In this document: positions 1 through 52,287 of the stretch, in pieces | Layout: each line of letters begins with the position of its first letter | Numbering within the stretch: position 1 is the stretch's first letter | Assembly: GCA_030610655.1 (NCBI GenBank) | Contig: JAUWRG010000006.1 | Coordinates: 1 to 52,287 of the forward strand | DNA from: Dehalococcoidia bacterium | Lineage (GTDB): Bacteria; Chloroflexota; Dehalococcoidia; E44-bin15 | Length of the DNA stretch: 52,287 bases | Direction: 5' to 3' | Position numbers and translations under genes: made by a program | Notes under the pieces: generated by a model | What the model was told of the DNA's origin: nothing | Database searches by the model: none | Seen by the model: only the letters and a program-made list of their open reading frames with translations

Positions 1-1
1 C

Positions 2-100
2 GAACAACTTGACCACTTGGTCGGTGCCTCTATCAGCAATACTCGAAAGCAAACACATCTTCTTCGATCCTTTTTCCAAACAGCAGGGTTAGCTCTTTAA
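2..100 (+). CDS. C-terminal tail of an unidentified protein (partial)
   Basis: An open frame enters from the left edge and ends with TAA at 98-100, giving 32 residues ending in RSFFQTAGLAL. I do not recognise the family and there is too little to classify. About 275 AT-rich bases without a convincing gene (101-375) follow, so this could be the last piece of a real gene upstream or a chance frame. Confidence 0.3.
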   Translation, partial: EQLDHLVGASISNTRKQTHLLRSFFQTAGLAL

Positions 101-375
101 AACATCTGGGGGTGTTCCAGTAATTATGCAATAGTCAATAATTTTCAATTAACTACCAATCTCAGCCTATTCAGCAATTCTCAACTTGGGAATACGCTAA
201 TTGTCAACACTTTATAAAAATTGTTCATTAATCTAATGTATATATTGTTGATTAATGGTCGGGTACGAAATATAATAACATCAAGATGATAAGCAATAAA
301 TTGATTTGCAGAGTCATATATATCGAAACTCTGCTGGGACCTTCATAGGTTATTTTTCGCAGGGGGTAAACCAAC

Positions 376-813
376 ATGAAAAGGAAAGAGAAGGTTTTTT
401 CGGAAATCGTTCTGAATAATGTTCGCCGAGAAGGGAGAACCCTTTCAAGATATGCCTGCAAAAGTAACAAAGGGGTGAGAAGATTCCCCCATAGAGAAGA
501 GATACCAGACAGGCAGAATATACGCCCTATCTTTTTTCCTGATACAGATAGGATAATTCATTCTCTCGCCTATTCAAGATATATTGATAAAACTCAAGTG
601 TTTTATCTGTGTGAGAATGACCATATTACACATCGAGTTTTGCATGTCCAATTTGTTTCGAAAATAGGAAGAGTTATTGGGAGATGTTTGAGGCTAAATG
701 AAGACCTGATTGAAGCGATTGCACTAGGTCACGATTTGGGACATGTGCCATACGGCCATGATGGAGAGAGAGTTTTACACAAGATATGTCAACAGAATGA
801 AAGAGAAGATTGA
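376..813 (+). pseudogene. dGTPase-like HD phosphohydrolase, truncated
   Basis: The first ~135 residues match the N-terminal part of deoxyguanosinetriphosphate triphosphohydrolases (dNTP to nucleoside plus triphosphate). Visible are the DRIIHSLAYSRY/KTQVF block, the first metal His in ITHRVLH, and the HD pair in GHDLGH followed by YGHDGE. The ATG at 376 has an AGGGGG ribosome site 8 bases upstream. Family members run about 330-500 residues. Here homology stops near base 785-790, where transposase sequence begins, and the last few codons to 813 are read out of frame through that sequence. The C-terminal part is not seen further downstream in this window, so the gene was cut by an insertion or deletion and is unlikely to be active. 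Confidence 0.75.
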
Positions 814-1535
814 AAAACGCCAGTTGGAAGAGGAAGCTATGGGGCATAAGAAGAGGGGGCGTAAACCGAAGGAACTTACCAAAGTAATGCAAGAGGAGGC
901 AAAGGCTGACGGACACTGATAGCCGTATCATGAAAACAAGGGCGGGGTATATTCAAGGGTACAACGCACAGGCAGTGGTGGAGAGAGGGCAGATAATCAT
1001 TGCGGCCGATGTGACACAGGAAGAGAACGATGTGCATCAATTACACCCAATGACAGAGAAGGCACAGCAAGAACTTAAAGCAGTAGGGATTGAAGAGGGG
1101 ATAAGGAATGAGTTGGCAGATGCCGGATACTGGAGCGAGGATAATATAGTAGGCTCATCACCTACGGACCCTGAGTTTTTGATAGCAACAACGAAGGACT
1201 GGAAACAAAGAAAGGCGATACGTGAGCGAGGGGCACCACGAGGCAGAATACCTGAACAGTTGTCGGTACGTGATCGGATGGAGCGGAAGCTCTTAACGAA
1301 AGGTTGGGGCACTTTGTATAAACTGCGTAGCCAGATGGTTGAGCCGGTATTGGGTCAGATCAAAGCTGTGCGTGATTGTGGCACCTTTATGCGGCGCGGC
1401 CTTAAGGCAGCACAAAGTGAATGGCGACTGATTTGCGCAACGCATAACTTGCTCAAGTTGTTCCGTAATAGCCATGCCCCAAATTCACCCCCTCATGCCC
1501 TCTATACCTCGATATCACCAGCAGGTGCAGGATGA
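789..1535 (+). pseudogene. IS1182-type (DDE) transposase, 5'-truncated and frameshifted
   Basis: Two frames together give the C-terminal half of an IS1182-like transposase. The frame through 839 encodes a basic HKKRGRKPK linker and ends at TGA near 917. The frame through 903-1535 encodes LTDTDSRIMKTR, then YIQGYNAQAVVE, a block typical of this family, and ends with the ICATHNLLKLF block. The switch near 905-917 is a frameshift. The N-terminal half is absent and the element abuts the truncated dGTPase gene. I did not find end repeats. Confidence 0.75.
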
Positions 1536-2262
1536 TAGACACAAAAGAAACACGTCATTAAAGCCTATGATGCAGAAATCGCCGCAAAATTAATCAGGTT
1601 ATCTTTGCGGTGTTAGGTGGAGACCGCCGATTGAGATTATCATTAACAGGTTTGAGCAACAGACTCCTTGTTGATTTTTTCAGTTGTATCGCGTTTGCTC
1701 CCACCCGCCCTTGGGCGGGTGGGGTTATATCACCTTACCCCCTCTCCTCAAGGAGAGGGGGAATAAACATAACTAGGGGGGGCACCCCAATACCTCCACC
1801 AGCTCCCTTATTGTCATTCTGACCCTTCACTTTGTGAAGGGTCAGAATCTCATCCCCTCTCCCTTGAAAGTCGAAGACTCGACTCTGGCGAGGAGAGGTA
1901 AAGCAGAGAGTGAGGGTGATGGCAGAGCTTCCCCTCCCTCTCCTTCCAGGGAAGGATCCCTCCCACCAGGGGGAGGGAGGATTTGCTCCCTTTGCCACCT
2001 CCCTTAGATTGATTCGTCTAGTTCCCTCCCCCGATGAATCGGGGTCAGGACAAGCCTCGCAATGACAAGAATGTAGGGGTGTTCAATTGAACGCTCTTAC
2101 TGGAACGAGCAACCATGTTCGGGACAAGTGTGGCGACAAAGAGAATGAGTCACGCATGAAATTGAGGAAGACCATACTTTTCGCTGAGAAAGTAGCGGTT
2201 CTTACCAAAGAAAAAAGAGGCTTGTGTTGAGAGGTGGGGAATGTCGTGTAGAGCAATCGGTC
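1536..2262. repeat. Gene-free stretch with three strong hairpin repeats
   Basis: No supportable gene lies between the transposase remnant and fabD. Three near-perfect inverted repeats are visible: 11-base arms at 1700-1710/1713-1723, 11-base arms at 1738-1748/1751-1761, and 15-base arms at 1816-1830/1834-1848 (CATTCTGACCC type). Further C/T- and G/A-rich blocks follow to about 2060. Short open frames here read through these repeats and are not believable proteins. The hairpins resemble the dispersed intergenic repeats seen elsewhere in the window (7982, 14071, 47125 and 47458). Confidence 0.6.
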
Positions 2263-3207
2263 CTAAGACTTTATGGGGCTGATAGACCCCGTATCCCCCA
2301 TATTTAAGATCTGAGCATTTTTATCTATCCTTTTGATCAACCCGCTCAAGACCTTGCCAGGACCGACCTCAATGAAGGTGGAAACACCGGCACCCACCAT
2401 GTACTCCACGCTCCTCTGCCACTGAACACAACTGGAGATCTGGTTAATTAGCTCATCTTTAATCTCATCGGCGGTGGTCATGGGCTGGGCAGTGCAATTC
2501 ACCACGATGGGCACGCTGGGGTTTTGAAAGCTAAGCTGTGAGATCGCCTCAGCCATTCCCTCAACGGCGGGCTCCATCAACGAGGAGTGAAAAGCACCAC
2601 TGACCTTGAGGGGTATTGTGTAGCGCGCTCCCATCGCCGTTGCCAGGTCTACGGCACGAACAATGGCCTCCTTGTGACCGCTGAACACGACCTGACCTGG
2701 AGAGTTCAAGTTAGCGATCTGGACACCGGTCTCCTGGCATATCTCTTCCATAGAGATCTCATCGAGACCGATGATAGCAGCCATGCTCCCTGGGGTTCTT
2801 TGCCCCGCCTCATGCATCAGCCTTCCCCTCTCCCTGGTGAGGCGGACCGCATCGGCGAATTCAAGCACGTCGGCGGCAACCAAGGCGCTATACTCTCCAA
2901 GGCTATGCCCGGCCATGAAGGCAGGACTAACTAGCCCTCCAGACGCCTCCGCAGCAGCCCTGAGGCAGGCAACGCTCACTGTAAGAATGGCTGGTTGAGC
3001 ATTAATTGTCTGAGAGAGCTCTTCATCGGGACCCTCAAAACAAAGGCGGGACAAGTGGAAGTCCAGCGCATCGTCCGCTTCCTCGAACGCCGTCCTGGCC
3101 TGGGGGAAGGCATCATATAGACATCGTCCCATGCCTACCCACTGGGAACCCTGCCCGGGGAAGACATAGGCTGTGTTCTGCGTCGAAGGCCATTTCGTTT
3201 GAGTCAA
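2263..3207 (-). CDS. fabD: Malonyl-CoA:ACP transacylase
   Basis: This enzyme moves malonyl from CoA to acyl carrier protein for type II fatty acid synthesis in the cytoplasm. The 314-residue length is normal. Visible motifs are GQGSQWVGMG (about 18-27), the nucleophile elbow GHSLGEY with Ser102, RERGRLM around 125-131, and catalytic His207 in GAFHSSL. The start is TTG, with AAGGAG seven bases upstream. It follows rpmF by 20 bases on the same strand. In many bacteria yceD-rpmF leads into plsX-fabH-fabD; here plsX and fabH are missing from the run. Confidence 0.95.
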   Translation of the reverse strand: MTQTKWPSTQNTAYVFPGQGSQWVGMGRCLYDAFPQARTAFEEADDALDFHLSRLCFEGPDEELSQTINAQPAILTVSVACLRAAAEASGGLVSPAFMAGHSLGEYSALVAADVLEFADAVRLTRERGRLMHEAGQRTPGSMAAIIGLDEISMEEICQETGVQIANLNSPGQVVFSGHKEAIVRAVDLATAMGARYTIPLKVSGAFHSSLMEPAVEGMAEAISQLSFQNPSVPIVVNCTAQPMTTADEIKDELINQISSCVQWQRSVEYMVGAGVSTFIEVGPGKVLSGLIKRIDKNAQILNMGDTGSISPIKS

Positions 3208-3227
3208 ATGGCCGCTCCTTGTTTAGT

Positions 3228-3419
3228 CTATGCCCTTTTCTTTGATTTTAATTCGATAGCTTGCCTACCTGCGTAAGTTCCGCAGATAAGGCAAACGTGA
3301 TGAGCAAGCTTGGGACTATGACATTGAGGGCAATAATCGATAGCAGGCACAGTCACAGCGCTGTGAGAGCGTCTGTTTCCCCGACGGGACTTGGTAGTCT
3401 TCTTTTTAGGAACCGCCAT
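3228..3419 (-). CDS. rpmF: 50S ribosomal protein L32
   Basis: This 63-residue protein begins MAVPKKKTTKSRRG, the standard L32 start, and carries two zinc-binding CxxC pairs (CPQC and CLIC). A longer upstream frame exists but its extra 30 residues overlap the yceD-like gene and do not look like L32, so the ATG at 3417-3419 is chosen. It lies four bases after the upstream stop, the usual yceD-rpmF coupling. Confidence 0.95.
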   Translation of the reverse strand: MAVPKKKTTKSRRGNRRSHSAVTVPAIDYCPQCHSPKLAHHVCLICGTYAGRQAIELKSKKRA

Positions 3420-3423
3420 ATCT

Positions 3424-3894
3424 CTACTGTCCTTCTTTATCAGAAACCAGCATCGCAAGCTGAGCAAGCCTCGGGTCAATTTCTCTTGGTGGACAATCGC
3501 ACGGGCCAAGATTAAGGTTGTGACCGCACGACGGGCATAGTCCAGCGCAATCCTCGCGACAAATGGGTTTCATAGGTGTAGCAAGAAGTAGGTGCTGGCG
3601 CACCGCCTCACTAAGGTCGATCTCCTGGTTCCCATTGATAATGAAAGCACGCTCATCAGCTTGAGCTGAGTACTCTTCTTCGATCTGAAGGGTCAATGGT
3701 TGTTCGAGGGGGACGAGGCATCGACTGCAAACCGCCTTGAATGTTGTCTCGATGGTGCCTCTAACGAAGATCCCCTTATCAGTGCGGAGTAAGGTGACAT
3801 CCCCGGAGATTGGCGATTTCGCAGTCTCGCGGAACCCGTAACGCCAGGTTGCCCCTATAGGTTCCTTAACAAGCTGCGATACATCAATTATCAT
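3424..3894 (-). CDS. DUF177/YceD-family protein linked to 23S rRNA and L32
   Basis: The 156-residue protein matches the YceD/DUF177 family, implicated in large-subunit rRNA accumulation and nearly always placed before rpmF. Visible are the central CSRCL motif, the acidic EEEYSAQ stretch and a C-terminal zinc-type set CREDCAGLCPSCG followed by CDC. The stop lies just upstream of the rpmF start, which supports a two-gene unit. The exact biochemical role is not known from sequence. Confidence 0.85.
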   Translation of the reverse strand: MIIDVSQLVKEPIGATWRYGFRETAKSPISGDVTLLRTDKGIFVRGTIETTFKAVCSRCLVPLEQPLTLQIEEEYSAQADERAFIINGNQEIDLSEAVRQHLLLATPMKPICREDCAGLCPSCGHNLNLGPCDCPPREIDPRLAQLAMLVSDKEGQ

Positions 3895-3946
3895 CGGTAG
3901 CTCTTACGCAAAGATGGGTCATTATAAATACAAATGTTGCTTTCTG

Positions 3947-5098
3947 TCAAGTACGCGTGCTCGCACCTAATACCTGGCGGGCAATTGTCATCCTCTGCAT
4001 TTCTGAGGTTCCCTCATAAAGTTCGGTTATTCTCTGGTCACGATAATACCGTTCCACGGCAAAATCCTTAACATAGCCATAACCACCAAAAATCTGAACC
4101 GCCTTGTGGCAAACCCTATGAGATGCCTCACTGGCGAAGAGTTTTGCCATAGCCGATTCCTTAAGGGAGGCACGTCCTTCTTGCTGCATTAGCCAGGCAA
4201 CCCTGTAGGTCAGTAGCCGAGCGGCATCGATGTCCGTGGCCATATCAGCTATCATCCATTGAATCGCTTGCATTTGAGCGAGTTCCGTACCAAATTGCTT
4301 TCTTTCCTTAGCATAGGCAACGGCGGCATCAAAAGCTGCTTGGGCTATACCCACAGCCTGGGCAGCTATGGTGACTCGGCTGGCATCTATGGCTTCCAGC
4401 GCCACTCTAAACCCCCTTCCCTCTTCGCCTACCATATTAGTGAGGGGTATTTTACAATCCTCAAAAATCAGCTCTGTCGCTGAAGCAGGGTGCAGCCCCA
4501 TCTTTTTTTCTATCTTGCCTATAGAGAAGCCGGGAGTGCCCTTGTCCACCACAAAAGCGCTAATGCCTCGGTATCCTAGCGATTTATCCTTGGTAGCAAA
4601 GGTGGTAACAAAATCAGCTTCAGCACCGTTGCTTATGAAAATCTTAGTGCCATCGAGAACGAAGTAATCACCTTCTTCGGCGTATTTTGTTTCGAGAGCG
4701 GCAACATCACTGCCAGCCATTGCCTCAGTTAACCCAAAGGCAACCGTGGCTCCTTTAGTTACGCGAGGAATGTAGTGACTTTTTTGCTGCTCAGAACCGT
4801 GCATAGTAATGGGATACATACCCAAGCCAAGGCTGCATAGGTATGAGACACTTAAGCCAGCGGAAGCACGAGCAATCTCCTCGCAGGCTATGACAAATGC
4901 TACCTCATCCAGGGTTCCACCATATTCTTCAGGAAATCCAACGCTATACAGTCCAGCATCAGCCATCTTTTTGATAGTCTCGTGTGGGAATTCCCCGGTC
5001 TCATCCCATTCAGCAGCGTAGGGTTCGATTTCTTTGGTACAAAAATCGCGCACCATTGTTTGGAACATCTTTTGTTCTTCAGTCAGTTCGAAATCCAT
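3947..5098 (-). CDS. Acyl-CoA dehydrogenase
   Basis: A 383-residue FAD-dependent acyl-CoA dehydrogenase, oxidising acyl-CoA to 2-enoyl-CoA and passing electrons to ETF. It shows the N-terminal helical domain (FELTEEQKMFQTMVRDF), the FAD-contact block FGLTEAMAGSD, the middle beta domain, and the C-terminal YGYVKDFAVERYYRD and ITELYEGTSEMQR blocks, which include the usual catalytic Glu position. The ATG at 5098 is preferred over a start 18 codons upstream because GGGAGG stands just before it and homology begins there. Substrate chain length cannot be read from sequence. It lies 52 bases before the yceD-like gene on the same strand. Confidence 0.93.
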   Translation of the reverse strand: MDFELTEEQKMFQTMVRDFCTKEIEPYAAEWDETGEFPHETIKKMADAGLYSVGFPEEYGGTLDEVAFVIACEEIARASAGLSVSYLCSLGLGMYPITMHGSEQQKSHYIPRVTKGATVAFGLTEAMAGSDVAALETKYAEEGDYFVLDGTKIFISNGAEADFVTTFATKDKSLGYRGISAFVVDKGTPGFSIGKIEKKMGLHPASATELIFEDCKIPLTNMVGEEGRGFRVALEAIDASRVTIAAQAVGIAQAAFDAAVAYAKERKQFGTELAQMQAIQWMIADMATDIDAARLLTYRVAWLMQQEGRASLKESAMAKLFASEASHRVCHKAVQIFGGYGYVKDFAVERYYRDQRITELYEGTSEMQRMTIARQVLGASTRT

Positions 5099-5281
5099 TC
5101 TTTGAACCTCCCTTTTCGTTCTGCAACCATTGAGTTGCTTCCTAGGTGCCAAAAACTTTAGCTAATATGCTACTTCTGTCCTTCTCCTTTCTGTTCCGAA
5201 ATTGCGTGAGGAGGAACTACGGAAGACATTTTAGCAAGAATGGTGGGAAAATGTAAGCACTTGTACTCGCCGGTTCTGGTG

Positions 5282-6748
5282 ATGTCTCAGACTTCCTGTA
5301 AAAACAGATATGGCGTAAGATACCTCCAGAAGAAATAATCAGGGCCCAAGAGGCCCAGAAAGGAGGACTTATGCCATGAAGAGAATACTACCATCAAGGA
5401 GGATGAGGCAAGAGATCGAGGAAGTACTTTCTGGATGGGAGGAAGCAGGTCACCCACTGGATAACTTCGTCAGGTTGGGAGCCAGATACATGCTTCAGGT
5501 AGCTTTAGAGCAGGGGGTGGAAGAGTTCCTGGGCAGGGCTCATTACCGGCGCGGTTCCCGCAGGCAGAAGGGGTGGCGCAATGGTTATGAGCCAGGAAGG
5601 GTAAAGACCGCTGATGGGCTATTGGAGGTGGCTTTACCCCAGACGAGAGCCATAGAGGAACCTTTTCACTCACAACTAACCCAGGGTTTGCGAAAGGGCT
5701 CCGATGTCTTAGGGCAAATGGTGACTGAGATGTATGTAAGAGGGCTTTCCACCAGGGATGTAGAGAACATGTTTATCGAGACTCTTGGGCAGCGGATACT
5801 CTCGAGAAGCAGCGTGAGCAGTCCTTCTTAGAAGGACCCACCGCCTTCAGCAGGACTTCGATACCTGGAGGAGGAGGGATCTATCAGGGTTCAAGGTGCT
5901 CTACCTCTTTCTGGATGCTGTTTACCTGGCATTGCGTCAGGGGACACGTGAGAAGGAAGGAGGGCTGTGCGCCTACACCATCCTGGAGAATGGCAAGAAG
6001 GTGCTCCTGCACCTGGCTTTAGGCAGCAGAGAGTCCTACGATGCCTGGACCTGTTTCCTTCATGATATGACAGCTAGGGGACTTGAGGAGCCTCTCTTGG
6101 TAGTATCCGATAAGCATAAGGGACTGAAAAAGGCAGTTAGGGAGGTATTCCCCCATGCCCTAAAACAGCCTTGTCTAGCGCACAAGATGAGGAATATTCT
6201 CTCAAAGCTGCCCAAGAAGGCTGAGAAGGAGTTGAAGGAACTCGTGCACCAGGTCCTTCCGCAGATCGAAGATTCTTTGAAAGGACGCCTCAAGCTACGA
6301 GGAAGGTCTGAGACTGGGGCAGGGGCTTATCGCCCGTTTCAGGGATCGCTATCCCTCAGCTATGGAATGCTTGGAAGAAGATTTGGAGGAATGTCTTACC
6401 TATCTGAAATTCCCGGAGGCTCACTGGATCGAAGATTGTTTGAAAGGTGATTCGTACCAGTAATCTTCTGGCGCGGACGTTCGAAGAGGGAAGATGCAGG
6501 ACCAAGGTGATTCCTCGTTTCCCTACCGAGAGCTCTGCCCTGAGATTACTCTATGCGACTTTGATAACCGCCTCTCAAAGCTGGAGGGGTATCAGGATGA
6601 CCCCGGACATCTGGTGGGAGTTGGAGTTGCTGAGACGAGAGGTCTTTGGGGAACAGAGCCAAAAGATTGAGAAAGAGTTGGTGGCAGTGTAGAATGCTTA
6701 GCAACGGAGGTATCCAAGCCAGGAGCTTTTACAGGAGAATTGGGACAT
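5282..6748 (+). mobile_element. Decayed IS256-family insertion sequence
   Basis: The element is bounded by imperfect inverted repeats: 5282-5305 and 6725-6748 share ATGTC, CCTGTAAAA and flanking matches in opposite orientation. It contains the broken mutator-type transposase described separately. The length (~1.47 kb) is normal for IS256 relatives. No 8-9 base target duplication is evident in the flanks (CTGGTG left, TACCCA right), so the insertion is old or the flanks have changed. Confidence 0.75.
5376..6692 (+). pseudogene. IS256/mutator-type transposase, several frameshifts
   Basis: Three or more frames must be joined to rebuild one transposase. 5376-~5800 encodes the N-terminal part (RRQKGWRNGYEPGRVKT, TEMYVRGLSTRDVE). 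5896-~6290 encodes the catalytic core with FLDAVYLALRQG, VVSDKHKGLKKAVREVFP and the C-L-AHKMRN block. A third frame around 6290-6450 carries ARFRDRYPSAMECLEEDL, and 6447-6692 encodes the C-terminal NLLARTFEEGRCRTKVIPRF and WRGIRMTPD blocks. The first Asp lies in FLDAVY and the second in VSDKHKG. With these breaks and an internal stop it cannot make a full protein. Confidence 0.88.
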
Positions 6749-6908
6749 TACCCAAAGCCATCTGTTGAACATTTCACCAATTGTCTGACAGAAAACTCAT
6801 GTTGTCACTGCCAACGGGCGCCAAGCGTTATGTTATACTTACTTTTGAGGTTAGAGACGAGCAAATTATGTACCTGCACCGGAATAACATTGTCTAAATA
6901 TAAGCTGG

Positions 6909-7949
6909 GTGAGTTCTATGGAAGACCCTAGGATCAAAGAAGCGCTACTCTACGAAGAACTCGCGGATGGTAAAGTCAAATGCAATACCTGTGAAAGGCA
7001 TTGTAAAGTAGGTTTGGATGAGCTGGGATTCTGCAAAACAAGGAAAAATATAGATGGCAAACTTCACACCCTGGTCTATGGCGACCTAACCTCTCTGAGC
7101 CCCAATCCCATAGAGAAGAAGCCACTTTTCCATTTCTGGCCTGGTAGCAAAGCACTAACGACTGGGACCTGGTCTTGCAACTTCGATTGCCCTTGGTGTC
7201 AGAATGAAGACATAAGTAAACATCCAGAGAAGGTTGGGAAGGGTCGATATGTAAGCCCGGAGGATTTTGTATGGGCAGTAAAGCAATACAGTCTTCAAGG
7301 CACGTCTATTTCATTTAATGAGCCAACACTGCTGTTTGAATACTCCTTAGACGTATTTGATCTGGCAAAGCAGGAAGGCTTTTATAATACCTATATAACG
7401 AACGGTTACATGAGTACTGAAGCTCTGAAGTTATTGATAGAGCATGGACTGGATGCGATGAATATTGACATAAAGGGTGATAAAGAGGCCGTTAGGCGGT
7501 ATTGCAAGGCAGATGTTGACAAGGTTTGGAATAACGCCAAGCTGGCAAAAGAGAACAATGTTTGGATTGAAATCACAACCCTGGTCATACCAAGTGTTAA
7601 TGATGATGAGGAGTGTCTAAGGGGTATTGCCAGTAGGATTAGGGATGAGTTGGGGGAGGGCACACCGTGGCATTTATCGCGGTACTATCCTGCATATAGG
7701 TTTACCGTGCCAGCAACACCTATAAGTAGTTTAGAAGAGGCTTTTAGAATTGGGAAGGAGGAAGGCTTGCAGTATGTTTACGCTGGCAATGTGCCTGGCC
7801 ATGCCTATGAGAATACCTATTGTCCATTTTGTAATGAACTTCTAATCGAGCGCTATGTATTTGACATAACAAAATACCGGATTACTTCAGAGGGGAAATG
7901 TCCAAGCTGCAAAGAAGCGATTCCTATAATTGGTGAATTCTGGCGATAA
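6909..7949 (+). CDS. amrS: AmrS-type (AmmeMemoRadiSam system) radical SAM protein
   Basis: This 346-residue protein belongs to the radical SAM family related to pyruvate-formate-lyase activating enzymes and annotated as AmmeMemoRadiSam. The 4Fe-4S motif is C90-C94-C97 in SCNFDCPWCQN. An N-terminal Cys set (C25, C28, C32, C42) and a C-terminal pair of CPFC and CPSC motifs suggest extra metal sites. The reaction is not established for most members, and no AMMECR1 or Memo partner gene is visible here. The start is GTG at 6909 or ATG at 6918; GGGTGAG just before the ATG slightly favours 6918. A stretch near 7608-7655 is repeated in the remnant at 8230. Confidence 0.88.
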   Translation: MSSMEDPRIKEALLYEELADGKVKCNTCERHCKVGLDELGFCKTRKNIDGKLHTLVYGDLTSLSPNPIEKKPLFHFWPGSKALTTGTWSCNFDCPWCQNEDISKHPEKVGKGRYVSPEDFVWAVKQYSLQGTSISFNEPTLLFEYSLDVFDLAKQEGFYNTYITNGYMSTEALKLLIEHGLDAMNIDIKGDKEAVRRYCKADVDKVWNNAKLAKENNVWIEITTLVIPSVNDDEECLRGIASRIRDELGEGTPWHLSRYYPAYRFTVPATPISSLEEAFRIGKEEGLQYVYAGNVPGHAYENTYCPFCNELLIERYVFDITKYRITSEGKCPSCKEAIPIIGEFWR

Positions 7950-7981
7950 CAAGTATGTGCCGTAGTACATAAATCATTCAA

Positions 7982-8152
7982 TCCGAAAATATATTTATTC
8001 CGTTCGCCCCGAGCCTGGGCCGTATGACGGCTCCGAACAAAGTATCGTCCGATTTATCGGACTCTCGCAAAGCGGAGGAGTCCGTAAGACGGACCGACCT
8101 GTCGGCCTCGGAGGGCCGTTCATGGTTCGACAAGCTCACCACGAACGGTATC
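7982..8152 (+). repeat. Intergenic repeat element, copy 1 (inverted relative to 51532-51655)
   Basis: The 280 bases between the AmrS gene and the next frame contain no gene. From about 7982 the sequence (CGAAAATATATTTATTCCG, then GTTCGCC) matches the reverse complement of 51655 downwards. The far end (GGTTCGACAAG and CTCACCACGAACGG) matches the other end of that copy. The centre differs: here it contains the 39-base hairpin at 8046-8084 that recurs at 47361. This looks like a dispersed non-coding element with conserved ends and variable middle. Confidence 0.65.
8046..8084 (+). repeat. 39-base hairpin repeat, copy 1
   Basis: This 39-base segment, with arms around CGGACTC and GAGTCCG, recurs at 47361-47399 with a single mismatch. 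It is nested inside the larger repeat at 7982-8152. Confidence 0.8.
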
Positions 8153-8229
8153 TAGCACATGCTATTCTCATGATTTATTGATGGGTAAACGCCCGTGGTA
8201 GTTTACTCTTTGTTATATTATTGAATTAA

Positions 8230-8538
8230 ATGGCTGGAAAAGTTTGCAAATGGTATGAAGTTTGCCCCACGAAAAGATTCTATGAGGACGGCAAACTGGA
8301 AGGGAGGTGGGTTGAGGAGTGCCTGAGGGGTATTGCCAGCAGAATGAGAGATGAATTGGAGCAGAGGGGCGCCACATTAGCTACAGAAATTCCCTTCATC
8401 TTCGAACCCGCAGTTAGGACATTTTACCTGTATCACTCCTCCATATGTTCTAGCTTGTCGATGTCTGTAATCAACCATCTGAGCATATCATATTCATCAA
8501 GTTTGGTATCTTTGTTGCCGACATCTTTTCGAATTTGA
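8230..8538 (+). pseudogene. Chimeric remnant: small Cys-containing protein N-terminus joined to an AmrS-like segment
   Basis: The open frame starts MAGKVCKWYEVCPTKRFYEDGKLEGRW in two contiguous parts, resembling the start of a small conserved protein with a CKWYxVCPxKRFYE signature. At residue ~29 it switches abruptly to EECLRGIASRMRDEL, which nearly repeats residues of the AmrS-type protein encoded at 7608-7655. The next residues (ATEIPFIFE) may correspond to an AmrS C-terminus. From about 8433 the frame runs antisense through the 3' end of the gene on the other strand and means nothing. It is best read as a recombination scar. Confidence 0.55.
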
Positions 8539-8939
8539 AGGAGGAGTTTACCCCATAGTTTCATGTACGTTACTCCCCTCTGCTCCGTATTTTCGTTTGC
8601 ATCAAATTTGGAAGCATACACCCAACATGCATTGTGTGCTTGAACTACGTTATCGGACCCGAATAAAACAAGGTTTAATCTGTTCTTTTGGAATTTGGCC
8701 AAGTCCTTCATTATCTCTTCAACCGCGTTAGATGGACCTTCTTTGCGGTTTATGTTGGCCAACACACTAATAAACGGTAATAGAATCTTACTGTAAGTTT
8801 TCCTTCGTTCATCGTTGAGCTTTTGCTGTATGGCGCGTGATTCCTCAAACTTAGATCTAACAAACCAACCAACCACTGAACCGATTCCGGCTACAAGCAA
8901 AAGTAGTAAAGGTACTAAGATGTCCTGAAACCAGTCCAT
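8433..8939 (-). CDS. Hypothetical membrane-anchored protein
   Basis: A 168-residue protein with one N-terminal membrane segment (ILVPLLLLLVAGIGSVVGWFV, residues ~7-27 with short flanks) and a charged, helical remainder facing one side. I do not recognise the family. It sits on the same strand downstream of the restriction-modification gene and the 74-residue gene, 84 bases after the latter. Proteins with this layout occur in accessory regions, but no function can be assigned. Confidence 0.55.
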   Translation of the reverse strand: MDWFQDILVPLLLLLVAGIGSVVGWFVRSKFEESRAIQQKLNDERRKTYSKILLPFISVLANINRKEGPSNAVEEIMKDLAKFQKNRLNLVLFGSDNVVQAHNACWVYASKFDANENTEQRGVTYMKLWGKLLLQIRKDVGNKDTKLDEYDMLRWLITDIDKLEHMEE

Positions 8940-9023
8940 ATTGCTTCCCTCACTCTATTGAATTCTCTGGAATCAGCTCGCCCATCTCTGCCATGAGCCG
9001 TATGATTTCCCTAAGAACGTCAG

Positions 9024-9248
9024 TTATAAAACAACACCTGCATCAGCTAGTTGGTCAGCTATACGTAGATTGTTAGCTACGATTACGTCTATGGTTTTTC
9101 TGGAAAGAAGGAGATAAAGAGCCATAGTTTGTTCACTAGCAGACATCGTAGTCTTACCTTGTGCTACAAGCTGAAGCTCCTCCAAGATTTCGGTATCGCT
9201 AGCCTGAACTGCTTTTGTTAGCCCTTCCCGGTTTAAACCAATGTACAC
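9024..9248 (-). CDS. Hypothetical 74-residue protein next to the R-M gene
   Basis: A small, helix-rich acidic protein (TEILEELQLVAQGKTTMSA in the middle) ending in ADQLADAGVVL. The start ATG is preceded by AAGGAGGATGAAG. It lies 39 bases downstream of the restriction-modification gene on the same strand, so it is probably co-transcribed. The family is unknown to me. Confidence 0.5.
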   Translation of the reverse strand: MYIGLNREGLTKAVQASDTEILEELQLVAQGKTTMSASEQTMALYLLLSRKTIDVIVANNLRIADQLADAGVVL

Positions 9249-9287
9249 TTCATCCTCCTTTAGCCAATTACTATTCGCTTCACGCCT

Positions 9288-12200
9288 CTAATTCAGCGGC
9301 CAGCCCGGAATCAGGGTGTCTATCTCCTCCATCAGGCGGATGGTCTCCTTGAGCGCCACGATCACCTTCTGGTAGTGGGTGAGATCGTCATAGCTTAGAG
9401 CCCTGCCCTTGCGGTCCTTGAGCCACTTGTGGCAGACATGGTAACCGCCGATGTGGAAGTGCCATACCTCCTGCGGTACGCCCTCAAAATACTGCGTGTT
9501 GTTGATGTCCACCCGCTGGTTATTCTCGTCGTAGCTCACCTTGTCCACGGTATTGGAGCCGGCCACGGGATACCTGGTGATGAGGTTATTAAGTAGAGGG
9601 GACTCCATGAGGTGCAGGGATACCAGTTCAGCGCCCTTTTTCGCCAGCGCTTTGAAAAGCTCCCGATCCGAAGTGAGAGGCAGGCGCGGGAAGTCTATCT
9701 TGAGGAACTCGGTATATCGGCTGCGGTATGTGGGCGAGTGAAAGATAGCATAGGCATAGTTGAAGACATCCTCTGGGCCAAAGGTCTCCATAAGGTCACC
9801 CTTGCCATCCATTACAAACTTCAGTTCCAGCTTATCAGAGGCGGTTTTGATGAACTCCGGTTTCAGGTTAGGGCGGCGGTGTACTTCCTCAAACCGCATC
9901 TCACCTTCAGCAGGGTAGAGGTAAAGCGGAAAAGTCACCTGCGAGACATGATGGCTTGTTAGTACATTCATGTCATTTAACGTGTCGCAAACCAATACAT
10001 GCTGAAAGGTGTCCCCGACTACCTGGCGCATTGTACATAGCGAGAGGTTATCTTTCATCATATGCCACATAACGAACTTGCTTGCGCCGCCTCTACCAAT
10101 TTCAATAAGATTAGGTTGGTATAGCAACCATCTTCTATCGAAGGGACGATACAGATACTCGGTAATTTCCTGGCGCCATTCTTCATTTCTTATCTTTTGT
10201 CTTTCCCGACTGGTGTTCCAGTAGGGGCCCTCGTTAAGGCTAAACCTTACGTTTATCTCATCGTCACTTAGAGAAGTATCAGCCAATAGCTCTATTCGAC
10301 GTGCGAGAGCGTTCTTGTCAGAGTCAACTAGCAAATCGTCTCGGTTTGTCTTGATACCACTTGCCCAGAACTTGCCCCTGTCCTTTTGGCTATCGCCAGT
10401 GCCGAACATATTCGCCAGACTCCAGCATTTGCTGAACTCCCATTTGAACTCCAACTTTTTGGGCACAAAAAAGAAATAAGGGGTAGCCTCTGGCTCCAAA
10501 TTTTGCCACTCAGTTGTACTAATGTCGTTCAGGGAAAGGAAAAGGTACTTTTCATCCCTGCGACCCCATAGGTCAGCATACCTAACGCACTTTGACCTAT
10601 CACCGGCATCGCTTTTGACAAAGATGGCTATTGCAACGCCCTGTCGTATGTCGAATACATTTTCGTCCTTGATGTTCTCAGGGGATTTTTCTCCTCGCCT
10701 CGAACTGCCATGAAGGTTGAGGATGTAGATTTCAGAAAAGCTTTCAAGCAGACATTCACGCATTCGGCGATGGGTCAGCCCGTCTAAATATGAGTTGTTC
10801 GTGATAAACCCGAGGATTCCATAGTCAGTCTGCTCAATGCGCCACTGGGCGAAGCGTATAAACTTGATGTAGTCGTCATCTATGTTAAGCTTCCTCTCAT
10901 GTAAGCCCTGCTTGTAATCCTCTAGGAGCGCATCAATCCACTCACCACGATTAAGGGAGCTTACAGAATACGGCGGATTTCCCAGCACCACCATTATCGG
11001 CTCGTCTTTCTTTACCCGGGCGGCGGCGTTGGCCTCCTCCGTTATCCAGGCGGCAAAGAGGGTCTCGGAGCGTTTTATGGCTTCCTCAAGGGTGTTGGTG
11101 AGGTAGATCCCCAGTCGTTGCTCCTTTTCAAATTGATAACCTGTTTCCTTTAGAAGTAGCCCTAGCTTTAAGTGTGCCATAGCGTAGGGAGCCATCAGCA
11201 GCTCGAAGCCAAAGATGCGGGGCAGGAGCTTGTCTGCCACGTACTCATTCCACAGGCCCTGCTGCCCCTGGTTTACTATGGACTGGTGAATCTCGTTAAT
11301 CACCATGTACAGAAAGGTGGCCGTGCCGGTGGCTGGGTCGAGGATTAGCGTCTTCTCATCGGCAAGCCCCTGCGGCTTGCCAAAGCTTGTCTTCAGGATG
11401 TGGTCAATCGAGCGCACGATGTAGGACACGACCGGCTCCGGCGTGTAGTAGACGCCGCGCATCTGGCGGACTTGGGGATCGTACTCTTTGAGGAACGTTT
11501 CGTAGAAATGCACCACAGGGTCTTCCTTCGCCGTCCGCTTGCCAAAGTCCTGTAGAATAGATGACATGTCTGCCTGGCCTAGTAGTTGGGCAAGATCGTC
11601 CACCAGCCAAACAATACGGTCATCAAGTTCTGGTCCCGCGATGTCGTGATAGAACAGCTTTTGCAGGAAGGGGTTGGTATTCGGTACAAGGTCACGGGCG
11701 CTCTGCCTGGTGAAGGGCGCTGGCCCATTATCGCTGCATCTAGCAGCAAAAAGGCCATAAGCCACCGTCTGCGCGTACATATCAGCGAACTCTGGTACGG
11801 ACAGGTTCGGGATAAGTGTATCGCAAAATGCCTTATGCAGATTGCGGAGTGATGGTGACGCAAGCTCCTTCTTAAAAGCGGTAACAACAACATCGCGGAT
11901 CATATGAGCGAGGCGGGCCATGCGCTCAGCAAGCTCTTTGGGCGTGCCCACCGGCTCGGCAGTATGGGCGAGGAAGTCGGCGAGAAGTCTATCAAGTTTC
12001 TCAATGCCGTCCTTGTCCCGCCTAATCTTTCCCTCTCTCGTGAGCGTGCCGAGACGCGCCTTGTCGCGGAGTTCCCCATCCGTGTACCAGCGGAACTCTA
12101 GGTAATCAGTGAGTACTAAGTTGGTTAGGGAGCCACGGTAGCGTCGTAATTGCTCGGAACGCTCCGCTTGATCCAGGTTCTCACCCACGTCCTTAGCTTC

Positions 12201-12446
12201 GATGTAGCCGATAGTCACCGACCCTTTTGTGATAACGAAGTCCGGCGCGCCGCACTCTATATGCGTAGGCTCATTTGTGGCAATGATACCCTCGGCTAGC
12301 GCTTCTATGAGCGCCTTTAAAGCATGTCGGTAACTATGCTCACTAGCCATGCCTGTGGCAAAAGTGTTTTCAACGCCGCGGATGTACTGTTGTAAAGGTT
12401 TGAGATCGCTGTTCATTTCATTTCTCGGCCCAAAGCGGGTATTCAC
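9288..12446 (-). CDS. Single-chain restriction-modification enzyme (Type IIG / ISP-like N6-adenine methylase with nuclease)
   Basis: This 1052-residue protein should bind a DNA site, methylate adenine using SAM, and cut unmodified DNA. The N-terminus has a PD-(D/E)XK nuclease core: PDF with Asp69 and EAK with Glu83/Lys85. A helical connector leads to the methylase: motif X-like GVYYTPEPVV (~331-340), the SAM-binding LDPATGTATFLY (~369-380), and catalytic NPPY (490-493). The C-terminal ~450 residues are presumably the target recognition region. Type ISP enzymes share this nuclease/methylase arrangement but also carry an SF2 helicase, which is absent here. The ATG at 12446 has a poor ribosome site, and an ATG ten codons in is an alternative. 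No separate methylase or specificity gene is nearby. Confidence 0.85.
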   Translation of the reverse strand: MNTRFGPRNEMNSDLKPLQQYIRGVENTFATGMASEHSYRHALKALIEALAEGIIATNEPTHIECGAPDFVITKGSVTIGYIEAKDVGENLDQAERSEQLRRYRGSLTNLVLTDYLEFRWYTDGELRDKARLGTLTREGKIRRDKDGIEKLDRLLADFLAHTAEPVGTPKELAERMARLAHMIRDVVVTAFKKELASPSLRNLHKAFCDTLIPNLSVPEFADMYAQTVAYGLFAARCSDNGPAPFTRQSARDLVPNTNPFLQKLFYHDIAGPELDDRIVWLVDDLAQLLGQADMSSILQDFGKRTAKEDPVVHFYETFLKEYDPQVRQMRGVYYTPEPVVSYIVRSIDHILKTSFGKPQGLADEKTLILDPATGTATFLYMVINEIHQSIVNQGQQGLWNEYVADKLLPRIFGFELLMAPYAMAHLKLGLLLKETGYQFEKEQRLGIYLTNTLEEAIKRSETLFAAWITEEANAAARVKKDEPIMVVLGNPPYSVSSLNRGEWIDALLEDYKQGLHERKLNIDDDYIKFIRFAQWRIEQTDYGILGFITNNSYLDGLTHRRMRECLLESFSEIYILNLHGSSRRGEKSPENIKDENVFDIRQGVAIAIFVKSDAGDRSKCVRYADLWGRRDEKYLFLSLNDISTTEWQNLEPEATPYFFFVPKKLEFKWEFSKCWSLANMFGTGDSQKDRGKFWASGIKTNRDDLLVDSDKNALARRIELLADTSLSDDEINVRFSLNEGPYWNTSRERQKIRNEEWRQEITEYLYRPFDRRWLLYQPNLIEIGRGGASKFVMWHMMKDNLSLCTMRQVVGDTFQHVLVCDTLNDMNVLTSHHVSQVTFPLYLYPAEGEMRFEEVHRRPNLKPEFIKTASDKLELKFVMDGKGDLMETFGPEDVFNYAYAIFHSPTYRSRYTEFLKIDFPRLPLTSDRELFKALAKKGAELVSLHLMESPLLNNLITRYPVAGSNTVDKVSYDENNQRVDINNTQYFEGVPQEVWHFHIGGYHVCHKWLKDRKGRALSYDDLTHYQKVIVALKETIRLMEEIDTLIPGWPLN

Positions 12447-12495
12447 ATATTAGCGCTACTTCCGCGCCTCGTCAACGATTTAATAGACAAAGCTA

Positions 12496-13458
12496 TCAAA
12501 TGGCGTCAATAAACCGCTGATAGGGCTTTGTGCTCACCTCACCACGGGCATATGCTTTATGCCAGCCTTCGGGCACTGGCACTTTCCTATACCATTGGAC
12601 TCGTTCTGCCTCAAGCAACCTACGGCGGCAGCCCATAAAGTCGGCAGCACAGATGACTTTGCGTTTGCTAGGCGAGTAAAGACTGTTCAGCCATCTCTCC
12701 CCTACCTTGGAACGCATCACATGATGGTCGAGGATGAGGGTATCAACCTCCTTAGCCAGTCGCAGCGCCCGCCGTAATGCGCCATCTCGCATCTCTGAGG
12801 TAATGATTGGCAGATAGATGGGCGGTCCAGAGGCCAGCACTACCGTTGGCTGCCAGGCGAGAATGACCTCTATCGACTCGTCGTTCAGCATTTGGATATC
12901 GGAGGCGTGCACAAAAACACCGTCCTCATCCTCGATCCTGGTCATCATAACGGTGGCATTGCGTCTGCTCTGTTCTCCGTGGGGGACAGAAGCAGAAAAA
13001 CTCAATGGGCCATCACTCATCCCTTCGGCAACGGGCAAGGCGCGGTTGAGCTTCTGGGCTAAAGCCTTTGCCCTGCTGGCTTGATTGAGGGAAAGATCAT
13101 TTGTTCCTTTTGTCCACAATCTAGCAGCCTTGCAAGAGTCGATAACCCGTTCCACTGAAAGCTGGTAGGGGTTGGCGTTGACCATTGGGTGATGGTCGCC
13201 GTGATAGTGGCTAATTACAACGTCAGTTGCACTCTCCAGCGCCCTCTCAATGGCCGTTTTGACTGCCTCTGAGGCAGCAGCCTGAACCGGGTGGGGCAAC
13301 AGTCCGTGTCTCCTGTATCCCAGTGCAACTCCGGGGTCGATAACTATCCTGCGCTCCCTGGTCTCAACCACACAGGCGAGGCTGCGAACTCCTAACGATT
13401 CTGCGCCAAGTATTTCTATATGAACGGCTAGTCTCCTTTTGGACGCAATGTGCCACAT
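12496..13458 (-). CDS. UPF0282-like metallo-beta-lactamase-fold hydrolase
   Basis: A ~320-residue protein with the beta-lactamase-fold metal motif HYHGDHH (about 104-110), a later ASD and a DHH near 248. The opening GAESLGVRSLA and overall layout match UPF0282, a family known mainly from archaea. The reaction is uncharacterised; related proteins are RNases or hydrolases. The start is unclear. The ATG at 13458 has no close ribosome site, while AAAAGGAG at 13440-13433 points to the region where homology begins, where the nearest codons are GTT and ATA, not ATG/GTG/TTG. Confidence 0.75.
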   Translation of the reverse strand: MWHIASKRRLAVHIEILGAESLGVRSLACVVETRERRIVIDPGVALGYRRHGLLPHPVQAAASEAVKTAIERALESATDVVISHYHGDHHPMVNANPYQLSVERVIDSCKAARLWTKGTNDLSLNQASRAKALAQKLNRALPVAEGMSDGPLSFSASVPHGEQSRRNATVMMTRIEDEDGVFVHASDIQMLNDESIEVILAWQPTVVLASGPPIYLPIITSEMRDGALRRALRLAKEVDTLILDHHVMRSKVGERWLNSLYSPSKRKVICAADFMGCRRRLLEAERVQWYRKVPVPEGWHKAYARGEVSTKPYQRFIDAI

Positions 13459-13476
13459 CGCAGCGACCCAAAGACA

Positions 13477-13935
13477 TCACAAATCCTCCTCTGTTATTAT
13501 CCTGATGTTATTTCTCTTTAGCAATGCTGCGGTAACTCCATCGCCTTTAACAAGGCTGCTTGTGTATTTGCCATTTTCATATCTCATCTGCTGCGTCTCT
13601 CCGCAACCACACGAAGGGCTTCGTTGTTTCAAAATGGCATCTTTTATCCCATATAACCTTGCTATCTTCAGCACTTCATGGGCGCCCTTTGTGAAGTTTT
13701 GCGTTACATCCTGACCTATAGCGTTGTAGACCTTGCTTTTCCCATCAATAACATCCTCGCCGCTGCCATTCAATATTCCGCTGGGCTCTCTTGGAGTAGG
13801 CAATCCGCCCAACTGTTCGGGGCAAACTGGAATCAATTCCTCATGCTTAAGGAGCTTCATCACCTTATCATTGAGTCTATTCTCTCCATCATATCTACAA
13901 TTAATCCCTATCAAACAAGCCGATACCAGCTTCAC
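13477..13935 (-). CDS. DUF523-family protein
   Basis: A 152-residue protein of the DUF523 family: MKLVSACLIGINCRYDG, the CPEQLGGLPTPREP block, and KQRSPSCGCG with clustered cysteines near 104-112. These cysteines look like a metal or Fe-S site. Members occur widely, sometimes fused to DUF1722, without a known reaction. It ends 18 bases upstream of the UPF0282-like gene on the same strand. Confidence 0.85.
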   Translation of the reverse strand: MKLVSACLIGINCRYDGENRLNDKVMKLLKHEELIPVCPEQLGGLPTPREPSGILNGSGEDVIDGKSKVYNAIGQDVTQNFTKGAHEVLKIARLYGIKDAILKQRSPSCGCGETQQMRYENGKYTSSLVKGDGVTAALLKRNNIRIITEEDL

Positions 13936-14070
13936 TTTGCACCTCCAGGCTAAGTTTAATGGTAGATGCTCTCTTTTCGCAAGGAATTCAATTTCCTGTG
14001 GTTCTCACCTGCACAATCCATTCCCTAAGTATTATAATGGACAGTAGAACGTGTTTGAAGATTATGGGTG

Positions 14071-14132
14071 GGTTGGAGCCCTTCAGCGGAAGGGCTCCAA
14101 CCAAGCCTAGAGCACCCCGATATGATCGGGGT
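14071..14132. repeat. Paired hairpin repeat (REP-like), copy 1
   Basis: Two adjacent palindromes lie in the gene-free interval 13936-14217: 13-base arms at 14071-14083/14090-14102 (GGTTGGAGC type) and 8-base arms at 14114-14121/14125-14132. A related pair, sharing GGTTGGAGC, GCTCCAACC and CCTAGAGCAC, is at 47125-47170. Rho-independent termination is unlikely because no T-run follows. Confidence 0.65.
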
Positions 14133-14217
14133 AGGCTAACCAATGTGGTGGGTAGACGCCCACAAGTGTTTGCTAAGCTTTTAGACAGTCTCTGTAGCTG
14201 TGAGCATAGGGGGTGAA

Positions 14218-15027
14218 ATGAACGAAGAGCTTGGTCCTTCCATGAGTGATTTTACACTTCTTGACCGTCCTGAGATTCTGCAATTCATCTTCTACCCAAG
14301 AAAGGATTTCTCTCCAGAGCCCAGAGTGGCTGATGCCACAACCCACTTCATCCCTGTAGATGAGGGGATTTCCATTTCCTGCCGTTTCTATTTTGCCGAT
14401 GGGAAGGCAGCCAATGTTCTGTTTTTTCACGGCAATGGTGAGATAGCCAGCGATTACGATCACATCGCTCCCCTTTTTACCCAGATTGGCATCAACTTGT
14501 TCGTGGCTGACTATAGAGGCTATGGTTCAAGCGGAGGAACGCCAACATTTAGTGCTATGATGAAGGATGCTCATCCCGTATTCGACGGCTTCAAGCGTAT
14601 ACTGAGGCAGGAGGGATATTCGGGGAACCTTTTTGTCATGGGGCGTTCTTTGGGGGCCGCTCCAGCTATTGAACTCGCCTTTAACTATCAGGATGAGATG
14701 GGGGGATTGATTATTGAAAGTGGCTTTGCCAGTGTTGGCAGGTTAGTTGATCTTGTAGGGGTTCCTGTGGAGACGCTTGGATTGAACCGTCAGAAGCTGT
14801 CTTTCAACGTCGAGCGGATACGCTCAGTCACTATCCCTACTTTGATAATCCATGGAGAATATGATAATCTCATTCCTCTCCAGCATGGCCGAGACCTTTA
14901 CCAGAGTTCGGGCGCTAAGGATAAGCGGCTACTGGTTATACCGGGGGCTACCCATAATGACATTTTCCTGGTCGGCATGGACGATTATCTCAAGGCAATG
15001 AAGGAATTCGTTATGGCGCAGAGCTAG
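14218..15027 (+). CDS. Alpha/beta hydrolase
   Basis: A 269-residue serine hydrolase fold protein with no signal peptide. The HGNGE oxyanion region is near residues 73-77, DYRGYGSSGG follows, the nucleophile elbow is GRSLGA, and late Asp (GEYDNLIP) and His (GATHND) complete a triad. It resembles the ABHD12/13-like (BEM46) group, so an esterase or thioesterase is plausible; the substrate is unknown. The ATG at 14218 is preferred to the GTG at 14200 because AGGGGGTGA stands just before it. Confidence 0.85.
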   Translation: MNEELGPSMSDFTLLDRPEILQFIFYPRKDFSPEPRVADATTHFIPVDEGISISCRFYFADGKAANVLFFHGNGEIASDYDHIAPLFTQIGINLFVADYRGYGSSGGTPTFSAMMKDAHPVFDGFKRILRQEGYSGNLFVMGRSLGAAPAIELAFNYQDEMGGLIIESGFASVGRLVDLVGVPVETLGLNRQKLSFNVERIRSVTIPTLIIHGEYDNLIPLQHGRDLYQSSGAKDKRLLVIPGATHNDIFLVGMDDYLKAMKEFVMAQS

Positions 15028-15058
15028 ATCATTCTAAACTACGTTTCGAGGTATAGAT

Positions 15059-15625
15059 ATGGAGAAGCAGGCCGCAGAGGTGATTATCAACCAGACAAAG
15101 CTATCCTTGGTACAAGGTGACATCACAAGGCAAACTACCGATGTAATTGTTAATGCTGCCAACTCAAGCCTGATGGGAGGAGGCGGTGTAGACGGTGCCA
15201 TCCATCGAGCCGGAGGACTAGCTATTCTGGAGGAATGCAAGCAAATCGTATCCAAACAAGGGCGCTTGCCGACAGGCGAGGCTGTCATAACTACAGGTGG
15301 AAACCTTAAGGCAAGATATGTAATCCATACCGTCGGTCCTATCTGGCGTGGTGGCACTCAAGGGGAGGCTGAGCTGTTGGCGAGTACGTACCGTGAAAGC
15401 CTGAAGCTTGCCACTGAAAAGGGGCTGAGCAGCATCTCATTTCCTTCGATAAGCACTGGTGTCTACGGCTATCCCGTCGATGAAGCGGCAGAGGTAGCTC
15501 TGGCTTCGGTGGTCGCCTTCCTTCAGGATGTCACATCCATCCGGGAAGTGACCTTTGTTCTCTTCGATAGCAACACTTACTCGAGTTACTGTCAGGCTCT
15601 GAAGAAGCTGGCGCCGAAGGCGTGA
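15059..15625 (+). CDS. Macro-domain protein (O-acetyl-ADP-ribose deacetylase type)
   Basis: A 188-residue stand-alone macro domain. The family binds ADP-ribose and often removes O-acetyl or ADP-ribosyl groups. Diagnostic blocks are QGDITRQTTDVIVNAANSSL, GGGGVDGAIHRAGG with the usual catalytic-loop Asn/Asp pattern, and SISTGVYGYP. It follows the hydrolase by 31 bases on the same strand. Confidence 0.92.
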   Translation: MEKQAAEVIINQTKLSLVQGDITRQTTDVIVNAANSSLMGGGGVDGAIHRAGGLAILEECKQIVSKQGRLPTGEAVITTGGNLKARYVIHTVGPIWRGGTQGEAELLASTYRESLKLATEKGLSSISFPSISTGVYGYPVDEAAEVALASVVAFLQDVTSIREVTFVLFDSNTYSSYCQALKKLAPKA

Positions 15626-15643
15626 AATTGGCAAAGGAGGAGT

Positions 15644-15712
15644 GTGACTAAGGAGGTCAAAAAGGCATATGAAAGCCTGAGGAGTATATCCGAAGGTGGT
15701 GACGAGCGTTAA
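15644..15712 (+). CDS. Possible 22-residue mini-protein with a strong ribosome site
   Basis: GTG at 15644 follows AAAGGAGGAGT and encodes MTKEVKKAYESLRSISEGGD plus ER before TAA. Directly downstream, AGGAGG seven bases before the ATG at 15741 would start a 10-residue peptide ending at 15773. Ribosome sites this good are unusual for chance frames, but peptides this short could be remnants of a longer gene. No homology can be claimed. Confidence 0.25.
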   Translation: MTKEVKKAYESLRSISEGGDER

Positions 15713-15746
15713 GACGCTTGGCGATTTAGGAGGTCTTGGTATGTGG

Positions 15747-16366
15747 TTAATACATAGAGGACAAAGGTATTAGCGCCCCGCTATTGCGTAGGGTTTTTCC
15801 CTTCAAGGGTGATGCACAGACGACTATAGCTGGCTCAGTATCTCCGCTACCTTGTATGACGTGCGCCCCGCTAGCTGGGCGCATTTTTCCATGTGCTTCC
15901 ATTGCCTTAGAGCAGAGGAAGTGTGTTGCCACCTCATTCATATCGAACCAGTTGACCCCGCTGATCTCCGAGCAGACTGTGCTTTTGTACATGGGTTTGA
16001 ACCAGTTGGTAAGCTCTTGGCACGGGGGGAACGCTGGCAACATAACTTGCATCCCTTCATCAAGTTTGTTGCGCCCAACTCGCCCGCCAATGAGTAGCAG
16101 GGCGGTTACCAGAGCATCGCAGGTCAATCCAGACAACCCTTTCCTTGTAGAGTCCCTACAGCCTTAAACCAGAAGTCGTCCTGAAATCCCAAAACCTGTT
16201 GAAATGCGGACAAGATAGACTGAGAGCAGCCAAAGGACTTTATGAAGTTGCTGTATGTTAGCTCCGCTACTCTCTCTCGATTAGCCTCTAAACTGAATAT
16301 CTCTTTCGTTTTCTCTTCAAATACCTCGGCGAAATCAGCCCTCACTGTCAATTCCTCCCGATTCAT
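15747..16366 (-). pseudogene. C_GCAxxG_C_C-family redox protein, frameshifted
   Basis: Two overlapping minus-strand frames join to give one protein of about 200 residues. The first (16366-16124) begins MNREELTVRADF and contains the signature GCSQSILSAFQ followed by the KAVGTLQGKG stretch. The second (16136-15747) continues with LTCDALVTALLLIGGRVG and later cysteines (FPPCQEL, STVCSEI). This order is typical of the C_GCAxxG_C_C family, small Cys-rich proteins thought to be redox-active. The switch near 16126-16136 needs one extra base (or two fewer). It may be a real mutation or a sequencing error. Confidence 0.6.
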
Positions 16367-16555
16367 TCCTACTTTCGGGGACTACACTGTTTTACGTGCA
16401 AATGGGTAGTTGAAAGCACCTCCAATTCTCGAATTAGAGAGGCAAACGGCATACAATTGGCAGGGTCGGTTTTTCTCTGAGCCTCAGCCTACCAGTATTC
16501 CTGGCCACCCTCGAAAATGGGTAGCCCGACTGGGAGCCGGGACTCAAACAACTGA

Positions 16556-17203
16556 TTACAGGGCGTGCTTTAGCACTACAATCTCTGTAGGTGAAGGGAG
16601 TTTGTTCTTACTGAACTCCACCTCTGAGGCGTCCATCCTCTTCACATTGGCTTTCCCTTTAAGGAAGTCCTCCACTCCTGATATGGGGTAGGCGCACTTG
16701 GCGGTACTATAGTGCATGGGTATGACCACCCGAGGTTTCAGTTTTTCTGTGGTATCGGTTGCCACTGCAGCGTCGATGGTGAAGAAGCCTCCAACGGGGA
16801 TCAGGAGAACATCCACATCACCGATATCGGCGACCTGCTGTTCACTGAGCTGATGTCCTAGGTCACCTAGGTGGCATAGCTTTACATCATCCACCGTGAA
16901 GCAGAAAATGGTGTTTGGTCCCCTTTGGCTGCCATCGGCGTCGTCGTGAAAAGAGGCAATTCCTTTGAACTGTATTCCCTTGGCTTCTTGAACACCGGCT
17001 TCCTTTACCAACTGGGGACTTCCAGAAACTGCAGCGGTGTTGTTGTGGTCGCCGTGTTCATGGCTCACCATCACAATGTCAGCAGCTTCCTTTATCTCGC
17101 CATAGCTGATCCCCATTCCTGTTGCGTACGGGTCTGTGATGATCCTTGTTCCCTCTTCGGATGTGATCAGAAAAGATGCATGACCTAGCCACTTCACTTT
17201 CAT
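16556..17203 (-). CDS. UPF0173-like metal-dependent hydrolase (metallo-beta-lactamase fold)
   Basis: A 215-residue compact beta-lactamase-fold protein: WLGHASFLI at the start, metal motif SHEHGDHN (~47-54), CHLGDLGH in the middle and PMHYST near the end. This matches the UPF0173/YtkL group, predicted hydrolases of unknown substrate. A purine-rich GGAGAAAGAGAAG precedes the ATG. The 189 bases between this gene's stop and the 16366 gene start show no gene. Confidence 0.88.
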   Translation of the reverse strand: MKVKWLGHASFLITSEEGTRIITDPYATGMGISYGEIKEAADIVMVSHEHGDHNNTAAVSGSPQLVKEAGVQEAKGIQFKGIASFHDDADGSQRGPNTIFCFTVDDVKLCHLGDLGHQLSEQQVADIGDVDVLLIPVGGFFTIDAAVATDTTEKLKPRVVIPMHYSTAKCAYPISGVEDFLKGKANVKRMDASEVEFSKNKLPSPTEIVVLKHAL

Positions 17204-17244
17204 TCTTCTCTTTCTCCTTCTCCTTTATTATAAGAAATTTTTTG

Positions 17245-18747
17245 CTATTCCTGGGCCAAGGAAAGGGTGAGGTTGACCAGAGTTCTCACAGTGACCCCTG
17301 TTGCTCCCTGTACCAGAAACCTTTTCTCTTTGTCAGTACGGGCAGTGCCGGCAATATCCAGATGAACCCATGGTGTTTCCCCAACAAACTCGGCAAGGAA
17401 CTGTGCAGCAGTTATCGCTCCTCCCCAGCGGCCACCGGTATTCTTGATGTCGGCGACATCGCTCTTGTTCTGCTCTTTGTAGTCTTCATCCATAGGCATC
17501 TGCCAGAAGCGTTCGCCGGACTCTTCGCCAGCCTTGATCACCTTCTCCACCAGCTCCTTATTGTTACTAAAAGCGCCGGAGCAAACATCGCCCAAGGCGA
17601 TGTGACAGGCGCCGGTCAGTGTGGCAACATCTACTAGAGGAGACAGTTTTAGTTTGCCAGCATAACCGAGGGCATCGGCTAGAATGAGGCGTCCCTCAGC
17701 ATCGGTGTTTACGATCTCGATAGTCTTACCATTCATTGCCTTGAGAATATCACCCGGCTTCACAGCCGCGCCATCGGGGAGGTTCTCTGTTGCTGGAATG
17801 AGGGCGGTGACATTGATCTTGGGCTTCAACTCACCTATGGCGCGCATGGCAGCGATGACAGCGGCACCACCGGACATGTCCCCCTTCATGTCCCCCATCC
17901 CCTCCGATGGCTTGATGGAGATCCCTCCAGAGTCAAAGGTTATCCCCTTGCCAACGAGCCCTAATGTGTTTTTTGATGGGTCGGTGCCTGTATAGCTAAG
18001 GATAATGAACTTTGGCGGCTGTCTGCTTCCTTGGGCAACACCTAGCAGGGCTCCCATTCCCAGTTTCTCTATGTCCTTCTTTTCCAGTACCTTAAATTCG
18101 AGTCCGTAGTCTTGTGCCACCTTTTTTGCCACTTCTGCCATGTCGGTGGGGGTCATGTAGTTGGCCGGCTCGTTGGCCATATCTCTGGCGAGGTTTGTGG
18201 CCTCAGCCATGATCCTCCCCCTAGCGCACCCTCGCTTTAATTCAGGAAGCTTTTTCCTATCCATCTCCACGATGCGTAGTTCATTGACATCCTTTTGGTC
18301 TGGCTCCTTAGTCTGGTGTTTGCGGAAGGTGTAGAGGCCTAAGATAGCCCCCTCGGTTAGTGCTTGAGCCGATTGTTCGACATCGATGCCCCCTGAGCCG
18401 GCGCCGTGGGCAATAGTGCCCACTCGCTTCGCCCCCACCTTTCTGAGAAAGCGGCATGCCTCAGCAGCAACCCCTCGAATCCTAGTTAGGTTTAGCTCGT
18501 TTTCCTTCCCCAAGCCGGCAACGACCACCCTTGCTGGCGAGATCTTCCCCATGCTGTGAACTAATGTCATTTCATTGAGCTTTCCCTTGATCTCGCCTTC
18601 GGCAATGAGTTGGGTAATGAGACCGCCGAGAGCCTGGTCTACCGCTCCAGTGGCACCAGCAGGACTTTCCATCCCTTCAAAGAGGTTCACTATAATGGCA
18701 TCAACCTTGAGCTTTGTTATGTCACCGGATACGACCTTGATCTCCAT
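17245..18747 (-). CDS. pepA: Leucyl aminopeptidase, M17 family
   Basis: A 500-residue cytosolic aminopeptidase that releases N-terminal residues from peptides using two metal ions. An N-terminal macro-like domain (to ~165) precedes the catalytic domain. Key blocks are VGKGITFDSGGISIKP (metal Lys/Asp), GDMSGGAA, and the family signature NTDAEGRL. The ATG at 18747 has GAGG seven bases upstream; an in-frame TTG two codons earlier is less likely. Family length is normal. Confidence 0.95.
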   Translation of the reverse strand: MEIKVVSGDITKLKVDAIIVNLFEGMESPAGATGAVDQALGGLITQLIAEGEIKGKLNEMTLVHSMGKISPARVVVAGLGKENELNLTRIRGVAAEACRFLRKVGAKRVGTIAHGAGSGGIDVEQSAQALTEGAILGLYTFRKHQTKEPDQKDVNELRIVEMDRKKLPELKRGCARGRIMAEATNLARDMANEPANYMTPTDMAEVAKKVAQDYGLEFKVLEKKDIEKLGMGALLGVAQGSRQPPKFIILSYTGTDPSKNTLGLVGKGITFDSGGISIKPSEGMGDMKGDMSGGAAVIAAMRAIGELKPKINVTALIPATENLPDGAAVKPGDILKAMNGKTIEIVNTDAEGRLILADALGYAGKLKLSPLVDVATLTGACHIALGDVCSGAFSNNKELVEKVIKAGEESGERFWQMPMDEDYKEQNKSDVADIKNTGGRWGGAITAAQFLAEFVGETPWVHLDIAGTARTDKEKRFLVQGATGVTVRTLVNLTLSLAQE

Positions 18748-18826
18748 TTCCAATCCTCACTTGTTCTTTATAGCTTCATAATATCGAAAACGGCGTCGGG
18801 ATGCAACAATAGGAGGAAATTGCGCA

Positions 18827-19405
18827 TTAGCGGTTTACCTCCCGCACAATCTTGTCGATCACTGGAGCTATATCCCTGGAGGTGTCAACGGCGAAGTGGT
18901 TACGGCGGATCTTTTGCACCGAGGATTTCATCTTCTGGTACACCCACCAGTCGGCGTCCGATTTATCCTCGCGTTCGGTAGTGGAGGGGCGATCGTTAAG
19001 TCGCTGGCGCACCAATTCTGGGGGAGCCTCCACGCGCGCGAGAATTAGCTTTGCTCCAAAGGTATCGGCAATGCGGTAGAGGTGCTCCCGGTGGCGCTCT
19101 ATTAGGTTTGTTGCATCGAAGATGAGGGGTATCCCTGTTCGTAGCAGCTCTTCAATAAGGCGGTGGCAGGCTTGGAAAAGACGATTGCTTTCCTCAGGAC
19201 TATAATCTGGAGAGGGAAAGATAACCTTGCGCAGATCGTCGCTCTCGAGAATAGGGAAAGGAAGGCGCTCAGCGAGCTTTCGACAGAAGTAGGATTTCCC
19301 AGTGCCTGGTAGGCCACTGACCATAATGAAAGCTGGATTAACCATGGGCTCAGGCAATTCGCCCAGGCTTTCTCTCAGTCTCCTGACATCTTTAGCGAGC
19401 TCCAT
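18827..19405 (-). CDS. P-loop kinase-like ATPase (zeta-toxin/AAA_33 type)
   Basis: A 192-residue nucleotide-binding protein with Walker A GLPGTGKSYF (~32-41), an ESDDLRK block after the second strand, IFDATNL (Walker-B-like) and a lid with RLNDRPST. This is the AAA_33/zeta-toxin-like kinase layout seen in small-molecule or nucleic-acid kinases. The substrate is unknown and no antitoxin partner is adjacent. Confidence 0.75.
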   Translation of the reverse strand: MELAKDVRRLRESLGELPEPMVNPAFIMVSGLPGTGKSYFCRKLAERLPFPILESDDLRKVIFPSPDYSPEESNRLFQACHRLIEELLRTGIPLIFDATNLIERHREHLYRIADTFGAKLILARVEAPPELVRQRLNDRPSTTEREDKSDADWWVYQKMKSSVQKIRRNHFAVDTSRDIAPVIDKIVREVNR

Positions 19406-19456
19406 CTTGCCTCACTGGTAGGGGATTATCCTGCACGCCGCCACAGGTGAAGGGGG

Positions 19457-20314
19457 TCAGCCTTCAACGTAGAAGGCGAGTCCCAACAGTCCACGTCCTG
19501 TAGCGTATCCCATTATAGGACTAAATTCACTGAGCCATAGTTCTGCACAATTAAATTCCGACGATACCCTCTCCTTGAGCCTCTCAGCCTCTTCTGGTGC
19601 ATCGGCATGTGCTACTGCCACATGCACCGCTTGTTCCCTTACCTCACCCCTCATCATCTGGAGGAGGCGGTTCACCCCCCGCTGTTTGTTTCTAGTTACG
19701 CCAGCAAAGCGGACCAAACCATCGGAAATGGTGAGTATCGGCTTGACGTTGAGGGCAGATCCTGCCTGAGCCGCAACCTTCGGTATGCGTCCTGACCGGT
19801 ATACATGGCGAATGGTTTCGAGAACCATGACTAAGCGGATTTCCCCCTTCACCTCCTCGGCCGCTTTGATGATTTCAGGGAGGCTCTTGCCCTGAGATAC
19901 TGCCCTTGCTGCCGCCAGTACGATAAACCCCTGTGCTGCAGCAACGTTCTTTGAGTCCAAGAGTTCGATCATGGTGTGAGGAAGCTCTTGTTTGGCTTGC
20001 TCTACCGCCAACTGGGCTGCGCTGTGTTGAGCGCTGAGCTTGGAGGAAAGGGTGATACAAAGGATGCTTTGAGCCCTCCTACTTAGCTCGCGGAAAACCT
20101 CGAGAATCTCGGGAGGGGAGGCTGCGGAAGTTAAGAAGCGTTCAGGGTTCTTTTCCAGAAGCTGGTATGCCTCAGAAGGACTTATATCAAGATACTCCCT
20201 ATATTCGTGGCCATCGAAATCCATCTTCATTGGCACTATCTCGATCCCATACTGCTCTATCTGTTCTCTGGTGAGACAAGCTATGGTGTCAGTGGCGATG
20301 GCGACTTGTTGCAT
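19457..20314 (-). CDS. DegV-family fatty-acid-binding protein, paralogue 1
   Basis: A ~285-residue DegV-fold protein. The family includes FakB proteins, which present a bound fatty acid to the kinase FakA for phosphorylation. It starts VAIATDTIACLTREQIEQYGI, split by a diverged Ser/Thr site where paralogues have DSTCCLP. The ATG at 20314 has GAGGAGG seven bases upstream and marks the start of homology. The upstream DegV gene's stop lies 10 bases before it. It is clearly the most diverged of the three. Confidence 0.88.
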   Translation of the reverse strand: MQQVAIATDTIACLTREQIEQYGIEIVPMKMDFDGHEYREYLDISPSEAYQLLEKNPERFLTSAASPPEILEVFRELSRRAQSILCITLSSKLSAQHSAAQLAVEQAKQELPHTMIELLDSKNVAAAQGFIVLAAARAVSQGKSLPEIIKAAEEVKGEIRLVMVLETIRHVYRSGRIPKVAAQAGSALNVKPILTISDGLVRFAGVTRNKQRGVNRLLQMMRGEVREQAVHVAVAHADAPEEAERLKERVSSEFNCAELWLSEFSPIMGYATGRGLLGLAFYVEG

Positions 20315-20324
20315 GATAGCCTCC

Positions 20325-21185
20325 TCATTCAGCATAAAATGAAATAGCTAGTAGCCCGGGGCCAGCATGAACTCCCATCACGGGAGTGAAGTTGGTGAGA
20401 TAAAGCTCAACACAGTTGAACTGGGAGGCAATCTGGGCCTTGAGTTTCTCTCCCTCTTCCAGCTCATCCCCATGGTGCACCATGACATGTACTGGGGAAC
20501 TGCCGACCCGTTCAGCCATTATCTCCAGCATACGCCTCACCGCTTTTGATTTGGTTCTGGGACGTGCTACAGGTGTCGTTTCTCCTATAGCAGTAGAATG
20601 CTCGACGATAGGCTTCATGTCCAGCAGTGCTCCAGTCCAGGCTGATGCCCTGCCGATGCGACCAGTCCGCGCCAGATAGTAGAGAGTATCAAGCATAAAA
20701 ATGGAATTTACCCTGAGCTTCATATTTTGGGCCGCCTCGGCTGTCTGGGCAAGGCTTGCCCCTTCTTGCGCGGCTTTGGCCGCTGCCAGGACGATGAAGC
20801 CCAGGGCGCCAGCCACGGCACGGCTATCCATTACCTCGATAGTGGTGTTGGGCAATTCCGCTTTAGCCATCTCTTTAGCTACCAGCGCGGTGTCAAACAT
20901 TTCGCTCTGCAGCCCGGTGACGGTGATACAGAGAATGCTTTCCGCCTTTTCGCTTAATTGGCGATAGGTCTCGAGGATTTCCCCTGGGGATGGAATGGAG
21001 GTGGTGGGCAGTGCCTCTTTCTTTCGCATAATCCGGTAAACCTCGGTGGGGCTCATGTCAATCCCATCGCGATAGCTCCTATCCTCGTGGATTATCAGGA
21101 GTGGTATTAGCGCAATATCGTACTTACTCACCAGCTCTTGCGGTAGACAACACGTGCTGTCGGTGGCAACAGCAACTCTAACCAT
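20325..21185 (-). CDS. DegV-family fatty-acid-binding protein, paralogue 2
   Basis: A 286-residue DegV protein beginning MVRVAVATDSTCCLPQEL. The TDST motif binds the lipid carboxylate in characterised relatives. The C-terminal FTPVMGVHAGPGLLAISFYAE block is nearly the same as in paralogue 3. The ATG at 21185 is chosen from homology and the AAGGAAG before it. No fakA-like kinase gene is in the window. Confidence 0.9.
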   Translation of the reverse strand: MVRVAVATDSTCCLPQELVSKYDIALIPLLIIHEDRSYRDGIDMSPTEVYRIMRKKEALPTTSIPSPGEILETYRQLSEKAESILCITVTGLQSEMFDTALVAKEMAKAELPNTTIEVMDSRAVAGALGFIVLAAAKAAQEGASLAQTAEAAQNMKLRVNSIFMLDTLYYLARTGRIGRASAWTGALLDMKPIVEHSTAIGETTPVARPRTKSKAVRRMLEIMAERVGSSPVHVMVHHGDELEEGEKLKAQIASQFNCVELYLTNFTPVMGVHAGPGLLAISFYAE

Positions 21186-21210
21186 TACGACTTCCTTGCC
21201 AGATTTGCCA

Positions 21211-22074
21211 TCAGTCCTCGGCATAAAAGGAAATGCCAAGTAGTCCGGGGCCGGTATGGACGCCCATCAGTGGGGTGAACTCGGTAAGATAAAGCTCAAC
21301 ACAGTTGAATTGGGAAGCAATCTGAGCCTTTAGCTTCTCCCCCTCTTCAGGCACCCCGGCATGGTGCACTATGACATGCACCGGCGAGTCTCCAGCCCTG
21401 TCTGACATTAACTGTAGCAGGCGTTTGATTGCCTTTGCTTTGGTCCTGGGACGTGCCACAGGAACTACTTCTCCTACAGAGGTGGGGACCTCGATGATGG
21501 GCTTGACATTTAGTAAAGAAGCGGCCCATGCTGATGCCTTGCCAGTGCGCCCCGTCCTTGCCAGATAAAACAGGGTGTCGAGCATAGCAATAAAGGTTAC
21601 CTTGGACATCATGCTCCGAGCAGCCTCTATTGTCTGAGCTAGGTCTGCGCCTTCCATAGCTACCCGGGCTGCCTCCACGACAATAAGCCCCAAGCCGCCG
21701 GCCACAGTGCGACTAGTAAGCACTTCGATAGCGGTGTTGGGGGTCTCCTTTTTGGCCATCTCTTTGGCTACGCGTGCTACCTCAAAGGTCTTGCTTTGTA
21801 GATCAGAGAGGGTGATGCAAAGGATGCTTTGCCCCGTCTCGCTTAGTTGGCGGTAGTCCTCGAGGAAATCACCGGGTGATGGAACGGATGTGGTAGGCAT
21901 TATCTCTCTTTTTCGCATAATCTGGTAAACTTCACTAGCAGGCATGTCAATCCCGTCTCGATAGCTCTTATCCTCGTGGACTATTAGCAGCGGTATCACA
22001 TGAATGTCATACTTGCTCAGCAACTCCTCAGGTATGCAACAAGTGCTGTCGGTCATGATGGCAACCTTTTTCAT
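21211..22074 (-). CDS. DegV-family fatty-acid-binding protein, paralogue 3
   Basis: A 287-residue DegV protein beginning MKKVAIMTDSTCCIPEEL, very similar along its length to paralogue 2. Examples are LDTLFYLARTGRTGKASAW and the ASQFNCVELYLTEFTP stretch. The ATG at 22074 follows GAGGAGG. It is first in the tandem set of three; the 25-base gap to paralogue 2 suggests co-transcription. Confidence 0.9.
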   Translation of the reverse strand: MKKVAIMTDSTCCIPEELLSKYDIHVIPLLIVHEDKSYRDGIDMPASEVYQIMRKREIMPTTSVPSPGDFLEDYRQLSETGQSILCITLSDLQSKTFEVARVAKEMAKKETPNTAIEVLTSRTVAGGLGLIVVEAARVAMEGADLAQTIEAARSMMSKVTFIAMLDTLFYLARTGRTGKASAWAASLLNVKPIIEVPTSVGEVVPVARPRTKAKAIKRLLQLMSDRAGDSPVHVIVHHAGVPEEGEKLKAQIASQFNCVELYLTEFTPLMGVHTGPGLLGISFYAED

Positions 22075-22196
22075 AGTGTGTCCTCCTCTATTTATCTCCA
22101 AAAAACCCCCATCTAGCTGCAAGCCAGTCTCACAAAGGTCTTGGCATCCCTATTCGTCACCCAAGCTGAGAAGCTTCCCATTATACATCTTAAATA

Positions 22197-22441
22197 CTAA
22201 ATTAGATAGATAAAACGTGCAGTGACCAGCAGAAGAATGATGCCAAGCGCGGGGGTGATAACATTCCGACTCTGGGGATCACCCGGCGAAATAGAGCAGG
22301 GATGGGTTCGGTAACGTGGCTGAGGGCAACTACGATCGGGTTCTTAGGAGAAATGGAAAAGCATGAGAGAATAGCTCGCAAGAAGATAATAAGGGTAAGT
22401 GCCTCACCTAAAAAACCGATAAGTAATAGGAATGTCCTCAT
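22197..22441 (-). pseudogene. YggT-family membrane protein, frameshifted
   Basis: The gene starts with ATG overlapping the proC stop (TAATG) and encodes an N-terminal hydrophobic helix and the YggT-like PKNPIVVALSHVTEPI and IPALFRRVIPR segments. Near 22262-22268 the proper frame is lost. The neighbouring frame supplies the expected second membrane helix, ITPALGIILLLVTARFIYLI, ending TAG at 22197. One inserted or deleted base explains this. YggT proteins are small membrane proteins often found beside proC/yggS. Whether the shift is biological or a sequencing error cannot be told. Confidence 0.7.
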
Positions 22442-23241
22442 TAGCTCCCCAGTTCCTTCGCCTTTTCATATGCTGCGATGACGGCTTGAGCGAGCAGGAC
22501 TCTGAGGTCTCCCTCCTCAAGCTGAAGCAATCCCTTTTCTGTTGTCCCCCCTGGGGAAGTAACATTTTCCCTCAACTCCTTGGGGCACTTGGCCGTCTGT
22601 TGAGCAAGACGTGCCGCTCCCAGGACCGTATGTAAGACTAACTCCTCTGCCATTTCACGGGGCAGGCCGATGTCCACTGCAACGTCGATGAGTGCTTCCA
22701 TGACCAGGAAGATGTAGGCAGGGCCGCTGCCACTGACTGCGGTGGCCATATCGATGTATTTCTCATCGGGGACATAGACCTCTTTACCCAGTGCTACCAA
22801 AATAGACTGCGCTGCCTCCTTTTGGCTCTGACTTACTTCGCTTGAGGCAGTCCAGACGGTCATTCCCTCGCCGATCTGAGCCGGGGTATTGGGCATAGCC
22901 CGAACCACTGCGCTGTGCCCCAGGCTGTTGGTGATGGTGGCAATAGTCGCCCCAGCGATGATGGAAAGGACGAGCTGATGTGGCTGGAGGCCGCCTCTGA
23001 GTTCCTCCGCTATCGCTTTCAGGGTTTGAGGCTTGACGGCTAGAATCACAACATCTGAGGTCTCCACTGCATGGCGGTTATTATGAGATGTCTCAATACC
23101 ATAGCCCTGCTTCAAGCTGGAAAGACGCTCAGGACTGATATCGCTGGCAATAATGTCTCGGGGCATGGTTGATCCATTAGCGAGAATCCCCCTGATTATT
23201 GCCTCGCCCATGACCCCACCACCGATAAAGGTGGTTTTCAT
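22441..23241 (-). CDS. proC: Pyrroline-5-carboxylate reductase
   Basis: A 266-residue NAD(P)H enzyme making the last step of proline synthesis. The N-terminal Rossmann motif is IGGGVMGEAIIRG. VKPQTL and the C-terminal signature from AVSGSGPAY through SPGGTTEKGL are present. The start directly abuts the stop of the upstream gene, and the yggT-like gene begins within its stop, so this is a tight operon (yggS - unknown - proC - yggT). Confidence 0.95.
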   Translation of the reverse strand: MKTTFIGGGVMGEAIIRGILANGSTMPRDIIASDISPERLSSLKQGYGIETSHNNRHAVETSDVVILAVKPQTLKAIAEELRGGLQPHQLVLSIIAGATIATITNSLGHSAVVRAMPNTPAQIGEGMTVWTASSEVSQSQKEAAQSILVALGKEVYVPDEKYIDMATAVSGSGPAYIFLVMEALIDVAVDIGLPREMAEELVLHTVLGAARLAQQTAKCPKELRENVTSPGGTTEKGLLQLEEGDLRVLLAQAVIAAYEKAKELGS

Positions 23242-23631
23242 CTAATCAACATCTCCTTCTAGTAATATCCCTCTTATTTCATCCTGAGATTTTTCCTTAA
23301 CGGATATCTGCCTTCGACACCGCACATCACGAAAGCTCACCTCTTCCGCATTTGTATTGATTTCGCCCCCTAGAAGGATAACTAGATCATCGCCTCCCCT
23401 CGACTTGAGCCGTTTGGTATGCTGATAAATGGTTTCAGCCAGGGGAGCGATACTTAAATTGTTGGTTGTGACCGTGATAAAGGTTGCAACCCCTCCACCA
23501 CGGAAGGATGTTCCTAAACGCTGCACACTGAGTTCTATGCCATCAATAGCCTCGAGATCCCACAGCAAGTTGTCTGGAGGCGTAAATGGCCCTGTCTGCA
23601 GTATCATTCTTTTTTGATGCTCCATTGTCAT
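23242..23631 (-). CDS. Hypothetical protein between yggS and proC
   Basis: A 129-residue protein of no family I recognise. It has an alpha/beta pattern with RLGTSFRGGGVATFITV, a helix AETIYQHTKRLKSR, VILLGGEINT, and a charged C-terminus. Its ATG overlaps the yggS stop (ATGA) and its stop adjoins the proC start, so it is translated with them. In many Gram-positive-like clusters this position holds sepF; this protein does not look like SepF. Confidence 0.6.
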   Translation of the reverse strand: MTMEHQKRMILQTGPFTPPDNLLWDLEAIDGIELSVQRLGTSFRGGGVATFITVTTNNLSIAPLAETIYQHTKRLKSRGGDDLVILLGGEINTNAEEVSFRDVRCRRQISVKEKSQDEIRGILLEGDVD

Positions 23632-24293
23632 TTACGGCACTCCTCAAAAATGGCGCGTCCAATCCTTACCAACGTTGCCCCCTCTTCCACGGCGATCTCA
23701 AAGTCGTCGCTCATTCCCATGGAGAGGTGCTCCAGTCCTAGGGAGTCACGAATCTGCCGCAACCTTCGGAATATGGGGCGGACCTCCTCGGGGTCTTTGA
23801 CGAAGGGGGCGACGGTCATCAGCCCCTCCACCTTAAGGTTGGGTAGACGAGCGACCTCTTCTACTGCCTTGGGTAATTCTGTCATTGAGAAGCCGCTCTT
23901 TGTCCCTTCTCCTGAAATATTGACCTGGAGCAACACAGGAAAAATGCTTTGAGCACGCTTGCTTACCGACTCTGCTAATCTGACCGAATCTATGCTATGG
24001 ATTATATCAAAAATTCCCACTGCTGTCTTAACCTTGTTAGTCTGGAGACGTCCCACCATGTGCCATGTAGGGCGCGGTTCCAAGAGAGACAAGCACTCTG
24101 TCTTTATCTTAGCCTCTTGAATCCTGTTCTCGCCAATGTGCCTCACGCCAGCTTCCATGGCAATCTTGATATCGCGGGGTTCGACCCCCTTTGTCACAGC
24201 GACGATGGTTATCTTATCGGGCGACCTGCCAGCCCGTTTCGCAGCGCTGGCAATACGCTTCTTGATCTCTTGTATATTCCGCTCTATGTCCAT
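23628..24293 (-). CDS. YggS/PROSC-family pyridoxal-phosphate homeostasis protein
   Basis: A 221-residue single-domain PLP-binding protein that helps balance vitamin B6 and amino-acid pools. It shows AVTKG with the PLP lysine, IGENRIQEAKIK, WHMVGRLQTNK, and the C-terminal SMGMSDDFEIAVEEGATLVRIG blocks. The ATG at 24293 is placed where homology begins, one base after the stop of the radical SAM gene; the longer upstream frame overlaps that gene and has no homology. Confidence 0.93.
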   Translation of the reverse strand: MDIERNIQEIKKRIASAAKRAGRSPDKITIVAVTKGVEPRDIKIAMEAGVRHIGENRIQEAKIKTECLSLLEPRPTWHMVGRLQTNKVKTAVGIFDIIHSIDSVRLAESVSKRAQSIFPVLLQVNISGEGTKSGFSMTELPKAVEEVARLPNLKVEGLMTVAPFVKDPEEVRPIFRRLRQIRDSLGLEHLSMGMSDDFEIAVEEGATLVRIGRAIFEECRK

Positions 24294-24294
24294 A

Positions 24295-25929
24295 TCAGCA
24301 AACCCCACACTTGTGGCATTCGGCCGGTGGGCAGGGTGGGGTCTCTTCGCCCAGGCGCGCCTGCTCAAGCTCGGACTCAAGATAGTCCTTATTAACCCCT
24401 GAATCGATGTTCGACCAGGGCAGCTTCTCGTTAAAGGGGATCTCCCTGTTGACATAATATTCTGCATCAAGCGAGCACTCCTCCATTGCTCGACGCCATG
24501 AAGAAAGTGTTGTTCCTTCCATTTTAGCCAGCACCTGGGCGAGCCTGGCATCGCCTTTTGAGAGGACTCCTTGTATAACCATCCAATTTACACTTTCCGA
24601 GGCAAGCTTAATGCCCATTGGCTTAAGGCTATTCTTAAGTAGAGATAGGCGGTGTGCCAGGATTTCGGCGCTGGTCATGGGAAGCCATTGAAAGGGGGTG
24701 CCCGCCTTGGGTACAAATGGCTCCACAGTCAGAGTGATCCGAGTCCCAGCTCGTTTGTCGTCAATACGTCCTTTCAAGGCAAGGGTTAGCTTGATGATGT
24801 CGTCGATATCATCATCGGTCTCTGTGGGCAGGCCAATCATGAAATAGAGCTTGAGATGTTTGAGACGGTACTCGGCGACCTTGTCTATTGCCTCGATGAT
24901 GTCACTCTCCGTTACGCCCTTGTTAATGATTTTGCGTAATCTCTCTGAGCCTGCCTCAGGGGCTAGAGAGATGGTTTGTGTGCCACTCTCTATTAACCCC
25001 CTGAGGGACACTCGCGACAGGGGACGAATCCTCAGTGAACTGACGGACATCTCCGCCCCCATGTGTTGCAACCTGGTCACCAGCTCGTCTATGTCAGGGT
25101 GATCAAAGGGTGAAGCCCCCAACAGACCGATTCTTTTTTCATGTTTCAGGCCGATCTCAGCTTGGTCCAGTAGATAATCTAAAGAACGATAGCGAAAGGG
25201 GCGAAAGAGATAGCCTGCAAGGCAGAAGCGACAGCCCCATCTGCAGCCACGAGCGACCTCTATGAGATACATCCCGCCAAGCTCCGTCTCCGGGGTGAGA
25301 ATGACCGAGGTGGTGGCAAAATCATTGATGTCTTGCACCCACTGCCGCGAGATGGTCTTGCCATTATGAAGGCTGGGCACATAAATCCCGGGAAGAGAGG
25401 AAAGTGCCTGCAGCAGCGCATCCTTTCTCCCTTCAATTCCTTTGCTGATAACCTCAACCACCGCTGGCAAGATAGCCTCTCCCTCTCCAATGGCGAAGCA
25501 GTCGAAGAAGGGAGAAAGGGGTTCCGGGTTAGCGGTGATGCAAGGCCCGCCGGCAATGACTATGGGATGGGAATCGTTGCGGTCAGCGGCAAATAGGGGG
25601 ATGCCGCTCGATTTTAAAATGTTGACTACGTTGAAGTAATCCAGCTCATAGGTGATGGAGAAGGCGAGAACGGCGAAGTCGCTGAGGGGGCGCTGTGATT
25701 CAATAGTCAGAGGCTCTCTTGCTTTTTCATCCCAGAAGGCACGCTCACAGACTATGTTATCGTAGCTATTAAAGAGGGCGTAGATCGTTTGAAAGCCAAG
25801 GTTGGACATGCCCAAATAATAGGTATTAGGGTAAATCAGGGCTATGGGGATTCTGCCACCCCAATCCTTGGAGATAGTGACTCTCTCCTGTGAAAGCCTT
25901 CGCCTTGCCTTTTTGTTCCACGCCGTCAT
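24295..25929 (-). CDS. TIGR03960-type B12-binding-domain radical SAM protein
   Basis: A 544-residue protein with an N-terminal cobalamin-binding-like region (IALIYPNTYYLGMSNLGFQ) and a radical SAM core with C229-C233-C236 in RGCRWGCRFC. The KLYFMIGLPTE block follows. A cysteine-rich C-terminal end (CPPAECHKCGVC) may bind metal. In many genomes a related frame (TIGR03936) and rRNA genes are nearby; not here. The reaction is unknown. The ATG overlaps the upstream stop (TAATG). Confidence 0.88.
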   Translation of the reverse strand: MTAWNKKARRRLSQERVTISKDWGGRIPIALIYPNTYYLGMSNLGFQTIYALFNSYDNIVCERAFWDEKAREPLTIESQRPLSDFAVLAFSITYELDYFNVVNILKSSGIPLFAADRNDSHPIVIAGGPCITANPEPLSPFFDCFAIGEGEAILPAVVEVISKGIEGRKDALLQALSSLPGIYVPSLHNGKTISRQWVQDINDFATTSVILTPETELGGMYLIEVARGCRWGCRFCLAGYLFRPFRYRSLDYLLDQAEIGLKHEKRIGLLGASPFDHPDIDELVTRLQHMGAEMSVSSLRIRPLSRVSLRGLIESGTQTISLAPEAGSERLRKIINKGVTESDIIEAIDKVAEYRLKHLKLYFMIGLPTETDDDIDDIIKLTLALKGRIDDKRAGTRITLTVEPFVPKAGTPFQWLPMTSAEILAHRLSLLKNSLKPMGIKLASESVNWMVIQGVLSKGDARLAQVLAKMEGTTLSSWRRAMEECSLDAEYYVNREIPFNEKLPWSNIDSGVNKDYLESELEQARLGEETPPCPPAECHKCGVC

Positions 25930-26153
25930 TACCTTCCTATCTTCTCATTGCCTACCAAGGTGATATCAATAGACCGCCCGCAGTTGGGACATGTTATCGT
26001 TATGTTGACTGGTTGTCTCATTATCCTCTCAGCGATAGCAGTAATCATAGTGTCAAGAGCGTCCAAGCGCTGGTCCAGGAGGTCAAGACGCCCCTGCACC
26101 TGTTCCAAGCTAGGCTCCTTTTCCTTAGTCTTGGGTTTCATTTTCTGTAGCAA
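25929..26153 (-). CDS. Small zinc-ribbon-like protein with coiled coil
   Basis: A 74-residue protein with a basic, charged N-terminus, a heptad-rich helix (LEQVQGRLDLLDQRLDALD) and a C-terminal TCPNCGRSIDITLVG segment with one CxxC. A single CxxC could bind zinc only as a dimer, which the coiled coil might provide. Family unknown. It is translationally coupled to the radical SAM gene. Confidence 0.6.
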   Translation of the reverse strand: MLQKMKPKTKEKEPSLEQVQGRLDLLDQRLDALDTMITAIAERIMRQPVNITITCPNCGRSIDITLVGNEKIGR

Positions 26154-26171
26154 GTCGTCCCTCCTCTATTT

Positions 26172-26426
26172 TTAGACCCAAAGTAGTACTACGCCCAGGA
26201 CTATCAAAGCGACTCCAATGGCGACGGAAACCCAACCCCCTACTCTTAGCTCGCTAGGTAGGATGAAGTCTGGCCAGTAGCCCAGGAAGTTCCTCAATTC
26301 CTCGCGCCTCGAAAGGACATCGCCATAGCCTTTCTGTTTGTGCCTCGCCCAGAGCATAATAATTAAACCTAGGAAAGCAAAAAGACCTCCAATGCCCATT
26401 ATTATGTAGCTGTCAAGATTTGTCAT
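26172..26426 (-). CDS. Small membrane protein with two predicted helices
   Basis: An 84-residue protein with two hydrophobic segments: YIIMGIGGLFAFLGLIIMLW near residues 7-26 and VGGWVSVAIGVALIVLGVVL near 62-81. A charged loop (RHKQKGYGDVLSRREEL) lies between. No family is recognised. It lies 16 bases downstream of nrdJ and 18 bases upstream of the zinc-ribbon gene. Confidence 0.6.
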   Translation of the reverse strand: MTNLDSYIIMGIGGLFAFLGLIIMLWARHKQKGYGDVLSRREELRNFLGYWPDFILPSELRVGGWVSVAIGVALIVLGVVLLWV

Positions 26427-26442
26427 GCCTCAATCTTCCTCC

Positions 26443-28980
26443 TTAACTGCACTTTGTATAGCCGCAGGCGGGGCAGATGTGACACCCCTCCTGATATACC
26501 AGCATGCCGCCGCATTCGGGGCACTGCCCCCAAATATTCATCACATGACCATCTCCGCCAGGGTTGTTTGCTGTGTCCTCGCTCTTGACATACTTCTCCA
26601 GTACACTGCCAATGGCGTCGGGACAGGATAGTATGGAATGACCCTCTTCCCAAGCGATGGAGGGGCAACGGATACCTCGTAGGTGCTTCACCACTGACTC
26701 TATACTCACCCCAGATCGAAGCGCCAGGGAGATAAGCCTGCAGATAGCCTCAAGCTGCGCTGAGGCGCAGCCTCCCGCTTTGCCCAGGGTGGAGAACACC
26801 TCACAAACCCCATCCGCATCGGAGTTTACCGTTACATAGATGGAGCCGCAGCCAGTGGACACCCTCTCGGTAACCCCGGTGGTGACCTTAGCTCGCCTCC
26901 TCGGGGCCCGTGCTTCGACCCTTTCCTCATCATCCGCTGCGATGCTTAGCACCTGCTTATCCTTGCTCCGATCTCTATAGATGGTGATCCCTTTGCAGCC
27001 CCAATCGTAGGCAAGCATATATGCCCGCGCCACGTCCTCTATGGTTGCGTCATGGGGGAAATTGATAGTTTTGGAGACGGCGTTGTTGGTAGAACTCTGA
27101 AAGGCGGCCTGCATTTTGATATGCCATTCAGGGCTGATGTCATGGGCGGTGGCGTAGATCTTCTTGGCTTTGTCAGGGATACCGTCCATATCCTGTATGC
27201 TCCCCCGCTTGGCTATTTCCTCCATAAGCTCAGCAGAATAAAATCCTTCCCGCTTTGCCACTTCCTCAAAATGGGGGTTCACCTCGATGAAGCTATCACC
27301 GTCTAAAATATTGTGTCTATAACTTAGTGCGAAGAGGGGCTCGATCCCACTGGAGCAACCGGCGATGATACTCAGGGTGCCTGTGGGGGCGATGGTTGTC
27401 CTGGTGGCGTTTCTAACCCCAGGCTCGCCATGTTTATCGTAAACGCTGTCCTTGAAGGCGGGGAATACACCCCTTTCATTAGCCAGCTTCACTGAAGCTT
27501 CAGTAGCGATTCTTTGAATGAAGCGCATGACATCCTCTGCGATCTGGAGTGCCTCCTCTGAATCGTAGGGTATACCTAACTGAAACAACAAATCAGCAAA
27601 GCCCATGATTCCAAGTCCGATCTTCCTGGTCAGCCTGGTCGCCTCCTTTATCTCGGGCAGGGGGAATTTGTTCATGTCGATTACATTGTCTAGGAACCTG
27701 ACTGCCAGTATCACCGTCTTTTCTAGCTTTGGGTAGTCAATCTCAGTTTCACCATTCTTATCTGATACCATCCTTGACAGATTAATGGATCCCAGATTGC
27801 ATGATTCGTAGGGGAGAAGGGGTTGCTCCCCGCAAGGGTTGGTGCTCTCAATATCCCCGAGATTTGGAGTGGGGTTGTATTTGTTTATGCGGTCTAGAAA
27901 AACGAGGCCTGGATCGCCGGTGCGCCATGCCTGGTCCACAATCTTGTCGAAGATCTCCTTGGCATTGAGCCTGCCGACTACCTCTTTATTACGAGGGTTT
28001 ATCAGGTCATATTCGGCGCCTGCCGTGACTGCCCTCATAAAATCGTCGTTTGCTGCCACCGAGAGATTGAAGTTAGTGAGGTTGTCACCTTTCTCTTTTG
28101 CGGTGATGAACTTCAGAATATCGGGGTGATTGACGTTCAAGATAGCCATGTTGGCACCGCGGCGGGTGCCTCCCTGCTTGATCACATCGGTGGCGGTGTC
28201 AAAAGCTCTCATGAAGGAGACAGGTCCGCTGGCCACCCCACCTGTGGAGCCAACCATATCGCCCTCCGGCCTTATCTTGGAGAAGGAGAAGCCGGTGCCA
28301 CCACCGCTTTTGTGGATAAGGGCGGTGTATTTTATCGTATTGAAGATAGATTCCATAGAATCATCGATGGGGAGGACGAAGCAGGCGGAGAGCTGCTGAA
28401 GCTCCCGGCCGGCGTTCATCAGGGTGGGCGAGTTGGGCAGGAATTCGAGGTTCGCCATTAAGTGGTAGAATTCCTCTTCCCAGTATTCCGCGTCGCCTTG
28501 TCTGTTGTCTATTCGTTCAGCATCGGCGATGTTTTGGGCCACACGGCGAAACATCTCCTCAGATGTTTCGCCCTGACCCTTATCGTCCTTCATGAGATAT
28601 CTCTTCTCCAGAACGGCTAATGCGGTTGAGCTGAATTTGATAGGTTCGTTTTTTGTAAGGGTTGGTTCCTTTGATGCTTCTTCGCGCCGTTGTTTTCTTT
28701 TAGTTGGCAGGGTAGGCTGCGTTGCAATCTCCATTTGGCTCCCTTCATCTATGATCTGCTTTAATATCTCTTGAATGGCATGAGGTGTCACATGTGACTC
28801 AGGTACAGCGCTCTCCATGCCGGGAAGCGGAAGGTAGGTTTGTTCCAGGCGCTGGATCGCGTCGCTTGTGAGCAATTCCATCCGCTCTCGGTCAGATATG
28901 CCGATAGACTCGCAGTAGTGGAAAACCTGACGTGCAATCCTACTGCGCAGGAGATGCTCCGATCTGCTTTTCTCGCTCAA
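26443..28980 (-). CDS. nrdJ: Adenosylcobalamin-dependent (class II) ribonucleotide reductase
   Basis: An 845-residue enzyme that makes deoxynucleotides and needs B12 rather than oxygen. The catalytic core shows LPNSPTLMNAGRELQQLSAC with redox Cys200, NPCGEQ at 381-386 with the thiyl Cys383 and Glu385, and Cys394 in ESCNLGSINL. The TSCPD-type domain (GKAGGCASAQLEAI) is followed by a zinc-like tail CPECG...CPACGYTKCS that re-reduces the active site in relatives. An N-terminal ~110-residue helical segment precedes the core. The start is TTG with a weak ribosome site, six bases after the immA-like gene. Expression probably depends in part on the NrdR-box promoter before nrdR. Confidence 0.95.
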   Translation of the reverse strand: MSEKSRSEHLLRSRIARQVFHYCESIGISDRERMELLTSDAIQRLEQTYLPLPGMESAVPESHVTPHAIQEILKQIIDEGSQMEIATQPTLPTKRKQRREEASKEPTLTKNEPIKFSSTALAVLEKRYLMKDDKGQGETSEEMFRRVAQNIADAERIDNRQGDAEYWEEEFYHLMANLEFLPNSPTLMNAGRELQQLSACFVLPIDDSMESIFNTIKYTALIHKSGGGTGFSFSKIRPEGDMVGSTGGVASGPVSFMRAFDTATDVIKQGGTRRGANMAILNVNHPDILKFITAKEKGDNLTNFNLSVAANDDFMRAVTAGAEYDLINPRNKEVVGRLNAKEIFDKIVDQAWRTGDPGLVFLDRINKYNPTPNLGDIESTNPCGEQPLLPYESCNLGSINLSRMVSDKNGETEIDYPKLEKTVILAVRFLDNVIDMNKFPLPEIKEATRLTRKIGLGIMGFADLLFQLGIPYDSEEALQIAEDVMRFIQRIATEASVKLANERGVFPAFKDSVYDKHGEPGVRNATRTTIAPTGTLSIIAGCSSGIEPLFALSYRHNILDGDSFIEVNPHFEEVAKREGFYSAELMEEIAKRGSIQDMDGIPDKAKKIYATAHDISPEWHIKMQAAFQSSTNNAVSKTINFPHDATIEDVARAYMLAYDWGCKGITIYRDRSKDKQVLSIAADDEERVEARAPRRRAKVTTGVTERVSTGCGSIYVTVNSDADGVCEVFSTLGKAGGCASAQLEAICRLISLALRSGVSIESVVKHLRGIRCPSIAWEEGHSILSCPDAIGSVLEKYVKSEDTANNPGGDGHVMNIWGQCPECGGMLVYQEGCHICPACGYTKCS

Positions 28981-28986
28981 TTTCCA

Positions 28987-29817
28987 TTACCTACCTGGAA
29001 AGACTAGAGAGATAACATATCTTGTTTTGCCACGGCCGAAGCCCTTGGATTCCATCGCGCAACGCTTCTTAATGCTACCAATCTCAAAAGACTTAAAGGA
29101 CTTGACAGCACTATCAGTCTGGTAGGCTTTAAACAGTGCAGAAGGATCTCTAACATATATGAGTTTACCCATATGCTTAGCTATAAACCCTTTTGATCTG
29201 GTTTTTTGCCAGGGTTTCCATTTAATGGCTATACATGGTTCTGGGCTGACTTCAGCAATACGAATTGCAGTAGCATGAATAGAAACCTTAAACTCCTCAG
29301 CCAATCGTTCAATAGAACTAACAGAGACACCGAAGTATTCCAAATATCTCTTAAAAATATGATGAGGCATTAGAAGTTCTGCTGCTGCGATTTGGCACAA
29401 GCGTTCCTTACTATTGCCAATAACTCTTGACTCATCGCATCTTAACTCTTCATTATTGAAACGTGGTACTCTTTCAAGCTCATGCAAGAAAGTATGACCA
29501 ATTTCATGAGCACAAGAGTAGTTTTGTCTGGTTGCTGGGCTGTTAGCGTTTACCTTTATGATGTAGCCATCTTTGCGTCTGATAAGAAGCGCGTCTACTT
29601 CGCCGAGGTCAGTTTTCACGATTTCCTTGATGCACTGTAAGGGAGCGAGTTCTTCAGCTAGAAAAGGCGGTTCCTCTCGCCCCCTCTGTTTGACCAATTC
29701 ATCCACTAGCTCCCTAGAGCGTCTAATCATAAAATTGGTGACGTCTTCCGAAGTCCGAGGCAATGGGGAGACCTGGCTAATTGTGCTATCACTGGATAAC
29801 CGGTTTGTGTTCATCAA
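28987..29817 (-). CDS. ImmA/IrrE-family metallopeptidase
   Basis: A 276-residue protein of the ImmA/IrrE (COG2856) group, zinc proteases that cut XRE-type repressors and so switch on mobile elements or stress genes. The zinc motif HEIGHTFLHE has His104, Glu105 and His108. A following helical segment AAAELLMPHHIF is typical of the family. The ~100 C-terminal residues are a less familiar sensor-like region. Its ATG overlaps the stop of the XRE gene (ATGA), the classic regulator-protease pair. It is the last gene of the cassette between nrdR and nrdJ. Confidence 0.88.
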   Translation of the reverse strand: MMNTNRLSSDSTISQVSPLPRTSEDVTNFMIRRSRELVDELVKQRGREEPPFLAEELAPLQCIKEIVKTDLGEVDALLIRRKDGYIIKVNANSPATRQNYSCAHEIGHTFLHELERVPRFNNEELRCDESRVIGNSKERLCQIAAAELLMPHHIFKRYLEYFGVSVSSIERLAEEFKVSIHATAIRIAEVSPEPCIAIKWKPWQKTRSKGFIAKHMGKLIYVRDPSALFKAYQTDSAVKSFKSFEIGSIKKRCAMESKGFGRGKTRYVISLVFPGR

Positions 29818-30143
29818 TCTCTCCCATTATCAAATTCCATTTCAAGTTGCTCAGGTGTCGGTGGATAAAACAGTGATTCAAGGTCCGCATCTGTTAGATC
29901 CTCACAGTGCACATGAAAAGGTTTCCCTCCTCTGGCTTCATGCAAATTGAGAGCTTTAGCAAGGTTTACCATCATAGTATGGCTTAACCACAGAGGTTGA
30001 CCTTCCAGCAGTTGTGTAAGGTAGCCTAATCTGAGTTTCGCTCTCTTGGCAAGCTCTTCTTGGGAAAGTCCCTGTTTTTCCATTTCTTGACGAACCCGAC
30101 GTCCAATCAACTCCTTCGTGTTCTGGGTAATAACTCTACGCAC
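29814..30143 (-). CDS. XRE-family transcriptional regulator
   Basis: A 109-residue protein with a helix-turn-helix at about 13-68: RQEMEKQGLSQEELAKRAKL followed by YLTQLLEGQ. The C-terminal tail DLTDADLESLFYPPTPEQL resembles that of the next regulator upstream. The start is GTG with TAGGAG six bases before it. It is the likely substrate or partner of the coupled ImmA/IrrE protease. Confidence 0.85.
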   Translation of the reverse strand: MRRVITQNTKELIGRRVRQEMEKQGLSQEELAKRAKLRLGYLTQLLEGQPLWLSHTMMVNLAKALNLHEARGGKPFHVHCEDLTDADLESLFYPPTPEQLEMEFDNGRD

Positions 30144-30219
30144 TTTAGACTCCTACTTCTAGGGCATTGTCAACCTTCTGCTGCTCTTTGCTGACCTAAA
30201 TGCAACTTTATTCTTCGCT

Positions 30220-30237
30220 ACACTAGGTAAGTAGTGT
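30220..30237. promoter_or_regulatory. Candidate operator palindrome between the two XRE-like genes
   Basis: ACACTA and TAGTGT form a perfect 6-base inverted repeat with a 6-base centre in the 111-base gap between the two regulator genes. XRE repressors usually bind such palindromes. No convincing promoter hexamers were found next to it. Confidence 0.35.
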
Positions 30238-30254
30238 GTATTCATCAACCGCTC

Positions 30255-30575
30255 CTAATCACCCCAGAAGTTGCCCTGACGGGGAGTCAGGGGCTTGAGG
30301 CAATTCTTGAGCTCGTCGTCTGTTAGTATCTCATATCCTTCTTCAAAAAACCTACCCCTAGCGCTTGGGGGATTAAGAGCATAAACAAAATCGAGCAGCG
30401 CGTGCTTTATTGGCTCAGGCTCGCCTCTTATTCCTCTTTCAAGGCGATCTTTCGGGTATTTCGTTTGTTGAGCAAGTTCCTTTGGAGTAACCCCTTTATA
30501 GTTCATCCAACAGCGAATCCCTTGCCAGATTTCTCTACGTTCTTCCATGTCACTCTGGCTAGGTATTTTTCTCAT
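30255..30575 (-). CDS. XRE-like DNA-binding protein, second copy
   Basis: A 106-residue protein with a helix-turn-helix-like segment (NYKGVTPKELAQQTKYPKDRL) and a C-terminal EILTDDELKNCLKPLTPRQ tail that parallels the tail of the 29814-30143 regulator. This suggests an old duplication. Its ATG overlaps the stop of the nuclease gene (ATGA), so nuclease and regulator are made together. Confidence 0.65.
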   Translation of the reverse strand: MRKIPSQSDMEERREIWQGIRCWMNYKGVTPKELAQQTKYPKDRLERGIRGEPEPIKHALLDFVYALNPPSARGRFFEEGYEILTDDELKNCLKPLTPRQGNFWGD

Positions 30576-30907
30576 TCCTTTCTCCTATTTGGTATTGTTA
30601 GGTTTCTACCAGTCCTTGCTGATGCAAAGCTAATCCTATTCCTTGCTACTTTGGCAATAACTGGTGTGGATCCCGTTTTGGTCGCTGTGGTCTTTAGCCT
30701 ATCCAGTTCCACCGCATTGGGAATTTTAGGTTGCCCCTTGCGAGTTGATTTTACCTGTATATGCCATTTCGTCCCAGTGGGGAATACACAAGTCACATCT
30801 GCTGGGCCTCTACTACCTGGACTTAGTGTGCATCTCGCTTGATGCCCCCTCAGCTTTCGAGCTACAAGTTTTTCTTTTTTGCGCCCATAATCGTACTGAC
30901 TGGTCAT
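30572..30907 (-). CDS. PD-(D/E)XK nuclease-like protein (Mrr/Hjc type)
   Basis: A 111-residue basic protein. An N-terminal helix with Glu12 (YGRKKEKLVARKL) is followed by SRGPADVTCVF (Asp37) and WHIQVKSTR (Gln51, Lys53). This D-QxK arrangement fits the Mrr-type variant of the PD-(D/E)XK fold, and the length fits Holliday-junction-resolvase-like proteins. It is the first cassette gene, 27 bases downstream of nrdR. Its DNA substrate is unknown. Confidence 0.65.
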   Translation of the reverse strand: MTSQYDYGRKKEKLVARKLRGHQARCTLSPGSRGPADVTCVFPTGTKWHIQVKSTRKGQPKIPNAVELDRLKTTATKTGSTPVIAKVARNRISFASARTGRNLTIPNRRKE

Positions 30908-30934
30908 ACTCTGTACCTCCTCCCAACGCTATTC

Positions 30935-31477
30935 TTATTTACTCCTTTGAAGAGTATTACTAGGAGCTGCACTATCCAATTCTCCGTTCGAAAAGAGGGG
31001 GAGTTGAGTTGTGTCGTTGTTGGAGAAGCTGAGTCTGGCATAGTAGGCATCGGCCTCCTGCTTCATCTCCTCAATATCGGCGAAGGCGCGGTATACGCTA
31101 GCGAAGCGGATGTAGGCGATACCGTCTAGCTGGCGCAATCGCTCCATTACCATGTCTCCAATAGTAGCGCTCTCCACTTCCCCTTTACCTGACTTATGAA
31201 GATAAGTCTCGATGCCATCTACCATCTGCTCAACGGTTTCTTGGGATACAGAGCGCTTGGTGCAGGCCTTGCGAATCCCGGAGATCAGTTTCTCACGGCT
31301 GAACTCTTCTCGCCGACCATCTTTCTTGGTTACCAGCAGCGCCGTCCTCTGAGGTCGCTCATAGGTGGTGAAGCGGGAGCCACACTCGAAGCACTCGCGG
31401 CGACGGCGGACGGCCTCATTCACATCGCGTGAGTCAATAACCTTGGAATCGTCATGACCACAATAGGGGCATCTCAT
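30935..31477 (-). CDS. nrdR: Transcriptional repressor NrdR
   Basis: A 180-residue repressor of ribonucleotide reductase genes. The N-terminal zinc ribbon (C3, C6, C29, C32) is followed by the ATP-cone (LLVTKKDGRREEFSREKLISGI) that senses ATP/dATP. Two NrdR boxes overlie its own promoter immediately upstream, which implies autoregulation. The target nrdJ lies downstream on the same strand, separated by a four-gene cassette. Confidence 0.96.
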   Translation of the reverse strand: MRCPYCGHDDSKVIDSRDVNEAVRRRRECFECGSRFTTYERPQRTALLVTKKDGRREEFSREKLISGIRKACTKRSVSQETVEQMVDGIETYLHKSGKGEVESATIGDMVMERLRQLDGIAYIRFASVYRAFADIEEMKQEADAYYARLSFSNNDTTQLPLFSNGELDSAAPSNTLQRSK

Positions 31478-31485
31478 AACTCAAA

Positions 31486-31532
31486 ACCCTATATATAGCG
31501 CAAGGCTATAATACTACCACAATATATAGTTA
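31486..31532 (-). promoter_or_regulatory. Tandem NrdR boxes upstream of nrdR
   Basis: Two 16-base sites, 31486-31501 (core CTATATATAG) and 31517-31532 (core CAATATATAG), both fit the NrdR-box core CWATATATWG. Each matches about 13 of 16 positions of the known consensus. Their equivalent positions are 31 bases apart, about three helical turns, the usual spacing for cooperative NrdR binding. Confidence 0.85.
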
Positions 31533-31539
31533 TTGTCAA
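31511..31539 (-). promoter_or_regulatory. Sigma-70-type promoter of nrdR
   Basis: On the minus strand TTGACA (31539-31534) and TAGTAT (31516-31511) are separated by exactly 17 bases. The upstream NrdR box fills the spacer and the second box lies just past the predicted start of transcription. This is a textbook repression layout. Confidence 0.75.
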
Positions 31540-31679
31540 TAGTTTTACTACAGCATGTTAATGTTCTATGATTTCGTCATCGTCTGCCTGTCCTGAGAAA
31601 ACGGCACCCTATAAAGTGTAGTAGGTGCTGATATTGGACAGCAAAGAGAAGAAGAAGTTGGCATGCAAGAAAGCACAAG

Positions 31680-31715
31680 AGGGTCGCAGGCTGATGTCTA
31701 TAAGACAGCGACCCT
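31680..31715 (-). terminator. Candidate terminator after ftsZ
   Basis: Minus-strand transcription past ftsZ meets a hairpin: 8-base outer arms (AGGGTCGC/GCGACCCT, 31708-31715 and 31680-31687), and inner arms TGTCT/AGACA with a 7-base bulge. The downstream stretch CTTGTGCTTTCTT is only moderately T-rich. It would separate the ftsZ transcript from the nrdR promoter. Confidence 0.45.
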
Positions 31716-31740
31716 ACCATTGTCCCCGTCGCCCGGGATA

Positions 31741-32871
31741 TTAAACACCCAAACGCGAACGTAGGCTATGGTGCTTAGGTGCAGCAGCTTCCATTGCTTG
31801 TCTTCTCGCTGTAGGACGGCGTAGGAAGGTGGGAATATCCAACTCATGCTCGCTATCCGCTCCCTCAAGGAGATGGCGCAGTTCCTCATCTTTACGTATC
31901 CTGGGGCCATCGCCTGGCACTTGAGTGAAGCCAGTGCAGATAAGAGTAATCCGTACATCAGCATCCATCTGGGGGTCAAAAACGACGCCGAAGATGATAT
32001 TAGCATTGGGGTCAACTGCCTCTCGGATGACCTGGGCGGCTTCATTGACTTCGAAGAGAGTGAGATTGTCTCCGCCGGCGATATTGAATAGTACACCGGT
32101 TGACCCTTCTACGGAGAAGACATCGAGCAGAGGACTGTCGAGTGCGGCTTTAGCGGCGTTGGCAGCACGATTCTGCCCGCTGCCTATCCCAATGGACATC
32201 CAGGCAGGGCCAGCATCTTTCATCACCGCCTTGACATCGGCGAAGTCCAGGTTGATCATCCCGGGCACGGTGATAACCTCGGCGATGGCCTGAACACCAT
32301 GCTTCAGGGCATCATCTGCCATCTTGAAGGCATTGCCTACCGCTGTCTTGTTATCACAGAGACTGAGCAAGCGATCGTTGGGGATGATTATTAGAGTGTC
32401 CACCTTGCCGATAAGCCGTTCGATGCCTTCCTCAGACACCTGGCATCGATGGGCTCCTTCAAACGCGAAGGGTTTGGTGACAACAGCGATGGTCAGGGCT
32501 CCTGCTTCTTTGGCCATCTCCGCCACGAAAGGCATAGCGCCAGTACCTGTGCCACCACCCATACCGGCCGCCAGGAACACCATATCAGCGTCGCCGATGC
32601 ATTCCTTAAGCTCATCGCGGCTCTGCTCTGCCGCCTTGGCCCCGGCGATATGGTCACCACCGACGCCTAGCCCTTTTGTCAGCTTCTCCCCGATCTGAAT
32701 CCGAATAGGTGCCTCGGTAAGCAGTAAAGCCTGGGCATCGGTGTTTATCCCGATGAAGTCTACCCCTTGAATCTGCTCTTGGACCATGCGTGTGACGGCA
32801 TTGCAGCCACCTCCACCAATGCCGATGACTTTGATCTTCGCTGGGTTGGGAGCAAAGCTTGTTTTTGCCAT
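31741..32871 (-). CDS. ftsZ: Cell division protein FtsZ
   Basis: A 376-residue tubulin-like GTPase forming the division ring. GTP-binding GGGTGTG is at 105-111. The T7-loop NLDFADVK activates the neighbouring subunit's GTP. After a short linker, the C-terminal peptide DIPTFLRRP is the usual docking site for FtsA and other partners. An AGGAGG-type ribosome site precedes the ATG. It follows ftsA by 19 bases. Confidence 0.97.
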   Translation of the reverse strand: MAKTSFAPNPAKIKVIGIGGGGCNAVTRMVQEQIQGVDFIGINTDAQALLLTEAPIRIQIGEKLTKGLGVGGDHIAGAKAAEQSRDELKECIGDADMVFLAAGMGGGTGTGAMPFVAEMAKEAGALTIAVVTKPFAFEGAHRCQVSEEGIERLIGKVDTLIIIPNDRLLSLCDNKTAVGNAFKMADDALKHGVQAIAEVITVPGMINLDFADVKAVMKDAGPAWMSIGIGSGQNRAANAAKAALDSPLLDVFSVEGSTGVLFNIAGGDNLTLFEVNEAAQVIREAVDPNANIIFGVVFDPQMDADVRITLICTGFTQVPGDGPRIRKDEELRHLLEGADSEHELDIPTFLRRPTARRQAMEAAAPKHHSLRSRLGV

Positions 32872-32890
32872 TTTTTCCTCCTTTCTTCCT

Positions 32891-34120
32891 CTACCTAATT
32901 ATCCTTCTCACGCGGGATATGAAGCGTTTGAAGACTCCGCCAAACGCCCCGTTTTGCCAGGTGTTTTGGCTATCGTGCCCACTAGAACCCCAGAGCAAGA
33001 GACCAACACCAGTGGCATAGGCGGGGTCGGGGAGGACATCAGCGAGGCCGTATACGCCCGTCGGTATCCCTACACGAGCCGGTAGGCCAAGCACATCTTC
33101 TGCAAGGACATTCACCCCTGTCAGGTTCGAGCTACCTCCAGTGAGCACTAAACCAGCGGGCACGTCTTTGACATAGTCCGAGCCTGGTATCTCTAAAGCG
33201 ATCAGCTTTAGGATTTCCTCGATTCGTGCCTTGATGATCTCAGACAGTTCGTGGTAGGGGACACTGTAGCCGTTCTCTATCCTTAGGATGGGTTGCTCCT
33301 TCTCCTTCTCCTTACCATTGTAGACGGGGATTACACTGCCGTACTTCTTCTTCATCTCCTCTGCCACGTCGAAGGGCAATCCCAACCCGATAGCGATATC
33401 CCTGGTAATCTGGTAGCCTGCTACCGGGAGAATGGCAGTGTGCCATATGCTGCCATCCTTGAAGATGGCAACGTCTGTAGTACCACCACCAATGTCGGCT
33501 AGCACCACACCAGCATCTCTCTCATCTAGTCTGAGCACCGACTCGCCGCTGGCCAGCGGTTCCAGAACCAGGTCTTCAATGTCGATGCCTACACCGCGAA
33601 TGCACTTGACCAGATTCTGCACAGATGCTACAGCGGCGGTGATGATGTGGGTTTCCACATCCAGCCTGAAGGCATGCATACCTACCGGATCCATCACCCC
33701 TTCTTGACCGTCGATGGCATAGCCCCTGGGTATGACGTGGAGCAATTTCCTGTCGGCAGGAACGTTAACAGTGCGCGCGGCTCGCATCACTCGCCTTAAG
33801 TCGTCGGTGCGCACCAGCTTATCGCTGCGATTGATAGAGACGACACCACGCTTATTGAGCGAGTTGACATGCCTGCCAGTGACGCCCACATAAGCCGAAT
33901 CCATTTTGATCCCGCTGGCTTGCTCAGCCCTCCTCACCGACACCTGAATTGACCGCTTGGCCTCAGGGATATTTACCACTAGACCTTTGTGCAGTCCCCT
34001 GGAGGGGGCGACGCCAACCCCCAGAACCTGAAGGTCACGTCCATGACCTGCCTTAGCCATGATGCTGCACACTTTGGTTGTGCCTACATCAATACAAGAG
34101 ACTATTTCGTTCTTAGCCAT
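32891..34120 (-). CDS. ftsA: Cell division protein FtsA
   Basis: A 409-residue actin-like ATPase that tethers FtsZ to the membrane. Visible are the phosphate-1 block CIDVGTTKVCSI, the 1C domain (~85-165), LADIGGGTTDVAIF (phosphate 2) and LTGGSSNLTG (adenosine). The C-terminal amphipathic basic helix FKRFISRVRRIIR serves as membrane anchor. The ATG at 34120 is chosen because AAAGGAG stands seven bases before it; an ATG two codons earlier is too close. Confidence 0.95.
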   Translation of the reverse strand: MAKNEIVSCIDVGTTKVCSIMAKAGHGRDLQVLGVGVAPSRGLHKGLVVNIPEAKRSIQVSVRRAEQASGIKMDSAYVGVTGRHVNSLNKRGVVSINRSDKLVRTDDLRRVMRAARTVNVPADRKLLHVIPRGYAIDGQEGVMDPVGMHAFRLDVETHIITAAVASVQNLVKCIRGVGIDIEDLVLEPLASGESVLRLDERDAGVVLADIGGGTTDVAIFKDGSIWHTAILPVAGYQITRDIAIGLGLPFDVAEEMKKKYGSVIPVYNGKEKEKEQPILRIENGYSVPYHELSEIIKARIEEILKLIALEIPGSDYVKDVPAGLVLTGGSSNLTGVNVLAEDVLGLPARVGIPTGVYGLADVLPDPAYATGVGLLLWGSSGHDSQNTWQNGAFGGVFKRFISRVRRIIR

Positions 34121-34218
34121 TTGCATTCTCCTTTCAGGTAAATTTTGGCAGCTTTTTGCATAGCGTTCATCGCATCATGTACACCTCCTTTGGCCTCTTG
34201 GCCAATCCCCGAAGGGGT

Positions 34219-34308
34219 CGGGCAGTGTCGCTGTCCATAGTCTTGGGCTCGACGAAGATTATTTTGCCGTTCGGGCTCTAATCTCCCTACTGGGCAGGAC
34301 ACTGCCCG
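34219..34308 (-). ncRNA. Candidate structured RNA between rsmH and ftsA
   Basis: A 90-base stretch folds on itself in three stacked blocks: 11 perfect pairs (34219-34229 with 34298-34308), about ten pairs with one mismatch and one bulge (34231-34240 with 34287-34297), and an 8-base block (34254-34261 with 34279-34286) that on the minus strand needs one G-U pair. After it, minus-strand transcription reaches CCCC/GGGG and GGCC/GGCC mini-hairpins and a strong AAAGGAGGTG site. I do not recognise an RNA family; an mRNA leader for ftsA is one possibility. Confidence 0.4.
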
Positions 34309-34327
34309 TCGCACCCTTATAAGGATA

Positions 34328-34347
34328 AGCGCCTCATAAGAGGCGCT
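34328..34347 (-). terminator. Hairpin overlapping the rsmH stop
   Basis: Perfect 8-base arms AGCGCCTC/GAGGCGCT with a 4-base loop straddle the rsmH stop codon (34346-34348). The following minus-strand bases TTATCCTTAT are weakly T-rich. It may end or attenuate the mraZ-rsmH transcript before ftsA. Confidence 0.4.
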
Positions 34348-35260
34348 AAATACGCTCAGCAACCCTCATTCTGGCACTGCGACTGCGGGGGTTGGCCAGG
34401 ATCTCAGCCGGTGAGGGGGTGATGACTTTTTTTGTGATTAACTTAAAGGTAGCCTTGTGATCACATATACAAACAGGTGTTTGCGGAGGGCAAATACAAT
34501 CCTTCGATTCCTGTCTCATATAATTCTTGACCAGGCGGTCCTCCAATGAGTGGAAACTAATCACCACAAGTCTACCCCCCAAGCAAAGGATGTTTGCTAC
34601 CTGCTGTAGTGCGGTCTCAAGGCGCCGCAATTCTTGATTAACCGTGATGCGTAACGCTTGAAAGGTTTTCGTCGCCGGGTGAATCTTGCCCCTGAAGCCA
34701 ACGCTGCGCTGTACCACAGCGGCAAGCCGGAGCGTTGTATCTATAGGGCGATTTGCTACAATGGACTTTGCTATTTGCTTGCTTCTACGCTCTTCACCGT
34801 ACTTTTCAATAATTGCAGCAAGCTCATCTTCGGGAAACGTGTTAACGATGGTTGCTGCGCTCAGCTCCTGGGTAGGGCTGAAACGCATGTTCAGTGGGGA
34901 ATCATGCTGGAAGCTGAAGCCACGGCTCGTGTCGGTGAGCTGAAGAGATGACATTCCCAAATCAAACAGGACGCCGTGGACTGGATGGAGGCCTGAGTCG
35001 GAGCAGATCCGCTCCAGGTTTTCGAAGTTTTCGTTGATTAGAATAGCATTATCGCCATAGGGTTGAAGCCTTGCTCTGGCTACCTCAATGGCTTGGGGGT
35101 CAATATCGATGCCCAAGAGTTGTGCTCCTTTTTCCAAGATAGCAGCGGCATGCCCTCCTTCGCCAACCGTGCAGTCGATATATTTTCTCCCAGGTTGAAC
35201 CTGGAAGGCTTCGATGGTCTCATTGAGGAGAACAGGGATATGAATAGACTGCTGATTCAT
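34346..35260 (-). CDS. rsmH: 16S rRNA (cytosine-1402-N4)-methyltransferase
   Basis: A 304-residue SAM-dependent methylase (formerly MraW) acting on the ribosomal P site. It begins IHIPVLLNETIEAF, with SAM-binding DCTVGEGGHAAAIL, FDLGMSSLQL and the late VISFHSLEDRLVK motif. The ATG at 35260 overlaps the mraZ stop (ATGA). Confidence 0.96.
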   Translation of the reverse strand: MNQQSIHIPVLLNETIEAFQVQPGRKYIDCTVGEGGHAAAILEKGAQLLGIDIDPQAIEVARARLQPYGDNAILINENFENLERICSDSGLHPVHGVLFDLGMSSLQLTDTSRGFSFQHDSPLNMRFSPTQELSAATIVNTFPEDELAAIIEKYGEERRSKQIAKSIVANRPIDTTLRLAAVVQRSVGFRGKIHPATKTFQALRITVNQELRRLETALQQVANILCLGGRLVVISFHSLEDRLVKNYMRQESKDCICPPQTPVCICDHKATFKLITKKVITPSPAEILANPRSRSARMRVAERI

Positions 35261-35682
35261 CCGCGCTTCTCCATCCGTTCTACAAGATTCCAAGCTTGCT
35301 CGCTGATTTCTGCTTGTTCCTGCTCCCAGGCATCCTTGTTCCAGATCTCAAGGCGGGTATTTGCCCCGACTATAACTGCCACCTCCTTGATTCCCGCGTA
35401 GTCGCGGAGCTTTGGTGGCAGGAGAACTCTTCCCTGTTCGTCAAGTTCGAGGCTGAATGCATTGCCGAAAATGAATCGTTCCAAGCTGCGCTGTTTACTT
35501 GGGGCAATCGGTGTGTCACTGAATAGCTTGGCGATCTCTCCCCATACCGGTAGGGGATACGCGATGATGCAGCGCTCAAAACCGCGGGCAAGAACAATTC
35601 CCTCCGAGAATTTTCCTCTGAACTTGGGAGGGATGGGCACCCTGCCTTTGGCATCGATTTTATATTCGTACTCGCCGAGCAT
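35257..35682 (-). CDS. mraZ: Transcriptional regulator MraZ
   Basis: A 141-residue SpoVT/AbrB-like protein with two DNA-binding repeats. Each has the family block, DAKGRVPIPPKFR near residue 10 and DEQGRVLLPPKLR near 80. MraZ controls the dcw cluster by binding phased repeats upstream of itself, and those are present at 35716-35750. Confidence 0.95.
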   Translation of the reverse strand: MLGEYEYKIDAKGRVPIPPKFRGKFSEGIVLARGFERCIIAYPLPVWGEIAKLFSDTPIAPSKQRSLERFIFGNAFSLELDEQGRVLLPPKLRDYAGIKEVAVIVGANTRLEIWNKDAWEQEQAEISEQAWNLVERMEKRG

Positions 35683-35715
35683 GCTTATTTAATCCACAAA
35701 AGTTTTTACTACTCC

Positions 35716-35750
35716 CCATATTAAACCACATTTCTCCACAATCTACCACA
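35716..35750 (-). promoter_or_regulatory. MraZ boxes: direct repeats every 10 bases
   Basis: On the minus strand TGTGG occurs at 35750-35746, 35740-35736 and 35730-35726, with TATGG at 35720-35716, each exactly 10 bases apart. MraZ of several bacteria binds TGGG-type repeats with 5-base spacers in this period. The boxes begin inside the promoter and run downstream, which suits autorepression. Confidence 0.85.
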
Positions 35751-35768
35751 TATTTACACTTTTGTCAA
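35740..35768 (-). promoter_or_regulatory. Sigma-70-type promoter of mraZ
   Basis: TTGACA (35768-35763) and TAGATT (35745-35740) on the minus strand are spaced by 17 bases. The first MraZ box lies at the end of the spacer and the second begins in the -10 hexamer. Predicted transcripts would cover mraZ-rsmH and possibly ftsA-ftsZ. Confidence 0.7.
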
Positions 35769-35861
35769 TACCCTTTGGCTGGAATTTTCGAAATTCGTTG
35801 CTCTTTTCACCCAGATTCGTTTGTGGTAGGATAGCGAAGTCTTACATTGGATTGATAAGGA

Positions 35862-36365
35862 ATGTTTACCGCAGGCATACTCACTATCAGCGATAAAGGC
35901 TCGCGAGGCGAGCGGGAGGACGAGAGCGGCACGGCAATTAAGGACATGCTTGCCATTATCGATGCCCGTCTGGTAAAATATGACATTGTCCCCGATGAGA
36001 GTGAGGTCATCTCAGGGAGGCTCGAGGAGTGGGTAGATAAGGAGGGAATAGACCTCATTGTTACCACCGGGGGCACGGGACTATCCCCGCGCGATATTAC
36101 TCCAGAGGCGACCCTTGCAGTGGTGGAAAGGATAGCGCCCGGGTTCGCCGAGGCGATGAGGGCTGAGGGTCTGAAGAAGACCCCGAAGGCAATGCTCAGT
36201 CGCGCAGTAGCCGGCATTCGGGGCAGAAGCTTGATAATCAACCTCCCCGGCAGCCCGACAGGGGTGCGCGAAAGCCTTGAGGCGATTCTGCCCGCTCTGC
36301 CCCATGCTATAGAGGTTCTAAGGGGCGAGGCTGTGGAGTGTGGTGAGAGCAAAGGAGCGAAGTAA
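35862..36365 (+). CDS. MogA/MoaB-family molybdopterin protein
   Basis: A 167-residue protein of the MogA/MoaB family, which adenylylates molybdopterin during molybdenum cofactor synthesis. It shows ISDKGSRGEREDESG, the phosphate-binding TTGGTGLSPRD and LPGSPTGV motifs. It is divergently oriented from mraZ and begins the plus-strand run, 29 bases before trmD. Confidence 0.9.
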   Translation: MFTAGILTISDKGSRGEREDESGTAIKDMLAIIDARLVKYDIVPDESEVISGRLEEWVDKEGIDLIVTTGGTGLSPRDITPEATLAVVERIAPGFAEAMRAEGLKKTPKAMLSRAVAGIRGRSLIINLPGSPTGVRESLEAILPALPHAIEVLRGEAVECGESKGAK

Positions 36366-36394
36366 CCGAGTGTGCCGAGGAACGGGGAGCTTGA

Positions 36395-37126
36395 ATGCGT
36401 ATTCACATATTGACCCTTTTCCCCAATATGCTAAGCGGGCCTTTCAGCGAGAGCATCATCAAGCGGGCCGTGGATCGCGGTTTGGTGGAGATTGTAATTT
36501 ACAATATTCGGGACTACACATCGGATAGGCATCACGTGGTCGATGACTATCCTTATGGTGGTGGCCAGGGGATGGTGCTGAAGCCGGAACCCATCTTCGC
36601 TGCTGTGGAGTCGATTAAGGATGAATCTGAGGTACCTGTGATCTTGCTCACACCGCAGGGCCGGCTTTTCAACCAGATGGTTGCTGAGGAACTTGCTAGA
36701 TATAGTGAGATGATTCTCATTTGTGGTCACTACGAGGGGGTGGATGAGCGGGTGCGGGAGAACTTGGTCACGGACGAGGTAAGCATTGGGGACTATGTCC
36801 TGAGCGGTGGGGAACTAGCTGCCATGGTGATAGTAGATGCTGTGGTTCGGCAATTGCCCGATGCCCTGGGTGCGGAGGAGGCGGTGGGAGAGGACTCCCA
36901 CTCAAGCGGGCTATTGGAGTACCCGCAGTATACTCGCCCGCGGGTTTTTCAAGGGTGGGAAGTGCCATATGTTTTACTTTCGGGGAATCACGCTGAAGTT
37001 GCTAGATGGCGGAGGGAGCAATCTATCATACGCACTCTTAGGCGGCGCCCCGATCTTCTTGAGAGGGCAGACCTTTCTCGAGAAGAGAGAATGCTTTTGG
37101 AGAGGATGAAAAGAGGGGAAGAATAA
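36395..37126 (+). CDS. trmD: tRNA (guanine-37-N1)-methyltransferase
   Basis: A 243-residue SPOUT-fold enzyme that methylates G37 of tRNAs to prevent frameshifting. It begins [13 protein letters not shown], with [23 protein letters not shown], and the SAM knot [13 protein letters not shown]. The stop directly abuts the rplS start, the common trmD-rplS pairing (rimM and rpsP are not upstream here). Confidence 0.97.
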
Positions 37127-37495
37127 ATGGACATCGATACGCTAATTCCAGTTGAGTCCAATCCTAATATCCCTACTATTAGCCCTGGTGATACGGTGAA
37201 GGTGAGCATCAGGGTTGTGGAGGGAGAGCGGGTGCGCTCTCAGGTATTCCAGGGGGTGGTGATAAGGGTTAGGAGAGGCAGTGCCAATGCCAATGCTAAT
37301 TTCACGGTAAGGCGTATTGCCTACGGTGTAGGCGTGGAACGAACCTTCTTTCTTCACTCTCCATCTGTGGAAAAGGTGGAGGTGATGAGGCACGGTAAAG
37401 TGCGTCGAGCCAAGCTCTACTACCTGCGCGATCTCACCACCAAGAAAGCGAGACTGAAAGAGAAAAGGCCGAAAGAAAAGCGCAACGACGCTTAG
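37127..37495 (+). CDS. rplS: 50S ribosomal protein L19
   Basis: A 122-residue large-subunit protein with [22 protein letters not shown] and [17 protein letters not shown], ending in a lysine-rich tail longer than in E. coli. Its ATG follows the trmD stop with no gap. Confidence 0.96.
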
Positions 37496-37580
37496 AGTAG
37501 CCGTAGAATAGCATAGGATAGAGGGCGAGGGGACTGGGTACCTTTTTATAACCTCGTTTTCTTGTTTAGGGAAAAAGGGG

Positions 37581-40031
37581 ATGAACTACGCGGAGATAGC
37601 GGTTAATTCCCCAGGGGCACAGCGGCGAACCTTCTGCTACGCTGTGCCCCCTGATATAAAGGTGGGTCACGCGGTTTGGGCTCCTTTTGGACCGAGGGTA
37701 GTACAGGGCATCGTCTTCCAGTTGACAGAATTTCCTTCGGTGGAGGAGACCAAGGAAATCGTGGGTCTCATCGATCCCCGTCCAATACTCTATCCAGCCC
37801 AGATTGAACTGGCACGCTGGACTAGCGAGCATTATCTTGCGCCACTTTTCGATACCGTTGCCCTAATGATGCCCCCTGGCTTTGAGCGCAGGATGATAAC
37901 CTTTGTCCATGCGCTCACCAATGCCTCGGAGATGGACGATTCTTCTCTTACTCCTCATCAAAGAAAATTGCTAAACCTCCTCAAGAGAAAAGAGAAAGTA
38001 GCGATAGCAGAGGTGGAGAAGGTTTTGGGCAGAAAAGAGGCGAGGGCTACTATCGGTCAACTCGTTCGAAAAAGTCTGGTGACCAAAACCCACGAACTGG
38101 AGAGGGTTAAGGTGAAGCCGAAGATGTTGCCCTACATTCGTCTGACTGTTGGGGCAGATGAGGCACAGCAGGAGGCTGAGCGCCTCGGTGGGATGCGGAG
38201 AGTTCTCAAACAAGCTAAGCTATTGGAGTATCTGGTAGCAGAATCTCACCCCATTCCTCTCGCCAAAGCGAAGCAGCATATCGGCTGCACCAAAGCGGTG
38301 GTCGACGCGTTAGTAAGGAAAGGCATGGTCACCATTGAGCCCATTCAGGTATATCGCGACCCCTTGGCTCATCGCCGCTTTTCAATCCTACCCGCTCCCA
38401 CCCTTACCGCAGCGCAACAGGCAGTCTGGCACCAGGTCCATGCTGCCATGGTCGGGCTTGCCAAAGGTGATAATCTTGAGCCGCCTGTTTTCCTGCTTCA
38501 TGGGGTCACAGGTAGTGGGAAGACAGAAATCTATCTCCGTGCTCTGCAGCAGGCGATCTCTTTAGGTAAGCGGGCTGTCGTCCTCGTCCCTGAGATCGCT
38601 CTCACCCCACAGACTATCGATCGTTTTGCCTCTCGTTTCCCCGGCAGGGTTGCGGTGCTTCATAGTAAGCTGTCTGTAGGAGAGCAGTTCGATGAGTGGT
38701 GGCGAATTAAGGAAGGTGGTTTCGATGTGGTCATTGGCTCTCGAGGGGCGATCTTTGCCCCTCAGCCTGACCTCGGGCTCATTGTCATCGATGAGGAACA
38801 CGAATGGACCTATAAGCAGCAGGAGCAATCGCCCCGCTACAATGCACGCGATGTGGCTATCAAGCTGGCGCAGCTTACTGGCTCAGTGGTCATTTTGGGC
38901 AGCGCTACACCAGATGTCGTCAGTTACTTTAAGAGCAAAGCAGGCGACTATCAACTCTTGGAGCTTCCTGAGCGAATCGATAAGACAGGGGAAAAAGAGG
39001 ATGCCTATCTTCCAAAGGTGGAGATTATCGACCTAAGGGAGGAGTTGAAGGCTGGGAATAGGAGCATTTTCAGCAGATCGCTTGCTGCGGGTATAGAAAA
39101 GGCACTGGCAGCTAATGAACAGGTGATCCTATTCTTGAATCGGAGAGGCACAGCTACCTTTGTTCAGTGTCGCAATTGTGGTCATGTGCTTTATTGCAAG
39201 AGATGCGATGTCGCGCTGACATACCACTCAGCGGAAGCGGATCTTGTCTGCCACCAGTGCAATTCTCACACGGCAGTTCCTGATGTTTGCCCTCAGTGTG
39301 GCAGCAGAAGGATAAAGTTTCTGGGCATCGGCACCCAGAAGGTAGCGGAGGAGACAGCTCATGCTTTCCCCAATGCGAATCTGTTGCGCTGGGATCGCGA
39401 TGTCACCAGAGGCAAGTATTCCCATGAAAACATCCTCGATAGGTTCCTGGCACACGAGGCTGATGTGCTCATTGGCACACAAATGATCGCCAAGGGTCTG
39501 GAACTCCCTTTGGTTACCTTGGTGGGGGTTATCAATGCCGACGTTAGCCTTTATCTTCCCGATTTTCGAGCCTCCGAGCGCACCTTCCAGATTCTCAGTC
39601 AAGTTGCCGGGAGAGCAGGGCGGGGGATTCTGGCAGGACATGTAATCGTGCAGAGCTATAACCCTGACCACTATGCCATCATAGCCGCTTCAAAACATGC
39701 CTATTCATCCTTCTATGAGCAGGAGATCTCTTTACGGCGCCAGTATGAAAACCCTCCTTTCAGTCGATTGGCGCGTCTCATTTACAATCACTCCAATAAC
39801 GCCATTTGCCAAAGAGAGGCGCAAAGGATGCACCAGCGCCTCAAAGAGGAACGGGATTCGTGGGGTATGGACGTTTCCCTTATCGGGCCGGCCCCAGCCT
39901 TCGTCCAGCGGGTTCGCGGCCGTTATCGCTGGCAGATTATTATTCGGGGCACTGACCCGGTTCGACTTCTGGCTGAAGTTCCGGTTCCTCAAGGATGGAT
40001 GGTCGACATCGACCCGGCTAGCCTTCTTTGA
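37581..40031 (+). CDS. priA: Primosomal protein N' (PriA helicase)
   Basis: An 816-residue 3'-5' helicase that restarts stalled replication forks. The N-terminal DNA-binding domain (1-~100) and winged helix lead to SF2 motifs: Walker A GVTGSGKT (308-315) and DEEH (404-407). A zinc-binding insert from about 540 to 585 has four CxxC pairs (CRNC, CKRC, CHQC, CPQC). The helicase C-terminal motif QVAGRAGRG is present. A further 85 bases separate it from rplS. Confidence 0.96.
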   Translation: MNYAEIAVNSPGAQRRTFCYAVPPDIKVGHAVWAPFGPRVVQGIVFQLTEFPSVEETKEIVGLIDPRPILYPAQIELARWTSEHYLAPLFDTVALMMPPGFERRMITFVHALTNASEMDDSSLTPHQRKLLNLLKRKEKVAIAEVEKVLGRKEARATIGQLVRKSLVTKTHELERVKVKPKMLPYIRLTVGADEAQQEAERLGGMRRVLKQAKLLEYLVAESHPIPLAKAKQHIGCTKAVVDALVRKGMVTIEPIQVYRDPLAHRRFSILPAPTLTAAQQAVWHQVHAAMVGLAKGDNLEPPVFLLHGVTGSGKTEIYLRALQQAISLGKRAVVLVPEIALTPQTIDRFASRFPGRVAVLHSKLSVGEQFDEWWRIKEGGFDVVIGSRGAIFAPQPDLGLIVIDEEHEWTYKQQEQSPRYNARDVAIKLAQLTGSVVILGSATPDVVSYFKSKAGDYQLLELPERIDKTGEKEDAYLPKVEIIDLREELKAGNRSIFSRSLAAGIEKALAANEQVILFLNRRGTATFVQCRNCGHVLYCKRCDVALTYHSAEADLVCHQCNSHTAVPDVCPQCGSRRIKFLGIGTQKVAEETAHAFPNANLLRWDRDVTRGKYSHENILDRFLAHEADVLIGTQMIAKGLELPLVTLVGVINADVSLYLPDFRASERTFQILSQVAGRAGRGILAGHVIVQSYNPDHYAIIAASKHAYSSFYEQEISLRRQYENPPFSRLARLIYNHSNNAICQREAQRMHQRLKEERDSWGMDVSLIGPAPAFVQRVRGRYRWQIIIRGTDPVRLLAEVPVPQGWMVDIDPASLL

Positions 40032-40101
40032 CAATAAGGTGTTTTCTCCACTATAATCTTTAGCGCCTCCCAGTTGGCGAATAGTCATGGTTGAAGGTTA
40101 G

Positions 40102-40593
40102 ATGGCAGTCCGTCCTATTGTTACTCACCCTAATCCATTGCTTCGCCGGAAATCAAAGCGTGTACGGAGTGTTGATGAGTCGATACAGCGGCTCATCGAT
40201 GACATGGTGGATACAATGCATCAAGTCCAGGGTGTTGGGCTAGCGGCGCCTCAGATCGGTGTGCTCCTGCGGGTGATCGTAATCGAGCTGCCGGGAGAGG
40301 AAGTATTAGCTTTGGTAAATCCTGAAATTGTTAGAAGGTCTGGGGAGCGCCTGGTTGAGGAGGGATGTCTCTGTGTTCCCGGTTATCGAGGGGAGATCAA
40401 GCGCTCAGAAAAGGTTACGGCGAAAGGGCTCGACCGGCACGGGAAGGAGATTCGTATAAAAGGGGAGGGGCTCCTCGCTCAGGCCCTGGAGCATGAGACC
40501 GATCATCTCAGGGGCGTTTTGTACATTGACCATTTGGAGAGTATAGATAAGCTATACCGGCTGGGAGAGGAGACTGAAACACCCGAGATATAG
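40102..40593 (+). CDS. def: Peptide deformylase
   Basis: A 163-residue metalloenzyme removing formyl from new proteins. The three motifs are GVGLAAPQ (44-51), EGCLCVPG with metal Cys89, and HETDH (131-135) with both metal His and catalytic Glu. The second motif has Cys where EGCLS is usual, a mild variant. Confidence 0.96.
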
Positions 40594-40651
40594 GACTTGT
40601 GGACTTTGAAAATCAGGGCTCAACAGACACTTTTCATGAAGCCCTGCTTTT

Positions 40652-42172
40652 TTGAGCCTTTTCGAGAGGTTCGGTTGGGAAGATCAATTGAGAAGAGTGC
40701 AAAATTTGTTTGTAGATACGGAGGTATCTCAAGTTCTATTAAGGCTGAGGGAGATTTTAGGAGAACGCTCCATCGATTGCTACCTCATTGGTGGTTTTGT
40801 TCGTGATGCCATAATGAGGCGTGCCACCGGTGATATCGATGTCGTCGTTGGGGCCAGCGCTATGGATGTGGCCCGGGATGTTGCCGGCATCATAGATGGC
40901 AAATATATTCCTTTGGACGAGCTACACCAAATAGCAAGGGTCATTGTCCCTGGGGAGAAGCATCTTCACCTCGACTTTGCTACCATGCACGATAGCATTG
41001 AAGAAGACCTCACCAATAGAGACTTCACTATAAATACTATTGCGGTAAACCTGCGCGAAATAGCTAGCTCTGTTATTACCTTTGTCGATCCTTTTGGGGG
41101 CCGGGATGACATTGAGGGCAGACAGGTGCGTGCCGTCAGTGAGGCGGTGTTGCAGGAAGACCCACTGCGACTTATGCGTGGGCCTCGCTTGGCAGCCGAA
41201 CTGGGCTTCTCCATCGAAAGCGAGACCAAAACCCTAATAGAGCGTAATCACCAGCTTGTCACCAGTGTCGCCGCCGAGAGAGTGCGCGATGAGCTCTGTC
41301 GCCTTCTAGCGGTCCCAAGGGCTGCTGAGTCGCTTCGCTTGCTCGACGAGCTCGGGTTGCTAATAACGATTATCCCTGAACTGGCTGCTACAAAAGGGGC
41401 GCAGCAGCCGAAGGAGCACTTTTGGGATGTTTTCGAGCATTCTATCGAGACGGTGGCTGCTATAGAGTTCGTGTTAAGGGTAGAGAGCCCGACTTATTGG
41501 GATGACGAACTGTTAGCTTTTGTTCCCTGGTCCAAGGCGCTAGCCGAGCACTTTGAGGAGGAGGTATCCGTCGGACATACGAGGAGGATGCTGCTCAAGC
41601 TTGCTGGGCTGCTCCACGATATTGCCAAGCCCCAGACCACGTCAATCGAGGAAAACGGCAGGATGCGCTTCTTTGGACATGCCAAGGAGGGAGCATGTGT
41701 TGTTGAGGGCCTAATGAAGCGAATGAGGTTCAGTGCTCGTGAGATAGATATGGTTGGGAAGATGGTGGAGCACCATATGCGCCCGGGGCAAATGGGAGGA
41801 GAAATGCCATCCCGTCGTGCCATTTACCGCTACTTCAGGGACACCGGTGATGTGGGCATTGAGACCATCTTCCTCAATCTTGCCGACCATTTAGCAGCAC
41901 GAGGACCCTATTTAGAGTTGGAAGAGTGGAGGGAGCATGCTCAAAGCCTGGCTTACGTGCTTGAAGAGCGTTTCAAGGAAGAGAGCGTCGTTGCGCCACC
42001 GAAGCTAATCAGTGGGCACGACCTTATTAACATCTACGGCATGGCGCCGGGGCCTCAAGTTGGCGAGCTTTTAGAAGCGGTGCGCGAGGCACAGGCCGAT
42101 GGGGAGGTATCCACAAGGGAAGAGGCGCTTTCCTTTGTCCAAAAGCGCCTCGCGGCGGGAAAGCAAGGTTGA
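40652..42172 (+). CDS. cca: CCA-adding tRNA nucleotidyltransferase with HD domain
   Basis: A ~500-residue class II nucleotidyltransferase. The catalytic part shows LIGGFVRDAIM (GG 47-48) and GDIDVVV (Asp61, Asp63), NRDFTINTIA and the RNA-binding EDPLRLMRG block. A C-terminal HD domain (GLLHDIAKP, MVEHHMRPGQM) could give phosphatase or phosphodiesterase activity. It may add CCA or be a poly(A) polymerase; these cannot be told apart here. The TTG at 40652 is a weak start and the GTG at 40697 is an alternative. Confidence 0.88.
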   Translation: MSLFERFGWEDQLRRVQNLFVDTEVSQVLLRLREILGERSIDCYLIGGFVRDAIMRRATGDIDVVVGASAMDVARDVAGIIDGKYIPLDELHQIARVIVPGEKHLHLDFATMHDSIEEDLTNRDFTINTIAVNLREIASSVITFVDPFGGRDDIEGRQVRAVSEAVLQEDPLRLMRGPRLAAELGFSIESETKTLIERNHQLVTSVAAERVRDELCRLLAVPRAAESLRLLDELGLLITIIPELAATKGAQQPKEHFWDVFEHSIETVAAIEFVLRVESPTYWDDELLAFVPWSKALAEHFEEEVSVGHTRRMLLKLAGLLHDIAKPQTTSIEENGRMRFFGHAKEGACVVEGLMKRMRFSAREIDMVGKMVEHHMRPGQMGGEMPSRRAIYRYFRDTGDVGIETIFLNLADHLAARGPYLELEEWREHAQSLAYVLEERFKEESVVAPPKLISGHDLINIYGMAPGPQVGELLEAVREAQADGEVSTREEALSFVQKRLAAGKQG

Positions 42173-42201
42173 CATAACTTAAGGTGGACTGAAGAAGAGA
42201 A

Positions 42202-43719
42202 ATGAGTAGAAGTCAAATCCTGACGCTATTAATCATAATTGCGATTGTAGCCTTCTCCGTATCAGCACTTGCGACCAACATTGGTGGGCGTGAGGGGTTG
42301 GTGCTGGGGCTGGACCTCGCTGGTGGCACTAATCTTGTATATGAGGCGGATTTTACCGACATTGAGGCGGGTAGTAAGGCAGATAGCCTTAAAGGGGCCA
42401 AGGATATCATAGAGAGGCGAATTAATGCCTATGGGGTCTCTGAGGCGATTGTTCAAGTAGTAGGCGGTGACCGTATCTCGGTCCAGCTACCTGGGGTTGG
42501 CAACATTACAGAGGCCGAAGAACTGGTGGGCAGGACCGCAGAGCTCGTTTTTCGTGAGCAGGCTACGAGTGGCACTACCTTCCTCGCTGCACCGGTAAAT
42601 GCGGGAGATACTGAGATTACCGTTGTCGATGTCACAGGGTTCGGTATGGAGAACATCTTTGTGGTAGGCTCTATGGATTCGCCTGAGGCCGAGGCTAAAA
42701 CGGTGAAGACTGTGGACGGAGCCAACAATACTATCACTGTAGACTCCCCTTTCGAATATGATCATACAATCGATGAATCGGTTACAAATGTTTGGATCCC
42801 AGCTACAGGGACGATTGAAGGCGAGGAGATAGCGCTCACTGGCGTGTATCTCAAGCCGAACTGCTTCGTCGATATCAATCAGCAGACCAACGAGCCCTTG
42901 GTGCGCTTCGAGTGGGATGATACTGGGGCGAAGCTCTTCTCGCAGATTACAGGACGACTCATCGGGGAACCTCTGGGCATATTCCTCGATAATATGCTTA
43001 TCTCGGCACCGACAGTCAAATCTCAGATAGGTGCTAGGGGCGTTATCGAGGGACTGAACATCGGCGAGGCAGAGATGCTAGCGATCCAGCTTAATGCAGG
43101 TGCGTTGCCGCTTCCCCTTGGACATTGGGAGAATGGCATTTTCTATTCTGGTCCCGCAGCAAGCCGCACCGTTGATGCCACCCTTGGCGCTGACTCTATC
43201 CGCATGAGTTTGATAGCTGGGATAGTCGGAGTGGTGCTACTTTTGCTCTTCATGATCATTTACTATCGTCTGTCTGGCGTTTTGGCATGTATTGCCCTGG
43301 CCATCTATGCCGTCGTGATGCTCATGATCTTCAAGATGGTGCCGGTTACCCTTACCCTGGCGGGTATTGCGGCTTTCATTCTCTCTTTAGGGATAGCCGT
43401 CGATGCCAATGTCCTCATTTTCGAAAGGATGAAGGAGGAGATAAGGGGAGGGAAGGCGCTGAGGGCGGCTATCGAATCGGGGTTTAATCGTGCTTGGCCC
43501 GCCATTCGCGATAGCAATATCTCCACCCTTATTACCTGCGCCATCCTCTACTGGTTTGGGAGCAGAATGTTTGGCGGTGCCATGGTGATGGGGTTTGCTC
43601 TGACTCTAGGTATTGGGGTATTGGTAAGCATGTTGACCGCCATGGTTGTTACTAGGAGCTTTCTGCGTACCATTGCAACTACCCCAGTCGCGAAAAAGGT
43701 GTCGCTGTTTCGACCATAA
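42202..43719 (+). CDS. secD: Protein translocase subunit SecD with an inserted beta domain
   Basis: A 505-residue membrane subunit that, with SecF, uses ion gradients to pull proteins through SecYEG. One N-terminal helix is followed by the extracytoplasmic P1 region starting GLVLGLDLAGGTNLVYEA, and five C-terminal helices with GIAVDANVLIFERMKEE. Between LVFREQ (~120) and WIPATG (~198) lies an extra ~77-residue segment with the pattern of a beta domain common in secreted repeat proteins. secF follows by 18 bases. Confidence 0.95.
   Translation: MSRSQILTLLIIIAIVAFSVSALATNIGGREGLVLGLDLAGGTNLVYEADFTDIEAGSKADSLKGAKDIIERRINAYGVSEAIVQVVGGDRISVQLPGVGNITEAEELVGRTAELVFREQATSGTTFLAAPVNAGDTEITVVDVTGFGMENIFVVGSMDSPEAEAKTVKTVDGANNTITVDSPFEYDHTIDESVTNVWIPATGTIEGEEIALTGVYLKPNCFVDINQQTNEPLVRFEWDDTGAKLFSQITGRLIGEPLGIFLDNMLISAPTVKSQIGARGVIEGLNIGEAEMLAIQLNAGALPLPLGHWENGIFYSGPAASRTVDATLGADSIRMSLIAGIVGVVLLLLFMIIYYRLSGVLACIALAIYAVVMLMIFKMVPVTLTLAGIAAFILSLGIAVDANVLIFERMKEEIRGGKALRAAIESGFNRAWPAIRDSNISTLITCAILYWFGSRMFGGAMVMGFALTLGIGVLVSMLTAMVVTRSFLRTIATTPVAKKVSLFRP
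42562..42792 (+). other. Inserted beta domain within SecD (residues ~121-197)
   Basis: In ordinary SecD, FREQ-type and WxPAxG-type blocks lie close together. Here they flank a segment reading AGDTEITVVDVTGFGMENIF, then a charged turn, AKTVKTVDGANNTITVDSP and FEYDHTIDESV. This alternation closely resembles the SITV-x-TGF-x-GD ... TVTAV-GTTLTL-SPLxYxH repeats of bacterial surface and phage-tail proteins. That correspondence is from memory of such repeats, not a search. Confidence 0.55.
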
Positions 43720-43737
43720 CTATGCAGGAGAAAAAGG

Positions 43738-44694
43738 TTGTTTGATTTTGTTGGGAAAAGACGGTGGTTTTTCGTCATATCGGGGATAATTATCCTTATC
43801 GGGCTAGTCTCTATGCTCTACTCTACCATTGCCTTTGGCTCCCCTGTCAAACTGGGTATCGATTTCAGCAGTGGCTGGACAATGACGGTAAGATTTGAGC
43901 AGCAAGTGGAGCAGGCGGAGCTTCGTGAGGAAATGGCGCGTTTGGGTTATGGCGATGCCGTCATTCAGAGAATAACCGACGAAGAGAATACCTTCCTCAT
44001 TCGCACAGGAGTGCTTACATCGTCTGAAAGAGTTACGGTGGAGGAGGCACTTGGCACTCAGTTCGGAGATTTCGATGTTCGAGATTCGGCATTAGCTGAC
44101 GAAACTGTATCCGGTGAAACCACGAATGTCGCTGTGATTGCCGTGATCGTTGCCTCAATCGGCATCCTACTCTACATCACCTGGGCCTTTCGAAAGCTAA
44201 TAAAGTCTTTCCGCTTCGGTATCTGTGCCCTCATTGCTCTTCTACATGATGTTCTTATTGTGCTGGGTATCTTCTCGCTTCTGGGTGTGTTCTTTGGCAT
44301 AGAGATCGATGCTATGTTCATTGCCGGCATTCTCACCGTGATCGGGTACAGTGTCAATGACAGCATCGTGGTATTCGACCGTATCAGGGAAAACATGTCC
44401 AAGAGGACCAGCAGCCCTCTCGAAACCATAGTGAACAACAGTATTACAGAGACCCTGCCTCGATCCATGAACACCAGCTTAACCACCTTATTCGTCCTGC
44501 TGGCTCTTTTCCTTTTCGGCGGGGCAACCATCCACAACTTTATCCTCGTCCTTTTAATCGGTGTCATCACCGGCACCTACAGCTCACTCTGCATTGCCAG
44601 CCAGTTGCTCATTGTCTGGGAGCGTGGTGGGTTTAGCAGGTTCTTTAGATCTCTCAGGCGCATGCTGCCTAGGCGAGCACCTGTCAGGGTTTAA
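43738..44694 (+). CDS. secF: Protein translocase subunit SecF
   Basis: A 318-residue partner of SecD with six membrane helices. It shows KLGIDFSSGWTMTVRF after helix 1 and GYSVNDSIVVFDRIRENM, the family signature, in helix 4-5. The start is TTG, with AGGAG seven bases upstream; no better ATG lies in frame before the conserved FDFVGKRRWFF. Confidence 0.96.
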   Translation: MFDFVGKRRWFFVISGIIILIGLVSMLYSTIAFGSPVKLGIDFSSGWTMTVRFEQQVEQAELREEMARLGYGDAVIQRITDEENTFLIRTGVLTSSERVTVEEALGTQFGDFDVRDSALADETVSGETTNVAVIAVIVASIGILLYITWAFRKLIKSFRFGICALIALLHDVLIVLGIFSLLGVFFGIEIDAMFIAGILTVIGYSVNDSIVVFDRIRENMSKRTSSPLETIVNNSITETLPRSMNTSLTTLFVLLALFLFGGATIHNFILVLLIGVITGTYSSLCIASQLLIVWERGGFSRFFRSLRRMLPRRAPVRV

Positions 44695-44697
44695 TAG

Positions 44698-45819
44698 ATG
44701 CATGGTAGCCTCAGCCTCTACATTCACATTCCTTTTTGCCAATCGAAATGCCACTATTGCAGCTTTAATTCCTACAGTGGCATGGAATGGTTGATACCAC
44801 AGTATGTGGAAGCCCTTATCAAGGAGATACGCGGTTGGGATCGGGGCGGAACAGTTGATACCATGTACGTCGGTGGGGGTACACCAACCATCCTCGATGG
44901 TCAGCATCTCGGCACCATCCTTGAAGCTTGCGGTCGTGCCTTTGTTGTGGCTCCTGATGCGGAGATAACCATTGAGGCCAACCCGGGCACCATTAGTGAG
45001 CCCTTTCTTCGCCAGCTACGAGCCCTGGGGGTAAACAGATTGAGCCTCGGGGTGCAAAGCTTTGATGACAGGAGGCTCAATGAGCTTGGTCGTCGCCATT
45101 CCGCCAGCGAAGCCCTGGAGGCCTTTGAAGTGGCAAGGAACGCTTTTAACAACGTTAACATAGACTTGCTTTACGCTTTGCCCAGCCAAACCGTTAAAGA
45201 ATGGCAGCAGGCCCTGGAAAAAGGGCTTGGCCTTAAGCCTGACCATGTATCCCTCTATCCCCTGACTATAGAGGAGGGCACCCCTTTGTCACAGGAGATC
45301 GCTTCGGGAAAAGTGGTGAGGCCAGACCCCGACCTGGCTGCGGAGATGTTCCTTCTAGCCGAGGAGATGCTTGGTGATTATGACCATTACGAGATATCTA
45401 ACTGGGCCAGACCGGGTAGGAGATGTCAACATAATCTGACCTACTGGAAGAACCTCCCCTACCTTGGCTTTGGTGCTGGGGCCCATTCCTATTTTCAGTG
45501 CCGTCGTTTCTCCAACCTCCTTTCGCCTGTAGAATATGTTCAACGGTTGAACGAGGCGGATTCTCCTATTGAGCAGGAGGAGTATATCGGCGAGGTGCTG
45601 GAGATGGCAGAGACTATGATACTAGGGTTGAGGCTCAGGGAAGGAGTTAATCTTGTGGAGTTTTCCAATCGTTTCAACAGGGATGCTGCTTCTGTCTACG
45701 GGGATGAAATCGATGAACTGGTGGGTCTTGGCCTGCTTCTTAACGATGACAGTACCATCTGCCTTACTCAGAGGGGAAGGCTTCTGGGGAACCAGGTCTT
45801 CCTACGCTTCCTTCCTTAA
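44698..45819 (+). CDS. hemW: HemW-type radical SAM heme chaperone
   Basis: A 373-residue radical SAM protein (often mis-annotated as oxygen-independent coproporphyrinogen oxidase). The cluster motif is C14-x3-C18-x2-C21 in PFCQSKCHYC. HemN proper has an additional Cys four residues on, absent here (SFNSY), which favours HemW. YVGGGTPTIL, RLSLGVQSFDD and a C-terminal HemN_C-like domain follow. Its start is three bases after the secF stop and its stop overlaps that of the convergent gene. Confidence 0.93.
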   Translation: MHGSLSLYIHIPFCQSKCHYCSFNSYSGMEWLIPQYVEALIKEIRGWDRGGTVDTMYVGGGTPTILDGQHLGTILEACGRAFVVAPDAEITIEANPGTISEPFLRQLRALGVNRLSLGVQSFDDRRLNELGRRHSASEALEAFEVARNAFNNVNIDLLYALPSQTVKEWQQALEKGLGLKPDHVSLYPLTIEEGTPLSQEIASGKVVRPDPDLAAEMFLLAEEMLGDYDHYEISNWARPGRRCQHNLTYWKNLPYLGFGAGAHSYFQCRRFSNLLSPVEYVQRLNEADSPIEQEEYIGEVLEMAETMILGLRLREGVNLVEFSNRFNRDAASVYGDEIDELVGLGLLLNDDSTICLTQRGRLLGNQVFLRFLP

Positions 45820-46850
45820 CTTAGCCGATGCGTCTCCTTTATCGCTTGGAGAATTGCGTCGATAGGTGGTGCCCTCCTAGCTGCAGGTGGCTTTCCCAGA
45901 GGGTCGGCTATATCGGGGTTTCCTAAGAGCATATCAAGGGTTGCCTTTATCGATGAGGCAAGCGCTTCGTAGAGGTAGCCTCCCTCCAGGGTGAAGACGA
46001 GTCGCCCCTGGCAAAGCTCGTCGGCAAGCGTTTTCAATATCCGCACCATCTCTGCGAAACCGGTGACGCTTACCTGCATCAATGATATTTGGTCTCCCCA
46101 ATGGGCATCATAGCCCGCGGAGACCATGATGAGTTGGGGTTGAAGGCGTCTTGCTACCGGAATAAGAATCTCCTCAAACACCCGCAGGTATTCCTCATCG
46201 CCACACCAGGCGGGCAGAGGAACATTTACCGTGGTCCCCTCGCCTTGTCTCGCTCCTATCTCATCGACGCGACCGGTCCCGGGGTAAAAGGGATACTGGT
46301 GGGTGGAGAAGTAGAGAACGTTGGGGTCTTCATAAAAGGTGTCCTGGGTACCATTGCCATGATGAACGTCGAAGTCTGCGATAAGGACGCGCTCTAGATG
46401 GCAGCTATCTATAGAGTGCTTGACGGCTACAGCGATATTATTAAACAAACAGAACCCTAGGGCTTCGCCGCGAGTAGCATGGTGCCCTGGTGGCCTGACC
46501 AAGGCAAAGGCGCTTGCTACTTCACCTGTCATCACCGTATCAACAGCATTGATCAAGCCCCCAGCGGCATGGAGCGCCACATCATAGGAAGCTGGTGATA
46601 CTATGGTATCAGCATTAAGCCAACCGCCTCCCGCTTTAGCGAAGGATTCCACATAGGAGATATAATCTTTAGAGTGCACTTTGGATAATTCATCTATCGT
46701 GGCAGCACGGGGGGCAACTGGGACAACCTGTTCCGTCATGTTAGCCTTCTCCAGTAGGTTGATGACATTCACCAGCCGTCCAGCATTCTCTGGGTGTTGT
46801 TCCGTATCGTGTTGCAGATAAATGGGGTCATAGATCAATCCTACGCTCAC
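45816..46850 (-). CDS. Histone-deacetylase-family amidohydrolase
   Basis: A 344-residue zinc deacetylase of the class II HDAC/acetylpolyamine amidohydrolase group. Visible: RPPGHHATRGEALGFCLFN, DFDVHHGNGTQ with metal ligands, STHQYPFYPGTG, and SAGYDAHWGD. In bacteria these act on acetoin, polyamines or acetyl-lysine; the substrate is not evident. The GTG at 46850 is preferred because GGAGGGAG precedes it and homology (VGLIYDPIYLQHDT) begins there; the frame extends 53 codons upstream without homology. It ends tail-to-tail with hemW with overlapping stops. Confidence 0.92.
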   Translation of the reverse strand: MSVGLIYDPIYLQHDTEQHPENAGRLVNVINLLEKANMTEQVVPVAPRAATIDELSKVHSKDYISYVESFAKAGGGWLNADTIVSPASYDVALHAAGGLINAVDTVMTGEVASAFALVRPPGHHATRGEALGFCLFNNIAVAVKHSIDSCHLERVLIADFDVHHGNGTQDTFYEDPNVLYFSTHQYPFYPGTGRVDEIGARQGEGTTVNVPLPAWCGDEEYLRVFEEILIPVARRLQPQLIMVSAGYDAHWGDQISLMQVSVTGFAEMVRILKTLADELCQGRLVFTLEGGYLYEALASSIKATLDMLLGNPDIADPLGKPPAARRAPPIDAILQAIKETHRLS

Positions 46851-47124
46851 AATCGCTCCCTCCTGTTTGAATAATACCAGACTCAGCTTCACCTGGCAAT
46901 TGTGGCTGATCCTGTCCAGACATAGGAGGAATCCCCTCTGATCATTGCGAAGCCCGTCCCTGGTGTGGAGGGGGAGTACAAAGGGGGTCTGGGCGTGATC
47001 GTGCTTCACTTGTCATTGGGAGGAGCGAATCGACCGGAGAACGTGATTGAGATTATTATGTAGATTTTCCCGTTATCGACTCGACTAAAGCTATTAGAAA
47101 ATTCTAGCATAATATAATTGGGTA

Positions 47125-47170
47125 GCCTAGAGCACCTGCTCTAGGCATGGTTGGAGCAGATGCTCCAACC
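47125..47170. repeat. Paired hairpin repeat (REP-like), copy 2
   Basis: Two back-to-back palindromes: 10-base arms GCCTAGAGCA/TGCTCTAGGC (47125-47146) and 10-base arms GGTTGGAGCA/TGCTCCAACC (47149-47170). They are related to the pair at 14071-14132. They lie in the 767-base gap 46851-47617, in which I see no believable gene. Another C/T-rich hairpin is at 47458-47480. Confidence 0.65.
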
Positions 47171-47360
47171 TACCCCGGTCCTTCGGACAGACTTCAAATG
47201 CTAGATGGTGCTGAAAAAGAGATGCAGGATACTTCCTGCCGGGTGTCTGAGGGTGTCACCGCTGCAGTTGTCGTTGCGCGGAGCGTTAGCGACGAAGCAA
47301 TCTCGGGGAGGAAAGAAGAGTCAATAAGTACTCCCTCCCCTGGCGTGAGGACCGATCCAT

Positions 47361-47399
47361 CGTCCGATTTATCGGACTCTCGCAAAGCGGAGGACTCCG
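47361..47399 (+). repeat. 39-base hairpin repeat, copy 2
   Basis: This differs from 8046-8084 at one base of 39. It falls within a long open frame (47147-47608) that is composed largely of such repeats. Confidence 0.8.
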
Positions 47400-47617
47400 G
47401 TCTATCGAAGGAATTAGAGGGGGATTTAAACCTACTTCATTGCCACTCTCGCCCTAGCCCTCTCCCGTCAAGGGAGAGGGAATGCGGTTGCTTTATCCGA
47501 AATGAGAGGGATAATGCAGGACAAATGGTGTATGTCACTAGTGTTGTGGACGAGCATGGTGGATTGCTCGGAAAAGGCTCCTATGCTATACTCGTGGCTG
47601 GTGGTTAGGAGGGTAAA

Positions 47618-47935
47618 ATGCCTGAAGAGAAAGAGATCCCTGAATTCTACTCAGACCAATTTATGGTCAGCGGGGGGCCTTATGGTATAGTGCTTAACTT
47701 CAAGGAAAGCCCTCCTGAGCCTGGCCCAGGCAAGGTGCCTGAAACAGTGGCCAGGGTTCGGATGAGTTATGAGCTTATCAAGACGATGACCTTCGTTCTT
47801 TGCCGCCATATAAAAAAGATAGAGAAGGATACGGGGGTCTCCTATCCCATCTCAACGAAGGTTCTTTCAGACCTCGGCGTTGGCGTTGAAGATTGGGAAG
47901 CGTTTTGGAAGTCACCCCCGGAATTTCGGGGGTAG
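47618..47935 (+). CDS. DUF3467-like protein
   Basis: A 105-residue protein beginning EIPEFYSDQFMVSGGPYGIVLNF in two adjoining blocks, with VARVRMSYELIKTMTFVLCRHIKK. These are typical of DUF3467-like small proteins that often accompany larger unknown genes. The ribosome site GGAGGG stands before the ATG. It lies 54 bases upstream of nurA on the same strand and may be co-transcribed. No function is established. Confidence 0.65.
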   Translation: MPEEKEIPEFYSDQFMVSGGPYGIVLNFKESPPEPGPGKVPETVARVRMSYELIKTMTFVLCRHIKKIEKDTGVSYPISTKVLSDLGVGVEDWEAFWKSPPEFRG

Positions 47936-47989
47936 CGCTTTATACAAGCGCCTCTAGCGAAGCATTATTCCCGATTGAGGAGGCGGTAG

Positions 47990-49189
47990 ATGCCCCTGGA
48001 CCTGGCTCAAGTTGCAGCCCGGATCGAAGATTTGGCGGCGAAGCTCAAGGCAGAGGAAAAGGGGAGGCTGGAGCGTCTCGAACATGCACTCCAACTCCTC
48101 CAATGCGTCGATATTGAGCACTTAAAGGATAGGATCGCCGGTAGCAAAACCACCTGGCTTGTTGCTGGACTGACCAGTGGTCTGGCGCAGCACTACAAAG
48201 CACCGACTTGCCCCTCGGAACTAACCGTCCTCGCCACCGATGGCTCCCAAATCGATATTGACCGTCATAGCTCAGTTAGATGCTTTCTGATAAATATTGG
48301 CAGCGTCACCCTCCAATATGGGCAGGACCCCGATGCCTCGCTGGAAAGCGAGTCCGCTCTCTTTTTTGGCGATGACCTGGTGATCACCGGCCCCGCTGGC
48401 AGGGAAGAGCCAATAGAAGGAGCACTACTTGGAGTCAAGCGAAGCGTTGAAGAATTGCGCGCCCTGGCAAGAATTGCTCAAGAGCTTCCTTGTGAAAGGC
48501 CGACCCTCGCTCTCATTGATGGTTCGCTCATCCTGTGGGGGCTGGCAGCTAGGGACTTCGAGGGGGCCAGAAACTACGTTAGAGAAGAGCTATTGAACCG
48601 CGGTTATCTTGACGCACTTGACCGGATGAAACGTTGTGGCGAGAAGAAAAATCTTGCCCTTGCCAGCTACATCAGCTACTCGCGCAGCACCGACGTAGTA
48701 AATGCCCTGAGAGTCGCTCTCTGCCCTCATGACCCGGCTGACTGCGACTGCTATTGCTCGGAGGGTGGCCAAAGGGAGTGCGACGCCGTCGCTGGCATTA
48801 GGGACTCTGACCTTTTTCAAACGCTTCTCGGCTGTGGTGAGAGGTCGCCCATCTTTATCAGTGGCTCCAGATTTATGCACAAGCACTACGGAGACCACCA
48901 AATCCACTTCTTCTACCTCAAACTAGATGAAGAGATCGCCAGGGTTGAGATTCCATCCTGGGTCGCCGATGATGAGGAGCTTGTTAGCTTGGTTCACTCC
49001 CTCGTTCTCGACCAGTGCCAACGCGGGCATGGTTATCCAGTGGCGCTCATGGAGGCCCATGAGAAAGCGGTGGTCACTATCGCCGACCGCGAGCGCTTCT
49101 GGCAACTTGTGGAGCTTTCCCTGGCGGAGAACAGACTAAATGTTAGGAGTTCAGGCAAGCGAAGGAGCAAGGTGTTGAGATGGGTTTGA
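47990..49189 (+). CDS. nurA: NurA-domain 5'-3' nuclease
   Basis: A 399-residue protein with the NurA fold: catalytic-type ATDGSQIDIDRH (Asp84), LIDGSLILWG in the middle, and a C-terminal YPVALMEAHEKAVVTIADRERFW region. NurA works with the HerA hexameric translocase to resect DNA ends; a HerA-like start lies at 51965, 2.8 kb downstream, but is truncated. A cysteine cluster (CPHDPADCDCYC) sits in the centre. GAGGAGG precedes the ATG. Its last ~33 residues are repeated at 50144-50254. Confidence 0.82.
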   Translation: MPLDLAQVAARIEDLAAKLKAEEKGRLERLEHALQLLQCVDIEHLKDRIAGSKTTWLVAGLTSGLAQHYKAPTCPSELTVLATDGSQIDIDRHSSVRCFLINIGSVTLQYGQDPDASLESESALFFGDDLVITGPAGREEPIEGALLGVKRSVEELRALARIAQELPCERPTLALIDGSLILWGLAARDFEGARNYVREELLNRGYLDALDRMKRCGEKKNLALASYISYSRSTDVVNALRVALCPHDPADCDCYCSEGGQRECDAVAGIRDSDLFQTLLGCGERSPIFISGSRFMHKHYGDHQIHFFYLKLDEEIARVEIPSWVADDEELVSLVHSLVLDQCQRGHGYPVALMEAHEKAVVTIADRERFWQLVELSLAENRLNVRSSGKRRSKVLRWV

Positions 49190-49280
49190 GGTATGTCTGG
49201 AGGCGGGATGTGTATGAGTGAAGCAGGGATTGCGTAAAATAATGATAGGTGAGGTTACAATTGTTTGAAAGGAGATTGCG

Positions 49281-49952
49281 ATGAATCAACAGCAGCAAGC
49301 CGAAATCGAGAAGATGGTTGAGAACATTGTGGATGAGAAGGTCAAGATGCAAGTAGCAAAGGCGCTGAATTACATAGGCGATGCTTCACGCCACTTAATT
49401 GTTACCAACGGCATTGCCAAGGCTCGAGAAGGTGGATATGGGGAACTGGCATTAAAGCTGGCGCAGCTTGTATACCAGCAAAGCCCGGAAGACCCTTACT
49501 TTTTGCTTGAACTATGCAATTGCCTTGGTCAATCACAAGCGGTGATAAACGAAATCGAACAATACAGGCAGAGGGTAGACCTTAATTCACTTCCGGGGGA
49601 TCAAAGGGCTAAAGTAATAGTGACCTTGGCAACTGGGTATAAAGAGATAGGTAAGATATCAGAAAGCATACAGATCTTAGAGGAATCGAAGACTGAACTG
49701 GCTAGGGGCATAGAGCTATTAGCGGAGCTATATTATCAGACTGGGCAGCCCCAGAAAGCAATCGACTTACTCTACGAGAGACTTAAGTGGATGGGAAGGT
49801 TAAGCGAAGACATGGCTTCCTGGCTGGCGAAGAGCTTTGATACACTGGGGAATTACTCTGAAGCTTTAGAGATGTTAGAAAAATTTACAGATGACGCTTT
49901 GATAAAGTCGATCTATGATGAGGCTGATAGGAAGCTTAAACTAGCTCAATAA
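49281..49952 (+). CDS. TPR-like helical repeat protein
   Basis: A 223-residue soluble protein built of paired helices resembling tetratricopeptide repeats. Examples are ELALKLAQLVYQQSPEDPYFLLEL, split in two helices, then AKVIVTLATGYKEIGKISESI, GIELLAELYYQTGQPQKAIDLL and FDTLGNYSEALEMLEKF. Such proteins usually bind partners. An AAAGGAG ribosome site precedes the ATG. It sits between nurA and its decayed copy. Confidence 0.7.
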   Translation: MNQQQQAEIEKMVENIVDEKVKMQVAKALNYIGDASRHLIVTNGIAKAREGGYGELALKLAQLVYQQSPEDPYFLLELCNCLGQSQAVINEIEQYRQRVDLNSLPGDQRAKVIVTLATGYKEIGKISESIQILEESKTELARGIELLAELYYQTGQPQKAIDLLYERLKWMGRLSEDMASWLAKSFDTLGNYSEALEMLEKFTDDALIKSIYDEADRKLKLAQ

Positions 49953-50143
49953 AGCGGAAAGACTCCACAAAGTGGGGCTTCTTCCCCTGCTGATAAAGAC
50001 GAAGTCAACCAGAGAGCAGTGCGCTTTGTCGAGCAAAATTGAACTGAAGCCCATCGCCATTCAGGGATGGCTTGGGCAAGGGACGCACGGCGATTGAGCA
50101 GTTTGCAGCACTCTCACCTATAACTTGTATGGCACCTCTCCTC

Positions 50144-50254
50144 ACCCACGGCAGGGCACGCTTCCGGGAGATTGTTGAGCTTTCCTTGGCGGAGGAGCGC
50201 TTAAATATCAGGAGCTCAGGCAAGAGCAGGAGCAAGCGCACAAGGTGGGTTTGA
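50144..50254 (+). pseudogene. Decayed duplicate of the nurA 3' end
   Basis: The frame ends in RARFREIVELSLAEERLNI followed by RSSGKSRSKRTRWV, identical at 24 of 33 positions to the nurA C-terminus ending at 49189. The upstream part of a NurA domain is not recognisable in 49953-50143, so this is a scar of a duplicated or replaced nurA gene. The 372-base interval to the TIR-like gene holds nothing else I can name. Confidence 0.75.
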
Positions 50255-50324
50255 GGATAGACGCTACGGCAGGTTAGCCCTGATTACAGGAGGCAGAAGT
50301 TTGTGGTGGAGGGAGGTGAGAAAC

Positions 50325-51338
50325 ATGGAAAAGGAGATTCGAGCCAGGGTATTCATTAGCTGTGGGCAAGCAAAAGGTACTGATGAAGTTGAAATAGCCG
50401 ACAAGATAGCTGAGAAACTCCATGACATGGGTTTTGACCCTTACGTTGCAATAACGGAGCATAGCCTAAGGGGAGTGAAGGAAAATATCTTTGCAAGGTT
50501 GAGTGAATCCGAATACTTCATTTTCATAGATTTCAAAAGGGAAAGATTGTTTACATTAGACAAGGGAAGTTTTAGCGATACTGGCAAGTATCGGGGTTCT
50601 CTTTTCTCTCATCAAGAGTTAGCTATAGCTACCTTTTTGGATATCGAAGCCCTGTCCTTTCGGGAGAAAGATGTCAAGGAGGATGATGGAATTTTAAAGT
50701 TTATCCAAGCTAACTGTATCGAATTCACAGACAGGCACCTACTTCCAGATGTCGTCGCTGAGAAGGTTAGGGAACGAGGATGGAATCCAAACTGGAGAAA
50801 CGAGCTTTTGCTTGAAAGAGATGGCGAAGATTTCCAAGATGTTCGATACGTTGGAGGGAAAGAGAGACCAGCACGTTTTTATCACATAAGGGTAAAGAAT
50901 ATCCACGAGGACAGAATTGCTCGTGATTGTGTTGCATACCTAGAAGGGATAAAAATTATTAAACTGAGCCGAGTGGAGCAACGGTTACAAAATATTTTGG
51001 CTGGCGAAACAAAATCTGTCGAACTCGTAGAATTCAAATGGAAAGGTGTTAATACTCCTAGAGTAGCTATTCCGCCAAAGGAATTTCGATATCTTGATGC
51101 ACTTCACATTTATTACGATTCCCAAAATACAGTTCACTTAGGTATTAACCCATTTCTTGTTGACTTTTCAGGCTATTATGAACTTTATACATTGAGAGGC
51201 ACCGGCACTTTTGAGCTAACCTATGTCGTGTTTTCAGAAAACTTCTCGCCTGCGAGAGCAACGTTTGGACTTCATATTGGAAATCAATTAGCAGATATTC
51301 AATTCTACACGAAGGAGCAGTGTGGAGGCGTGGCTTAA
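50325..51338 (+). CDS. TIR-like domain protein with beta-rich C-terminal domain
   Basis: A 337-residue protein. Residues ~6-135 have a TIR-like pattern: RVFISCGQ (strand A), IADKIAEKLHDMGFDPYVA, ENIFARLSESEYFIFIDFKRE, and SHQELAIATFL with Glu98 in the position of the catalytic Glu of NAD-cleaving TIR domains. The rest is mostly beta (YHIRVKNIHEDRIARDCVAYLEGI onwards) and looks like a C2/immunoglobulin-type sandwich. Bacterial TIR proteins often act in anti-phage defence, but no cyclic-nucleotide or Thoeris partner is adjacent. The ATG at 50325 follows GGAGGTGAG; a TTG at 50301 also has a good site. Its TAA stop lies inside an attC-like core. Confidence 0.7.
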   Translation: MEKEIRARVFISCGQAKGTDEVEIADKIAEKLHDMGFDPYVAITEHSLRGVKENIFARLSESEYFIFIDFKRERLFTLDKGSFSDTGKYRGSLFSHQELAIATFLDIEALSFREKDVKEDDGILKFIQANCIEFTDRHLLPDVVAEKVRERGWNPNWRNELLLERDGEDFQDVRYVGGKERPARFYHIRVKNIHEDRIARDCVAYLEGIKIIKLSRVEQRLQNILAGETKSVELVEFKWKGVNTPRVAIPPKEFRYLDALHIYYDSQNTVHLGINPFLVDFSGYYELYTLRGTGTFELTYVVFSENFSPARATFGLHIGNQLADIQFYTKEQCGGVA

Positions 51339-51383
51339 CAGCGTGCTTTGCAGGTCGCTTCGCAAAGGGCGGAGGCGTTAGCT
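51333..51383 (+). other. attC-like recombination site, copy 1 (candidate)
   Basis: GCTTAAC (51333-51339) fits the integron R'' core RYYYAAC and includes the stop codon of the TIR-like gene. GTTAGCT (51377-51383) nearly fits the R' core GTTRRRY (one deviation). The cores pair with an extra unpaired A, and an inner CTTTGC/GCAAAG hairpin lies between. The last 25 bases before the core's end recur at 51925-51949. Confidence 0.4.
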
Positions 51384-51531
51384 GCAATCGTCACAAGCTG
51401 TATAATAGGGATTGTCATCAATGAAAGTTAGGTTTTATAGAGATATTTGTGATTACGGCCTACGATTTATATGGAAACCCTCATGGGCGATTGCCCACCA
51501 ACGAATCATAAAAATTGATGTACCAGATGCC

Positions 51532-51655
51532 GTTCGTGGTGAGCCCCTTCGACAGGCTCAGGGCTCTGCTCAGGACAGGCTTGTCGAACCACCCTTCGAC
51601 ACTTCGATAAACTCAGGGCGAACGGAATAAATCTATTTTCGAAGGAAAGGCTCTG
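51532..51655 (-). repeat. Intergenic repeat element, copy 2
   Basis: Reversed relative to 7982-8152. Ends match (CGTTCGTGGTGAG at one side; GGCGAACGGAATAAAT and TTTTCGAA at the other), while the middle contains CAGGCTCAGGGCTCTG-type stem sequences. It interrupts a short reading frame that starts near 51421 (MKVRFYRDICDYGLRFIW), itself probably a gene remnant. No other gene is seen between 51339 and 51690. Confidence 0.65.
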
Positions 51656-51690
51656 TTAGCCTATCGAAGACGCATGAGAAGGAGGGGAAA

Positions 51691-51903
51691 ATGACACCGA
51701 ATAAGTTCCCGCCCGGTTGGGATGAAGATCGGGTTCAGCGTGTTTTAGCGCACTACGAGCAGCAAACAAGAGAGGAAGCGGTTGCTGAAGATGAAGCTGC
51801 ATATGAACAGGAAAGCCAGACCTTCATGGAAATCCCCCATGAACTGGTTCCCAAGGTTCGTAGCCTTATTGCTCAACATCAGTCAGAAACAGCGACCAAA
51901 TAA
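51691..51903 (+). CDS. Small acidic protein, antitoxin-like
   Basis: A 70-residue protein starting MTPNKFPPGWDEDRVQRVLAHYE in two blocks, with a strongly acidic middle (EEAVAEDEAAYEQES) and MEIPHELVPKVRSLIAQH. The composition resembles small antitoxins encoded next to toxins, but no toxin gene follows. GAAGGAGGGGAAA precedes the ATG. Its stop codon is followed within a base by the second attC-like site. Confidence 0.6.
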   Translation: MTPNKFPPGWDEDRVQRVLAHYEQQTREEAVAEDEAAYEQESQTFMEIPHELVPKVRSLIAQHQSETATK

Positions 51904-51951
51904 TAACAGCAGCTAAAAGGCTGCGCTTCGCAAAGGGCGGAGGTGTTAGAA
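51901..51951 (+). other. attC-like recombination site, copy 2 (candidate)
   Basis: TAACA (51904-51908) and TGTTA (51944-51948) pair as outer arms, with an internal GCAGC/GCTGC hairpin and the shared 25-base block 51925-51949 (one mismatch to 51357-51381). It starts at the stop codon of the 70-residue gene and is followed by a ribosome site for the next frame. The left core does not fit the RYYYAAC consensus well. Confidence 0.35.
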
Positions 51952-51964
51952 AGGGAGAACTGGT

Positions 51965-52031
51965 TTGCCAGCTAAGATAGGCGAAGTCATCGAGGCGTCG
52001 ACCGGCGAGTTTATGGCGCAGTGCTATGAGC
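51965..52031 (+). pseudogene. Truncated HerA-like ATPase N-terminus
   Basis: TTG at 51965, with GGGAG seven bases upstream, begins PAKIGEVIEASTGEFMAQCYE. This is the characteristic start of the HAS-barrel domain of HerA-type translocases (IGEVIEAST-EF-AQCYEL). After residue ~22 a REP palindrome takes over and the ATPase body is missing. The frame stays open into the following transposase gene. Confidence 0.6.
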
Positions 52032-52055
52032 AGGGGCACGGCGTGCCGTGCCCCT
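52032..52055. repeat. REP-type palindrome next to RAYT gene
   Basis: Perfect 11-base arms AGGGGCACGGC/GCCGTGCCCCT with a 2-base loop. Such palindromes are the usual targets of REP-associated transposases, and the RAYT gene starts 36 bases downstream. Confidence 0.75.
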
Positions 52056-52090
52056 ACCCTTGGCTAGAGTTTGTTAGAGAAGAAAGACCG

Positions 52091-52287
52091 ATGATATACG
52101 ATCCACAGAAGCATCATCGCCGTTCTGTTCGACTGAAGGAATATGATTATTCTCAGGTAGGGGCCTATTTCGTGACCATATGCACACACAGCCGCGTATT
52201 GTTCTTCGAGAATGAGGCAATACGCATCATCGCACAACGGTGCTGGTTAGAAATCCCTAATCATTTTCCAACAGTCCAATTAGATGG
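52091..52287 (+). CDS. REP-associated tyrosine transposase (RAYT), partial at window end
   Basis: The frame from ATG 52091 reads MIYDPQKHHRRSVRLKEYDY, then GAYFVTICTHSRVLFFE, the N-terminal block of Y1_Tnp/RAYT proteins that nick and move REP palindromes. The metal His pair, the catalytic Tyr and the rest lie beyond the edge. It is in frame with the HerA-like stub, so a read-through fusion from 51965 is possible. Confidence 0.85.
   Translation, partial: MIYDPQKHHRRSVRLKEYDYSQVGAYFVTICTHSRVLFFENEAIRIIAQRCWLEIPNHFPTVQLD

Follow-up and report, generated by a model that had tools for sequence, protein, structure and literature searches.

A small HTH-like protein (hereafter X) and a metalloprotease of the IrrE type (ImmA) adjoin nrdJ, the gene of the B12-dependent class II ribonucleotide reductase (RNR), in 20 distinct loci of the Dehalococcoidia. 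This recurrence suggests that a stress switch, so far undescribed, acts on the supply of DNA precursors. One of these loci lies in the window, that is, the whole stretch of 52,287 nucleotides analyzed here, from an anaerobic Chloroflexota bacterium. By analogy with the IrrE/DdrO and CapP/CapH systems, the X-ImmA pair may be a proteolytic switch wired into the RNR operon, a reading to which we give an even chance. The more specific proposal, that class II RNR operons of Dehalococcoidia carry, beside NrdR, a dedicated second regulator consisting of an IrrE-like protease and a small substrate and triggered by ssDNA, is put forward tentatively, its chances being somewhat below even.

The gene order in the window is nrdR–nuc–X1–X2–ImmA–nrdJ, all on the minus strand, in an ftsA-ftsZ-nrdR neighborhood and with intergenic distances, from nrdR to nrdJ, of 27, -4, 111, -1, and 6 bases (negative values being overlaps). 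The first gene, nrdR (30935-31477), encodes the Zn-ribbon/ATP-cone repressor (Pfam; NCBIfam NrdR TIGR00244, 4.7e-54), and the last, nrdJ (26443-28980), a class II RNR of 845 aa (NCBIfam PRK08665, 1200 bits). No RNR other than the latter was detected in the genome, which is 99.8% complete (a single PF02867 match); a search for the class III NRDD found none. Between them are nuc (30572-30907; 111 aa), with an Hjc-like PD-(D/E)XK nuclease domain, X1 (30255-30575; 106 aa), a homolog of the ImmA-adjacent X of relatives, its paralog X2 (29814-30143; 109 aa), and ImmA (28987-29814/29817), an ImmA/IrrE-family metalloprotease of the nrdJ-linked subfamily with the motif HEIGH (Pfam Peptidase_M78, 1.5e-16). 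ImmA comprises 276 aa from a TTG (29817) or 275 aa from an ATG (29814), the latter being probably its start. An earlier note on this DNA had described four genes with internal ATGA overlaps; the genes are real and nuc and X1 do overlap in an ATGA, but between X2 and ImmA the overlap is TGATG (1 base if ImmA begins at the ATG). It had overlooked the decayed 3' end of a second nuc (30162-30242, minus strand; the C-terminal ~27 codons) between X1 and X2, just upstream of the latter. Counting this copy, the layout reads [nuc-X1][remnant nuc-X2]-ImmA.

The same note had placed the cassette under NrdR control, and the cis elements agree with this. A consensus scan located a promoter upstream of nrdR (31539-31511, minus strand; TTGACA-17-TAGTAT, with TG preceding the second hexamer), the sole good minus-strand sigma-70-like promoter within 28900-31700. 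Overlapping it is a pair of NrdR-box-like sites (31517-31532 and 31486-31501, minus strand), which start exactly 31 bp apart and have the top two scores (21/24) across the 52 kb. The locus thereby has the paired boxes about 31 bp apart over a promoter, and the joint presence of nrdR and an RNR gene, that characterize NrdR-controlled RNR operons, from which it differs by the additional X-ImmA pair inside the operon. Nearly all relatives show this paired-box/promoter layout ahead of nrdR, whether they carry the module or not, and the spacings from nrdR through X and ImmA to nrdJ are operon-like across loci. Neither a same-strand promoter nor a terminator was recovered inside nrdR–nrdJ by the consensus scan; a separate promoter for the cassette was thus rejected and, as the note had supposed, no strong promoter seems to isolate it from its neighbors. 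Where X-ImmA parts nrdJ from nrdR, no NrdR-box pair was found before nrdJ. Given that the box pair overlaps the only strand-matched promoter, the module apparently sits within an NrdR-controlled transcript, as far as sequence signals can tell. A further conserved operator, specific to the cassette, was also considered upstream of nrdR in the module-bearing genomes and rejected, as nothing beyond the NrdR boxes stands out in an alignment inspected by eye and an inverted-repeat scan. Single NrdR-box-like sites within the nrdJ coding sequence, in the window (27301-27316) and in several relatives (e.g., L003 at 2341 and L008 at 2407), probably reflect codon conservation.

The order nrdR–X–ImmA–nrdJ occurs in 14 of the 20 loci and (nrdR–)nrdJ–X–ImmA in the other 6. 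When 393 genomes of the class were searched with the protease, all 16 matches with E<1e-50 adjoined nrdJ; by chance, in a genome of 2 Mb, a random gene would be as near to nrdJ in about 0.3% of cases. Of 22 weaker matches, a few of the weakest of which had no locus to check, only three had nrdJ nearby (G667, G517, and G643). X is out of reach in one nrdJ-linked locus (L094), where the contig breaks off too early. Within the family of the window, two further genomes (G012 and G004) have nrdR-X-ImmA-nrdJ and one (G002) has nrdR-nrdJ-X-ImmA; in the genus-mate G001 and most family members, nrdR directly adjoins nrdJ. Additional Dehalococcoidia MAGs outside the family carry the module in one or the other order. 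Being patchy (about 5% of the class genomes, and 4 of 14 in the family), the module is therefore dispensable. Two of the divergent loci have a composition of their own. In L102 (G643, 4325-9000), nrdJ is followed on the same strand by a large DNA methyltransferase-like ORF, the gene of a protein of 161 aa, and a relative of ImmA. In L087 (G517, 2139-10000), nrdR is followed by several small ORFs, an ImmA relative, and then a pair of successive nrdJ-like ORFs (30% and 55% to the nrdJ of the window).

In the protease tree, for which ten unlinked M78 proteins were also used, the 20 distinct linked loci group together (91/92). Nine of the unlinked proteins lie outside this group, and the tenth, together with three divergent linked proteases, is placed outside it on long branches. 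The distances of protease and nrdJ are correlated (Mantel r=0.77), and much of their history was therefore shared. That the family inherited the module vertically and only once was nevertheless rejected for G002. Its protease, encoded downstream of nrdJ, falls outside the clade formed by the family's other three, which are encoded upstream (the AU test rejects one clade for the whole family at p=0.0016), while the nrdJ tree supports the family at 100/100. Thus, within this family the module reached nrdJ at least twice, on opposite sides, and this convergent arrival is the main argument for nrdJ as a functional partner and not a mere landing site.

ImmA belongs to the M78 family and, by its predicted fold, to the three-domain IrrE type. 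The HExxH motif and a third, downstream Glu that define M78 metalloproteases are present, and the four residues (H104, E105, H108, and E147) are invariant in 14 relatives. The AF2 model has a protease, an HTH, and a C-terminal GAF-like domain, as in IrrE/PprI, which it matches over nearly its full length in Foldseek (~260 columns with 3DTE/8SLN, E 2.9e-11); the matches include the PprI-ssDNA complex 8SLN and CapP 7T5T. This agrees with the earlier suggestion of a repressor-like protein next to a protease of the corresponding family. PprI is activated by ssDNA via R85, R207, and R267 (PMC10904395). In a profile alignment, with chain numbering offset by two, R85 corresponds to the invariant R97, itself a generic M78 position, and R267 to the nearly invariant R266, and R207 has no conserved basic counterpart. 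Sensing of ssDNA by ImmA is plausible; release of zinc, which activates IrrE in Deinococcus (PMC7907104), is an alternative trigger.

X is the fastest-evolving part of the module, and about half of the relatives have no recognizable HTH in it. Both X1 and X2 had been taken for XRE regulators. This holds for X2, which has an XRE-type HTH (Pfam HTH_3, 5e-7) and its closest relative in the X of G435 (L095; 28%, 1e-11). X1 alone has no Pfam HTH match, and owes the label HTH-like solely to its homology with X2 (30% identity, 4e-7; hhalign 95%). With the X of L040, L042, L043, and L047, X1 is 38-46% identical, and a second class of X (L025, L026, L041, L044, L045, L084, and L093) is linked to it by a weak profile match; scanned singly, the X proteins of L025 and L041 gave no Pfam HTH. 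Pfam, NCBIfam, and PHROGs offered no convincing name for X1 or nuc. As an individual feature, the X of G002 (L029, 3148-3705) ends in a Zn-ribbon-like CxxC..CxxC tail that is absent from other X proteins. The fast evolution of X is as expected for a cleaved regulator, but equally for an antitoxin.

Among known systems, the IrrE/PprI-DdrO pair of Deinococcus shares with X-ImmA the near full-length three-domain M78 fold, the HExxH, an HTH-type partner, and targets in DNA metabolism. In the loci described here, in contrast, X has ~105 aa, is encoded beside the protease, and often shows no clear HTH, its cleavage being putative; moreover, DdrO controls a dispersed repair regulon, whereas this pair is tied to one RNR operon. 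CapH-CapP resembles it in that the gene of a small HTH protein precedes that of an M78 protease, beside a presumably controlled operon, and CapP, one of the structural matches of ImmA, is activated by ssDNA. However, the neighbor in the 20 loci is the housekeeping nrdJ and not CBASS, Bub, or other immune operons. The PADLOC capP match (2.5e-31) was rejected as a sign of membership, since unlinked M78 controls score about equally, and the capH profile weakly matched 1 of 15 X proteins. Because the capP profile is unspecific and no immune operon is present, X-ImmA should not be filed as CapH-CapP. ImmR-ImmA of ICEBs1 and the Xre-COG2856 pairs likewise combine an XRE-type protein with an M78 protease, but here integrative-element and phage genes are absent, the pair lies between nrdR and nrdJ instead of in an integrative element, and the longer protease with its C-terminal domain, the vertical signal, and the nrdJ linkage set it apart.

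Our working model is that the core, in scattered Dehalococcoidia, would be a two-gene proteolytic switch (an HTH-like X and an IrrE/PprI-like metalloprotease) within the nrdR-nrdJ operon. Single-stranded DNA, or freed zinc, would signal DNA damage or stalled replication and activate the protease, which would then cleave X. As X would normally restrain the output of the nrdR-nrdJ operon or its product, its cleavage would raise the sole RNR and supply dNTPs for repair. The switch would run parallel to NrdR, the sensor of nucleotide levels, and, with switch and target on one transcript, the loop would adjust itself. Into the slot of this genome, a gene for an Hjc-like nuclease would also have been inserted and then duplicated together with X, one copy later decaying. 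PprI/DdrO is an ssDNA-activated derepression switch (PMC10904395), and CapP/CapH has likewise been described as one. Against the switch stand the fast evolution of X, often without an HTH, the lack of an extra operator, and the patchiness of the module. A literature search of partial coverage found no paper linking RNR or nrdJ to an ImmA/IrrE protease, and discussions of RNR control in bacteria mostly center on NrdR, allostery, and SOS or stress factors. If the model is true, a protease-substrate pair ties damage sensing directly to DNA-precursor supply, and core metabolism joins repair regulons and immune operons among the targets of IrrE/CapP-type switches.

Alternatively, X-ImmA could be a toxin-antitoxin-like or defense module of the Xre-COG2856 kind that persists in an essential operon, nrdJ being its shelter and not its target. 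Such pairs have been proposed to be TA-like (PMC2701414), and the patchy distribution with its many absences, the fast-evolving X, and the X1/X2 duplication would suit such a module. Yet any essential gene would give shelter, while nrdJ is the only place of this subfamily, which arrived there independently on either side; in addition, the Xre-COG2856 literature casts the protease mainly as a regulator. Phage and viral collections hold only generic M78 proteins, none near nrdJ, and no linked copy, on which grounds a phage origin of the linked protease was rejected; the hint of a mobile element in the earlier note misfits the core for the same reason. Overall, we consider this explanation unlikely.

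A little less probable still is an action at the protein level, in which X holds ImmA and stress leads the protease to degrade NrdR, NrdJ, or an inhibitor, or in which the RNR complex is bound by X. The missing HTH in many X proteins would be accounted for, as would nrdR-X gaps of about 25-86 bp, which leave little space for a separate operator. Furthermore, NrdR has a Zn ribbon and NrdJ a Zn-ribbon-like Cys-rich tail, and IrrE of Deinococcus is activated by zinc (PMC7907104). On the other side, the HTH is clear in X2 and several relatives, the known relatives of the protease cleave HTH repressors, and NrdR or NrdJ as a substrate is only putative.

The nuclease gene does not seem to belong to this switch core. 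The suspicion that the 111-residue protein has a PD-(D/E)XK nuclease fold was borne out by fold prediction: by its AF2 model (pLDDT 81; order alpha-beta-beta-beta-alpha-beta), nuc is a PD-(D/E)XK protein with a restriction-endonuclease-like core, nearest to the archaeal Holliday junction resolvase Hjc, its best Foldseek match (E 5e-4, TM 0.64-0.71 for the top matches). The core carries the acidic and Lys residues of this fold in the motif E12..D37..Q51-V-K53, in which E, D, Q, and K are invariant in four homologs. Fold, E..D..(E/Q)xK layout, and an SPGSRG-like loop are shared with Hjc, but nuc has QVK instead of EVK, is ~20% identical, and is bacterial, patchy, and partly decayed.

Remains of nuc were found in two places. 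The remnant at 30162-30242 was recovered by tblastn (8e-4 against the whole window; 6e-4 with the G014 remnant), and its local DNA score was 46 versus a maximum of 35 in 500 shuffles. Given this second nuc 3' end before X2, a nuc-X unit was probably duplicated in tandem, with one nuc since decayed. The other remnant, core-deleted and without the catalytic middle, lies exactly between nrdR and nrdJ in G014 (L106, about 1501-1694), from a sister family (f2) of the same order; in the nrdR–nrdJ slot of relatives, it is the only form of nuc that recurs. No nuc was found in phages or viral contigs, and its phage origin was thus rejected. Other homologs lie near phage-like genes (G011) or behind a DNA methyltransferase (G006), or are part of a larger fusion (G515). 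The last (L105, G515 C4, 565-1809) has a ~310-residue N-terminal part next to the nuc domain, and its neighbor ORF looks, by eye, like a HipA-type kinase. Taken together, nuc is best seen as an old, decaying passenger, an unstable extra to the core.

Homing endonucleases and inteins are frequent in RNR loci, and nuc alone could be a free-standing mobile endonuclease-like element that invaded the nrdR-nrdJ junction, unrelated to X-ImmA. Its location in an intergenic slot by an RNR gene, the remnants in two places, and the patchy homologs are compatible with this, but the fold is Hjc-like and not of a known homing class, and the other homologs are away from nrdJ, so we regard it as improbable. 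Least probable is the view of the earlier note, a single mobile or stress cassette of four genes with a nuclease that rises as dNTPs fall: contiguity, the nuc/X1 ATGA coupling, the NrdR-controlled position, and the repeated nuc-X association seen in the f2 slot remnant and the remnant before X2 speak for it, but X-ImmA adjoins nrdJ in 19 other loci without intact nuc, nuc was degraded twice, and its other homologs have the different settings given above (a DNA methyltransferase, phage-like genes, a fusion). A mobile four-gene cassette unique to this genome was rejected on account of the same 19 loci, the search for the four-gene order in relatives having returned X-ImmA but not intact nuc, and a rise of the nuclease with falling dNTPs could at most concern this one genome. 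On the other side of the operon, 3' of nrdJ (24295-26426), almost all family members, like the window, keep a radical SAM gene and two tiny unnamed ORFs, of 84 and 74 aa.
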